From NCBI GenBank assembly GCA_023014365.1, contig JAEBUN010000043.1, positions 248,001-312,000 on the forward strand: a stretch of 64,000 nucleotides of DNA. The letters run 5' to 3'. Of this stretch, positions 1 through 64,000 are shown one piece after another (the stretch's first letter is position 1; each line of letters starts with the position of its first letter). The notes beneath the pieces are model-generated. The model was given only the letters and a program-made list of their open reading frames with translations. It made no database searches and was not told where the DNA came from. Made by a program: the position numbers and the translations under genes. This DNA comes from Lepiota brunneoincarnata (Eukaryota; Basidiomycota; Agaricomycetes; Agaricales; Agaricaceae).

Positions 1-2400
1 TCTAACCAGTCTACTCTTGCTGATATCCTTGCAGAGTTGGAAACTGTCCCAGACAATTTATCAGACACCATTCACTGAGCCTTAGATATCCGCGTTGTTG
101 GAACCGCTCCCTATGCCAGATACGGGGAGCTCAGTCTTGCGGAATGTTGTATCGTTTTTTGTGTCATTGCTAAAGAACCAGACGAAATTCCCAGTACCAG
201 CCTAACGAGGGCAATGGAGCTTATAGCCGATATTCCAGGACGTCCGAAATCTGGGCAAATATTTAGAATGGCTATAACTCGGGCTCTTATTTCTGATTTG
301 TACATATTCAGCGCTCTTGCATCCTCGACCCCAAATACAACATCGCAGGTCCGCTGTTCCTAATTTGCTTTGTAGAGCGAGGTAGCTTTCCCTCAGACTT
401 AATTGACATGAAGAGGTGGTTGGGCGCTGGGAGGTGTGCTACTACTTTTTGACCGTCAACTCCTATTCATCCAGAACAAGGCAGGATGGAATACCGTAGA
501 AGGGGATCAGGATGCTGGAACAAAGCAAAGTCTCAGAGATCTGGTTAAAACCATCGAGACCTTTGAGCAGCAGACACTAAGCTTAGGGTCATCTTATGGA
601 TGAGGCCCATGTCCTTGCCCGTTAGCACGGCGGACAAACAAAATCAGTACAATCATTATCAAGCCCTTAGCTCCGCCCTCACTTCGTCCATCGGCGACCC
701 TGTCTTTGCCGTCTTCCTTTCAACTCATTCTTCACTCAGTCTCTTGGTGCCGCCCAGCAAACTTTGCCGATCAGCGTGAGCACATGCTACCCGAGGTGCC
801 TCCAAGTGCCCATTACTGAGACGCCTTCTTGCTGCTCCCCACCATTGTATATCAAACCTGGACAACTCACAATCCGAGAATTATTTCTCGTTCAGCTCGG
901 CCACCCAATGTAAGGTTTCTTTGTATGTTTTTGAGACAGCTGGTTGGTCCTTCCCAAGGTCTTGGAGCATGTTGCGTGCCAGCATAGAGAAGGATGCTGT
1001 CTGTTCCTCGGTTCCTCGACAATCAAATTTGCTTGCTCGAAACTCACTTGTTCTCAATTACCTGACCTGGGCAAAAACCTGCTTAAGCGTGAAGTTCTTT
1101 ATGGTGTTGCTTGATGACTTGATCATACTGGATTCGAGCCTCGTCATGAAGCAAGCCACCTTTATCAAAGTTGACACGGTAGCGAACCACTCGCACACCG
1201 CTTGCTCTGTGCCAGCCCACCACACATACTTTCGCTCTGGCCACCCACCGGAGCCTATTCTTGCCGAAGCTGTGGCCTATGAGATATGGCATGCCTGGGA
1301 GAAGGATCCAGAGAACAATATCATGATCGCTACCCCACTGCATTATTTTGACAGTGGCCTCGTCGGTCCGGGTGGGCGTGGGGAGGTCGTCGTGCGGTTG
1401 GACCTGACCCTGGCATAGTCCTGTTTCCATTTTCAGCAAGGGTCGCCGCATTTCAACATTTATCAAGGAGTTATTGACGGGGAATTACGCCGAGCGCATC
1501 CTGGACAGCAAGCTGGACGATGCTGTGGAAACATGGAGCACAACATAAAGCTGGGTGAGGCGTTCAAGAAGAGTATTCTTCGATTTACACACTTTGTAAA
1601 GGCAGCCAACAAAAGCGTACTCGACATGGAGGCATTACTCGCTGCACTTGTCCGCGGGACAGCTTTCAACTCCACAGGAGGCAGTCGATTTTACTGTTCC
1701 TATTCTTCTTGATCCCAACCTACCCCTTGAGCCATCGGTTATGACTCCACTTCTTGTCCAAGTGAAATGGCGCAAAGTGCTGGGGCCAGTCAACCCCTGA
1801 TCGATGAAGATGAAGAGGCGAAAGTTGGTTTGTTCCCTGCCGCCGTGGGCTCCGGGGACGAGCGACCGTATCCTGACGCTCATGGAAAAGATGGGCATCA
1901 GAGATAACCCCACCTTCGACCTCGTCAAGAGCATCAGCCTCCGTCGCCTCCTCAACTGCAGTCAATGCTGTTATCGCTGCAGAGTCTTGGCTGTCCAGGG
2001 GTTCTGGTCCAAATCCATCCATCCTTTCTCAGATTCCCAAAGGCGAGGCCCTGAACACTTGAGAAAGGGAAGTCTCGCATTTCTGCATGATCGATCCGAC
2101 ATTTCTCTCCATGATGCCTATAGCGCCCTTCACCAACTTGACTCAGTTCTCAAGATCCCATGTCTTCAATCGGCCACATATAACACGCTCACTTTCCACC
2201 GTTGATCCTTCTACAAGTATCTCAAAGATCCGGATGGTTCTGACACATTTCATACCAGCACCACTGACATCCGTCTGTGATTGGAGTTTACTAGCAGCCT
2301 CAGGCAGGATGTATTATCAAGAAGTATTACCTCTCACGAGTACACGAGAGTGTTCACGTTAGCCTAATGACGTTTGGCCCGCGCCGCCGCCAAGTTCCCC
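1..2400 (+). pseudogene. Gene X, unit 1: decayed uncharacterised gene
   Basis: Pieces of one plus-strand coding region are readable in changing frames. About 595-900 reads like MDEAHVLAR followed by VFAVFLSTHSSLSLLVPPS. About 1245-1418 reads EPILAEAVAYEIWHAW and ends near GRGEVVVRLDLTLA. An intron-like break ends at TTTTCAG just before 1438. Later pieces include SIHPF near 2020 and DISLHDAYSALHQLD near 2100. The same order recurs in unit 2 (10013-11442), and the end in unit 3, so this was once a real gene. Stops and frameshifts separate the pieces. I recognise the type as a common uncharacterised Agaricomycete family but cannot assign a function. Confidence 0.5.
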
Positions 2401-4558
2401 TTTCAGTTAGGGATCTCAGTGGAATAAGGATAAGATTTTTTTCACTCCGTTCATCCAAATGTGCGATATTGTTGGGTGTGAGTTCCGCAAAGCAGGCGGC
2501 CCGTTATATATGTGGCCTCGCTCAATCTTTTTTCACTCGGAATTCTGAGCGCACTTATCGACCATTCTGGACCGATGATCCCTAGATAAATAAATAACCG
2601 CGATGTGTAACAACCTTCTTCTTCTCCTGATACTTACACTCGATACGCGTATTCTCTTCAATACGAATAGACTGTTGGGACCACTTTCATCTCGCGTAAC
2701 TTTGTGAGTTCTGATACTCGAGCTTACATTTCGTTTTGCTTCCTTCGATTACCCGTTATATACTGACGGCGTATTGATTTTGGCATTTGAGATAGTAAAA
2801 TAGGAAACAAAGGAATGAATAATCGAGGGATGTGGAACTGGGACTGAAATGGTGGGCCGTGTTGTTGAGTCAGGTGCACGAACAAGCGAGAGATGTATAG
2901 AAGATGAGGGTGGACACCTTGGGAAGCAGCTTGGGATATGGCATGCGGCAACGTTCATCACTTGCATAGATGTTGGTTTTCTCCGTTGCACGTAGTGAAG
3001 GTGGAGTAATTGTGTTTTTCCCATCTTACTGCATTGCGTCAAAAGGTGGGGTTATACATATGTTATCGCCCCTCTGTCCAATCAAAGAAGATGATTGGTT
3101 TGGTCTGGCTGGGGGAACCAATCATACGTCTGTTGTCCAGGCCTTTATCAGTCGGTTTCGGTCTCTCTCATACAATAACTTACTAACGAGCTAAAACGGC
3201 ACCCACACTTCTGAGGAGCCTATCTACCTACAAATACGCGGAAAAGTCGTCTCCGCAAACCGTCAATCGTGATCTGTCTCGGCCACGCCTACTCCACCTA
3301 CACAACGAGAAGATCATTAACCACCATTGCCTCCTCAGCTGCAGCCAACGCCATCAAAGATGCAGAATCTCTGCTGTCATCGAAAAGCGGTGGACGACCA
3401 ACTTTGTCCTGCCCAAATAGCCTGAATGCATGGGTTATATTTTGGGCACCGAACGATGTGGTGAGTTTCAAGTTGACAACGCGCCTTCTTCATGGCTGAT
3501 TGGGGTAGTAGCAATAGTGCAATCGCACTGTCACTTTCAACGTGAGGTCTGCGCTTTTGGAGCGGGCTGGAAGGCACCTAGAGGAGTCGGCGCTGGTCTC
3601 CGACAAGTTGATGTAAATTGCTTACGGAAAGGGGCGGATGGTGGTGATGATGAGCGAGCATCACAAGATATGGAATGAGGTGCTAGTACTTGAAGGGACA
3701 ATTGATAGTGGGACCGTGTGAGTTGTTGAGGGCGCCCATGAGCTTCGGTCGCCAGCATTGGCTCATGGCTTGTCTTATCTTACCAAGCCACATGCCTGAT
3801 GGATTTGGACTCCCGCGCTCTCAATGAAGGCGCCTTTCACCGAACCATTTTCTGGGTAACCTCCACGGTAAAAGTGCATTTTTCGACCACGACGCCGGCA
3901 TTGTGCTAGCCCAGCCACCTCCACATTCCCTCTTGTGCCACCAACCGACTGGGTCCGCAGCAGACACAGTGCTGGCTCTGTAGACAACACGGCTCAAATG
4001 GCTCTCTGACACACTCCAGAAACTATGGCTATAAATCCACTCACCAGTACTCGCCTCCCTGTTCTTCCGATACATTAAGGAAACTTCCTAACGCCCTCTC
4101 TCGTTCTGTGTGAGACGCGCATACCTTCACTGCCTTTCGTTCTCTTTCTGATGAGAATTCCCGCATCTTTCCGGATTTCATGCAACAAGGCACTGAGCAG
4201 CCGGTTTCACTAGGCCAGTATATAGAGTTTCTAGTTTTATGTTCCACAACGCCATGCCATCGCTTAGCTCTGCCTACTGAACCTTGATCTCTGCTTGTTA
4301 CTGGCAGGCCGCGGGAGAGCAATGTCAGCGCTCTTTGCTGTGTGCACAGCCATATCATACCTTGCCATCAAATCGAGCTCAACGTTCTCTCTTTCACTTC
4401 CACGCCTGGATCTCGTGCAGATTGTTATTGCAATTTCTGGCTCTCCTTGGTATCGTAATGTTTGTTATAGACCTGCTCTATGTCCGGCTGATTGTCTTCT
4501 CTGCCCCATCTTGGCGTCGCCCAAGTAGCCCATTGGGACTCACAACACATCGAAAATT
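2401..4558. other. Spacer upstream of CHAT-1
   Basis: This 2.1-kb stretch matches the spacer before CHAT-2 (about 11443-13740) and, less well, the one before CHAT-3. Only short ORFs in conflicting frames are present. A stretch near 3380-3990 is shared by all units and can be read on the minus strand, but I recognise no domain. The last 300 bases must hold the CHAT promoter and leader; a TATA-like TATATAGA lies near 4219-4226. No RNA gene was seen. Confidence 0.4.
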
Positions 4559-7500
4559 ATGGGTCACACTGTTTCTGAACAAGATGGAGATCATAAGGAC
4601 CTGGAAGGAGCAAAAAAGTGTTTCACAACTGGGGCTACTTTATACCATCAGTTTGAACGCACGGGAGTGCTTAGCGACCTCGAGGAGGCAATCGAGAATC
4701 TGCAGCAGGCCGTGCGGCTCACTCCCGATGATCACCCCGGAAAAGTGGCATGTCTCAGCAACCTCGGAGTATTCCTTCGAACTCAGTTCCGGCGCACAAG
4801 GGTGCTAAGTGACCTTGACGAGGCGATCAAACACGAGCAGCAGGCTTTTGCTGCTCGCTCCTGATGACCACCCTAACAGATCAGCGTGTTTCGGCAATCT
4901 TGGAATATCCTTTGGGATTCGGTTTGAGTGCACAGGGGCGCTCACCGACCTCGAGGAGGCGATCAAGAATGGGCAGCAGGCAGTATTGCTCACTCCCGAT
5001 AGCCGCCCTGACAAACCAGGGGACCTCGGCAACCTCGGAGCATCCTTCAAAAGTCGGTTTCAACATACAGGGATGCTTAGTGACCTGGAGGAGGCAATCA
5101 AACATCAGCGGCAGGCCGTCCTGCTCACTCCTGATGACCACCCTGACAGACCGGAACATCTCAGCAACCTTGGATTATCCTTCTGGGACCGGTTCGAACG
5201 TACAGCGGTGGTCGGCGACCTCGACGAAGCGATCAAGAATAGGCAGCTGGCAGTATTGCTCACTCCAAATGACCATCCTGCCAAAGCAGCACGTCTCAAC
5301 GTCCTCGGAGCATCCTTCGGGAGTCGGTTTAACCGTACAGGGGTCCTCAGTGATCTTGGAGAAGCGATCAGAAATTTGCAGCAGGCCGTGCTGCTCACTC
5401 CCGATGACCACCCTGACAAAGCAGTACGTCTTGGCAACCTCGGAACATCCTTCCAGAATCGGTTTATGCGTATAGGGGTGCTTAGTGACCTTGACGAGGC
5501 GATCAAAAATCAACAGCAGGCCATCCTGCTCACTCCTGATGACCACCCTCACAAACCATTCCATCTCAACAACCTCGGAATATGCTTGACCGGTCGGTTT
5601 AAGCGTATAGGGGTGCTTAGTGACCTTGAGGAGGCGATCAAAAATCAGCAGCGGGCCATCCTGCTCACTCCTGATGACCACCCTCACAGACCAGAATATC
5701 TCAGCAGCCTCGGAGTGTCCTTCACGGCTCGGTTCCGACATACAGGGGTGCTCAGTAACCTCGAGGATGCGATCAAGAATGACCAGCAGGCAGCATTGCT
5801 CACCCCCGATGACCATCCTGACAAGCCAGCACGTCTCACCAACCTTGGAGCATCCCTCGGGTTTAAGTTTCAACGTACAGGGATGCTTAGTGACCTTGAC
5901 GAGGCGATCAAAAATCAACAGCAGGCCGTGCTGCTCACTCCTGATGACCACCCTCGAAGACCAGCATATCTCAGCAGCCTCGGAATGTCCTTCACAGTTC
6001 GGTTTCGACATACAGGGGTGCTCAGCGACCTCGAGGATGCAATCAAGAATGGGCAGCAGGCAGTTTTGCTCACTCCTGATGACCATCCTGGCAAGCCAGT
6101 ACGTCTTAGCAGGCTCGGAGCATCCTTTGAAAGCCGGTTTTGGCACACCAGAGTGCTTGGCGACCTTGAGGAGGCGATCAAAAATGAGCAGCAGGCCTTG
6201 CTGCTCACCCCCGGTGACCATCCTGACAGATCCGCGTGTCTCAGCCACCTCGGAATATCCTTCGGGATTCGGTTTCGATATACAGGTGTGCTCAGCGACA
6301 TCGAGGAGGCGATCAAGAATGGGCAACAGGCGGTGTTGCTCACTCCCGATAATCATACTGACAAACCATTACGTCTCAACAACCTTGGAGAATCCTTCGA
6401 AAACCAGTTTCGGCGTACAGGAGTTCTTAGTGACCTTGAGGAAGCAATCAAAAATCGCCAGCAGGCCGTGATGCTCACTCCAGATGGTCATGCTCACAAA
6501 ACAGAATGGCTCACCAACCTTGCAACCTCCTTCCGGCGTCGCTTTCATCACACTGGGTCATCTAATGACTTGGACAACGCCATTTCACATTTTCGCTCAG
6601 CTGCGACTTCCAACACTGGCTTACCTTCACTCAGATCCAGTTCATCCCGAGCGTGGGCTCGCTTGGAAGCTAGCCGGGATCCACTTTCTGCCCTGGATGC
6701 TTACCGTCGAGCCATTGATCTCATCCCACAGGTTGCTTGGATTGGAGATCCCATTGCCACACGACATTCTCAACTCAACGACCTTGGTGATATTTCCAGG
6801 GAGGCCGCTGCATTCGCTCTTGATGTTGGTCGACCAGATCTTGCACTCGAGTGGCTTGAACAGGGCCGTTCAGTCGTCTGGAATCAGCTATTCAACCTCC
6901 GACCTTCAGTACACGATCTTCGCCAAGCTTACCCAGACATTTGCGCCGAGTTTGTCCAAGTCTCAAATCAGCTCCAGAATGCAACTACTCGAGGACATGC
7001 CATGATGTCTGACGATGTGAAGACCTCACTCGAGGAAGAGACTCAGCGCCATCATCGTCTTGCTGAAAAGTGGCATTCGCTTATCGAGAAGATCCAATCG
7101 CTTCCAGGATTTGGAGACTTTCTACTTCCAAAGAAGGTGTCGGTTCTGAAGAATGCTGCCAGTTCGGGTCCTGTGGTTGTCATCAATGTTCATGAGCGCC
7201 GTTGCGATGCCTTGGTTCTAGAACGAGACAGGGACCAGGTGCTCCACATCCCATTGAATAAGCTCCGTTACGAGGATGTGGATAACATGTGGAAATCCCT
7301 CAGACCTAATCCCTCCGACTATAGGCACCCCCGCGCCGGTAGAGTAATGGTGCGAAATGCAGGTTTTTGGGGGATTCTCTCGGATCTTTATTCAAGTATC
7401 GTGGATCCAATTCTTGATGGCTTAGGCTTGAAGGTAATGATCATTGTTACATAGAATGCATTCACTCACAATAGTTTCAGACAGGTGGATCTGATCCTTC

Positions 7501-8278
7501 GACCCTTCCTCGCATTTGGTGGTGTCCAACCGGTCTCCTCACATTCCTTCCCCTTCATGCCGCCGGTCACTACTCCGGAACCATGGTAGATGGGACATTC
7601 AATTATGTGGTCTCGTCGTACACACCAACAGTTAATGCGTTGTTGGGGGCACGGGCAATGAAACAACAGCCATTCACCCAACTTGTCGGTATCTCCATGA
7701 GCGACACCCCGGATCAAGGCTCGCTACCATGTGCAGAGACAGAAATGATTAAGATAGAAGAGCGTTTCTCTGCAGACTCTAGGTGGAAATTTCAAATACT
7801 TCGAAATGAGCAAGTGACGGGAAAGCAGGTGCTGACTCACATGGTGAATGGCAGCTGGATTCATCTCGCGTGTCACGCTGTCCAGGATGAACGCGAGCCC
7901 ACACAGAGTGGTTTCCACTTCCATGACGGCCGTTTGGCAATCACAGATATCATTGCCAAGCCATTCGTCAATGCCGACTTTGCGTTCTTGTCGGCTTGTG
8001 AAACGGCGACTGGAGACGAGAAGGCGTCGGACGAAGCAGTGCACATTACTGGTGCGATGCTGGGAGCAGGATATCGGAGTGTGATTGGGACAATGTGGTC
8101 AATACCCGATGCAGCGGCTCCGATAATTGCTGAAAATGTTTACTCGTATCTTCTCTCCGAGGGAGAGCCAAACAGTGAACAGGCAGCACGAGCGCTGCAT
8201 GAAGCCGTCAAGAAGCTGCGAGAGTCGAGTCATGGATCGTTTGATTCTTGGGTACCTTTTGTACACTATGGTATATGA
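4559..8278 (+). pseudogene. CHAT-1: TPR-CHAT protein gene with one +1 frameshift
   Basis: The gene starts with MGHTVSEQDGDHK at 4559, closely matching the start of CHAT-2. Its frame is lost in a four-T run (4846-4849), where other repeats have one base fewer, and resumes in the frame ending at 7433. A GT..AG intron (7434-7480, 47 nt) joins to exon 2 (7481-8278), the same 798-nt length as in CHAT-2. The product would carry about 14-15 TPR units of 45 residues, then a CHAT domain with RIWWCPTG, HLACHA (His codon 7874-7876) and LSACETATGD (Cys codon 7997-7999). CHAT domains are caspase/separase-like peptidases. The single extra base could be a sequencing error, in which case the gene is intact. 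Confidence 0.85.
4664..6555 (+). repeat. 135-bp tandem TPR-coding array in CHAT-1
   Basis: The phrase encoding GVLSDLEEAIKN recurs every 135 bp (45 residues), giving 14 full units and a divergent last one. One extra base accounts for the frameshift. Each unit carries a helix pair of the form LSDLEEAI..QQAVLLTPDDHP..LSNLG.SF..RF. Repeats are nearly identical at DNA level and fall into alternating subtypes, so expansion and homogenisation are recent. CHAT-2 has one unit fewer. Confidence 0.85.
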
Positions 8279-10012
8279 TGTACACAGCGACTGCATTGGC
8301 AAATTACTACCTCTGTACCCCATATGTCGTCGATACTACAACCAAGTCCATGTACAGTATCACTCTTGCAAGGAGAGACCAAAGACACCGCAGAGATATT
8401 TGAGGCATAGAAAAACGACGAAGAGGGCTTGGGGCAGGACGCAATTTAAATGGTATGCGTAGAGCGGGCAATGTGTGGTAGCGGCCACGAACAGTGCAGC
8501 TACCGTCGCGAAGGATAATGAGGTGAATACAGAGGGGGTGAGGACAACCTGAAAGTTGGGTCCGTAAGAATCCGCTGGTGCACAGAACATCGTTAGGAGA
8601 TAGTCCCATCGCGTTAAAGACTGGCTCACCAAACTCCCGTCCATGTCAAGCTGACCCCTCCCCATGGCACCTCCGATCCCTACACTCCCAGGATGCATCA
8701 TCCGGTGCTCAGGGCCATCCCGATTATCCCTGACAAACCGGATACCTGAGCGTCCACTTGAAGGAAAGTCAATCATGGTGGACAGTTTCGAACGACTGAA
8801 GAAAAGTAATCATGAGCTTGTCCTGACCGGAAGTAAAGGGGCTACTCTTGACAACATACGAGACATCCTCTATATGAGGGAACTCGGGAGCAGTGCCGAG
8901 ATACAGCGATTAGCCGATGTTGAAGTCCAAAGCTCAACAGGCGCATGATACCATCATCGGTGGAAATTCCGGCTCCGGCTCTAGTCCGATCCGGGAGATC
9001 ACATGGAGCAAGATCCCCAGCCCCTCACCTTTCCCTCACTCAACGACGGGCGTTGGGACAGACCAGCTTGCTCCGCCAAATTTAAGTGTCTGTCGCTGGC
9101 TGCTACCTTGCTGTGCCTCAACGTTATGGATACGCCCTCAGGAGTCCCAGCTATGCCCACGCTAGTTCCATTTGGTCTGCAACAGACGTAAATGAAAAGA
9201 GGGAACACCTCTCCCCTGCTCAACATGCAAACGAGCATGGCCTACCCATCTACAAATATATCAGCATAGTTTTTTCTTCTCAATCTCCAACACGTCAACC
9301 TTGGGATGTCCCTGCCACGTCCACCCCACCTACACAACGAGAAGAGTCCCAACCCCATCACCTCCTCAATGCCATCATTGCTGCAGGACCTTGGCTGTCT
9401 AGGGATTCTGGTCCACGACTATCGCAAGTAGTTTTGTCCAACCCGAGTAGCTTGAGCGCATGGGCTATATTTGATTTGAGGGTGGGGGGAGCAGGTCCAT
9501 GAAGCTGGTGTCGAGCAACAATGGTGAGCTTAGGTATACCTACATGCTGTCCCCATTGCTGACTGGGGTAGGAATGGCGCAACACACTAGCACTCTTGAC
9601 CCGAGACCACGACCTGTGCTTTTGCACCGGGCCGAAAGGCACATAGGGGGAGTCGGCATTGGTCTCTGACACTTGGACTCGAGAGACAATTGCTGGGAAT
9701 TATGGAATGGACGAATGGCAGGTGATCGAGCTCTTGATCTCCTAATGGCGATGGCCCGAGAATCAGACGGAATGCTCGATGGTGGTATGAAGAAAGCAAA
9801 GGAGCTTCTTACACGAACTGCCGGAGTTGGTTGATATGATCAAAGCGGCGCGAACAGAGACATTCAAAACTTGGATGTGTCCCCATCGCGCCCGTAGTTC
9901 TTCCTCATTTATCACTAATCTACACCTAGCGACACTGCGATCGGAGCCCGTAACAAAACAGCTCACTGACAACACCCAAACCCATGAAATTACGAGTGAG
10001 CGCAAATTGATC
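8279..10012. other. 3' flank of CHAT-1 and leader of unit 2
   Basis: This flank corresponds to the CHAT-2 flank (17330-18837), with stretches absent from one or the other. It includes the gene Y remnant listed separately. Around 8930-9250 and 18490-18830 a second conserved stretch begins with the ACAGGCGCATGATACC type of sequence. The stretch 9480-9800 has minus-strand ORFs resembling the shared pieces near 3540-3660, with no recognised domain. At 10013 the sequence becomes equivalent to base 1, which marks the unit junction. Confidence 0.4.
8360..8776 (-). pseudogene. Gene Y, unit 1: unidentified minus-strand ORF
   Basis: A 138-codon minus-strand frame contains SLVSQSLTRWDYLLTMF and then a hydrophobic segment with VAATTHCPLYAY and LPQALFVVFLCLKYL. 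The same segments, in the same frame and order, occur at 17521-18268 in unit 2. That argues for an ancestral gene rather than a chance ORF. The hydrophobicity suggests a membrane protein. No start, introns or complete domain could be defined, and I do not recognise the family. Confidence 0.35.
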
Positions 10013-11442
10013 TAACCAGTCTGTTCTTGCTGATATCTTTGCAGAATTGGAAACTGTCCCAGACATAGAGAGGGATGCCGTTCATTCCTCGGCGATCAAA
10101 TTTGCTCGCTCGAGGCTCAATTGTTCTCAATTACTTGACCCGGGCAAAACTCCGCTTAAGCGTGAAGTTCTTTCCGAGGCTATGGCCTATGGGATATGGC
10201 ATGCCCAGGAGAAGGATATGGGGAACAATACCATGATCGCTACCGCACTGCACTGCCTCGACAGTAGCCCCATCAGTCCGGGTGAGCGCTGGGGGGTCGT
10301 CATGCAGTTGAACCTGGCCAAGGCATAGTCCTGCCTCCATTTTCAGCAAGGGCCGCCGCATTTCGACGTTTATCAAGGGGTTGTTCACGGGATGTTACGC
10401 CGAGCGCATCCTGGACAGCAAGCTGGACGATGCCATGGAAAACATGGAGCACAGCATAAAACTGGGTAAGGCGTTCAAGAACAGCATTCTTCGATTTACA
10501 CACTTTATGAAGACAGCCAATAAAAGCGTACTCGGTATGGAGGCATTATTCGCTGCATTTGTCTGCGGGACAGCTTTCAACTTCACAGGAGGCAGTCGAT
10601 TTTACTGTTCCTATTCTTCTTGATTCCGATCTACCCCTCGAGCCACCAGCTATGACTCCACTTCTTGTCCAAATGAAATGGCGCAAAGTACTGGGGCCGG
10701 TCAACTGCTGATCGATGAAGAGGCGAAAGTTGGTTTGTTTCCTGCCGCCGTGAGTTCCGGGGACGAGCGACCGTATCTGACACTCGTGGCAAAGATGGGC
10801 ATCAGAGATTAACCCCACCCTCGGCCTCGTCAAGAGTATCAGCCTCCGTCGCCTCCTCAACTGCAGTCAACGCCGTTATCGCTGCAGAATCTTGGCCGTC
10901 CAGGGGTTCTGGTCCAAATCCATCCATCCTTTCTCAGATTCCCAAAGACGAGGCCCTGAACACTTGAGAAAGAGAAGTCTCGCATTTCTACATGATCGAT
11001 CCGACATTTCTCTCCATGATGCCTATAGCGCCCTTCACCAACTTGACTCGGTTCTCGAGATCCCATGTCCTCAATCGGCTACATATAACACGCTCACTTT
11101 CCACCGTTGATCCTTCTACAAGTATCTCAAAACACGACTGGCGTTGCAACATCATCACCGAATGTAGGATATGCAGTGCCAACGCCACCACCCCAAACTA
11201 GTAGGCGAATGGTGATTGTTCCCAAGGAACCGCCTCCAATGGGTTGGCTCAAGGGCATGAGGCTAATCGAATTATATGGGAGGAGATCTTTTCCCGTCGA
11301 TCATGGACCGTACACCGACGTTTTGGAGGTTCGTGTGATCCTAGCCCTCTGTGATTGGAGTTTACTAACAGCCTCGGGCAGGATGCTATTATCAAGAAGT
11401 ATTACCTCTCACAAGTACACGAGAGTGTTCACTTTAGCCTAA
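10013..11442 (+). pseudogene. Gene X, unit 2: decayed and internally deleted
   Basis: The start matches base 1 onward, but the sequence jumps from the equivalent of about base 53 to about base 985, so roughly 930 bp are missing. Readable pieces are LSEAMAYGIWHAQEKD (about 10170), KLDDAMENMEHSIKLGKAF (10421-10475), ISLHDAYSALHQLD (about 11010) and MVIVPKEPPPMGWLKG (11211-11258). An intron-like TTTTCAG lies at 10340-10346. Stops and frame changes separate the pieces. Function is unknown. Confidence 0.5.
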
Positions 11443-13740
11443 TGGCGCTTGGCCCGCGCCGCCAAGTTCTCCTTTCAGTTAGGGATCTCAGTGGAATAAG
11501 GATAAGATTTTTTTTCACTCGGTTCATCCAAATGTGTGATATTGCTGGCAGTGAGTTCCTCATAACAGGCGGCCTGTTACATATGTGGCCTTGCTCAATA
11601 TTTTTTCACTCGGAATCCTGAGCGTGCTTATCGGCTATTCTGGACCAATGGTCCCTAAATAAATAACTAACCGCGACGTGTAACAATCTTCTTCTCCTGA
11701 TACTTACACTCGATACACATATTCTCTTCAATACGGATAGACTATTGGGACCACTCTCGTGTCGCACGAGTTTGTGAGTATCTGTTACTTGAGCTTACAA
11801 AGGGAAGGCGCTGGCCGCAGTGTATGTCCATGGTCAGGGAACCGAAAGTATTGAACATCAGATCGTTGGCTGTTCCTCACATTTTATTTTGGTTCCTTCG
11901 ATTACTCGTTATATACTGACGGTGTATTGATTTTGGCATTTGAGATAGCTAACATGCTGGTCAGTATGAGTTAAAATAGAAACAAAGAAACGAATAATCA
12001 AGGGATGTGGAACTGGGACTGAAATTGTTGGGTTGTGTCGCTGCAGTCAGGCACACGAACAAGCGAGAGATGTATAGAAGATGAGGGTGGACACCTTGGG
12101 AAGCAGCTTGGGATATGGCATGCGGCAACGTTTACCACTTGCATAGATGTTGGTTTTCTCCGTTGAACATAATGAAGGTGGAGTAATTGTGTTTTTCCCA
12201 TCTTACTGCATTGCGTCAAAAGGTGGGACTATACACATATGTTATCGCCCTATCAACGAAGACGATTTGTTTGGTCTGACTGGGGGGAACCAATCATACG
12301 TCCGTTTTCCGGGCCATTATCAGCCAGTTTCAGTCTCTCCCATGCAATAACTTACTAACGAGCTAAAAACGGCACCCCCTTCATCAACACTTCTGAGGAG
12401 TCTATCTACCTACAAATACGCAGATCTGTCTCGGCCATGCCTACTCCATCTATACAATGAGAAGCTCATCAGCCACCATTGCCTCCTCAGCTGCAGCCAG
12501 CGCCATCAAAGATGCGGAATCTCTGCTGTCGTCGAAAAGCGGTGGACGACCAATTTTGTCCTGCCCAAATGGCCTGAATGCACGGGTTATATTTTGGGCA
12601 TCGAACGATGTGGTGAGTTTCAAGTTGACAACATGCCTTCTTCATGGCTGATTGGGGTCTGCACTTTTGGAGCGGGCTGGATGGCACCTAGAGGAGTCGG
12701 GGTTGGTCTCCGACAAGTTGATCTGAATTACTTACGGAAAGGGACGGATGGCGGTGTTGATGAGCGAGCATTACAGGATACGGAATGGGCGCTAGTACTT
12801 GAAGGGACGATTGATAGTGGGACCGTGTGAGTTGTTGAGGGCGCCCATGAGCTTCGGTTGCCGGCATTGGCTCACGGCTTGTCTTATCTTACCACGTACC
12901 TGATGGATTCGTACTCCCGCTCTCTCAATGAAGGCGCCTTTCTCCGAACCATTGTCTGGGTAACCCCCACGGTAAAGTGCATTTTTCGACCACGACGTCG
13001 GCATTATGCTTGCCCAGCTGCCTCCACATTCCCTCTTGCGTCATCAACCGACTGGGCTCACAGCAAGCCTCTGTAGACAACTCGGCTCGAGTGGCTCTCT
13101 GACACACTCCAGAAACTATGGCTATAAATCCACTCACCAGTACTCGGCTCCCTGCTCTTCCGATACATTAAGGAAACTTCTTAACTCCCTCTCTCGTTCT
13201 GTGAGACGCAAATACCTTCACTGCCCCTCCGTTCTCTTTCTGATGAGAATTCCCGCATCTTTCCGGATTTCATGCAACAAGGCGCTGCCAGGTTTTATTC
13301 CAGAGCCCGCCCAGATTCCACCAGCACGGCGCCAGCCGCTCAAAGGCAGCTCACGTGTTCTCACTGTATTTCAGTGCGGGGGCCGGGTTCACTAGGCCAG
13401 TATATAGAGCTTCCAGCTTATGCTCTGCAACGCCATTCCATCGCTCAGCTCTGCCTACTGAACCCTGATCTCTGCTTGCTGCTAGCGGGCCACGGGAGAG
13501 CAGCATCAGCGCTCTTTGCTGTGTGGACAGCCACATCACGCCTTGCCATCAAATCGAGCGCAACATTCCCTCTTTCACTTCCACGCCTGGATCTCTTGCA
13601 GATTGTTATTGCAATCTCTGACTCTCCTTTGGTATCATAATGTTTGTTATAGATCTGTTCTATGTCCGACTGATTGTCTGCTCCGCCCCATCTTAGCATC
13701 ACCCAAGTAACCCACTGGGACTCACAACACGTCGAAAATT
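11443..13740. other. Spacer upstream of CHAT-2
   Basis: This region is colinear with 2401-4558 and has small indels. About 100 extra bases sit near 13280-13385 relative to unit 1. Short ORFs occur in both orientations but none shows a domain. The segment immediately before the CHAT-2 start is strongly conserved between units, consistent with promoter and leader sequence. No RNA gene was seen. Confidence 0.4.
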
Positions 13741-16700
13741 ATGGGTCACACTGCTTCTGAAGAGGATGGGGATCATAAGGACTTGGATGGCGCAGAAATG
13801 TTTTTCATGGTTGGGGCTACTTTCTACGATCAGTTTGAGCGCATGGGGGTGCTTAGCGACCTCGAGGAGGCGATCAAAAATCAGCAGCAGGCTATCCTGC
13901 TCACTCCTCATGACCACCCTAACAGACCAGCACACCTCAGCAATCTTGGAATATCTTTCTGGGATCGGTTTGAGCGTACTGGGGTGCTTAGCGACCTCGA
14001 TGAGGCGATCAATAATCTACAGCAGGCAGTATTGCTCGCTCCCGATGACTACCCTGGCAAGCCAGGAGCCCTCGGCAACCTCGGAACATCCTTCAAGATT
14101 CGGTTTCAACATACAGGAGTGCTTAGTGACCTCGAGGAGGCGATCAAAAATCAGCAGCAGGCCATCCTGCTCATTCCTCATGACCACCCTGACAGACCAG
14201 CACATCTCGGCAATCTAGGAATATCCTTTGGGATTCGGTTTAAGCATACAGGGGTGCTCAGCGACCTCGACGAGGCGATCAGGAATAGGCAGCTGGCAGT
14301 ATTGCTCACTCCCAGTGACCACCCTGACAAACCAGGACGTCTCAGCAACCTCGGAGCATCCTTCAAGAGTCGGTTTCAACATACAGGGGTGCTTAGTGAC
14401 CTCGAGGAGGCAATCAAAAATCAGCAGCAGGCCATGCTGCTCACTCCTCATGACCACTCTGACAGACCAGCACATCTCAGCAATCTTGGAATATCCTTCT
14501 GGGATCGGTTTGAACGTACAGGGGTGCTCAGCGACATTGACGAGGCGATCAAGAATGGGCAGCTGGCTGTATTGCTCACTCCAAATGACGATCCTGCCAA
14601 AGCGGCACGTCTCAACGCCCTCGGAGCATCCTTTGGGATTCGGTTTCAGCGCACAGGGATGTTCGGTGACGTTGACGAGGCGATCAAAAATCAACAGCAG
14701 GCCGTGCTGCTCACTCCTGATAACCACCCTCACAGACCAATACACCTCAGCAACCTCGGAATATCTTTCACCGCTCGGTTTTTGCGTACAGGGGTACTCG
14801 GTGACCTCGAGGAGGCGATCAAGAATGGACAGCAGGCAGTGTTGCTGACCCCCGATGACCATCCTCGCAAGCCAGAACATCTCACCAGCCTTGGAACATC
14901 CTTCGGGATTCGGTTTCAGTGTACAAGGATGCTTGGTGACCTTGACGAGGCGATCAAAAATCAACAGCAGGCCGTGCTGCTCACTCCTGATAACCACCCT
15001 CACAGACCAGCGTTTCTCAGCAACCTAGGAATGTCCTTCACGGTTCGGTTTCGACATACAGGGGTGCTCAGCGACCTTGGGGATGCGTTCAAGAATGGGC
15101 AGGAGGCAGTTTTGCTCACTCCTGATGACCATCCTGGCAAGTCAATATGTCTCAGCAGGCTCGGAATATCCTTCGAAAGCCAGTTTCTGCACACAGGGGT
15201 GCTTGATGACCTTGAGGAGGCAATCAAAAATAAGCAACAGGCGTTGCTGCTCACCCCTGGTGACCACCCTGGCAGACCAGCATATCTCAGCGACCTCGGA
15301 AAATACCTTGGGATTCGGTTTCGACATACAGGTGTGCTTAGCGACATTGAGGAGGCGATCAGGAATGGGCAACAGGCGGTGTTACTCACTCCCGATAATC
15401 ATTCTGGCAAAGCAATACGTCTCAACAACCTTGGAGAATCTTTCGAAAATCAGTTTCAGTGTACAGGGGTTCTTAGTGACCTTGAGGAGGCAATCACAAA
15501 TCGTCAGCAAGCCGTGCTGCTCACTCCAGATGGTCATGCTCACAAAACAGAATTGCTCAACAACCTTGCAACCTCCTTCTGGCATCACTTTCATCATACT
15601 GGGTCATCCAATGACTTGGACAATGCCATTTCACATTTTCGGTCAGCTGCGACCTCCAACATTGGCCTGCCTTCAGTCAGATCCCATGCATCCCGAGAGT
15701 GGGCTCGCTTGGAAGCTAGCCGGGATTCGCCTTCTGCCTTGCATGCTTACCGTCGGGCTATTGATCTCATCCCACAGGTCGCTTGGATTGGAGATCCCAT
15801 TGCCACACGACATTCTCAACTCAATGACCTTGGTGATATTTCCAGAGAGGCCGCTGCATTCGCTCTTGATGTTGGTCAACCAGATCTTGCACTTGAGTGG
15901 CTTGAACAGGGCCGTTCAGTCGTTTGGAATCAGCTATTCAACCTCCGATCTTCAGTACACAATCTTCGCCAAGCTTACCCAGATATTTGCACTGAGTTTG
16001 TCCAAGTCTCAAATCAGCTCCAGAATGCAACTACCCGAGGACATGCCATGATGTCTGACGATGTGAAGATCTCACTCGAGGAAGAGACTCAGCGCCATCA
16101 TTGTCTTGCTGAAAAGTGGCATTCGCTTATCGAGACGATCCAATTGCTTCCGGGATTTGGAGACTTTCTACTTCCAAAGAAGGTGTCGGTTCTGAAGAAC
16201 GCTGCCAGCTCAGGTCCTGTGGTTGTCATCAATGTTCATCAGCGCCGTTGCGATGCGTTGGTTCTAGAACGAGGTAGAGACCAGGTGCTCCACATCCCAT
16301 TGAATAAGCTCCGCTATGAGGACGTGGATAAGATGTGGAAATCTCTGAGACATGATTTTTCCGATCATGAATACCACCGCCGTGGCAGTAGATCAATGAT
16401 GGGAAATCCACGCCTTGTGGGGATTCTCTCGAAACTTTATTTAAGTATCGTGGATCCAATTCTCAGTGGCTTGGGCTTGAAGGTAATGCTCATTCGTTTC
16501 CGTGGGATGTACCCACTTATATCAATTTCAGACAGGTGTATCTTATCCTTCGACCCTTCCCCGCATTTGGTGGTGTCCAACCGGAACCCTCACCTTCCTT
16601 CCCCTTCATGCCGCGTGTCGCTACTTGGGAGCTAGGATAGATGGAACCTTCAATTATGTGATCTCGTCATACACACCAACAGTCAATGCTTTGTTGGAGG

Positions 16701-17329
16701 CACGAGCAGCGAAGCAACAGCCATTCAACCAACTCATCGGTATCTCTATGAGCGACACCCCAGGTCAAGGCTCGCTACCATGTGCAGAGACAGAAATGAT
16801 TAAGATAGGAGAGCTTTTCTCTGCGGATTCTAGGTGGAAATTTCAAATACTTCGAAATGAGCAAGTGACGGGAAAGCAGGTGCTGACTCACATGGCGAAC
16901 AGCAGCTGGATTCATCTCGCGTGTCACGCTGTCCAGGATGAACACGAGCCCACACAGAGTGGTTTCCACTTCCATGACGGCCGTTTGTCAATCACAGATA
17001 TCATTGCCAAGCCATTCGTCAATGCCAACTTTGCGTTCTTGTCAGCTTGCGAAACGGCGACTGGAGACAAGAAGGCATCAGACGAAGCGGTGCACATTAC
17101 CGGTGCGATGCTGGGAGCAGGATATCGGAGTGTGATTGGGACGATGTGGTCAATACCCGATGCAGCGGCTCCGATAATTGCTGAAAATGTTTACTCGTAT
17201 CTTCTTTCCGAGGGAGAGCCAAACAGTGAACAGGCAGCACGAGCGCTGCATGAAGCTGTCAAGAAGCTGCGAGAGTCGAATCATGAATCATTTGATTCTT
17301 GGGTACCTTTTGTACACTATGGTATATGA
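13741..17329 (+). CDS. CHAT-2: intact TPR-CHAT protein (1,179 aa)
   Basis: Exon 1 is 13741-16482 (914 codons). The intron is 16483-16531 (GTAATG..TTTCAG, 49 nt). Exon 2 is 16532-17329. Both exons are multiples of three and join in phase 0. Residues 36 to about 665 are TPR units of 45 residues. A linker follows. The CHAT domain starts near SGPVVVINVHQRRCDAL (about 820) and has WWCPTG, HLACHA with His about 1046, and LSACETATGD with Cys about 1087, so the expected dyad is present. The architecture resembles bacterial TPR-CHAT proteases such as the type III-E CRISPR partner, but with far more repeats. A role in self/non-self sensing or regulated proteolysis is inference. No signal peptide or membrane segment was seen, so the protein is probably cytosolic. 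Confidence 0.92.
13846..15600 (+). repeat. 135-bp tandem TPR-coding array in CHAT-2
   Basis: Thirteen 135-bp units start at 13846 and at every 135th base to the divergent unit at 15601. Units with SFWDRFERTG alternate with units carrying SFK.RFQHTG in the first half, a two-unit higher-order repeat. Reverse-strand ORFs of hundreds of codons here are a by-product of this periodicity. Confidence 0.85.
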
Positions 17330-18837
17330 TGTACACAACAACCACATTGGTAAATTACTACCTCTGTACCCCGTATGTCGTCGATACTACAACCAAGTCC
17401 ATGTACAGTATCACTCTTGTAAAGGTATATCATCTCTGTGTCCATCTCCTTGCAAGCTGAACACTCCCGCATCAACGGCTCCCCGAAGACTGTGATTAGA
17501 ACGTGGGCATCACCAGTGTTTCAAGGATCAGTGTACGAGGTTTGGGAAAGAGCGAAATCCATCGCGATCTCCATTCCACCGACTCGATTGCTTCGCTCGA
17601 TGCAGCCCCTTAGAAAATCAATCACACGACCTCCAATGAGATGAGCGGTGTAGGGTACGGGCGGCCTTTGATACCACAGACCATCAGAGATGTGTGCGTT
17701 CCATGCCATCCCTAGGGATGCGGAACATACGGCGTATCGCTTTAAGGACGGATGGGTGTAATCATTGTGCTCGCATGGAAGTTGGACCGTGGCCACTTAG
17801 AGACGACCAGACAGTTAAGAAGAGACCAAAGCCACCGCAGTGATATTTGAGGCATAGAAAAACGGCGAAGAGGGCTTGGGGCAGCATGCAATTCGAATGG
17901 TATGCATAGGACGGGCAATGTGTTGCAGCAGCCATGAATAGTGCGGCTACCCGCGCAGAGAATGGTATGGGGTGGGTAGGGGCAGCCTGAAAGTTGGGTC
18001 CATAGTAATCCGCTAGCGTGCAGAACATCGTTTGGAGATAACCCCATCGCGTTAAAGACTGGCTCACCAAATTCCCGGCTATACCAAGCCGACCCCCTCC
18101 CATGTACGCCCGGTTCCCCAAGAATGCCCTATATTCCCAGGATACTTGGGTCCACATCATCTGGTGCTTGGAGCCACCACGCCTGACAAACCGAATACCT
18201 GAGTATTTGAGTGCCCACCTGAAGGAAAGTCGATCGTGGTAACCAATTTTGAAGATGAGCCACACCAACGCTGAGGAGAGGGTTATGTATCAGGGTACTT
18301 AGGTGTAGCCTCCCTCGACGAACTGCGATCGTGCACCAGTAAATAGGTAGTGTAAACACTGCCCGCGGTTCTTGGGGCCCTCCTACTCTCCATAGCCGCG
18401 TCTGGCTCTACCAGAATAGAATGGATTTTTTAAATAAAAAAAAGAGTTGCTGAGATATAACCGGTCACACCACACTTGATGATTAGCCGTCAACAAGCGC
18501 ATGATACCATTGTCAGTGGAAATTCCCGCTCCGACTCCGGTCCAACCCGGAGCCCTGACCACCACAAAGAGCAAGATCCTCAGCCCCCACTTTTCCCTCA
18601 AAGACTCGGGCGTTTGGACAGACCAGTTCGCTCCACCGAACTTAGTGTCTGCTGCTGACTGCTACCCTGCTGCGCCTCATCTTTATGGGTATGCCTTCAA
18701 AAGTCCCAGCTCCTACGTCGATTCTACTTGATCTACAACAGACCCTTTCTAACAGATGTGAATGACAGAAGGACACACCTCGCCCATACAATCGAGCATG
18801 GCCTAGCTATCTAAAAAATATGTCAGCATAGTTGTTT
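17330..18837. other. 3' flank of CHAT-2
   Basis: This is colinear with 8279-9262 of unit 1 apart from extra sequence at about 17420-17820. It includes the gene Y remnant. At about 18838 it switches directly to sequence matching about 11054, so the leader of unit 3 lacks the first kilobase of unit 2. Apart from gene Y no coding signal was found. Confidence 0.4.
17521..18268 (-). pseudogene. Gene Y, unit 2: unidentified minus-strand ORF pieces
   Basis: Two frames follow one another on the minus strand: 168 codons at 17762-18268 and 91 codons at 17521-17796. The first contains GNLVSQSLTRWGYLQTMF, AAATHCPSYAY and LPQALFAVFLCLKY, shared with 8360-8776. The second contains GLWYQRPPVPYTAHLIGG and may be a following exon or a frameshifted continuation. 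It has hydrophobic segments, and its convergent orientation to CHAT-2 is conserved. The family is not recognised. Confidence 0.35.
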
Positions 18838-19262
18838 CTCTCAATTCTCAAGATCCCATGTCCTCAATGGGCTGCATATAACACGCTCACTTTCCATCAT
18901 CTATGAGAGTATCTCAAAGATCCGGATCGTTCGAATATATTTCATATCAGTACCACCGACATAGAAGGGCCGCAATACAGAGATAGCAGGCATTGTTGCA
19001 CCCCACGAGTGAGAGTAGTGGAGACGGCGGGAGAAACACGACTGGTGCCGCAACATCATCACTGAATGTGGGATTTGCAGCGGCAATACCACCACCCCGG
19101 CCTAGTAGGCAAATGGTGATTGTCCCCAAGGAACCGCCTCTGGAGGGTTGGCTCAAGGGTGTGAGGCTGACCGAGTTAGATTGGAGGAGACCTTTTCTCG
19201 TAAATCATGGACCGTATACCAATGTTTTAGAGGTTCGTGTGATCCTTGCTTTCCGCGATTGA
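18838..19262 (+). pseudogene. Gene X, unit 3: 3' remnant
   Basis: This matches the last part of gene X in units 1 and 2. A readable frame at 18993-19262 contains MVIVPKEPPLEGWLKG followed by LTELDWRRPFLV. Everything upstream of the equivalent of base 11054 is missing, so only the C-terminal coding part survives. Confidence 0.45.
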
Positions 19263-20502
19263 AGTTTACTGGCAGCCTCGGGCACGATGCTATCGACGTT
19301 ATCAAGAGGTATCACCTCCCACAAGTAGAGTGTTCACTTTAGCCTGATGGCGCTTGAGCCTGCGGTGCTGCCAAATTCACCTTTCAATTAAGGTTTCCAA
19401 CAGAACAAGGATAAGATCTTTTCTTAATCAATTCATCCGAATATATGATACCGCGGTACTGGGGAACTCACGGATGGAGCAGCCTGGTATATGTGGCCTC
19501 TTTTTTTCACGCGGAATCCTGAGCGCGTTTGTCGAGTATTCTGGACCATTGAAATGAGCTGTTTTCTTTCATGGGGGAAAATGCTGGCTGTAGTGTATGT
19601 TCATGTCCGGGAAACTGAAAGCACCGAACACTAAGTTGCTGGCTATTCCTCACATTTTGTTTTGCTTCCTTCGTGTCGTTGCAGTCAGTCACAAGATCGA
19701 GCGAGAGATGTATAGAAGATGAGAGTGGACAGCTCGGGCAGCAGGCCAGGACATGCTGTACAGCGACGTTTACCACTGGCCTTGTCATATTGAACAATCC
19801 ATAGATGCTGGCTTTCTCCACTGCAGGTAATGAAGGTAGGATTATACATTTGTGTTGCCGCCCCCCTTTCCGTTCAACAAAGACAATCGGTTCCGTCTGA
19901 CTAGGGGAGATCAATCATATGTTTGTTGAGAGGGCCATTGTCAGTCAGCTTTGGCCCTTCCTATGTGACAACTTACTTGAAACGGCACCCCGTTCATTTA
20001 ACTCTTCTTCTGAAGAGCCTACCTAGTACCTATCTCAGGAAAGCTGTTTCCATCAACCGTTAGCGCATCAGCCGTGGTGTGTCCTGGTCACATCTACTCC
20101 ACCTATGCAAGGAGAAGATCATCAGCCACCATAAGCCTCGTCAATTGCAACCAATGCCATTCAGGGTGCGGAATCTCGGCTGTCATCGAAAAGCAGTGGA
20201 CGGCCAAATTCCCCTGCATAAACAGCTTGAATGCACGGGCTATATTTTGAGTCCGGGGGCCCATCAGGGGGGGCATCGAACAATGTGGTAAATATGGCGA
20301 GCTTCGAGTTGAGAACACGCCTTCCTTGTGGCCGATTAGAGTAGTAGCTGCAGGAATAGTGCAATAGCAATGGCACTTTTGACCCGAAGTCTGCACTTTT
20401 GCAGCAGGCTGGAAGGCGCCTAGGGTGAGTTGGCGTTGGTCTCCAATACTTGAGCCCGAGAGACAAGTTGATGGGAATTACTTACTGGAAAGGGATGGAT
20501 AT
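19263..20502. other. Spacer of unit 3, 5' part
   Basis: The sequence is colinear with the spacers of units 1 and 2, still fairly rich in CpG, and without a recognisable gene. The spacer continues at 21134-21399 and 22708-23231 after two insertions. Confidence 0.4.
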
Positions 20503-21133
20503 ACTTGAGACCGAAGACAATACAAGGGCCCCATGGAGGGTGCCATAAATATTCCCATGTATTCAAAATGTGCTGACAAATGTACAGGCCTCACAAATGT
20601 AGTCACAGAGAAAAATTATAAATCTAGATTTGTTGTTCCCATTTGGGTGGTTCATAGAGTTTATGTCTGCAAGCCACCTTTTTTCGAACAATTTGAATTG
20701 CCTCTGCAACCATCATTTATTCACCCATTGAGTTAGGACCTATGATTGGGTAAGTGGTACATGTCCATTCATTAATTTATTTTAACAATAGTAGCCAAAT
20801 ATATCTGCTCTACTGAATGGGCTGAGAGAATATGCAGGGTCACTATTGTTAAAATGAATGAATCAAATATGTGGGCCTCACTTATCCAACCCTAAGTTCT
20901 AATTCAATGGGTGAATAAATGATTGTCACTAGAGGTAATTCAATTTTTCTAAAAAAAGGTGGCCCATACTTATAGACACCATGAACAACCTAAACAGGAA
21001 CAATAAATCTAGTTTTATAGTTTTTCTCTGTGACTACATATATGAGACCCATACATTCATCAGTAGGAGTTTGAATATATGAGAATGTTTATGGCACCCT
21101 CCATGGGGCCCTTGTATTGTCATCAGTCTCAAG
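20503..21133. mobile_element. Foldback (long inverted repeat) element
   Basis: The first about 295 bases and the last about 290 are imperfect reverse complements. The outer ends read ACTTGAGAC..GACAATACAAGG and its mirror image. An unpaired centre of about 40 bases lies near 20800-20840. Units 1 and 2 lack the insert at the equivalent place (after GGATGGAT). No transposase is encoded. A clean target duplication could not be fixed; the flanks GATAT and GATAG are the best candidates. It is a MITE-like or foldback DNA element whose superfamily is unresolved. Confidence 0.75.
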
Positions 21134-21399
21134 TGATAGTGGTTGCAATGAATGAGCATTCACAGGATACAGAATAATGTGCTAGTACTTAATAGGATGA
21201 TCGATAGTGGGACCATGTGAGTTAGTGATGGCACCCATGAGCTTCAGTTGCTGGCATTGGGTTTGCACTGAGCAGGGTGATATGTTCTTGAAATTTGTCA
21301 TGCTCTCCTCATCTTACCCAGCCACATGCCTGATGAGTTTCCACACTCTCATGCCCACATTGATAAAGGAGCCTTTCACCTAACTCTTGTCCCCCACAG

Positions 21400-22707
21400 T
21401 GAAAAGGTAGAAACATTCATGGATTTTTAATATAGATAGAGGGCTTGTTTTCACTAAGCTTAGCCAAAATTCGATAAGCTTAAGCTAATACAAGTGATAT
21501 GAGATAGATAATGAACAGTTTCATCTTTTATGGTGTTTTGGGGGTGCATTCTGACTGCAAAATTCAAGAGAGTAGTGTTTTAGAGGTTAACTGAACAGCT
21601 TTTGAAGTTATCTTAGCCATATGGTGCAACAATAAAAGGACAATCCCTGTCAATTCAAAGTGTGGGGTCTCTGGTCTCTGGTCTCTGGTCTCTGAACTCT
21701 GTTCTCTGTCTCTGTCTCTGTCTCCAGCACTCTGGAACTCTAAACTTCTGGACTCTGTTCTCTATCTCTGTCTCTGGGTTTGTTGACAACTGAAGAAATC
21801 ACACTTAACGAATGCACACTAAATAGTCCTCTGACACCATTCTTGATCATGGTTTGCAGACTTGCATGTGGAAGTGGGGGTGAGACCTCTTGCTTCTCCA
21901 CAAACAAGCACGACTGTATTTATATTGTTTAGATACATATGAGAGATAGTAAATATGAAATAGAAAACAATAAGCTTTAATTGTTACAGGTACTGTAGAA
22001 CATTTTGGAAGGTTCAGCAGCATTTCTACCTTGCCCTGGGTTATGGGTTTTTCTCTGATTGATGAATGGTAATCCAGCCTAGATGTGTTCTGTGCTTGTC
22101 TGCATTATTCTGCATCCACATGAGTGCATTAAGCCTTCCAGATCAATTATGATTGGAATGTATAGTAGATGGATAATCCCTTGATCTATTGTAATTAATC
22201 TCAGTTAAGTAGTATGCCGAGATGCTGGGACCCTACAAAGCACCTGCTAATTAGGAGTCTTTGATATTTCTAGGGTTTTGGGCATTGGTTGTCACTTCCC
22301 TGAATGTTGGATGTTCCGTTCCATGGTCCGGTCATCATTATTGGGCTTGCTATAGATGTAATACACCTGCGACAGCCACTAGGTACATTCTTTATATTCA
22401 AATGCATTTGGGTTCATCAGAAAACTGCTTGTAAGGTCCCTTGATGCAACTGGAGTACACTCAATAGGCTATGTAAAGTCCTGAATCCCTCCACAGAGCG
22501 TTCTGATAGCTTGGTTCACTAAGCTTAATGATAATGAACTGGTTTGAACACTTCTGAGGCTTGAATATCCATATTTTGGTCAAACTGGCTACTATGGGAC
22601 ATAGTACCAATTCTCTATAGAGTTCTTTAATGATATAGCCAATTATTCTATGTAGAGAATTGTTCCAGAGTATGGAATTCATGTATAGGCATGAAATCAG
22701 CATATCA
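21400..22707 (-). mobile_element. Solo LTR of Gypsy-C, old and CpG-depleted
   Basis: About 1,308 bp align end to end with the 1,301-bp LTRs at 44775 and 58111. It starts TGAAAAGGTAGAAAC, ends GCATATCA, and includes the GGTCTCT microsatellite near 21670. Nearly every CpG of the young LTRs is TpG or CpA here. Flanks ACAG and ATGG both derive from the ACGG seen at the empty site in units 1 and 2, consistent with a target duplication of about 4-5 bp decayed by CpG transitions. Confidence 0.85.
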
Positions 22708-23443
22708 ATGGTAAAGTAGATTTTCAACCATGATACTGGCATCATGCCTACCCCTCTTTTGCAACCATTGATCCACTGGGCCTGCAGCAACGACAACACA
22801 GGCACTGTCAACAACATGGCACCAATAGCTTTTTGGTCCACTTCCAAAACTATGCTCATAGATCCATGCATCGATACTCACCTCTCTGCTCTGCCAATAC
22901 CTCGTTACCTTGTTGTCCAAAGAAACTCCCTATTGCTCTCTCTTGTTCTACGAGGCACAAACACCTCCTTCTGATGCTTGCACAGCCACCTCCTTCTGAT
23001 GCTTGCACAGCCACATCACCCACAGCTGGTAACCTTGCCCTCCCATCAAATTGAGTGCAATATTCTCTCTTTCACCTTCATGCCTGCAACTCCTGTGGAT
23101 TGTTGTTGCCATTTCAGACTCTTTTTGGTAATGTTTGCTATAGATCTACCTTATGTCCAACTGATTGTCTTCTACCCTCTATCCTAGCATCACCCACACA
23201 ACCCACTGGGACTTACAACACATTGAAAATTATGGGTCACACTGCCTCTCAACAAGAGCAGGATCATAAGGACCTGGAAAGAGCAGGGAGTTTTTCCACA
23301 GCTGGGGGTACTTTCTGCCATTGGTTCAAAAGCACAGGGATGCTTAGCGACCTTGAGGAGGTGATCAAGAATCTGTAGCAGGCTGTGCTGCTCACTCCTG
23401 ATGACCACCCTTACAAACTGGCACATCTCTACAGGCTTGGAGC

Positions 23444-23781
23444 TGTTAAATAAAGTGACAGATCACTTATTAGTTAGTAACAAATTATAATATATAAGTA
23501 ATTAGTTGTTATGTACACCCATCCCTTGGGGATGTCAATTAGTGGACACCGAGTTTCACGCCTCGTGTCCATTTTGACAGGATGGGACCTTAGACTAGCC
23601 AAATCCTATTATGTGAAGGGGAGTTACATATGAAGAACCTTTACACTTGACTGAATCAGTGGACTTATCAAATCACACTATTATTAATAATGTGTGAATA
23701 CATCAGTGATTGTTGATCAACTCGAGCTAGTGATTAGTGATCAGTGTGTCACTGATACTATTGACTCTACTCAGTTCAACA
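23444..23781. mobile_element. sLTR-D: 338-bp solo LTR in CHAT-3
   Basis: The insert starts TGTTAAATAA, ends TTCAACA, and is flanked by GGAGC on both sides (23439-23443 and 23782-23786). Joining the flanks restores the TPR sequence CTTGGAGCATCC. TG..CA ends with a 5-bp duplication and no coding capacity define a solo LTR. The superfamily is not known. Confidence 0.85.
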
Positions 23782-25881
23782 GGAGCATCCTTTGGAATTT
23801 GGTTTAGCATACAGGATTGCTTAGCAACATCAATGAGGTAATCAAAAACCAGCAGCAGGTTATGCTGCTCACTTCTTACAACCACCCTGACAGACCAACA
23901 CATCTCAACAGCCTTGGAATACCCTTCTTGACTTGGTTTCAGCACACAGGGGCACCCAGAAACCTCAATGAGGTGATCAAAAATCAGCAGCAGGCTGCGC
24001 TGCTCACTCCTGATGACCACCCTAAGTTTAGGCATACAGGGGTGCTTAGTGACCCTGAGAAGGTGATCAAAAATTAGCAGGAGGCTGTGCTACTCACTCC
24101 TTACAACCACCCTGACAAACCAACACATCTTGGCAACCTCAGAATGTCCTTTGTAATTTGGTTTTAGCATACAGGATTGCTTTGTGACCTCAATGAGGCA
24201 AGCAAAAATCTGCAGCAGGCTGTGCTGTGCACTCCCGATGACCACCCTGACAAACCAACACTTCTCCACAACCTTGGAATATGCTTCAGGAGTTGGTTTC
24301 AGCATACAGGGGTATTCAGCAACCTTGAAGAAGCAATCAAGAATGGGCAGCAGGCTGTATTGCTCACTCCTGATGACCATCCTGACAAAGCAGCACATCT
24401 CAGCAACCTTGGAGCATCCTTCAAGAGTCTGTTTCAGCATATGGGGGTGCTTAGTAACCTTGGAGGAGGCAATCAAACATCATCAGCAGGCCATGCTGCT
24501 CACTCCTGATGACCACCCTGACAGACCAGCATGGCTCTGCAACCTTGGAACATTCTTTGGGATTCAGTTTCAGCAAAGAGGGGTGCTCCATGACCTTGAG
24601 GAGGCAATCAAAAGCTATCAGCAGGCCATATTACTTACTCCTGAGGACCACCCTGACAGACCAGGGATGTCTTGGCAACCTCAGAATATCCTTTGAGATT
24701 CAGTTTCAACATACAGGGATGCTTAGTGACCTTGAGGAAGCAATCAAAATTCATCAGCAGGCCATACTACTTACTCCTGAGGACCACCCTGACAGACCAG
24801 CACATCTCAGCAACCTTGGAATGTCTTTCAGGTACTGGGTTTTGTGTACAGGAGTGCTTAGTGACCTCAGAATATCCTTCCTGGCTCAGTTTCAGCATAT
24901 GGGGGTTCTCAGCAACCTCAAGGAGGCAATCAAAAATGGACAGCAGGCAGTATTGCTCACTCCTGATGACCATCCTGACAAAGCAGCATGTCTCACCAAC
25001 CTTGGAGCAATCTTCAACATTCAGTTTCAGCATACAGGGGTGCTTGGTGACCTTGAGGAGCAATCAAAAATCATCAGCAAGCCATGCTGCTCACTCCCAA
25101 TGACCACCCTGAGAAACCAGGACTTCTCAGCAACCTTGGATTATCCTTCATGAACTGGTTTCAGCATACAGGGGTGCTCAGTGACATCAAGGAGGCAATC
25201 AAGAATGGGTAGCAGGCAGTATTGCTCACTCCTGATGACCATCCTGACAAAGCAGCACATCTCACCAACCTTGGAGCAATCTTCGAGAGTCAGTTCCAGT
25301 GTACAGGGGTACCTAGTGACCTTGAAGAGGCAATCAAAAATCAGCAGTATGCAGTGCATGCTCACTCCAGATGGTCATGCTAACAAAACAGGATAGCTCA
25401 ACAACCTTGCACTCTTCTTCCAGAATTGGTTTCACCATACTGGGTCATCCAATGACTTGGACAACACCATTTCATATTTTCAGTCAGCTGCAACCTCAAC
25501 ATTGGCTTACCTTCACTCAGATCCTGCGTATCCTGAGACTGGGCTCACTTAGAAGCTAGGCAGGATTCACTTTCCACCTTGCATGCTTACCATCAAGCCA
25601 TTGATCTCATCCCACAGGTCACTTGGATTGGAGATCCCATTGCCACATGACATTCTCAACTCAACAACCTTGGTGATATTCCCAGAGAGGCCACTGCATT
25701 TGCCCTCGATGTTGGTCAACCAGATCTTGCACTCAAGTGGCTTGAACAGGATTGTTCAGTTCGTCTGGAATCAGCTGTTCAACCTCCGATCTTTAGTACA
25801 TGACCTTTGCCAAGCTTACCCAGATATTTGTGCTGAGTTTGCCCAAGTCTCAAATGAGCTCCAGAACGCAGCTACTCAAGA

Positions 25882-26587
25882 TGTTATGATCCAGTGCTCC
25901 TTCTGTATCCAAGGATAACTGGAGACAGGCCTTCAATCACTTTACAAGGTGTCCGAGACAGTTGGCCTTGCAGAGCTTAGTGGATCGCACTCAATGAGAT
26001 AATGAGGGAACATGCCAAGTTAGGGCAGAGAGGGTTAATGACCTGCTGTTAACAAGATTAAAGCTTAAGGCTTTAATCTCTACTTGTACAGGCCTTATAT
26101 ACCTATGAGACACTATATACTCGTTATAGGTAGTTGGGCTGTTCTACTGGTCATCTGCAGTCTTGACCATGATGCGCATCCTAGCTGATGGCATCCTACT
26201 GTTATTTATATTACAATGAGTCAGTGTCCTTGTTCTTACTGCTGTGCGATGTTCCATTGCTTTCCTCTGACTCATAATCTCCTTCTCCCTGATTCTATCT
26301 CCATGGAGTCTCCTCCATTCTCACTCTCCACTCTTTCAGTACTTCCATCTACATCAGAGGTTGGATCGGTTGATCCATGGCTGTCCTCTTCATCCTCAGG
26401 GTATTCCAGAATATCCTCCAGAGTTATCTCCATTCCCGCTTCTTTTGCCAGGTCCTGCATGGTGTTATAATATTCCCCTTCTTTGTCTTCATACTCCTGT
26501 GCTTGTAACTGGTCTGTGGTCTCCTGTACCCATCTTGTAAAGTCAAATAGTTGTTCCTGTTCCTCTCGATCTGGACTATTCATAACA
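25882..26587 (-). mobile_element. Solo LTR of the Gypsy-A family in CHAT-3
   Basis: This 706-bp insert starts TGTTATGATCC, ends TCATAACA, and aligns along its length with the 698-bp Gypsy-A LTRs. Flanks CAAGA (25877-25881) and CAAGG (26588-26592) are a 5-bp duplication with one change. The minus-strand reading frame for the acidic accessory C-terminus is still open here (26272-26583). Confidence 0.9.
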
Positions 26588-27538
26588 CAAGGACGTGCTA
26601 CAATGTCTGATGATGCAAGTATCTCACTGGAGGAAGGAACCCAGTGCCATCATCATCTTGCTGACAAGTGGTACTTGCTTATCAAGACAATCCAATTGCT
26701 TCCAGGATTTGGAGACTTTCTACTTCCAAAGAAGGTCACTGTTCTGAAGGACACTGCCGGTTCAGGTCCTGTGGCCATCATCAATGTTCATGAGTGCTGT
26801 TGCAGTGCCTTGGTTCTAGAATGAGATGGAGACCAGGTGCTCCATATTCCATTGGATAAGCTCCACTACAAGGACATGGACAAGATGTGGAAATCTCTGA
26901 GACATAACCTTTCTGATCATGAATACCACCGTCGTGGCAGTAGATCAATGATGGGAAATCCACACCTAGTGGGGATTCTCTCAAAACTTTATTTAAGCAT
27001 TGTGGATCCAATCCCCAATGGCTTGGGCTTGAAGGTAATGCTCACTCATTGCCATGGAATGTTCTCACTGATATCAGTTCCAGACAGATGGATCTGATCC
27101 TTTGACCCTTCTCCACATTTGGTGGTGTCCAACTGGCCCCCTCACCTTCCTTCCCCTTCATGCCACCTGTTGCCACTCAGGAGCTAAAATAGATGGAACA
27201 TTCAATTATGTGATCTTGTCATACATGCCAACAGTCAATGCTTTGTTGGAGGCACAAGCAATGAAACAACAGCCATTCAACCAACTTGGTGGTATCTCCA
27301 TGAGTGATACCCTGCAACAAGGCTTGCTACCATGTGCAGAGACAGAAATGGCTAAGATAGGAGAGCTTTTCTCTGCAGATTCTAGGTGGAAATTTCAAAT
27401 ACTTCAAAACAGGCAAGTGACAGGAAAGCAGGTGCTGGCTCACATGACAAACAGCAGCTGGATTCATCTTGCATGTCATGCTGTCCAGGATGAATGCAAG
27501 CCCACACAGAGTGGTTTCTACCTCCATGATGGCCATTT

Positions 27539-27739
27539 TGTTAGAATATTGAGTGCTCCACTGGCTCAGATACTCAGTTATTATTCTATTTCATTCCTGT
27601 TTCCGATTACTTGTATTGTTTTACTTCATTTCTAGAGTCTTATTATAACCAGGTGTATATAATAGGTACAAACAGAGATGAACCCCTGCACATTTGCAAT
27701 GGGTCCCTGCTTTTCTTGCTGATTTCCTTAAATCCAACA
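27539..27739. mobile_element. sLTR-E: 201-bp solo LTR in CHAT-3
   Basis: It starts TGTTAGAATATTG, ends AAATCCAACA, and is flanked by CATTT on both sides (27534-27538 and 27740-27744). It interrupts the CHAT coding sequence between the HDG.F segment and the AITDI segment. It has no coding capacity. The size suits a copia-type LTR or TRIM. Confidence 0.85.
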
Positions 27740-28196
27740 CATTTGGCAATCACAGATATCTGTTGGAATTGGTGATTCCAGCAAACTGATGGAATACTGA
27801 CCACTGGAGTAGCTGACTGCCTCATGGTAGCCTCACTGTAGTTACACTTATATACCTGTTGTTTGTTAGAGCCAGTGTGGATCAGGACCAAAGTGGAGTG
27901 TCAGGGTGGTATCCTTGGTATAAGGTAACCAGGGGACAGGGCAAAGTCAGTATGTAGACTTTGGGACCAAGGCAGAGTATGTCGGGTGGGGAGTTGGACT
28001 TGCAGCCTCAGTGTATGTGCTGTGCCCTTCTACTGTCCTAGTCCATATTTCAGGAAGTTGGGGCTGAAGCAGAGCAAGGTAGAAGAGAGGAGAGGATAGG
28101 GAACAGGGAGCTGGTCTGCTGCTCAATTCGATTATCAGACTGAAGAGTACAAGCCAAGTACCTATGGTATATATACTACTGGCCTTATGAACTATG

Positions 28197-28894
28197 TGTT
28201 ATGATCCGTGCTCCTTCTGTATCTGAGGATAACTGGAGACGGCCTTCAATCACTCTACAAGGTGTCCGAGACAGTTGGCCTTATAGAGCTTAGTGGATCG
28301 CGCTCAATGAGATAACGAGGGAAGACGCCAAGTTAAGGCAGAGAGGTAAACGACCGCTGTTAACAAGATTAAAGCTTAAGGCTTTAATCTCTACTTGTAC
28401 AGGCCTTATATACCTATGAGGTGCTATATACTCGTTATAGGTTACTTGGCTGTTCTAGTGGTCGTGCGCAGTCCTGACCATGATGCACATCCTGGCTGAT
28501 GGCATCCTAGTGTTATTTATATTACAATGAGTCAGTACTCTTGCTACTGCTGTGCGATGTTCCATCGCTTTCCTCTGACTCATAATCTTCTTCTCCCGAT
28601 TGTATCTCCATGGAGTCCTCTCCGTTCTCGCTCTCCATTCTCTCAGTGCTTCCATCCGTATCGGAGGTTGGGTCGGTTGATCCATGGTTATCTTCCTCGT
28701 CCTCGGGGTATTCCAATATATCCTCCAAGGTTATCTCCATTCCTGCTTCTCTCGCCAGGTCCTGCATGGCGGTGTAATATTCCCCTTCCTCGTCTTCGTA
28801 TTCTTGTGCCCGTAATTGGTCTGTAGTCTCCTGTACCCATCTTGTAAAGTCGAACAATAGTTCTTGTTCCTCCCAGTCTGGACTGTTCATAACA
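28197..28894 (-). repeat. Gypsy-A 3' LTR
   Basis: The 698-bp LTR carries the 8-bp inverted termini TGTTATGA..TCATAACA. It contains the C-terminal coding part of the accessory ORF (28522-28894). On the minus strand it is preceded by a purine tract at 28895-28906. Confidence 0.95.
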
Positions 28895-29556
28895 TTATCC
28901 CCTTCGTAAGGTCTGATGTCCTCATCAGACATATCCTCAGTATAATCCGACAGGCTCTCCTGTAATGTTTGATTCAGCGATGGGGTCCCAGTCGAAGTAT
29001 GGGTCGGGTTCTGGGGAGTCGCTTCGGTAACTTGGTGGTCTGGGGATGGCGGGTCTTGGGTGAGGTCGATGACGATGGGTTCTCTGGAGTGAATGGTGGC
29101 GGGTGTGCCGAAGGATCGATTCAGGAAGTCGGTGGCTTCCGCTAGCAGATGTGGTGGTGGCGTTGGTGGTCGGAATGACGACGGGGGCATTTTGAATTCG
29201 GGTGCGGAGGGGTCTGGCTGAAGCGGGGCGCTGCTCGGTGCTTGCAACAATGTGTCGAATATTGTTGTTCGTGGTTTCGCGTGTGAGGGATCGAGCTCTG
29301 CTTGGTATTCCTCATGGGCGGCGATACAGGCCAGGTACCATACTTGCGGGTTGATGCTGGTAAGGGTTTCTCTCGCAGTGCTTCTCGTAATGGCCTGGGG
29401 CAATCTTTCGACAATATCGACATTGGTAGCGCGGGCATCCTGCTTTGATATGGCCGAATCGACGGCAGCAATTGCAGCGAGTTTGGGTGGTGGATAGGTG
29501 AGTGGTGGTAGTCCCGATGGGGGCGTCATTAGAAGCAGATATAGCTTGTACAACAC
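28522..29556 (-). CDS. Gypsy-A accessory frame 2: proline-rich/acidic, ends in the LTR
   Basis: A 344-codon minus-strand frame. The first part is unremarkable, then PPTPPPHLL, then IVIDLTQDPP (about 29056-29080), which fits a SUMO-interaction motif (hydrophobic core plus acidic residues). From 28894 onward it lies in U3 of the LTR and encodes an acidic tail rich in Glu, Asp and Ser. The same tail is open in the other Gypsy-A LTR and in the old solo LTR at 25882. It overlaps accessory frame 1 in another frame, so one protein made through splicing or frameshifting, or a broken gene, are all possible. The start codon is uncertain. Confidence 0.5.
   Translation of the reverse strand: MLYKLYLLLMTPPSGLPPLTYPPPKLAAIAAVDSAISKQDARATNVDIVERLPQAITRSTARETLTSINPQVWYLACIAAHEEYQAELDPSHAKPRTTIFDTLLQAPSSAPLQPDPSAPEFKMPPSSFRPPTPPPHLLAEATDFLNRSFGTPATIHSREPIVIDLTQDPPSPDHQVTEATPQNPTHTSTGTPSLNQTLQESLSDYTEDMSDEDIRPYEGDNVMNSPDWEEQELLFDFTRWVQETTDQLRAQEYEDEEGEYYTAMQDLAREAGMEITLEDILEYPEDEEDNHGSTDPTSDTDGSTERMESENGEDSMEIQSGEEDYESEESDGTSHSSSKSTDSL
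28895..28906 (-). promoter_or_regulatory. Gypsy-A polypurine tract
   Basis: On the minus strand GAAGGGGATAA sits directly before the 3' LTR start TGTTATGA. This is the expected place and composition for the plus-strand primer of reverse transcription. Confidence 0.65.
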
Positions 29557-30151
29557 TTGATGGTTGGTTACTCATATCCACCATGGGAGGGTTGGAAGGT
29601 TGGGTGGTGGTCCCGATAGGTAGGATAGGGCAGTCCTGACTTCCGCTTCCATTGCTTGGGCTTGGGATCGGACTCTCGAACGGGAATTCGGTGAGAGCGG
29701 TTGATAGCATGGCAGAAATGGTATTGCGGTCCTGTTCCTCTGTTGCGCTAGAAAGAATAGTGGCGCATAGTTTTTCGAATTCTGTTGCTCGGTCGTGGAC
29801 GAGGCGCTTGTGATACAGAAGAGCAGTAAATGTCTTCCAGCAGGTGTCGACCAGGGGTACCATCGCTGGACTGCGTTTAAGACGGGTTCCGGTAATATGA
29901 AAGGGAACTTCGTGTAAAAGGATGGATCGTATCTCGGGTTGGTTGGAGGGAAGGAAGGTATGCCAGATGATATAAGGACTGTTGGTCCTGTCTGGTTGGT
30001 CGTCAGCGGTATCGGTGGCAGGGTTAGGTTGGCTATTTCCTGTGACGCGGTTCGCCAGGGATATGATTCTTTCCCGGATGAGAAGGCGTCCATCGTTGTC
30101 TGGCTCTGGGAGGTCTGGAGTGGTTGCTCGAGTGTTGGGTGGTTGGGTCAT
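29312..30151 (-). CDS. Gypsy-A accessory frame 1: tandem zinc knuckles
   Basis: A 279-codon frame starts inside the last 119 bases of pol in another frame and lies downstream of it. Near the C-terminus it carries CNCCRRFGHIKAGC (CX2CX4HX4C) followed by CRYCRKIAPGHYEKHC (CX2CX6HX4C), two CCHC-type knuckles that bind nucleic acid in known families. The middle is Ser/Thr/Pro-rich. It is separate from Gag, which has its own single knuckle. Its role is unknown; an RNA or DNA chaperone is a guess. It may continue into accessory frame 2. Confidence 0.55.
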   Translation of the reverse strand: MTQPPNTRATTPDLPEPDNDGRLLIRERIISLANRVTGNSQPNPATDTADDQPDRTNSPYIIWHTFLPSNQPEIRSILLHEVPFHITGTRLKRSPAMVPLVDTCWKTFTALLYHKRLVHDRATEFEKLCATILSSATEEQDRNTISAMLSTALTEFPFESPIPSPSNGSGSQDCPILPIGTTTQPSNPPMVDMSNQPSSVVQAISASNDAPIGTTTTHLSTTQTRCNCCRRFGHIKAGCPRYQCRYCRKIAPGHYEKHCERNPYQHQPASMVPGLYRRP

Positions 30152-33100
30152 TGGTGGGGTTGTCTAATTTGTGGGTCCTTTTATATTCTTCAATGACTTC
30201 CTTGGCGTTCTCCAGGTTTGCTTCTGGCTCCCAGGAATCCTCAGTGGGAAGGTATCCTTTCCATCTGACTAGGAATTGATACTTGTTCCGGAATTTTCTG
30301 TGGCGCAGTATTGACTTGACCTCGTATTCTTCTTCTCCATTTACAAGGTCGGGTGGTGGGGCTGTGTTGTATTCCCCATGTGTGTCGTTCTCTTCTGCAG
30401 GCATTAGGAGGCTCGCATGAAACTTGTTGTGGATCTTCCATTTGATGGGTAATTTTAGTTCATAGGTTACAGGTCCGAGTTTTCTTGTTATGGTGAAGGG
30501 ACCTTCTCGGCGTTGGGCCAGTTTCTTTGAGGCGTACTGAATTGGGAGGTTGCGGTTGTCGAGCCAAACCTTCTGTCCAACTTTTAGATTGATGTCTGGC
30601 CGGTTATATCTTGCAGCCATTTTTAGTCTGGCTTGTTCATGCGCAGCTTGGGCTTCTTGGCGTATCTTGGCGAGGTATTTAAACTTCTCTCCTATTGCTG
30701 GAATGTTCGTTGGCTCCTCGGAGGTCGGAAATCCTTTGGGGCTTGATCCATAGAGGAGTTCAAATGGGGTATGTTGGTGTTCGGCATGTGTTTTCGAGTT
30801 GTGGACATATTCCAGGAGTGGGAGTGCCTTTACCCATTTGTTCGGGTTCGATGAGCAATAGATGCCAAGGTAGAGTTCTATTTCTTGATTGAATCGCTCT
30901 GTTTGTCCATCTGTCTGGGGGTGGTAGGCGGTAGAGAGTGCTTGTTCGATTCCGAGTTGTTTGTAGAATTCTTTCATGGATTTGGCAGCGAATCTGGGGT
31001 CACGATCACTGAGAACTTTCTCGGGAAGGCCAAATCTAGAGAATAGCCGTTTGATAAGAATTTCGGCGATCTTGTCCGCGTTGGCGGTTTTCGCAGTAGG
31101 TTCTAGAATTATCCCCTTCGTAAGCTGGTCGACCACGACCAGTATAGAATCATGGGGTCCGTCCGGGGGTAGGTCTGTGATAAGATCCATCGAGATGTTC
31201 GAGAATGGATGGGTAGAACGGGGTCCAGGGATGGGTTGAAGCGGTGGTTTTAAGGGGTGGCGATTGATCTTGTATTGTTGGCAAGTACCACATCCTTTGA
31301 CATAGTTTTTGACAAATGATCGCATCCCGGGCCAGTAGGCGTATTCCTGGAGTTTTCTAGTTGTTTCTGCGATTCCAGGGTGTCCTGCGGTGGGTGAGTC
31401 GTGTACTCTTTGCAGTAAGCGGCGTCTGAGGTGTAAATCTTGTGGTATAAATAGTTTTCCTTGAACATGTGGGTGTCCTGAGTCATCTTCTTGGGCGATG
31501 TCGGTCTGTTTCTTTTTCTTCCACAGCTCTTTTATTTTCTGTTTAGTATCTTCGTCAATAATGTGGATATGCTGTGGCTGTTCTGGGGTGAAGAATTTGT
31601 CGGGGAGTGTGACGACCTGTTTGTTGTCTTTTGTCTTGGGTTCATGATTGGGTCGTCTGGAAAGGGCATCTGCTGGTCCATTTTTCTTTCCAGGGATATG
31701 TCGGATTTCGATGTCAAACCGTTGCATGTAGGCGATCCATCGGGCTTGTCTTCTGCTGAGGTCTTCAGGTTTTCTCCAGCGGCGAAGGTTGTCGTGATCT
31801 GACCATACGATGGTCTTGTGTGATGATCCTTCTATGTGGTGGCGCCATTCTTTGAGTGCTCGGATAATGGCGAAGAGTTCCTGTTCGGAGCAATGATAGT
31901 TGCGTTCGGCTGGTGAGAATCCTTTCGAGAAGTATGCGACTGGGTGTTTAACTCCATTGTTGTCGCGTTGAAGTAGGACTGCTCCTGATGCAAATAGTGA
32001 TGCGTCGCATTCGATTTCGAAGGGTTTGTCTCGGTCGGGGACCATTAATACCGGTTCGCTTTGGAATTTTCTCTTGAGAGTATCGAAGGCGTTCTGGCAT
32101 TCTTCTGTCCATTCGAATTTCTTGGTTTTGGACATTAGGGCATTGAGAGGTTTTGCCCATGTGGTGTATTGGTGTATGAATTTTCGATAGAAGTTGCAGA
32201 ATCCTATGAATTTTCGTACGTCGCGCGGGGTAGTTGGTGTTGGCCATTCAGCGATGCCTTTGAGCTTTGCTGGGTCCATCGAAACTGAGTCGGGAGTGAT
32301 AATAACTCCTAGATATTCGAGTCGTTGTTGCTCGAATTCGCATTTCTCGGTTTTGAGATATAGATCGTTGTCTTTGAGTATCTTGAGTACTTCTCTTGTG
32401 AGGCGTCGAAGTTCTTGTTTTGTTTTTGCATGAATGAGGATGTCGTCCATGTAAACGATTACTCCTCCATTGTCGATGAGTTTTCGAAATAATGAGTCCA
32501 TCATGGTTTGGAATGTTGCTGGGGAGTTACACATTCCAAAGAACATGACCGTGGGTTCGAATAATCCTCGGGGTGTCCTGAAGGCTCCTTTCCATTCATC
32601 TCCTTTGCGTATGCGGATGTTGTTGTATCCTGCTCGTACGTCGAGTTTGGTAAAGTATTTTGATCCTCGGAGTTTGTCGAGAATATGAGAGATGAGGGGG
32701 AGGTTGTATGCATTTTTGACGGTATGCTCGTTGAGGTATCTGTAGTCTTGGCAGGGGCGTAGTTTTCCGTCTTTCTTTCCTACGAAGAAGAAGGGTGATG
32801 CCATTGGCGATTCAGATGGTCGAATGTATCCCTTTTGAAGGTTTTCTTCTAGGAATGTGTCGAGTTCCTTTTCTTCATTAAGGGAGAGTCGGTAGGACTT
32901 CATGGCAATTGGTTTGAATGATTCCTTGAGTTCAATTTTGTGATCCCATGGTCGTTGTGGGGGGAATCGTTCGGCTTGTTTCTTGCTAAATACTGGGAGG
33001 TATTCGTGGAATTTTGTGGGTACGACTTTTCTTGGGTTGTCGTTTTTCTTTTCTCCGTGTTGTACGGCGAGGAATTGTGATGCAGAGGCTTTGAAGTTGA

Positions 33101-33701
33101 TTTCTTCGAAGCTTGTGGGCTCTAGTGTGGAGATGTGGTTGAGTTGGTCATTGTAGATCCAATCGGGTTCCATGGATTGGATGAGTTCTCGGAATATAGT
33201 GTTGTCCCAACGTTCGTTTCTCCAGCGTAGTTGTTTGGCATCCCAGTCGATGTCTGGGTTGTGTTCTGCAAGCCAAGGGAATCCAAGGATGAGTCTTGGG
33301 CTTCCGAGGGAGACTACTTTTGGTTTGATCTCCATATTCTTCCCGTTAACCGTTAGGTTGAGGGTCGTGTAGTGGGTGGCTGTTCCATTTTCGTTAATAG
33401 ATCCATCGGCATTTCATACTTCGATGGGTCGATCGAGGGGTGTTGTTTTGAATGAATGTTGTTTGACCATTCCGGGGTCAATGAAGTTTCCTGCTGCTCC
33501 TGAGTCGAGTAGGGCGAGTAGTTCCACGCTTTCGGGTCCTTCCTTAGTGAACTTGTGTTTTTGGATTCGACAGGGTAGATGTATTACGCGTGCTGACGAT
33601 TCCTGTAACTTTACAACATTAATATCATTTTGTGAATAGGAAAGGGAAGGAGGTCTTTGTGGAGGGCTAGACGTGGTGGCTAGTCTCCTTAGGCAAAATC
33701 C
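30033..33701 (-). pseudogene. Gypsy-A pol: protease, RT, RNase H, integrase, chromodomain
   Basis: The frame opens at the frameshift site (33701). The protease carries LLALLDSGAAGNFI, and a TGA at 33414-33416 (minus) interrupts it where Arg CGA is likely. From 33335 the frame is open for 1,100 codons: RT with KLDVRAGYNNI and YMDDILIHA, RNase H with ECDASLFASG, integrase with an HHCC finger (HDSPTAGHPG..CGTCQQYK) and catalytic Asp-Asp-Glu in SMDLITDLP, SDRDPRF and QTERFNQE, then a C-terminal chromodomain (about residues 1001-1055, QFLVRWKGYLP). The chromodomain identifies a chromovirus. Except for the single stop, pol looks functional. Confidence 0.93.
33661..33701 (-). promoter_or_regulatory. 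Gypsy-A -1 ribosomal frameshift signal
   Basis: On the minus strand GGATTTT (33701-33695) lies right before the gag stop TAA (33691-33689). The pol frame is -1 to gag and has its own stop TAA at 33704-33702. The shift must therefore occur in the few codons holding the heptamer. Six nucleotides after the heptamer begins a possible stem: GGAG.CTAG paired with CTAG..CTCC (33688-33661). Confidence 0.65.
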
Positions 33702-34813
33702 TTAACCAGAGGGGCATCTGGGTGGTTGGATTCATTTGCAAAATGTTCGTAGATGTCCTCGACTTCTTTGTCGGTTGCATCTTCTAGTATGTTGTATAGC
33801 GAGTTCTTTTTCCTGTAGCTTGCTTGTCTTCTTCTGGATATCGCATTTGACTGGTTTCTGGCATCCAAATTGCGGGGTAATTCGGATCGGCGATATATTG
33901 TCTTCTTGGTGGGGCATTCGCGGGCGAAGTGTCCAGTCTTGCGGCAGTTGAAGCATCTCTTTTCCTTGAGATCCTTTCTTTGGGCGTCCGTGAGGATTGC
34001 ATTGAGGGCTTCGCGGGTGCGTTCTTGTACCAACTGGTGGAGTCTGTCTTCTTCGGTCTCCTCGTCTTCATCAGCTTCCTCGGCGAGTAGATCTGGCTTG
34101 TCCTCAAAGTCGAGGTTGTAGACTGCTTCGGCGAGTTGGTCAATATCCATTGCGTTAGGGTCTGTTGCTTGATAGGGCAGTGGGACACGGCGCGTAAAAG
34201 CATTTCTTTTCCCTTTAAATGGGCGAGTGCGCGAAGTCGTTGGAAACGAGGGAGTTCCTCGAGTTTGCATATAGTCGCGTTGAGTTTGTAGTATTTGATA
34301 TGCTGTTCGAGCTTGCTTGAACCAGTCGCTGAGTTTGTTTCCTGGATTGAGGCTAATTGTCTTGATTGCGAGGGGGCGATCCAGCCCGTTCTTGAAATAG
34401 TTGACCGCCGCCACTCCATCTCCAAGGTCAGCCTGATAGGCAAGTATCTGGAACTGGGATATGTAATCGTCGATATATCGTCCATTCTGTTTGAGGTGGC
34501 GGATTCTGTCCATTGCATCGGCGGGGACATTGTTTGGGGCGAAGGATGTATCGAGTCCTTCGAGAAATTTCTTCCATGTCGGAAGGGTCTGGCTTCCATC
34601 AAGTTCTTTGTTTGATTCCAAGAATGCTCCTCTCCATGTTGCGGCAGGGCCGGTGGACATGTATGAAAGGGCGAATTGTATCTTGGTCTTGTCATCGGGA
34701 AAGGCTCCTGGCTTTGCATCGATGTATAGTTGTACTGCATCCTTCCAGAGGCGGAAGTAGTCGGTCTCTCCATTAAAGGTTGGGGGTGTGTTGATTTTTG
34801 CGGAGGAGGCCAT
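33689..34813 (-). CDS. Gypsy-A gag
   Basis: The frame has 374 codons from MASSAKINTPPTFNGETD. It holds a retrotransposon Gag (capsid-like) region with FRLWKDAVQLYI and GPAATWRGAF, a basic segment, an acidic EEADEDEETEE stretch and one CCHC knuckle CFNCRKTGHFARECP. It ends in KDFA and TAA just after the slippery heptamer. The chosen ATG is the first with Gag-like sequence. An upstream frame (34814-35550) could add an N-terminal part only through a frame change. Confidence 0.9.
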   Translation of the reverse strand: MASSAKINTPPTFNGETDYFRLWKDAVQLYIDAKPGAFPDDKTKIQFALSYMSTGPAATWRGAFLESNKELDGSQTLPTWKKFLEGLDTSFAPNNVPADAMDRIRHLKQNGRYIDDYISQFQILAYQADLGDGVAAVNYFKNGLDRPLAIKTISLNPGNKLSDWFKQARTAYQILQTQRDYMQTRGTPSFPTTSRTRPFKGKRNAFTRRVPLPYQATDPNAMDIDQLAEAVYNLDFEDKPDLLAEEADEDEETEEDRLHQLVQERTREALNAILTDAQRKDLKEKRCFNCRKTGHFARECPTKKTIYRRSELPRNLDARNQSNAISRRRQASYRKKNSLYNILEDATDKEVEDIYEHFANESNHPDAPLVKDFA

Positions 34814-35550
34814 ATTGTTAATGTCAGAGGTTGTGGATTCCTCGTCGGAAGTGTGAATAGACCCGGTAGTGGGGCTAACTTCGGATGGTTCGGATTGTAC
34901 AGGGGAACTGGATCGAGGCGGTGAGTGTACCAGTGATCCAAGTGGTGATGTGAGGGGTGAGAATGTTCTTGGGGGTTTCTGTTGTGAAGTGTTGTCGCTA
35001 GTTCTTGTACTTGTTGAGGGTTGAGGACCGGAGGATGGGGTGGATGTTCTATGAATCGGCTCCCCGAGCTTTGAGCGGGTAGAGGTGGCAGTTCTTTCAG
35101 GTGGTGGTTGTTTAGGTAGGGATTGAAGAACTGATGCTGGGGGTGCTGGGTATCCTGGGTCTTCTGTTCGACGTTGAACTCTCTCGGTAGGTTGTGTAGG
35201 GTACGGTGCGGAACCAGAGGGTGAACGAGTGAGGGGTATAGGTTTTGTTTTCTTTTTAGGGTCCGTGGTGGAGGGGGTGTGAAGTCGGGTTCGGAGTCGG
35301 TTGTTGACCAGTCAGAACTGTTGGATTCTTCGTAGTCGGTGGCAAGGGGGTCGTTTCGGTTTGTAGACAGGGTGAAGAGGGAAGAAGTCGAAGGTGAAGG
35401 TGAGGGTGAATAAACAACGCTTGCGGGTGCGTTATCCCAATCGACGCTTGAAGGTGCGGATGACCTGTATACAATGCTTACGGGTGCGTTATCCCAATCA
35501 ACACTTAAAGGTGTGGATGACCTATCAACGCTTTTGGTGCATCTGACCAA
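34814..35550 (-). other. Gypsy-A leader with Pro/Ser/His-rich open frame and 57-bp repeat
   Basis: A frame opening at 35550 runs through the leader and overlaps gag in another frame. Its beginning has a 19-residue repeat (SVDWDNAP.S.VY.SSAPS) encoded by 57-bp units near 35424 and 35481. The rest is low-complexity, rich in Pro, His and Leu. A shorter repeat with CGACAAGGCG recurs at about 35601, 35641 and 35677. Whether it is translated is unknown. Confidence 0.4.
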
Positions 35551-35726
35551 GGGTGCAGAGGGTATGGTGGCCTGCTCTACGGGGGTGTATCACCGGACAG
35601 CGACAAGGCGTGTCGTCAGATACGGTTGGCACTCGGATAGCGATAAAGCGTATCGTCTGCCGGTGTGGAAGGGTAGCGACAAGGCGTACCGATACCACGG
35701 GGTGTACGATGGAGGTTGTCCAAAGG

Positions 35727-35738
35727 AAGCTTTAATCT
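35727..35738 (-). promoter_or_regulatory. Gypsy-A candidate self-priming primer binding site
   Basis: Two bases inside the 5' LTR end, the minus strand reads AGATTAAAGCTT. It is perfectly complementary to AAGCTTTAATCT in the LTR (35921-35910, minus). No TGG expected of a tRNA-primed site follows the LTR. Tf1-type elements prime from the 5' end of their own RNA in this way. A TATA box lies about 35 nt before the complementary segment, so the RNA could begin with it. Confidence 0.6.
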
Positions 35739-35740
35739 AA

Positions 35741-36438
35741 TGTTATGATCCGTGCTCCTTCTATATCTGAGGATAACTGGAGACGGCCTTCAATCACTCT
35801 ACAAGGTGTCCGAGACAGTTGGCCTTATAGAGCTTAGTGGATCGCGCTCAATGAGATAACGAGGGAAGACGCCAAGTTAAGGCAGAGAGGTAAACGACCA
35901 CTGTTAACAAGATTAAAGCTTAAGGCTTTAATCTCTACTTGTACAGGCCTTATATACCTATGAGGTGCTATATACTCGTTATAGGTTACTTGGCTGTTCT
36001 AGTGGTCGTGCGCAGTCCTGACCATGATGCACATCCTGGCTGATGGCATCCTAGTGTTATTTATATTACAATGAGTCAGTACTCTTGCTACTGCTGTGCG
36101 GTGTTCCATCGCTTTCCTCTGACTCATAATCTTCTTCTCCCGATTGTATCTCCATGGAGTCCTCTCCGTTCTCGCTCTCCATTCTCTCAGTGCTTCCATC
36201 CGTATCGGAGGTTGGGTCGGTTGATCCATGGTTATCTTCCTCGTCCTCGGGGTATTCCAATATATCCTCCAAGGTTATCTCCATTCCTGCTTCTCTCGCC
36301 AGGTCCTGCATGGCGGTGTAATATTCCCCTTCCTCGTCTTCATATTCTTGTGCCCGTAATTGGTCTGTAGTCTCCTGTACCCATCTTGTAAAGTCAAACA
36401 ATAGTTCTTGTTCCTCCCGGTCTGGACTGTTCATAACA
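35741..36438 (-). repeat. Gypsy-A 5' LTR
   Basis: This 698-bp LTR holds the promoter for the minus-strand transcript. A TATATAAGG box lies at 35956-35948 (minus) and the putative RNA start near 35921. It is about 99% identical by eye to the 3' LTR. Confidence 0.95.
35948..35956 (-). promoter_or_regulatory. Gypsy-A TATA box
   Basis: Minus-strand TATATAAGG about 35 nt upstream of AAGCTTTAATCT. The spacing suits a polymerase II start at the self-priming segment. Identical sequence is in the 3' LTR. Confidence 0.5.
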
Positions 36439-37253
36439 CTATGACTTGTACTGACTACATGCAGAGCAAAGCAGAGACCAATATAGTTACAAATGGATTA
36501 CAAATGGATTACAAATGGAATGGAAACTGGTACGGGTATGGAGACTGATAATGTATCTTGACTACGGACAGGAAATGGAGACTGGGAACTAGAGATACTG
36601 AGGGTCAGGTGACCACAGCACATGTGGAGGTGGTTGTGTGATCAGAGCAGTGGGTTGCAGTCAGAGCAGGTCAGGGCTGAGTTGGAGGGCAGAGGGTTGT
36701 TGTGTGGAACACATGTGGAGTTGAGAAGCCAAAGTATAATGGTTAAGCTCTGGGTTTGGCATGGATATGACATTGTTCTCAAGTAGTTACACTGTCTGTT
36801 TACCTCCCTTACCCCCACTGTTGTCTCCCCTTGAATATATGCCATCATTGCTATACATCTTGGGATGATTTCAACAATATCATTGCCAAACCATTTGCCA
36901 ATGCAGACTTTGCATTCTTGTTGGCTTGCAAAACAGCAACTGGAGATGAGAAGGCATCAGATGAAGCAGTGCCATTACTGGTGTGATGCTGGGAGCCAGA
37001 TATTGAAGTGTCATTGGGACAATGTGGGCAATCCCTGATAAAGTGGCTCTTGCAATTGCTGAGAATGTTTACTTGTATCTTCTTTCCAAGGGAGAGCCCA
37101 ACAGTGAATGGGCAGCACAAGCACTGCATGAAGCTGTCAAGAAGTTGCAAGACTTGAGTCATGAATTGTTTGATTCTTGGGTACCTTTTGTACACTATAG
37201 TGTATGATGTATACAACGACCACATTGGCAAATTATTATCTTTATACCTTGTA

Positions 37254-37574
37254 TGTAAGGGGACTGGCAGGTTTGCCCCCCCTTATGCAAGGTACATCTA
37301 GAGGTCTGCGGTAAAGCATCTGGGTTCAGCCACTCTAGCTGATGCCCGATGCCAAGCCCGGCCTCATCCTTTGGCCACCCCCATCCCTGAACCTGACCAT
37401 GCATACAATCTTATATGTTGTTGTATGTTGTTTGCACATATTAATTCTGGTAGTCTACATAGTGTTTGGTTACCTGGTCTGTGCACAGACCATTGCTGTA
37501 CTTAAGTAGTGTACATGCCGATTACAATCAGCACTTGAATATTAAATTGGTTCTGGCCTCTTACTCCCCTAACA
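37254..37574. mobile_element. sLTR-G: 321-bp solo LTR
   Basis: It starts TGTAAGGGGA, ends TCCCCTAACA, and has TTGTA on both sides (37249-37253 and 37575-37579). It lies 50 bases after the CHAT-3 stop. The empty site is preserved in units 1 and 2. No coding capacity. Confidence 0.85.
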
Positions 37575-37892
37575 TTGTATGTCATCAGTATTACAACCAA
37601 GTTCATGTATGTACAGTATCCCTCATTGTCTCTGTGTTGATCACTGAACACTCCCACTATCAATGACTCCTTTGAAGACTGGGATTGGGACATTGATATC
37701 GCCAGTGTCTCAAGGATCAGCATATCAGGTTTGGAAAAGAGCAAAATTCATCCCAATCTCCATTCCACTCGATTGCATCACCTAATGCAACTCTTTAGAA
37801 AATCAATCCTGTGATTTCCAATAAGATGAGTAGTGTAGGGCACAGGCGTCCCTTGATCTGCACTTCTCATCAACATGGTTTTGGGATGTGGA
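37575..37892. other. 3' flank of CHAT-3
   Basis: This is colinear with 17380-17710 after CHAT-2 and CpG-depleted. It ends in GGGATGTGGA where unit 2 has GGGATGCGGA, which is the copia insertion point. No gene seen. Confidence 0.5.
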
Positions 37893-38213
37893 TGTCAGCC
37901 TGTAATTGAAATGCAATCCTGGGCCCTATAGTAGCACTGTGAACTGTAGAATAACTAAGTCTAACATAGGCATAAGTATCATAGTGGAAAAAACATGAGA
38001 AGACTCTACTCACCTCAGTAGCTTGTAACACAAGTACTGAGGTGTCTAACAGCAGGCTGGTAGGTATATACACTACTGACAAATATCCATAAATGGGCGG
38101 AAACATGCCCAGTGTCAACAAACAATGTACAAATAAAAGAATCCCTAAACAGGATATGTCGCGGAAAGCTTGACATGAGCTTTCTGGCTTGACATGAGCT
38201 TGCTAGCTCAACA
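37893..38213 (-). repeat. Copia 3' LTR
   Basis: On the minus strand it starts TGTTGAGCTAGC directly after the purine tract GAGGGGGAG and ends GGCTGACA, 321 bp. The outer flank GTGGA (37888-37892) should be the target duplication. Its partner is lost with the 5' end. Confidence 0.65.
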
Positions 38214-38355
38214 CTCCCCCTCAAGCCATGATGAGTCCGAGGGCCTGAGCAAAATGCTTGACTTTAGGTGAAGGTAACGTCTTTGTAAACACATCAGCAA
38301 TCATTTCATGTATGGGGCAGTATACAAGCCTCAGCTTGCCCTCCTCGATCACCCA

Positions 38356-38892
38356 TCAAATGAAGTGGTATCGGACATCAATATGCTTCATCCGGGCGTG
38401 GTACTGGTGGTCCTTTGTGAGGGCAATGGCCAACTGGTTGTTGGAGTGAAGTGTTGTGGGGGTAAGGTCTTCTGCAAAGACCTGGGAGATGAGGGAGCGA
38501 AGCCATAGGGCTTCCTTGGCTGTGTGTGTTGCCACCACATATTCAGACTCTGTAGTGGACAGGGTAACTAGCTCTTGACGCTTTGCACTCCAGGAGACAG
38601 CACCGCCATTGATGAGAAATGCATACCCAGATGTGGCCCTTCTATCTTTGGCCATATTTCCATCTGCATCTGCATATCCCTCTAGACTCCCCCTAGAACC
38701 TCCATATGTGAGTTTTAGCCCTTGTGTGCCCTTGAGATAGCGAAAAATTCGCTTTATGGCCTCCCAGTGAGCAGGGCCTGGATTCCTGGAGAATTTTGAG
38801 ACAACCTGCACAGCATACACAATATCTGGCCTTGTGCCAATCGCTGCATACATTAGCATGCCCACAGCCTCCTGGTATGGGATTCTGGCCAT
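38356..38892 (-). pseudogene. Copia RNase H region
   Basis: A 178-codon frame contains RPDIVYAVQVVSKF, YADADGNMAKDRRATSGYAF and STTESEYVVATHTAKEALWL, the usual copia C-terminal RNase H. It ends at an HIDVRYHFI motif just before the 3' untranslated part. It overlaps the RT frame in a different frame, so a frameshift separates the two. Confidence 0.9.
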
Positions 38893-39620
38893 AAATGTGA
38901 TCTCGGCAGTGTTTTTGGGCTATGTTCTGAGGTAAGTTGTGTGGAGGGGTCTATGGGGATTGTCACTGGTTTTTGGTCTTCAAAACCAAAACAGCAGAGC
39001 AAGGACTCTATGTAGGAGTCCTGAGACATGCTGAGGGTGTTCTGCTTGCATACACAAGCTATCTGGATGCCCAGTAGCCAGTGGATTTTGCCCAAGTCAG
39101 TGATCTCCACATATTCGGAGATCCTTGTCTTCAGCCAGACAATGAGAGTGATATTGGTGGCTGTGAGAGTGCAGTCATCAACGTGAATGGCAAGGATGGT
39201 GAGGTCTGGCTCATTGTGTTTGAAGAAGACACACTGGTCAACTTCACAGTGCATGAAATCAAGGTTGCTGACCAGGATCTCACATAATCGTTGATACCAT
39301 CGACGACCTGACTGTTTTAGGCTATAAAGGGTCTTCCTCAACTTGCACACTTTCCCAGGGTGTACAGGATCCTCAAATCCGGGTGGCTGGCGCATATATA
39401 TGGTCTCGTCCTCGCTGAGGACACCATTCAGGTATGCTCCCTTTATGTCGATCTGGTGGATCTCCATGTCTCGATCTGCTGCAATTGCCAGGATTGTTCT
39501 GATTGATGGGAGCTTAGCAACAGGTGCAAACATATCAAAATAGTCCACACCAGGGACTTGGGAGAAGCATTGTATTTGACCACATTCCCACTGGTGTCCT
39601 TCTTGGCCTTGAAGACCCAC
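38853..39620 (-). pseudogene. Copia reverse transcriptase
   Basis: A 255-codon frame contains FAPVAKLPSIRTILAIAA, QIDIKGAYLNG, LRKTLYSLKQSGRRWYQRL and the catalytic AIHVDDCT (copia RTs usually have YVDD). Upstream the frame is broken near 39,600-39,660, where KWVFKAKKD lies in another frame. Confidence 0.92.
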
Positions 39621-40961
39621 TTGGATCCAACCTCATTTATGCCCTCTGGGGCATCCACTAGCTCCCAGGTTCCTGCTTTCTGGAGTGTGTTGAGCTCCTC
39701 GCAAATTGCTTGCTCCCATAGGTGCCAGTCTGCTCGTTTTTGAGCTTCTTTTAGGTTTGAGGCTCTAGTGCCTCAGCCTCTGCCATCTCTGCAGCAAAAA
39801 TGTGGACTTCCTCCCACTCGTTTGCCTCTACAGCTATGACTGCATGACCTTCTTGAAGGTCTCAAGCTTTCTGGCTTGGCATTCAAGTACGTTGGGGATG
39901 GGGTGTATGATAGGCATTTTTGGCAGTGTCTGGTTGCTCTATATGTTTTGTTGAGGAGTTCTCTGGGACTGGGGCTTGGGGTGTTGCTGTCACATTCGTT
40001 GTTGCAGTAGGTATGTTTGCCTCTGCAGTCTCATTTGCTGGTGGTGATGTCACTCTCTCCCCCTCGAGACTAGCAGTGGTGACATGGCCCTTTATATATC
40101 GAATATTTCACTTGACGGACACTTTTCGCATGTCAGGCCACCAAATTTGTACACTGTTGCTGGTCTTGTCAAAACCCAGCCATTGTCCCTCCTTTGCCCT
40201 TGCTGACAGCTTGTTACAATCCTCTACTCACACCCACACCTTCTCTCCAAACTTGTGGACCTCTGACATGTCAGGTTTATGACCGTGAACCATTTCATAT
40301 GGTGTCTTTCCATCGAGGGCCCTTGTACTGGTTCAATTCATGAGCCAGATCATGTGTTTGGCTGCCTTGCCCCATAGATACTGGGGAAGCTTGCTTGCAT
40401 GGAGGAGTGCTCAGACATGCTCAAGGATGGTCCAATTTTGCCGTTCTGCTACACCATTGTGTTGTGGAGTGTCATGGACAGTGAGCTTTTGCTTAGTCCC
40501 TTGTGATTTCAAATACTCTTTGAAATCCTTACTAGTGTACTTATTACCACAATCCGAATGAAGGCATTTGATCCAAGCTTTGTATTGAACTTCGCACCAG
40601 ACATCAAATGCTTGGTAGGTTGCAAACACATTGGATTTGTTTGTTAGCAGCTTGAGATGGGTATATCATGACCAATCATTGGTGAAGGTGACATAGTAGC
40701 TCTTCCCCCTTCATGTCTGTACTGGTGCTGGCCCCCATACATTGCTGTGGATCTCTTGGCCAAATTCTGTTGCTCAATCACCTGTTTGCTCTTTTGAGGC
40801 TTCCTGGTGAGTTTTGCATAAGTGCATGACTCGCACTCAATGGGAGTATTTGCTGATAGTCTTTCAAGGTTTACACCAGTTATCATTTGTCCCTCAACAA
40901 GTTTTCGGGCAATCTGGGGTGAGATGTGTCCAAGGCGGCGGTGTAGCTGGTCTAGGGACAT
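39621..40961 (-). pseudogene. Copia integrase with GAG-pre-integrase
   Basis: LHRRLGHISPQIARKL with the CESCTYAK finger (40644-40961) is the GAG-pre-integrase/HHCC part. LHSDCGNKYTSKDF and HDTPQHNGVAERQNW (40411-40629) are the second Asp and the Glu region of the catalytic core. The first Asp and the linker to RT are broken by stops. Confidence 0.88.
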
Positions 40962-41078
40962 TGGTTCATTGATAGTATTTGCTTCTACACGTTCTTCTGC
41001 TGTCTCAAATCTGTACAGCCCTCTCTCAGAATGTGGTACCTCAGCAATCTTCTTCCCTTTTGCATTGTGGATAGTGCA

Positions 41079-42347
41079 TCATCCCTTGGCAAATTTTGTG
41101 GTTATGCCTTGTTCATCTAGCTTCCCCACTGATACGAGAGTATATCCTACTTTGGGTGCATATAGGACATCTGATAGACATATGCTTGTCATTTCAGCAC
41201 CATTCGGTAGGTCCACTATCATGCTTCCCTTGCCTGTAGCACTGAATTGCTGCTTGTTTGCAGCTTGTAGTGGCTTTGATTCAATTGTTTCGAAATCATG
41301 GAAGGCTCCACAGTATGGGGATATGTGCCTTGCGGCACCAGAGTCGATGATTATGATATGGGGTGGGTGTTCCTCTGACTGAGCTGCAATTGGCATCTCA
41401 TTGCTTTTGTCTGCAAGGGCGCATTCATCATTTTGTTCCCCACAGGTTGGGAATATGTCTGGTGAGGTAAGGTCATCCTCATCACCCAGGGTCTCTGTTT
41501 CCATGAAAAAGGCTTCATCATCCATTGTGACTGCATTGGCCTCCTGCCCCTTTGGGGCACTAGCTGGTTGTTTCTTTTTCTTTGGTGGTTTCAGACAGTC
41601 CAATCTCCAGTGGCCTTTCTCATTGCAGTTAAAGCATTTTCCAGGTGGTTCCTTTGTCTCCCGTCTAGGCTTCTTGGGACCATGTTCTACTGCCATAGTG
41701 TCATCCCCCTCTGAATTCTTCGGTTTAGCCTTGGAGCTGGAATTTGACCCATGTGACTTCCATGAGCGTAGGCAATCCCATTCATCACACAACATGGTGA
41801 CTAACATATTGGGGTGTACCGTGCCTCCTATGATTTTTGCTGCAGATAGCTGTGATGATGCAAAGTTTGCAAGTTGGAAGGGAAGTGATTGAAGTATTGT
41901 GCTTCAGTAGTCATCATCATTGATTGTTATTCCCATCATGTACAGCTCTGCTCTCCTGGTCCTCAGGTCATTTAGGAACATCCTAATGTCACCATCCTTG
42001 GGACATCTGGACTCCAAAAACTTTGCCCACATCTCCAGTTGGTTGAAAGCCCCTCAGTATGTGAATTCTTGTATGTAGTATGGCATCCCAGACTTCCTTG
42101 ACATAGTCAAAACTCTCCATCATTATCAGAATAGAGTCTGGTAAACATTGCAACAGCAGGGAATGCGCTATATCCTCATTTCTGTCCCATTCTCGGATGT
42201 CTGCATCCATTCCTACAGGGACTGTGGGGGTAGTGCTCTTTGCTTTGCCTTTGTCAATGGATGGGGTACCGGGAGGGGTGGTGGATGAAGTGGTAAGGGT
42301 GGGACGTGGCTTGCTTCCATCAAAGTGACCCCATAGTCCTTTTCCAC
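41079..42347 (-). pseudogene. Copia gag and protease
   Basis: The gag N-terminal part reads GLWGHFDGSKPRP (about 42,340) and DADIREWDRNEDIAHSLLL (42,180). It is followed by a zinc knuckle CFNCNEKGHWRLDC (about 41,640) and the protease IIIDSGAARHISPYCG (about 41,350). Frames change between pieces. The coding sequence stops abruptly at the hAT terminus. Confidence 0.88.
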
Positions 42348-44774
42348 TAGGGTTGCCGAAGTTTGGTTCAGTCCGGTTCTTTGAAGATTTTGCTGAACCT
42401 AGAACCAGACTTCAGGTTCGGTCTGGGCAATCTGCCGAACCTAGAACCGGACTATCGGTTCAGGTTCAGGATGGTCCAGTTCTAGTTTGGGAGGGGTCCA
42501 AACCCAGAACCAAACTTTTTTTACATGAAAATCTCTTCATTGCTATTTAAAACTACATCTACTGCTCACTTGCCCGCCTTCGGGCTGCTGTCAATCAGAA
42601 TCAGCCTCCGAACCATCAAAGAAAGAGTCAACATGTTTGGCAGCGTTGCTTGCAGCTGCAACATGTCCATTGTGGTAAGCACTTTTCAGGAGCTGCAATG
42701 CTTTGAAGGAGACTACCGAAAGACAGTTACGATTGGGGGTCCCCGTGATTCCACCTCCAGAAAATGCTCACTCAGAAGGCGTTGCGGACCCCTGAATAGC
42801 CAAGTAGTCCTGAGCGATCCGAGAAAGGGTTGAGTATTCCACAGCTTGATGCTGGTATTAAACACAGATCAGCACGTATCCAGCCTCTGGCCGTCAAAAT
42901 TGACTTACCCCCCAGTGGCCAACAACATTTGTGACACCTTCTGTGAGAGGACTCTTGAGATATCTTCTCAACTCATCTCGAGGATTGGACCTCCCCCACT
43001 CCGTTTCCTGCCGAGAACAAACTGCATCACACATCCATGCATATCCATATTGGCCTTGAGATTTAACAGCATCTGTATTTCATTAGCTTGGTGTCTTCGA
43101 AAGCAGAAATGTCAGCTTACCCGATGAAGGACTCTGGGTGTTTGATTGCATAAGAGGTGTAATGACAGGAGCAACATAATACAAATCAAACTGGAATCAA
43201 CGTAGTGAGCACAGCATCAAAACGAGCAGAGTCAGCTTACAACTTCTTCAAGGCGCCGGAGCCCAGCCTCATAGAACTCTGGCTGCCATTTTTCTTTGGC
43301 ATAGGCAGTCTTGATATTTGGGTCCAAAGCTTGCAACAGCAGATATCAGAGTGGATGAGATCCCAAAGGAAAACCCAACATACCAAGGCAGATGAAGTAA
43401 GCATCCATGTCATTCACTTTACAATACCACTTGTCAATACTCTGGAGACCCTTACATATTGCATGTTCAATATCAGAGAACTTTGGAAGATCAGCCATAT
43501 TTTCCCATGACTGGAGGAGAAACTCGAGAACAGGGATTGTGCACCATACAGTAGGCTCACGAGAACTGGAGAATGTTTGTTTTGCTGTTGCGGGTTCCTG
43601 GAATGTAAATGATGAGTTGGGTGCTCTGTAATGGTGACACGTGGGAACATACCTTGAGGACTTCGTGCATAAGCTCCACCCTAGCCCAGTCCTGCTTTCG
43701 AAGCCGAAAGTCTGAGTACAATTTTCCCTTCAAGTTTGGCACCTCATCACTATCATCCACTAGCTGAACAAAGTGATTGACACCCTAATTACATCACATC
43801 AGACATGTAACCAACGAGGCGATTTAGAAAAACAATATAACCTTTATTAGGATTAAAAGTCTGTCAAGGAATGCATACAGAGAAGCCCAGCGTGTACGAA
43901 TCCAAAGGAGAAGCTGCAGGATAGGTACTTCAACCTGTTTGCAAGACTTCTTAAAAAACGCCCAAGCTTGAGGAGAAGCGTGAATCTGAATGAATCATGC
44001 GAGAATGAAGTTGGTGAGATAGGGGAAAGCATGACAGACATACCTGCTTTACGAGGAGAAGAGCCTTTCCGATGGCGTCAGCAGCATCTACCTCGACATC
44101 CTCTCCATCATCATCTTCAGTTCCTTTGTCATCTTTGTCACCGAAATTGAAATCAGCAAGATGCACATCAAGGTCATCAAGGTCAAATGTTCCAGAATCA
44201 TCATTAGCTGCAACTTGCAGAGCTTTCTTCATCTTGCGGATTTGTTGTGATGATGATGGTGAGATAGTCTGTATGAAAGTCTTAGCCAAGAGGTCCACAG
44301 AGTGTTCCATGCATCTACAAAAGGGATCAGAGGGCATTCCAGTTAGGAAGGTTTATATAGACATACCATATGTAATGCTCCTTGGCCTTAAACAACGGAT
44401 CGAGGAGTAATGTCTCAAACACTCACAGGGCAACACCATTGTTTGCTGCGTTGTCGGCAGTAAACCAACCAACCTTATCATGCAGCCCATAGCAATCAAC
44501 TGTGCAGATAAGAACGTTTGCCATATTCACACCAGAGTGGTTACCCTCAAAATGCGTGAATGCTAGCTGCTCTGACTTAAGCTCCCACACTTGGGGTCAA
44601 TCCTTGTGCGAAGAGATGTAGTGACCCGTGATGGAAAGATACGGATCTTGTGCATCAGAGGTCCAGGTATCAAAGGTAAATGAAACCTTCCCCTCGATGT
44701 TTGCCAAAGCTTCACACACTTTCGCCTCTGCCACACGCACCCGAAGGAGAATTTCTTGGCGAATCTTTGTGCGG
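42348..44774 (-). pseudogene. hAT transposon remnant, cut by the Gypsy-C LTR
   Basis: The terminus TAGGGTTGCCG at 42348 is followed by repeated GAACC/GGTTC subterminal motifs (42360-42520), as in many hAT elements. Minus-strand transposase pieces are FTFDTWTSDAQDPYLSITGH (about 44,690-44,630), WFTADNAANN (about 44,445), a CMEHSVDLLAKTF segment (44,310) and KWYCKVNDMDAYFICLALDP (about 43,430). Stops and possible introns break it. The N-terminus is missing because the left Gypsy-C LTR begins at 44775. Confidence 0.8.
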
Positions 44775-46075
44775 TGAAAAGGTAGAAACTTTCGTAGGTT
44801 TTAATATAGATAGGGGGCTCGTTTTCACTAAGCTTAGCCGCTATTCGATAAGCTTAAGCTAATACAAGTGGAATGAGATAGATAATGAACAGTTTCGTCT
44901 TTTAGGGTGTTCTGGGGGTGCGTTCTGACAGCGAAATTCAAGAGAGTAGTGTTTTTAGAGGTTAACGAACAGCCGTTGAAGTTATCTTAGCCGTACGGTG
45001 CAACAATGAAAGGACAATCCCTGTCAATTCAAAGCGCTGGGTCTCTGGTCTCTGGTCTCTGGTCTCTGAACTCTGGTCTCTGTCTCTGTCTCTGTCTCTA
45101 GCACTCTGGAACTCTAAACTCTGAACTCTGGTCTCTGTCTCTGTCCCTGGGTTGGTCGACGACCGAAGAAATCACACTTAACGACGCACACTAAATAGCC
45201 CTCTGAAACCGTTCTTGATCACGGCTCGCAGACTTGCGTGTGGAAGCGGGGGTGAGACCTCTTTCCTCTCCACGAACAAGTGCGACCGTATTTATATTGT
45301 TTAGATACATACAAGAGATAGTAAATATGAAATAGAAAACAATAAGCTTAATTGTTACAGGCACTGTAGAACATTTTGGAAGGTTCGGCAGCATTTCTAC
45401 CTCACCCTGGGTTATGGGTTTTTCTCTGATTAACGAATGGCAATCCAGCCAGACGTGCTCCGTGCTCGGCTGCATTATTCTGCGTCCACGCGAGCGTGTT
45501 AAGTTTCCGGATCAATTATGATCGGAATGTATAGCGGATGGACAATCCCTTGATCCGTTGTAATTAATCTCAGTTAAGCAGAATGCCGAAGTGCCGGGAC
45601 CCACAAAGCACTCATTAATTAGGAGTCTTTGATGTTTCTAGGGTTTTGGGCATCGGGTATTGCCTCCCGAACGTTGGACGTTCCGTTCCGTGGTCCGGTC
45701 ATCATTATTGAACTTGCTATAGACGTAATACGCCTGTGACAGCCGCTAGGTACATTCTTTTATGTTCAAACGCATTCGGGTTCATCAGAAAACTGCTTGT
45801 AAGGTCCCTGGATGCGACCGGGGTATACTCGATAGGCTATGTAGAGTCCTGAATCCCTCCGGAGAGCGTTCTGATAGCTTGGTTCACTAAGCTTAGTGAT
45901 AATGAGCTGGTTTGAACACTTCCGAGGCTCGAATATCCTCAGTTCGGTCGAACTGGCTACTACGGGATATAGTACCAATCCTCTATAGAGTTCTTTAATG
46001 ATATAGCCAATGATTCTATGTAGAGAATCGTTCCGGAGTACGGAATTCATGTATAGGCGTGAAATCGGCATATCA
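44775..46075 (-). repeat. Gypsy-C 3' LTR
   Basis: A 1,301-bp LTR with ends TGAAAAGG..ATATCA on the plus strand. It contains a GGTCTCT/CTGTCTCT microsatellite at about 45045-45150 and four TAAGCTTA palindromes (44829, 44849, 45343, 45888). Confidence 0.95.
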
Positions 46076-46094
46076 TCTCCCCCTAACCAAATTG
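46076..46094 (-). promoter_or_regulatory. Gypsy-C 3' polypurine tract
   Basis: On the minus strand a CAATTTGG segment and TTAGGGGGAGA lie immediately before the 3' LTR start TGATATGCC. This is the expected plus-strand primer. Confidence 0.7.
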
Positions 46095-46402
46095 CTGACT
46101 GTCCTCAGTCATTATCTCCTTCAAATTCACAGTATCTGAGTCTCTCTGACGCGCTCTATGGTCTAGAACGTTCACCAGCTTCGAGGGTAGCGCACTTTCG
46201 CTAAGCTTATTTCAGAATGATGTCATGTCACCGAGTTTAAATGTATAGATCAACTTCTTGTTGCTATAGCTTAAATTTTTATCTCTTTATTGGGTCTTTT
46301 AAATGTCCCAAGGTCTTGTTTCATCTCCTTCGTTCTCCCTCTCACTTCTTACTCGTCTATTGTGCTCGCATATTCACTTTTCAACGCTCACTTCTATCAA
46401 CA

Positions 46403-48433
46403 ATGGACAGAAACACGCGCAGCAGCAAACGTGCTCGCTACGAGGAGGACTCGGACTCTTCTTCCAGTAAGTAGAGTTCGAGTTACAGTTTTGTCTGTTT
46501 TCTTAACACTGTTTTCAGGCTACCCTGGGCCGAGCAACGCCTCAACGGCTTCCCAAGGCGCGCCTTCATCATCGATCGCGCAACGTAAGTCGCGTTTTCC
46601 CCTGTTCTCGTTGTCTTTACTTATGTTTTCTCTACTTTTAGGTCTCACTATTCGCCTCCCGGCACGTTGCAACCTCCTACCTCAATGGGAACCACCAGCA
46701 CCGCGTACTAGGAGGGCTAGAGGAGGGCGAGGAGCTCGAGGAGCTTGCGGAAATCGTCAGGTGGGTGTGGCAAGGACCCCTCCTCCACCATACTCTCCGC
46801 CCTGCGAACCAACTCCTCCGCCGGCCTCTCCTTTGTACGCTCCAGTGCCAAGACGCGTGATTTCCATCGCGTCGTTGTGCAATCCAACTGACGAGCGCTC
46901 TGCCGGATTTTCCGCAGAACCCTCGTCAGGTATCCCCGTTGGCGGGCCCTCTGGTGGATTATCCACAGAGGCTTCGTCCAGTTCAATGTCGCTGCCCCCT
47001 CTCGCCGTCTCTCTGCGCACCCTGGACGAGGAAGACTCGCTGGTGCTCCCTCCCTTGGGTATTGCATCAGGTTCGGAGGTGCCGGGCCCTTCAACAAACC
47101 AGCCTTCTTCCCCTGTACTCTCTTCTGCTACTTCAATGCGTAAGCTTAGTCGTTTTTCACGATATATTTGTTCTTTCCGCTGACTTCTGCTTTAGCGCGT
47201 ATACCAGCTGCCTTTAAAGGCAAACAGAGGGCGAAATCATCGACGCCGCCCCCTCTCCCCTTATTCCTGGCGGGTTCTAACTCGTCATCGCGTTCTCCAG
47301 TCCCTGAGATCTCTCAAGCCAACCTCTTCAAAATCTTTAGCTGGTCCTCTTCTCTGGATGGGCAACAGGTGCTGGCTTTGCCTAGGTGCCCAACACCATC
47401 ACCACCTCACTTAGCTGGCGCTCCAGTCGCGTCTCCCGCAAGCGCCGTGGAGATTTCTCCTTCTCCAGATTTGGAGCTCCTTCTGGAGCCTTCGCCTGCC
47501 CCTCAAGAACCGACTTTTGTTTTTCAAGACACGTTCTTAGCTTCTCTGACCCCCGTCCTTTCTCGTTTGCCTAGCCCGGTGGTTCCGGAGATCCCTCAAG
47601 AGTCCCCTCATGCTGGCCCGTCATGTCAACAACACGTCCTTTCGTCCAAGAAGAGTTCCAACACGCGGACGAAGAAATACGTTCCCCGGGCTCGCGTTCG
47701 GCGCTCTGAGGCCGAAATTATTCGGGACCATGGATACCGGCACCCAGTCCCGCTCTTTTGTGAGGACTTTCCTAGGCTGCTGGCAGCTAGCCAGCTTTCG
47801 GTACGTTCTCCAAGTTTTCTTGTGGTTCCTTACTGATGGCTTTGACATCTGCTCCAGTACGTGCCACCTCGGTCTCAGTGTCCTTCTTGCGCTGCTCGTA
47901 AGTTGGAGTGCGAGCCTCTGGGCAAGGGTAAGAAGTGTCGCAGCTGCAACTTGTACAACTACCCTTGTACCTTCGTGGACCATCCCCGGGTTTCGGCCGG
48001 CGTTGCGAACGCCCTGGTCACATCCTCACTGACCAGTGAATACCGTAAGTTTCTCTGTTCACTATTTTTCCCTTTTCTTATTCTCTTTATTTTTCTAGAT
48101 CTGGCCGCGTTCGCGCGTGTTGTGTCCTCTAGCTTGGTCAGCCTGGAGGCGAACCGCGTCGCTTACAAGGCTTCGGCGTTTCACCACCGCCATGTAGTTT
48201 ATCAATTCGTCCAGGAGATGCAAGCTACCAGGACTGCCTTGGACGGTAACGACGTGGCTTTTGTAGAGATGGGTATGGCCGACTCCCTTGAAGACGTTTG
48301 GGCGTTCTTTGAGTTCGCCAACAACTTTCCGGGGGTCCCAACATACGAGGAATTCGAGGAGCTCAAATCGCTTCTCTTCCTCGCTTTCCCGATGACTCAG
48401 GATCCGGAGTCTGTTCTAGAAGACCTTGAGTGA
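46403..48433 (+). CDS. P1: spliced gene with a Zn2Cys6 signature (584 aa)
   Basis: Six exons: 46403-46466, 46519-46584, 46642-47139, 47196-47800, 47858-48044, 48099-48433. All introns are GT..AG and 52-57 nt, and the joined length is 585 codons with no internal stop. The start MDRNTRSSKRARYEED is basic and nuclear-like. Residues about 20-410 are Pro/Ser-rich. Exon 5 carries CPSCAARKLEC and CRSCNLYNYPC, giving CX2CX6CX8CX2CX6C, the spacing of Gal4-type Zn2Cys6 DNA-binding domains. The C-terminal about 110 residues look helical. The last intron is also open in frame, so retention is possible. It is transcribed opposite to gag-pol. A DNA-binding role is inferred from the Cys spacing only; the domain sits internally, unlike typical Gal4-family factors. 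Confidence 0.75.
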
Positions 48434-48823
48434 TCTCTGCGCCTAGTTTACTTCTTGGATGTAGTATATAATCTTGTCATGTATATACATCCCAATAGTC
48501 ATCTTGTTGTTCCTTGTCTCCTACTGAGTTAAGCTAAACTGTTTTTGACTTTCTTGTCATCTCCTAAAGCTAAGCTAAAGACCTCCTGGGAGACTCCTAA
48601 GCTAGTTTAGGTTGCCAGTCACTTATATACTCATTATATGCCTCTCTGATCTATCAGTGATGTTTATTGACATCTCAGCGCGCCGTGACCCGCAACGCGT
48701 AGTGACCCGGCTCATCCGCTCCGGTTTACTTACAAGCCCGAACCAGCCTGTCCACGCTGTTCGAAAAAGCTCCTCGCGAAAAAGCTCGCGTCAAACTGTC
48801 AAACTGAAGCGCCCCTTGGGACC

Positions 48824-48844
48824 CATCTCCCCCTAGCCAAATTG
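48824..48844 (-). promoter_or_regulatory. Second, internal copy of the Gypsy-C polypurine tract
   Basis: Twenty of 21 bases match 46074-46094, including the purine run AGGGGGAGATG on the minus strand. It lies 2.75 kb inside the element, between P1 and P2. It may be a central polypurine tract as in Ty1 or lentiviruses, or a scar marking the ancestral 3' end before P1 was gained. Confidence 0.55.
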
Positions 48845-49066
48845 AAATCGGTGCCCTCACCGTTCCATCAGAATCCCTGTGCACACTGATAACCGCGAGA
48901 CCCTGGCGACATGTTACCTAATAAGGCAACTGTGGTTCAGCAAGTCTGTCGAAGGCTGGCTACTCAAGATTACAGGTTTCCTAGGCCCCTCAGGTCATAA
49001 GCTTAGGGTGGAGGGTGCTCTTCATCCACTCGTTATGATTCGTCATCACTGCCTACGGCCTTTTCT

Positions 49067-49072
49067 TATAAA
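49067..49072 (+). promoter_or_regulatory. TATA box of P2
   Basis: TATAAA lies 52 bases before the P2 start codon, in the context CTTATAAAAGCG. This suggests P2 has its own polymerase II promoter rather than relying on the LTR. Confidence 0.5.
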
Positions 49073-49118
49073 AGCGAGGGAGCGACGTCTCATTCTAGCA
49101 GACACCCTTCGCAAGAAA

Positions 49119-50465
49119 ATGGCTTCTTCTATCCCCCATCTCCAGGTTGAGCTCGACGATCTCATCAGCAACGCCAAAGGTTGTCTTCAGTGCCTGCAAA
49201 ACGGCCAAGTCGCTTGTCCCCTCGTCGAGAAGGCTCTCCTTGCGTTTGACGCCCCTGGGGTATGTCTACTCTTTCCATGCTTCTCTCGCCGTTTCCAAAT
49301 CATTTCTAGTCTGCTTATATTGAAGCGTTATCGGAGGATAATGAGGCTATCAAGCTTCATGTCAACCAGGACTACGTCTTCCGTATCCGCAAGCTCTACG
49401 AAATCTACCAAAACAACTACCATTCGTCTTATGAGATGCCCGTGATCTATAAGGCGCTCTCTGAATGCTGTAGCCGCATTAATCGCGTTCGTTCCGAAGA
49501 ATCCCACAAATCCAGGACCGAAGAGGCTCAGAACCCATCGTCCACAACTGGCTCTACTTCCTCCAACGTTGCTGAAGGCTCTGCTGTCCCCAAACACGTA
49601 AGCTTAGCGTTCTTTTGGCTCCAATCGTCTCCTCATGTATAAGCTTAGCCTCGCAAAGGTCGCAAGGCCCCTGTCTCTGCTGCTGTTGTGGTAGACACCG
49701 ATACCGAGCTTGCTGAGAGTATGCCCAGTGCTTCCAACTCCCGAGCAACTGGTGCTGACACGGTAATATAGCTGCTTCTCAACCTATTACATTGGCTGAG
49801 ATAATCGCTCGCCTCCAGGACATGATGGTCGATGAGGAGGTCTCTCAAGCTATCGTCGAAGAGGTTCGTGTAGTCTCGCCTTATTGCAAGCGTCGTTTGT
49901 CTACCTCCGACGTGGTGCACCAGCTCCACTCCCCCCAACCACTGATTCTGACTTCCTCCCTCTTTAGGAGACCGTCAAAAAGTCCTCATCGTCTAAAGGC
50001 ACCATCCGTCTTCTTTCCTATTGTCAAGTTCCCAATATGAACACTAAACACTGCTGTTATGTCCGGGCTGAACAGGTTCTAGCCAAAGCCAGCGCCAATA
50101 CTGCCAAGCGCGCCCGTACCGAGTCTGCTTCCGATGAGCGCACCTTTGCAGGCTTATCTGGTGGGCAATTTCTCACTTCTCTTTGCTAAGCTTAACGGTA
50201 CTGACACTTCTCCCGGGCAGCTCGTTTGCTCCAGGAACTCCAAAACCTCCTGTCTCACTCTCGCGACGAGTACGAATCCGAATCTCGCGGTGACGACGCT
50301 CGGTCAGTCAAATGCGACCTCAATTCGCTCAGCCGGGACTTCATCGATGCTATTCCCTTGCTCGAAGCCAACTTAAAAAGGTTCCAATTCCTCATTCAAG
50401 AGCGCATCCGTCTCAAAAGCCTTTTGCGCAACCTTTCCGACTTGGACAAGTCCTCCCCCGCTTAA
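49119..50465 (+). CDS. P2: spliced gene of unknown function (about 357 aa)
   Basis: Proposed exons: 49119-49259, 49310-49597, 49649-49762, 49819-49911, 49968-50160, 50221-50465, total 358 codons in frame. Introns are 50-60 nt. The fourth intron donor (GTGGTG at 49912) is the least certain. The protein starts MASSIPHLQVELDDLI and has a DYVFRIRKLYEIYQNNY segment, a basic PRKGRKAP stretch, a TAKRARTES segment and a helical, probably coiled-coil C-terminus (LLQELQNLL..FQFLIQERIRLKSLL). TAAGCTTA lies at the donor and acceptor of intron 2 and inside intron 5. I recognise no family. It runs tail to tail with pol, 76 bases apart. Confidence 0.55.
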
Positions 50466-50541
50466 GCTTAACGCTTTTACAGTCCCCAGGATAGTTTTCC
50501 TTCGATAAGTAGATAGTTCTGTCCACAATATCAGGTTTTTT

Positions 50542-53500
50542 CTATCCCTCCAACTCTTCTGGCTCCCATCTGTCACTAGGCTCATCCTCAGTAGTCTCCT
50601 CCAGGGTCTTCAGTCCCTCTGGCGACAGATCTAACAACTCTTGTAACTCCAGCGGCAACGGCATATGTTTTCTGGCTAAGTAGGGAATTACTCTGAATGC
50701 CGCCACTTTATTCTGCCATACAGAGCCATCCAACTCTGCCAGGATATATGATCCTCCCTTTGATCTAGATATGACCACCATGGGTCCTAGATACCTGGGT
50801 TTCATCTTCCTGTCTGCTGAGCTCTCTATAGCTGTGTTTCTCACTAATACTAAATCTCCCGGGCCGAAGCGATAATCTTTTATCTTATGCGCTGCTTGTC
50901 GTTCCATCTCCCAAGCCTTGCTAAGCTTAGTGTCTGAAACACGCTGACGCACCTCCTCAACATGCCGAACATGTTTTGCCAAAGCCTGAGCTTGGTATCC
51001 TATCAACTCGGCCGTGGTTAAGTACTTATTTGGTAGTTGTACTAGCCAAGTGGCCTCTTTGACATCCAGAGGTAGCGTCGGGTGCGCTCCGGTTACCAGA
51101 AAGTACGGGGAACACCCCATTCCTTTTCTAATGGTTATCCGATCTGCCCACATAACGTGCGGTAGGTGCCAATACCACTTTTTGACATCTCCATCTGTAG
51201 CTTTGTACAACATTTGCCGCACATCCCAGTGGGCTCTTTCAATAATCCCGTTCGCTTTGGAATTGTAAGGAGATATCGTTACTCCTTTTATCCCATATTT
51301 TTCTTCCAGCCATCGAACAGCTTTCTTAAATGGAGAACCGTTGTCCATGACAATCTTCACTATACAGCCCCATCTGCAAATGATATCTTCAAATAACCAC
51401 TGCGCAATCGAACTAGCATTCTCTTTTCTCAAAGCTTTTGCCTCCATCCAGGACGACAGTCCACACCTTCCATGCACAATATAACTACACCCATTAGAAC
51501 TTGGCGTCATATGTAGTGTGTCCACATGTAGCACTTGGAATATCGACGGCGTGGGCGTTACTATTGGCGGCGTCTCAATGATCGCCTTTTGTTGTTGCTG
51601 GCATAGATGGCATGATTGCACATACCAAGTTACGTCTCCTTCAACTTCCGGCCACCAGAACCTCTGCGTTATAAGCTTAGTGGTTGCGTATATTCCCCTG
51701 TGTCCTAGGAAGTCGTGGCTGGCTCGCAACATATACATACGTTGCTCCTTATCCACTACTAGCTGATGCTGACCGCTAGGGCTCATCCTATACAGTCTCC
51801 CCTCTTCGTCCAAGAAGAAATGCTCCACCATATGCTTAAGCTTACGCAGATCCGGCTCATCCAAGCCTTCAGCTGCGCTACTGCCCCCTGTTTTCAGGTA
51901 TTCCCTGACTTTGGGTATTCTTCCGTCTTGTATTCGCGCTGTATCTGTCCTATGCGATTCATCATACGCTTCCTCTATCTCGGTCAACTTTTCCTCTTCG
52001 AAATCTGGCACTAGCCTGACATCCGTCATTAAGCTTAGTACTTGTCGGTGGTTTTCTGGGCACGCTGGGTCTTCTATAACCCTAAGCTTAGCCTGTTGTT
52101 CATCCAAGTACTCTTCCCGAGCTTGATCCAGCTCATACTCAAAATCATACACATCACGCGCCAGACCCTGGTAGAAGCCAGAGCGACTGTCGATCTCATC
52201 ACAGAAGGCTTCCAAGGGTAACGGATCTGCAGCCCCCAGATCTCCTTTGATCAACTCGAACTCCTCTCCCTCGTCCTTGGATCCGTCGTCGAAACGACGG
52301 GCTGTCTCATCACCGGGATAGTAACGTCGTCTGGACAGTCCATCTGGCCCAAATGTCTTTCCTTCTTTGTGTACTAGCGTGAAGTGGAACGATCTAATGA
52401 AGTCTACCCAACGGTTTACAGTAGCGTTCGGGAGTTTTCCTGGGTTGTTTAACATCCCAAAGAGAAACTTCGCGTCTGTTTCCACTACTAGATTTCTCGA
52501 TCCCCACAACAAATATTTCTCCTGTTCCAGCACCATTCTTAAGCCGCATAGCTCTCGCTTGGGCTGAGAATACCTCTGCTGTCTCTCGTCCAACAATATT
52601 GACCCAAACTTCGCATAATGTATAAGCTTAGCGTCTTCTCCATCTCGCTGATATATGTAGTATCCCACCGCCCTCCATGAGGTATCCACGGCTACTACTA
52701 TGGGTTGTTTACTCGGGAATTTGGGGTTCCTGGTCAGGAAACAGCGTTGAATTGCATCTTTCAGCTCCTGCTGTGCTTTCCGTTCATTTTCTCCCCATTC
52801 AAACTCTTGCCCTTTCTTAAGCTTTTCGTATAGGGGTGCAGCAATGGCTATGAACTTCGGGATATGATTCCTGCAGCGCGTAGCTGTTCCTAGAAAACCC
52901 CTTAGCTCGGAGACATTCTCGCAATCCCCCCATCTTAATATCTTCCCAATGGTGTCTGTGGCAGGCAACTGTCCTTTATAAGAGCATTCAAAACCCACTA
53001 CGGTGATTTCATCAGCGCAGATAGTCGTCTTGGGCCCAGAGAAGGTTCCTCCTACGTATTTCATCCTCTGTAGAATCCTATTGACCGTCTGCATGTGTTC
53101 CCATACAAATTGTCGGATCCCTGGGTTTTCTTTCAGCGTCTCTTCCGTGCCATCTGGCAACTCATATCTAGTTTTGGGTCCTCTGATAGGTACATCATCT
53201 ATGTACGGCATCGTGTATTCTGGTATCTCACTGGTTAGGATCGCTGTTACATCCTCATGAAATATAGGCACTGAATTGGTCCATCCCATGGGTAACGTCA
53301 CTAAGCGTAGCGCTCCAAAAGGCGTCTGGAACGTTGTTAAGTCCCGAGATGACTCAGCTAACAGTCGTTCGTCATAGCCAACATATAGATCCAGAATGCC
53401 TCTGCAGGCTCTGCCTGCGAAGTGCATTGCCAAATCTTCCGTTGCTGGCGGCAGTCCTGAATGCGCTATCGTCACTTTGTTCAGCGGTTCCAAGCTGTGT

Positions 53501-54391
53501 ACCAGTCTCAAACTTTTCCCATCTTTCTTCACCACACAGAACCATCTGGATCTATAGGATGAGTTCGACGGCTCGTATACACCAGCACTAATCTTTCTCT
53601 TTATAATGGCACAAACTTCATCATAGATCGCTGGTGGAATCGGAATGGGTTTCTCAACCCACGGAGTATGTTCTACCGTCGGTATCTTGATCGGCGGGAA
53701 GAAATCTTCCCTAAAACATCCCTTTTCCTCATCTGTCCAGGCGAATGCCTTTTCTTGAAGCATCATGATGTGGTGCATCAGCTTTCTTTCCTCTGGCCAC
53801 AAGAAATCCCCTGCATGGGCTTCGTCCAGCTTAAGCTTACGCTCCTCCGTATATCTGCCTGTCGGGACAAACTCTGGAGGATGCACGCTAAGCTCAGGCA
53901 TTTCTGCCAGTGGGTCCCCTTTTATTTCTCGTTTTATCCTGAATCTCTCCGGTAGATCACCCAACACTGGCCTCACTTTTAAGGCTACTGGTTTATATTT
54001 CTTCCCAGCCAGGCATTGTACCGTATCTTTGTCATCTTCTTCTGTTTCGAAGACAGTTATTCCCTGGTCCTCTGTGCCCTGCGCGTTGGCTATGCATCCT
54101 AGGCACAATAACGCCGTTGCTTTATCTTCCTGTGGGCAGTCCTCATCGCGTATGACTCGGTCAATGAACATTAGCTGTAGCTCGGCCTCTGAGAAGCTTC
54201 CTTTTGCTAAGCTTAGTGTTTGTGCGACGACAGGGCCCTTCTCATCATCATAGTCTATTATATAAGCCACCTCTCCTTGTCCCTCAGTCAACTCATCGAG
54301 GTTTCTTGAAAATTTTGACTGTTTTCCCTAAGCTTAGGAGGATTACACTCTCCTCGAGCATAAGTTGGTAACACAGCCCTTTCTCTGGTAT
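50542..54391 (-). pseudogene. Gypsy-C pol: RT, RNase H, integrase
   Basis: From about 54,310 down the frame is open to 50542 (about 1,250 codons). RT has [16 protein letters not shown] and YIDDVPIRG. RNase H has [15 protein letters not shown] and [13 protein letters not shown]. Integrase has an HHCC finger ([16 protein letters not shown]) and Asp-Asp-Glu in [15 protein letters not shown] and GIIERAHWD. There is no chromodomain; the protein ends in an acidic EPEELEG. Just upstream (54,310-54,391) the reading continues in another frame, so there is a frameshift near 54,310-54,330, and then sLTR-B interrupts it. Confidence 0.9.
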
Positions 54392-55052
54392 TGTTAGAGC
54401 CGGTGCGGGTCGGAACCGAAGCGGAGGGTCGGAGTGGTATCCTTGGTATAAGGTAACCGGGGGACGGGACGACATCAGTACGTAGACGGCGGGACCGAGG
54501 CGGAGTACTTCGGGCGGAGAGTGGACTTGCGGCCTCAGCTTATGTGCTGTGCCCTCCTACTGTCCGAGTCCGTATTTCAGGAAGTCGGGGCCGAAGCGGA
54601 GCGAGGCAGAGAGAGAGGAGGATAGGGAACAGGGGACTGGTCCGCTGCTCGATTCGATTATCAGACTGAGGAGTACAAGCCAAGTGCCTACGGTATATAT
54701 ACTACTAGCTCGACGAATGATGACTCGTACTGACTACGTGCGGAGCGAAGCGGAGACCCATATGGTTACAAGCGGATTACAAATAATTTCGAATGGAATG
54801 GAGACCGGTACGGGTATGGAGACTGGTAACGTATTCTGATTACGGACGGAGAATGGAGAACTGGACAATGGGAGCACCGAGGGTCGGGTGGTCGTGGCAC
54901 GTGTAGAGGTAGGTCGCGTGATCAGGGCGAAGGGTTGCGGTCGGAGCCAGTCGGGGCCGAGTCGGAGGGCATAGGGTTGTCGTGTGGAGCACACGTGGAG
55001 TCAAGAAGCCGAAGCCTAATGGTTAAGCTCTAGGTTTGGTGTGGATATGACA
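54392..55052. mobile_element. sLTR-B copy 2, inside Gypsy-C pol
   Basis: A 661-bp insert TGTTAGAGCC..GATATGACA with GGTAT on both sides (54387-54391 and 55053-55057). Removing it rejoins the protease-RT linker (SGEQTLVITDPNT to RERAVLPTYARG) in one frame. CpG is intact, so it is young. Its small ORFs are not genes. Confidence 0.95.
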
Positions 55053-56087
55053 GGTATTTGGGTCCGTAATAACCAAGGTTTGCTCGCCACTGGCGCTATT
55101 CCTGACTTCGCTAGCCGTCATTACATCAAAGGGTCATCCCAGGAGTACTCGATATGCGGGGCTACGAACGATGTGAACTTGCAAATAGATTGTGACTCCC
55201 CCGCAGGTAAAGCCTACGTTCTTTGCCAATCCACAAGTCTTTTCAACCTGCCCATTCGCACTCTGCAAATTTATCGTAGTATCTGGGTCCCAAGAAACTT
55301 GACATGCAATCGCCGCTTCCTGACTCATGGAGACGATCTGTGACCCGCTATCTAGCAAGGCCTCTTCCTGCCGAATCCCATTTATCAGAGTTGGCACTAC
55401 TCTCAACGACTCGCATTCTTTCGCAATAAACACTTGCCGTCCCCTGTCTCTTCGGGGCAGTGACTCCAAGTACTGCATGATTGGATCCTGAGCTACCCAG
55501 GCTTGGGTTGCCGAGCCTTCTCGGAGCACCGTATCATACTTCCAAGAGCCATCTGCCAACTCCGTTATCATGACTTGTACTGGCCCACTATTAATCTCTA
55601 TATCTTCTGTATCATCGTCCCCGGGCCCTACTCCTGCTATTAAGCTTTGACTCGTGGGTACCCGTTTTCTCATAATGCGCTCTCTATAAGCATTCCTGTA
55701 TATCGGTGACAAGGCCAAGAGTTCTCCATGCGATACTGAGGCTTCTCGCTTCAATACCCTGCTGAGTACTTCCTCAACATCGACATTCCTCTCTATAGGG
55801 GCCTGGTGCTTATACACAGGCTCCTTCTTGGATGGTTCCATCCTTCTGACAGGTAGTGGTGGTACCTCAACGACCGGGCGCAGTGGTTTCACATTTCTAT
55901 ATGGTAATTCTCCTGCTGTGGCACGCATTGGTTTCTCCGTTGTCTGCCCTATTTCCTCATTTTCTGATTCTTCTGATCGCTCGGAATCCGACGCGTCCTC
56001 AGGAGTCTGTCCTCTGGCGAAGGCGACCTTCTTCTTCAGAGCCGGCTCCTTCCTTGAACCCTTTAGAAACCCAACTCCGAGTTCCAA
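55053..56087 (-). pseudogene. Gypsy-C protease and linker
   Basis: The frame overlaps the gag end and includes an acidic/basic linker, then EALLDSGSQIVSMSQEAA, a retropepsin-type active site, and AYRVLLG. A TGA at 55134-55136 (minus) stands where LLG-R-PFD is expected. Beyond it FDVMTASEVRNSASGEQ continues in frame to the sLTR-B insertion. CGA to TGA is the likely change. Confidence 0.85.
56063..56072 (-). promoter_or_regulatory. Gypsy-C -1 frameshift heptamer
   Basis: Minus-strand GGGTTTC (56072-56066) is directly followed by the gag stop TAA (56065-56063). The protease frame is -1 relative to gag and overlaps it here. The heptamer fits the X XXY YYZ rule. No clear downstream stem was found by eye. 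Confidence 0.6.
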
Positions 56088-57979
56088 GTCTTCGCGCCAC
56101 TCCTGGTGTCCAAATACTGGCTTGCCGAGGGCGTACCATCTGTCAAACCACTAAGCTTAGCCTGTATCTGGGCCAATTGCTCGGCCAAAGACTGTATCTC
56201 GACATTATCATCCTTTCTGGTCATAAGCTTAACCTTTGGGGCACTCCCGGTGTGGATGGCAACTGTCTCTAACATTTCCATGCGCTGCTTCAGATGGCGG
56301 ACTTCTTCTTCCGCTGGTGACCTTTGGTTTTCTGACCTCGGGAACGCTCTCTGTGCAAACACCGCTGACGTTGGCACTTGCGGTAACTCAGGCTCAACCT
56401 CCGGCAGTTCTGGTATCTGAACAAAGAGTTGTCCCTTTGTCGCATAGTACTTTGCCACTTTCTCTTTAATAGGCCCTTCTCCTCGAGGGATACTCGAGCC
56501 ATCTCCCATATATATTTTGTTCCCTTCGACTCTAATTCGGCCAGCTTGTTTATCCGCCTCCATGTCCGGGCAGAATAACCAACTATGCCCTAATAACCAG
56601 CAGTAGAAACACTTGCGATTGGAAAGCGACCCTGCCGACCCACTTCCGGTATTCCTCTGAGCGTGATTATAACCGGCATGATTATGTCCTTCTTTCGCCA
56701 AACTCTCTAAGTATGATTTTAAGGTATGCCCCTGGATATTCATGAGGTCCTTAAGCTCAGCGAGACCGCCTGCCATCTGCGAGACTTCATCCTGAAACTT
56801 CTGTTTTAAGCTTTGCAGCTCTTGCTTTACTACAGGGTCATAAGTCCCTGTTCTGGACGTCGCAGGTGGATGGCTCATTGATGCCGAGTTCACCGGCCTT
56901 GAATCCTGATGAAGGGATCGCATAAGTGTTTTGCCAATCGAAATTTCGACGGCTTTATCCATGACGATCCTCCAATCATAGGGGTCCTCTTCGCGTAAAT
57001 CCTTCGCAGTTAGTGCCGACCCATCGCTCGCGGTTCTACGTGCCCCGGTGATCGCTAATCTCGCATTGAGTACGTCCTGGAACACGGAGTCCAGTGCGCT
57101 CGTAAATAACTCGACTAGCTCTCGGTTCGAGACTACCGCCGGCGACTTCAGGCACTTCTCTGCTTCTAGGATGAATCGCCTTTTGAAGTCTAAGACTCTA
57201 TGCTCCTCATTCATTGCAATGCCTCTACTCTCTGTGCAGAGTTCCCTCAATCGTCGCACTGAGCCCTGCTCGGCTGCCACAGTCTCGGGATACTCTTTCT
57301 TCAATCTCTCTACGAAGCCTGTCCAGCTTCCTGCTGGGAACTCCGCAAAACTCATCCACTCTTCATGGATATCCTGGTCCACATATGACACTGCCCAATT
57401 TATCCTTTCTGCATCGTCCGTCGTCTTCGTTATCGTGAAGAGCCGTTCAAGCGTCCAGAGATAATTTCTCAATGTCTGTGGTTTTGATGCATCCCATCTG
57501 GGAGCATTATTGCTAAAGGGAATTGGCATACGCTCGTGTCCCATTTTTCTAGCTGTAGTCGTCGTAGACGGCGTAGTTTGGTTTGTCTGTACAGTCGGAG
57601 TTGACTGTGATATCTGTGGTACCGTAGAGGCACCAGGAGGGTTCGTATGAAACGAGTTTTGGTTTGTAACCGCTAAGCTTAGCGTAGGAACGGTCTGGCC
57701 ATCCTGGCTTTCGGTGCGCAGAATATGCGCTATGTTGCGAGCTGAGGCTGGAAGCCTTAGTGTAATTCTGGGAGCAGTAGAGGTCGGCGGTGCGACTTCT
57801 CTCGATACTGCAACTGCTGAACCACTCGCTGTGTTCGCAGCTAGAGAGTTAACAGGATCTTTTCGCTTTCGAGAGGTACTAGCGGCAATGAGGCCTTCAG
57901 AACCTTCTGGACGATTGGAATTCCGAGTAGTTCTCTGTTTTGGGGGGTCGACCTTCCTGAGACTGTTCTCGAAGGACAT
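56063..57979 (-). CDS. Gypsy-C gag (about 638 aa)
   Basis: The open frame extends to 58177, inside the LTR. The first in-frame ATG downstream of the primer site is at 57979 (MSFENSLRKVDPP). It contains a Gag capsid-like region (WDASKPQTLRNYLWTLERLF; EEWMSFAEFPAGSWTGFVER), a possible coiled coil and one CCHC knuckle CFYCWLLGHSWLFC. It ends ELGF and TAA straight after the slippery GGGTTTC. Confidence 0.8.
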   Translation of the reverse strand: MSFENSLRKVDPPKQRTTRNSNRPEGSEGLIAASTSRKRKDPVNSLAANTASGSAVAVSREVAPPTSTAPRITLRLPASARNIAHILRTESQDGQTVPTLSLAVTNQNSFHTNPPGASTVPQISQSTPTVQTNQTTPSTTTTARKMGHERMPIPFSNNAPRWDASKPQTLRNYLWTLERLFTITKTTDDAERINWAVSYVDQDIHEEWMSFAEFPAGSWTGFVERLKKEYPETVAAEQGSVRRLRELCTESRGIAMNEEHRVLDFKRRFILEAEKCLKSPAVVSNRELVELFTSALDSVFQDVLNARLAITGARRTASDGSALTAKDLREEDPYDWRIVMDKAVEISIGKTLMRSLHQDSRPVNSASMSHPPATSRTGTYDPVVKQELQSLKQKFQDEVSQMAGGLAELKDLMNIQGHTLKSYLESLAKEGHNHAGYNHAQRNTGSGSAGSLSNRKCFYCWLLGHSWLFCPDMEADKQAGRIRVEGNKIYMGDGSSIPRGEGPIKEKVAKYYATKGQLFVQIPELPEVEPELPQVPTSAVFAQRAFPRSENQRSPAEEEVRHLKQRMEMLETVAIHTGSAPKVKLMTRKDDNVEIQSLAEQLAQIQAKLSGLTDGTPSASQYLDTRSGAKTWNSELGF

Positions 57980-58091
57980 TTTGGGTGACTTTACGGTCTT
58001 TGCTTGAACCTTTTTCTGCTTCGCAGGTGAAAGGCGGGCCAGTGTCCAAGTCTTTTTGGTGTTTGGCTCATGAAATTCAACTGAAAACCCC

Positions 58092-58108
58092 CCTTGCGGT
58101 GGGCTCCA
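58092..58108 (-). promoter_or_regulatory. Gypsy-C primer binding site
   Basis: Two bases after the 5' LTR end the minus strand reads TGGAGCCCACCGCAAGG. It begins with TGG, complementary to a tRNA CCA end, the normal place for a tRNA primer. I could not assign the tRNA. This contrasts with the self-priming arrangement of Gypsy-A. Confidence 0.65.
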
Positions 58109-58110
58109 GA

Positions 58111-59411
58111 TGAAAAGGTAGAAACTTTCGTAGGTTTTAATATAGATAGGGGGCTTGTTTTCACTAAGCTTAGCCACTATTCGATAAGCTTAAGCTAATA
58201 CAAGTGGAATGAGATAGATAATGAACAGTTTCGTCTTTTAGGGTGTTCTGGGGGTGCGTTCTGACAGCGAAATTCAAGAGAGTAGTGTTTTTAGAGGTTA
58301 ACGAACAGCCGTTGAAGTTATCTTAGCCGTACGGTGCAACAATGAAAGGACAATCCCTGTCAATTCAAAGCGCTGGGTCTCTGGTCTCTGGTCTCTGGTC
58401 TCTGAACTCTGGTCTCTGTCTCTGTCTCTGTCTCTAGCACTCTGGAACTCTAAACTCTGAACTCTGGTCTCTGTCTCTGTCCCTGGGTTGGTCGACGACC
58501 GAAGAAATCACACTTAACGACGCACACTAAATAGCCCTCTGAAACCGTTCTTGATCACGGCTCGCAGACTTGCGTGTGGAAGCGGGGGTGAGACCTCTCT
58601 CCTCTCCACGAACAAGTGCGACCGTATTTATATTGTTTAGATACATACGAGAGATAGTAAATATGAAATAGAAAACAATAAGCTTAATTGTTACAGGCAC
58701 TGTAGAACATTTTGGAAGGTTCGGCAGCATTTCTACCTCACCCTGGGTTATGGGTTTTTCTCTGATTAACGAATGGCAATCCAGCCAGACGTGCTCCATG
58801 CTCGGCTGCATTATTCTGTGTCCACGCGAGCGCGTTAAGTTTCCGGATCAATTATGATCGGAATGTATAGCGGATGGACAATCCCTTGATCCGTTGTAAT
58901 TAATCTCAGTTAAGCAGAATGCCGAAGTGCCGGGACCCACAAAGCACTCGTTAATTAGGAGTCTTTGATGTTTCTAGGGTTTTGGGCATCGGGTATTGCC
59001 TCCCGAACGTTGGACGTTCCGTTCCGTGGTCCGGTCATCATTATTGAACTCGCTATAGACGTAATACGCCTGTGACAGCCGCTAGGTACATTCTTTTATG
59101 TTCAAACGCATCCGGGTTCATCAGAAAACTGCTCGTAAGGTCCCTGGATGCGACCGGGGTATACTCGATAGGCTTTGTAGAGTCCTGAATCCCTCCGGAG
59201 AGCGTTCTGATAGCTTGGTTCACTAAGCTTAGTGATAATGAGCTGGTTTGAACACTTCCGAGGCTCGAATATCCTCAGTTCGGTCGAACTGGCTACTACA
59301 GGATATAGTACCAATCCTCTATAGAGTTCTTTAATGATATAGCCAATGATTCTATGTAGAGAATCGTTCCGGAGTACGGAATTCATGTATAGGCGTGAAA
59401 TCGGCATATCA
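58111..59411 (-). repeat. Gypsy-C 5' LTR
   Basis: A 1,301-bp LTR about 99% identical by eye to 44775-46075, mostly differing at CpG. It holds four TAAGCTTA copies. Its outer edge joins Tnp2 coding sequence directly. Confidence 0.95.
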
Positions 59412-62400
59412 ACGCACCGGTCAGACAGGTTTGTGGATAGAATCAGGTGCGTGATGGAGCAGCGATGGGGAAATGGCCACCTGCGAGATGATGGTTCTGG
59501 GCCTGCCTATAGGAATGATACCGACAGTGAAGACGAGGGATTTGGTGGTGCTGCCGGAGCTGAGCCTGAAGCTTCCCAGCCTGAGGCCTGCGAGAGCGAT
59601 GAAGCCTGTGAGAGCGATGAAGCCTGCAAGAGTGATGAAACCTGTGAGAACGATGAAGACAGCAAGGTTGATGAAGATGATGGTTTGTTCGTGGGGTCTG
59701 AGGTAGCTGGCATTTCCTCTTGGGACATGCTTGGTGAAAAATTCAAGCATGAAGTGGCGTCTGCATCCACAGGTTTGTCCTTGCTTCATGAATCACCTGC
59801 CTCGCTAACAATACTTCAGATGCAAATGCTTTGGGGGATTCAGACCTTAATCTGCTTTGTAGCTATACGCTCAAGGTGGAGGACCACATAACTGAGCACA
59901 CCTTTAGTCAACTCCATAAAGCTTTTCCAGGCAGCAATCAGGTCAGCCTGAAAATGACCAAGAAGCGCATTCGATCCCTGTCTGGATTTCAGCCCATATG
60001 ATACAGCTGTTGTATAAACAGCTGTGTTTGCTTTGTCGGGCCATATGAAGACCTCACTGAATGCCCCAACTGCAAGGAATTGCGATACACAACTAATGGA
60101 AAGCCACGCAAGACATTCGGGTACCTTCCCCTCATTCCTCACCTACGAGCTATGTCAGCAAACCCCACACACGCGAAAAAGATGCGTTATCAGGGTGAAC
60201 ACATTCACAAGTCCGGCATCATTAAGGACATATTTGATGGTTCCCATTATCAGTCCTTGCTCAATACTCTCATCCCTGACACAAGTCATCCCATGTTCTT
60301 TTTCTCCAATGAGCGCGACATCGCCCTCGGTCTTTCAACGGACGGCTTCGCTCCATTCAAACAGCATGATAAGACATGCTGGCCCATCCTCCTCATCAAT
60401 TACAATCTACCCCCCAAAATACGTTTTCAGAAACATTACCACATTCACGTTGGTACAGTCCCAGGTCCAAAAAAGCCTTGGGATTGGGATTTGTTCTGCT
60501 GGCCACTTGCTCAAGAACTCATTCAGCTCGAAATAGGCGTCAAACCTTTCGACGCCATCAGTCAATCATTATTCTCGCTTCATGCCTATCTCATCATAGC
60601 ATTTGGTGACATTCCGGCCATGGCTCTGATCACACGCATGAAAGGGCAGAATGGTATTAGTCCGTGCCGTATCTGCAACATCAAAGGGATACGCTCACAC
60701 TCTCACACTTACTATGTCCCTCTTCGACAAGATAAGCTTCCCAAAGCAAATCCCCTTCAATACAACCCGTCCGACCTCCCCATTCGCACTCACAAGGGGT
60801 TTTTAGAGCAAGCCCACACTGTGGAAATGGCCCCCAGTAACACCGTACATGAGGAACTCGCCAAACGATATGGCATCAAAGGGATACCAATCCTCAGTAC
60901 CATATCCTTGCTCTCATTCCCATCTTCATTCCAATTCGACTTCATGCACCTCATTTGGGAAAATTTGATCCCTAACCTCATTCTGTTCTGGACTTGTGAG
61001 TTCAAGGACCTAGATCACCAGGGCAAAGGCTATGCTATTGCAACGCAAATCTGGAATGAAATCGGCGCAGCTATGGCAGCATGTGGCGCAACAATTCCGG
61101 CAGCTTTTGGAGCTTCAGTACCCAACATTGCAACTAAACAGTCACAAATGACTGCCGAGATGTATGCCATTTGGACACTTTATATTGCTCCAGTTGTGCT
61201 TCATGGCAGGTTCACAAACATGAAGTACTATGACCACTTCATGCAGCTTGTCAAACTTTTGAAGCTCTGCTTGTTGTTTGAGCTCATGGAAGAGAACTTG
61301 AAACAGATTGATGAGGGTTTCAAGTCTTGGGTTCAGATGTATGAAAAGTGAGTATCTGCCTTCTACATTGTGCTCTTATACTTAAATCAATGTAGGCTAT
61401 ACTATCAAAATGACCCTGTTCGACTCTCCGCTTGTCCTCTGACCCTCCATGCCATTCTTCATATTGCATGGGGTATCCAGGTGGTGGGTCCTGTCTGGAT
61501 GTATTGGGCATTTCCTATGGAGCATCATTGTAACACTCTGCTTCCATTGATCAGAAGTAGACGCTACCCTTACGAATCCATCAACACCTTTGTTGTGGCG
61601 ACTGCACAACTAGATCAAATACGATTATTATATGATCTTTACAAAGTGCTATCTTTGGATCCTGACAAGAAGAAAGCGGACCAAATTGTTCATGATTTAT
61701 GTATGTTCAACCTGTCATCTTGTCGTTGTTGCTGTTAGAGCCGGTGCGGGTCGGGACCGAAGCGGAGGGTCGGGGTGGTACCCTTGGTATAAGGCAACCG
61801 GGGGACAGGGCGAAGTCAGTACGTAGACTTCGGGACCGAGGCGGAGTACGTCGGGCAGGGGTTTGGACTTGCGGCCTCAGCTTATGTGCTGTGCCCTCCT
61901 ACTGTCCTAGTCCGTATTTCAGGAAGTCGGAGCCAAAGCGGAGCGAGGCAGAAGAGAGGAGAGGATAGGGAACAGGGAGCTGGTCCGCTGCTCGATTTGA
62001 TTATCAGACTGAGGAGTACAAGCCAAGTACCTACGGTATATATACTACTGGCCTTACGAACTATGACTCGTACTGACTATGTGCGGAGCGAAGCGGAGAC
62101 CGATCTAGTTACAAACGGATTACGAACGGATTACGAATGGAATGGAAACGGGTACAGGTATGGAGACTAATAACGTATCTTGACTATGGACAGGAAATGG
62201 AGACAGGGGTATGAGACACCGAGGGTCAGGCGACCACAGCACGTGTGGAGGTGGTCGCATGATCGGGGCAGGGGGTTGCGGTCGGAGCAGGTCGGGGCCG
62301 AGTCGGAGGGCAGAGGGTTGTTGTGTGGAACACACGTGGAGTCGAGAAGCTGAAGTTTAAATGATTAGACTCTGAGTTGGCATGGATATGACAGTTGCTT

Positions 62401-63054
62401 AATCACTTGCTTGCAAACAGACCCCCTCTACATGTTTTCCGCCCCACAACGGTGTGAGGCCCTACCCCCACCCATATATAACAAAGTTCTAGCTTCTTTA
62501 GTGACACGCTTTGATGTCACAAAGCAAGCTATTCAATCCATCATAAAACAAGATCAGCCTGTCGTCCAGTATGGCAGAGTAACTCGTCTTGAAGGAGGTG
62601 ATCTCATGATTGCCCGTGACTTAGTTGGGAAGAGAGAGGACAGTCAGGATGCATCCTTTGTGCAAGTTGAGTGCTATGCCCCTTCCTGCATATGGTATCT
62701 GAATGTTCTTCATTCCAGTATACTCAACTTGTGGATTGGCATGCTCACCGAAAGAGAAGAACACCAGAATTCAGGCCATGTGATTTCTTTGGCCAACTAA
62801 AGCATATCCTAGTTCTGGAACTCCCGTCCACACCACAACTCGACTTAGCCATGCCAACAACCGTTATTCTGGCACTTATTTGTGGTGTCAAGGCAACACA
62901 GAAGAGTGGCATTTATTATTACAGTAATAAGGATTGTGGTGTTGATGAAGTTGTCGATCTAAGTACAGTGCAGTGTGTTGTTGGAAGGATATTAGACAGG
63001 GGTGTGTGGGCCATTGTAGATCGAAGCCCTGATATGGAGATCCAGGTGGATTAA
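59412..63054 (+). pseudogene. Tnp2-family (CACTA-type) transposase gene
   Basis: Proposed exons: up to 59772, 59820-61347, 61396-61700, 62421-62665, 62719-63054. From the ATG at 59454 they total 911 codons in frame. A SDRFVDRIRCV reading continues upstream into the LTR junction, so the true N-terminus is lost. Features are a Cys-rich segment (CCINSCVCF..ECPNCKELRY), the long Tnp2 core with DIPAMALITRMKG, CRICNIKG and FQFDFMHLIWENL, then LSACPLTLHAILHIAWGI and YWAFPMEHHC. A TGA at 59999-60001 breaks it where Arg CGA is likely. Intron 4 contains a solo LTR. Transposase activity is inferred from the family. Confidence 0.88.
61733..62393. mobile_element. sLTR-B copy 3, inside a Tnp2 intron
   Basis: A 661-bp insert TGTTAGAGCC..GATATGACA with GTTGC on both sides (61728-61732 and 62394-62398). 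Without it the host intron (61701-62420) would be only 54 nt. The splice sites GTATGT and AAACAG are untouched. Confidence 0.95.
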
Positions 63055-63276
63055 GGCTCTGATCGTGTTGATTTGCAAACCATTCAAGTCCGCCATTACA
63101 GGCCAGTAGCTACGTACTTGGTGTCTCTCAGATATCTTGGATGAGTAATTTGAGTGGATGATTCGTGCAGCCGCTGCCTTGGCCTTGATCTCATCCAAGG
63201 TGATGAAGGTGATAGGAGAGAGGAAACTGAGTGCATTAGCAGTGTTGTCAGTCCTGTGAAGGTGCTTCTTCCACAG

Positions 63277-63713
63277 TCCTCTCTGAGTTACAGGAACAGC
63301 TCACTTCCGTTGAATCTGCAAGGGCAGTTGATGCCGCCCATCTGGCCATGGATATGGAGGCAGAGCGGGCCAAAGCTGCAGAGCTGCAGGCCAACCATGT
63401 CACCCATTCTCATGACCTTGCTACTGCACGATTGCAAGAACTTAATCAACGCCGAGAGCTTGTTAATGCCTCTGACGAGATCGAGAACCTCAAAAAGCGG
63501 CATGCTTGTGAAATTATGGACATCGAAATGGACCTCAAGAAGCGAGAACAAGAACTATGTGATGCCAACGAAGATCTACAATTATGCAAAAGCAACCTTG
63601 AACATGAACGTGGAAATGTCTCCACCCTTAAAGCCATCCTATCGCAACAGTCGACCGCTCATATTACCCTCACTACACAAGTCCAGGCACTACAAACCAA
63701 AAACATTCTGTGA
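63277..63713 (+). pseudogene. Coiled-coil fragment resembling a kinesin-14 stalk
   Basis: An exon-like stretch follows a CCACAG acceptor and reads LSELQEQLTSVESARAVD, then a long Glu/Lys/Leu-rich coiled coil (DEIENLKKRHACEIMDIEM; STLKAILSQQSTAHITL) to a stop at 63713. The pattern before the stop recalls the neck-proximal stalk of fungal kinesin-14 motors, but no motor domain follows. The upstream part (63060-63270) is unclear. It may be a captured or truncated fragment. Family assignment is tentative. Confidence 0.35.
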
Positions 63714-64000
63714 TGAGGTGAGCGTGTTATGACCAGCATACAGCGAAAGTCACTATTTGCAGAGAAACGGGCAACAAAGGTGCCTATACGGTGAAGACCC
63801 GGTTGATGAGTTGTTCGATTCAACTGAAATCGCTTGTAGATCGTCCAAAAAATGCCAAAAAATACATCAAGATATAATGATACAATTTTATAGATTGCCC
63901 CGACAGTTCACCAGTCATAACATGCCACCTTGTCCAGACTCTTTCCCCCGACCCTCCATCTTCCTCCATTCACAAAAAGCTGCGCCCCTGGCGACGTGCC
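63714..64000. other. Window end without recognised feature
   Basis: No ORF, repeat or RNA gene could be supported. The sequence after the coiled-coil stop does not continue a motor domain in any frame I could read. Confidence 0.4.

Follow-up and report, generated by a model that had tools for sequence, protein, structure and literature searches.

Why should a fungal LTR retrotransposon repeat one eight-base word, TAAGCTTA, along its whole length, and what reads this word? The question is raised by Gypsy-C, an element lying in the 64,000-nt stretch of DNA analysed here (the window), which encodes two genes, P1 and P2, on the strand opposite pol. Antisense genes are relatively frequent in plant LTR retrotransposons, with roles still to be determined (PMC7264820), and an antisense gene that stands beside a selected, family-wide cis word has a function that can be tested directly.

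Gypsy-C has the structure of a Ty3/gypsy element, a class whose paired TG...CA LTRs enclose gag and protease, followed by reverse transcriptase-RNase H and then integrase (Table 1). Profiles for protease, RNase H and the integrase zinc-binding domain were matched in the element; pol of this copy itself matched no reverse transcriptase profile, the gag-like ORF matched no Pfam family, and no exact target-site duplication was found at the element ends. The insert in pol is absent at the same junction in nine of ten copies, and the tenth has no coverage there. In the old solo LTR a fourth site is broken by one inserted base.

Table 1. Features of the Gypsy-C locus and exact matches to TAAGCTTA, in window coordinates
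Feature	Position	Strand	Basis or context
Old solo LTR, same family (89%), 3 sites (21455, 21475, 22520)	21399..22707	.	
Gypsy element	44775..59411	gag-pol on (-)	paired LTRs
Left LTR (3' LTR relative to gag-pol), TG...CA, 4 sites	44775..46075	-	self-BLAST, 99.0% to right LTR; ends
P1 gene, 584 aa, predicted, candidate reader	46403..48433	+	splice model, dN/dS
P1 exons 1-3	46403-46466, 46519-46584, 46642-47139	+	splice model
P1 exons 4-6	47196-47800, 47858-48044 (zinc-cluster exon), 48099-48433	+	splice model
P2 gene, ~341 aa, six exons by model	49119..50465	+	12 alternative models
pol ORF (RNase H, integrase zinc-binding domain), 8 sites	50542..54291	-	ORF and profile matches
Probable solo LTR of another family inside pol of this copy, no site	54392..55053	.	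self-BLAST, 86% to 61733-62394
Protease part of gag-pol	55134..56087	-	gag-asp_proteas
Gag-like ORF, start extends into LTR; sites 56152, 56224, 57674, 58165 (LTR)	56063..58177	-	
Right LTR (5' LTR relative to gag-pol), 4 sites	58111..59411	-	self-BLAST; ends
TAAGCTTA	44829..44836	.	left LTR
TAAGCTTA	44849..44856	.	left LTR
TAAGCTTA	45343..45350	.	left LTR
TAAGCTTA	45888..45895	.	left LTR
TAAGCTTA	46202..46209	.	upstream of P1
TAAGCTTA	47141..47148	.	5' splice site, P1 intron 3 (gene model)
TAAGCTTA	48998..49005	.	upstream of P2
TAAGCTTA	49599..49606	.	5' splice site, P2 intron 2 (gene model)
TAAGCTTA	49640..49647	.	3' splice site, P2 intron 2 (gene model)
TAAGCTTA	50187..50194	.	inside last P2 intron (gene model)
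TAAGCTTA	50463..50470	.	over P2 stop codon (gene model)
TAAGCTTA	50922..50929	.	pol, T-K-L-S
TAAGCTTA	51672..51679	.	pol, T-K-L-I
TAAGCTTA	51837..51844	.	pol, R-K-L-K
TAAGCTTA	52030..52037	.	pol, L-S-L
TAAGCTTA	52083..52090	.	pol, A-K-L-R
TAAGCTTA	52623..52630	.	pol, A-K-L-I
TAAGCTTA	53832..53839	.	pol, R-K-L-K; missing in copy D1 (D1 site at 53889 instead)
TAAGCTTA	54208..54215	.	pol, L-S-L
TAAGCTTA	54329..54336	.	upstream of pol ORF as read in this copy
TAAGCTTA	56152..56159	.	gag
TAAGCTTA	56224..56231	.	gag
TAAGCTTA	57674..57681	.	gag
TAAGCTTA	58165..58172	.	right LTR
TAAGCTTA	58185..58192	.	right LTR
TAAGCTTA	58679..58686	.	right LTR
TAAGCTTA	59224..59231	.	right LTR

An exact-match count found 31 copies of TAAGCTTA in the window, 27 of them between 44829 and 59231 within the element, three in the solo LTR and one stray, unrelated copy at 578, in agreement with the tally of the first-pass annotation. 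The shuffled control which that annotation had proposed gave a mean of 0.67 and a maximum of 3 when the whole window was dinucleotide-shuffled 100 times. With one LTR and the 54392-55053 insert set aside, the element holds 23 copies against 0.198 expected under an order-2 Markov model, which makes TAAGCTTA by far its most over-represented 8-mer, and no 8-mer other than its overlapping shifts comes close. Words with one mismatch number only 10 in the element, and elsewhere in the window they occur at 4.0 per 12.6 kb, so it is the exact word that is enriched. Genome-wide there are 5370 copies, compared with 842 of the same word reversed, a control that contains CpG and is therefore possibly low; the window shuffles would imply about 580. 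In DNA taken around element copies, which is not a random sample, element-like sequence carries 407 copies in 210,348 bp (one per 517 bp) and the remainder 2 in 119,563 bp (one per 59,782 bp). Spacing is dispersed (gap CV 0.88), and the site map and gene models confirm that copies lie in LTRs, at intron edges, in spacers and in gag-pol codons. The 11 sites tagged gag or pol use two reading frames; in the third, TAAGCTTA would create an in-frame TAA stop.

Six divergent copies, whose pieces are mostly 82-95% identical, keep 107 of 111 sites intact where context-matched mutation predicts 59.7, and site positions, whose comparison between copies had been suggested as a check, are accordingly kept far beyond drift. 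Inside the word we counted 5 mismatches in 888 bases against 66.1 expected (P 2e-22, independence assumed), while columns outside it mismatch at 2-20% each, so that the footprint is exactly eight bases. Control words of the same make-up were kept in 794 of 1235 cases in the divergent copies. Three copies picked blind to the motif kept 38 of 38 sites (20.8 expected), LTRs of less than 93% identity kept 19 of 20 as against 106 of 190 control words, and in copy D2 exact sites are kept across an overall divergence of 13% (about 30% over P1). Where subfamilies differ in their sites, at 53832/53889 and at 48571, each difference is a single base from TAAGCTTA. Conservation in ten young copies (245 of 246 site-copies intact, context-matched P 0.002) is weaker evidence than that from the divergent copies, and it is inflated because the word lacks CpG, whose bases in young copies change at roughly five to six times the rate of others. 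In pol, the protein leaves room for the word at nine places and eight of them have it, whereas synonymous shuffling gives a mean of 0.061, which upholds the earlier view that no protein or splicing constraint explains the copies. We conclude that the copies of TAAGCTTA form a cis array that is under selection and specific to the family. They resemble binding sites by which a DNA-reading protein, perhaps encoded by the element itself, would recognise the element.

The one sister family compared, E, has open gag-pol frames, and its pol pieces are 70-77% identical in DNA to those of Gypsy-C. It has no array, with one TAAGCTTA outside a nested C LTR, and no Zn2Cys6 pattern or P1 was detected in its two copies. 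CpG mutation, used as a proxy for methylation, was 6.7% within 30 bp of sites and 5.8-7.7% elsewhere; with no less decay close to sites, there is no sign of lasting local hypomethylation, though a transient loss could be missed by this proxy.

P1 is the best candidate for the reader. Its predicted multi-exon product has the six-cysteine spacing C-X2-C-X6-C-X8-C-X2-C-X6-C of Zn2Cys6 proteins, the class named for it in the first-pass annotation, and scores against Pfam Zn_clus (PF00172) at 10.7 bits as a whole and 16.4 bits for exon 5 alone, below the curated cut-off of 21, for which reason we call it Zn2Cys6-like. The gene model is one of 16 stop-free splice models and among those richest in introns. 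Between the window copy and D1 the dN/dS is 0.13 in the zinc-cluster exon, which is 92% identical in D1, and 0.08 in the last exon, and both exons look to be under purifying selection. Of 154 candidate places 40 were scored, and the P1 region was present at these with 91-100% identity. Protein searches returned no homologue of P1, so no family history backs its pairing with the word, and neither P1 nor P2 contains the VANC-type Pfam domains DUF1985 or DUF287. Zn2Cys6 proteins mostly read CGG-type triplets, and TAAGCTTA contains none; the lysine before L-E-C in P1 occupies the position at which Gal4 contacts CGG. P2 has no Pfam match over the cut-off, and because it adjoins P1 in the element the two are not separable by co-occurrence.

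TAAGCTTA is a perfect 8-bp palindrome made of two abutting half-sites, TAAG and CTTA, and would suit a symmetric dimer that reads duplex DNA; with less certainty, that dimer may be the element's own P1. It would then coat all members of the family, solo LTRs included, and influence their chromatin or transcription, either as a VANC-like anti-silencing factor or as a self-activator. The density of sites over the whole body, codons included, suggests a function that needs occupancy along the element and not at a promoter alone. We give about even chances to this joint reading, in which a selected address is sown through the whole element and P1 is its likeliest reader.

It is possible, though doubtful, that the reader is instead a host DNA-binding protein, the element borrowing transcription, nuclear-organisation or replication factors while P1 does something else. 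A zinc cluster such as that of P1 is untypical for this word, and the LTR sites and those upstream of the genes (46202, 48998) suit promoter use, but 15 of the 27 sites fall in gag, pol and P2, away from expected promoters, and the near-chance rarity of the word outside the family makes wide host use seem unlikely. Another protein of the element, either P2 or integrase or Gag acting on cDNA so as to mark, pack, protect or import it or to stop self-insertion, is an unlikely reader. The sites do span the whole cDNA, LTRs included, and the stretch F69 keeps 11 of 11 sites and the P2 portion, with no P1 match in the 5.5 kb covered upstream; F69 and copy F8, which retains only the last part of P1, are single copies and probably truncated. 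However, P2 has no recognisable DNA-binding domain, and self-insertion seems to occur, since copy D2 contains a C-family LTR and in F40 a C element adjoins C pol, so target immunity would be partial at best.

We find it improbable that the array is a titration sponge or copy-number sensor, with about 27 sites per new copy soaking up an activator or repressor. The number of sites per copy is high and stable, with thousands genome-wide, and old copies and solo LTRs retain them, but it is not obvious that selection, which works on the lineage of the element itself, would favour a sponge limiting activity. A signal at the RNA level, in which the self-complementary word UAAGCUUA of the genomic RNA would serve dimerisation or packaging, is very improbable: although a palindrome can pair between molecules and the full-length transcript should, from the layout, contain most sites, 27 copies over LTRs, antisense-gene introns and codons exceed packaging needs, and constraint ends at exactly eight bases, beside which no stem is conserved. 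Chance, composition, a mutation-poor word or the copying of a longer unit can hardly be credited. The lack of CpG noted above and the somewhat lower non-CpG divergence of old copies near sites (5-7% within 120 bp, 8-9% beyond 250 bp) would favour low mutation, but context-matched control words free of CG, TG and CA change freely in the divergent copies and the columns directly flanking the word vary. This whole explanation is already contradicted by the conservation test in those copies. As for a longer unit, pol aligns gap-free to its relatives at most sites, and flanks are unrelated between most sites, so none was copied.

The reading in which P1 binds the word has its closest parallel in VANDAL21, a Mutator-like DNA transposon of Arabidopsis whose sequence-specific anti-silencing protein VANC21 acts through the word YAGTATTAY, highly enriched in a single element family and scarce in other sequence, with binding and hypomethylation shown experimentally (PMC5735166). 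Gypsy-C likewise has a short word dense along one element family and rare elsewhere, and an extra gene beyond those for transposition. The VANDAL-like pairing of trans-factor and cis-address proposed in the first-pass annotation is borne out as to a conserved, family-specific word, and sister family E has no array and no Zn2Cys6 pattern was detected in it; the analogy fits less well in other respects. As described in PMC5735166, VANDAL21 words are mainly noncoding, in the same orientation, spread as tandem repeats and hypomethylating, whereas those of Gypsy-C are palindromic, dispersed, present also in gag-pol codons, differ by single bases and show no CpG relief, and P1 scores under the Zn_clus cut-off. 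Gypsy-C is, moreover, a fungal LTR retrotransposon, and its words are candidate binding sites. With slightly less than even confidence, we propose that an address in LTRs, introns and gag-pol codons is read by the element's own antisense zinc-cluster protein, which targets kin and spares the host. Sequence-specific self-recognition would then have arisen in retrotransposons separately from that of VANDAL DNA transposons, a VANC-like invention for which pol coding sequence has been bent to serve the word. Even if a host protein is the reader, the array is a rare and clean example of a retroelement with dispersed sites under selection.

Retand-type elements carry antisense genes in the same place as Gypsy-C, the Retand product being a TRP28 protein predicted to bind DNA where P1 has a zinc cluster, and about half of Retand elements carry tandem-repeat arrays; the passages of PMC7264820 and PMC11963269 concerned mention no family-wide dispersed cis word. 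The Boty-like elements of Botrytis (as cited in PMC7264820) are, like Gypsy-C, fungal LTR retrotransposons that carry an additional antisense gene, in their case brtn. Repeated sites for one protein also occur in other mobile elements, such as the clustered sites in Drosophila gypsy for Su(Hw), a host protein, and the subterminal TnpA sites of plant En/Spm. Those sites occupy one noncoding stretch or lie near the ends, whereas the candidate sites of Gypsy-C are dispersed.

The 8-bp palindrome TAAGCTTA (hereafter the word; its exact copies are called sites and named by their start coordinate) occurs 31 times in the window, and the tally of the first-pass annotation, 27 copies in the Gypsy-C element, three in the old solo LTR of the same family and one elsewhere, was borne out; shuffles of the window gave a mean of 0.67 and a maximum of 3. 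With one LTR set aside, the word is the top 8-mer of the element (23 copies vs 0.198 expected), and its one-mismatch forms show a mild excess (10 vs about 4). No comparable word turned up in the interior of the window's other Gypsy element (28.2-35.7 kb). Genome-wide, over 55.6 Mb in 95 contigs, there are 5370 forward matches of the word vs 842 of the reversed word, and in the DNA fetched the word falls once every 517 bp within element-like DNA and once every 59.8 kb outside it. The array across Gypsy-C is confirmed.

Features of the Gypsy-C copy in the window and of its neighbourhood
Feature	Position	Strand	Description
Gypsy element	44775-59411	gag, protease, pol on minus	two LTRs, 1301 bp each, TG...CA
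P1	between pol and left LTR	plus	584 aa, six exons; intron-bearing, predicted
P2	between pol and left LTR	plus	about 341 aa, six exons; intron-bearing, predicted
662-bp stretch inside pol	54392-55053		matches LTR-like repeat of another family
Transposase_21 (tnp2) ORF	60080-61351	plus	adjoins Gypsy element

Sixteen genomic copies were examined, and candidates for the P1 region numbered 154 at first count. In ten young copies (mostly 96-99% identical), whose choice took no account of the motif, 245 of 246 site-copies are intact; in raw terms 1 of 1968 motif bases changed vs 1.85% elsewhere. This raw figure was dropped as decisive proof, the context-matched expectation being just 8.3 motif mismatches where one was seen (P 0.002). 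CpG bases in these copies change at 5-8%, about five to six times the rate of other bases, and the contexts of the word at well under 1%. Because CpG is fast-changing and the word has no CpG, conservation in young copies is modest evidence on its own, and divergent copies were therefore analysed. The 2355 differences among young copies include 2148 transitions and 891 changes at CpG (the latter a sum); this transition excess and CpG rate, found in stretches L001-L020, are what cytosine methylation of CpG, or a RIP-like process there, would produce in the genome of this fungus.

Three of the six divergent copies (D1, D2 and D3) were picked from the genome-wide motif list and so are biased towards motif-bearing copies; the others (F69, F40 and F8) were picked, blind to the motif, by similarity to the P1/P2 stretch, with a query that did contain one site. 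Alignment pieces are mostly 82-95% identical to the window copy, and just 67-73% for D2 over P1. They cover 22 of the 27 sites in D1, 26 in D2, 25 in D3, 11 in F69, 12 in F40 and 15 in F8; alignments under 80-200 bp, pieces overlapping better ones, the insert inside pol and uncovered sites were left out. The expectation that site positions are kept between copies beyond drift was upheld, with 107 of 111 alignable sites intact vs 59.7 expected from trinucleotide-matched rates, and 5 of 888 site bases different vs 66.1 expected. Control 8-mers, matched for GC and free of CG, TG and CA, were intact in 794 of 1235 cases, and in the three copies picked blind all 38 sites are intact. A symmetric count over D1-D3, in which sites missing from the window copy are charged as well, yields 69 of 76 vs 0.65 for control words. 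Mismatch per column is 0-1.8% across the eight site bases and 1.9-19.8% at each of 28 flanking columns. Sites have somewhat less non-CpG divergence around them than is found at a distance, so the regional background differs in part; the sharp eight-column profile is independent of that background. LTR copies (30 alignments, all of at least 900 bp) have 102 of 103 sites intact, a figure to which the query LTR and the LTRs of copies that enter other counts also contribute. Among LTRs below 93% identity, 19 of 20 sites are intact vs 106 of 190 control words; the one lost site is broken by a single inserted base, in the solo LTR of the window. P values that assume independence are too small, since the copies share ancestry. 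Selection on the word is established about as well as sequence evidence by itself permits.

Site sets nevertheless differ between copies. D1 has TAAGCTTG in place of site 53832 and carries the word 57 bp off at 53889, where the window copy reads TAAGCTCA; D2 carries both, and because 53889 is a site in both D1 and D2, the difference could equally be a loss in the window lineage or a gain. A site is present in F40 at 48571, where the window copy reads TAAGCTAA, and D1 also has one in flanking letters closely similar to those of 48571. Each of these differences, at 53832, 53889 and 48571, is one base in a stretch that otherwise aligns, so it is point mutation that alters the site sets, not the copying of a unit. 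Three sites (50187, 52083 and 54208) are also missing from D2.

Pol's eight sites use two reading frames and encode K-L or L-S-L. At nine places in the protein the choice of synonymous codons would allow the word, and eight of these carry it; 2000 synonymous shuffles of pol gave a mean of 0.061 and a maximum of 2; the gag ORF has four sites (one of them in the LTR) vs a shuffle mean of 0.057 and maximum of 3. Proteins of Agaricus bisporus var. burnettii match this pol at 75-76% identity, so a mushroom is the most probable host; a search of IMG/VR with pol returned no relatives. At 54208, 53832, 52083 and 52030 alike, the required K-L or L-S-L is absent from all eleven closest full-length relatives (73-77% identity; three are from A. 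bisporus), which therefore cannot carry the same pol array; K-L is present at 51672 in seven and at 50922 in four, and isolated sites in these relatives are possible. Residues of pol at sites agree with relatives less than average codons do (0.32 vs 0.57; residue-matched control 0.54, P 0.0075). Since agreement is lowered too (0.385) at codons 3-8 away, the sites lie in variable stretches of pol. That the protein sequence may give way to the word at conserved residues is only partly shown, by single cases; the clear ones, among 60 relatives, are L153 (E or D in 55), L754 (Q in 47) and S27 (P in 47).

A perfect palindrome with zero base tolerance would suit the site of a DNA-bound dimer, and the favourite candidate for its reader is P1, the antisense Zn2Cys6-like protein that the first-pass annotation had put forward as trans-factor. 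Its six cysteines have Zn2Cys6 spacing, in an exon 92% identical in D1, and its profile score lies below Pfam's cut-off; typical Zn2Cys6 members read CGG words. By simple counting against D1, dN/dS is 0.13 for the zinc-cluster exon and 0.08 for the last one, vs 0.34 for the rest of P1, and the low values argue that P1 was functional during the active life of the lineage. Two protein searches, able to detect just proteins close to P1 in length and with short words in common, found no homologues of P1, no PDB sequence resembling its zinc exon was found, and the predicted structure of exon 6 (pLDDT 48.5) was set aside. The P1 stretch of D1 (L021/L022) is 82% identical to the window, other pieces 94-95%; this region seems to have been swapped between subfamilies or to have changed rapidly in them, with the zinc-cluster and last exons kept. 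The neighbouring antisense gene P2 adjoins P1 in the element, and these data cannot separate the two as reader: in F69, P2 and its sites are present and the fetched stretch has no match to P1, and in F8 all that is left of P1 is its end, as expected of broken copies and of no help in the choice. The sister LTR family E, whose gag, protease and pol frames are open and whose pol pieces are 70-77% identical in DNA, shows no protein with the Zn2Cys6 cysteine pattern in the stretches scanned and just one site of its own, a single comparison consistent with P1 and the word going together. The best word of family E, TAGTTAAC (8 copies vs 0.38), was rejected as a rival address, with no genome-wide enrichment (973 on both strands vs 2087 for the reversed control); judging by the 79/1360-bp spacing that recurs among them, three of the eight copies seem to be part of another repeat.

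A reader that opened chromatin lastingly should lower CpG mutation near sites, and no such drop was seen: the rate in young copies is 6.7% within 30 bp of sites vs 5.8-7.7% farther off, and in divergent copies it is equally flat (23-28%), so lasting local hypomethylation is not supported. Transient action of the reader in the active state is possible. The word gives no full target immunity, because apparent self-insertions exist. As for the proposed analogy with the VANDAL transposons of Arabidopsis and their VANC proteins, the logic is the same (PMC5735166, PMC10398659), but Gypsy-C departs from that system, as described there, in element class, protein, palindrome, dispersed sites and use of codons. 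Antisense genes in the same position are known in plants and Botrytis, with no function described for them (PMC7264820, PMC11963269). Among the literature matches listed (from a search that covered few subscription papers and no preprints) there was no dispersed self-address in an LTR retrotransposon; the word as a motif matched no paper, among the matches listed for it as a transcription factor binding site there was no transposon paper by title, and those listed for retrotransposons and palindromic motifs did not contain the phrase 'palindromic motif'.

The LTR pair of the window copy is 99.0% identical by self-comparison. No exact target-site duplication was found at its ends, despite the LTR termini, and the copy may be of recombinant origin. 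The adjoining Transposase_21 ORF is probably part of a CACTA-type DNA transposon. Just ahead of the old solo LTR lies a long inverted repeat (20503-21134; arms of 65 nt, 92%, and 133 nt, 77%), which could fold into a long hairpin. Two plus-strand ORFs at 4809-7454 (881 aa) and 13741-16635 (964 aa) are built of 45-residue repeats (LTPDDHPDKP...DLEEAIKNQQQAVL), in 12-13 units of 135 bp, and have similar C-terminal parts; presumably they are tandem paralogues with TPR-like repeats. Related repeats are present at about 23.7-25.4 kb.
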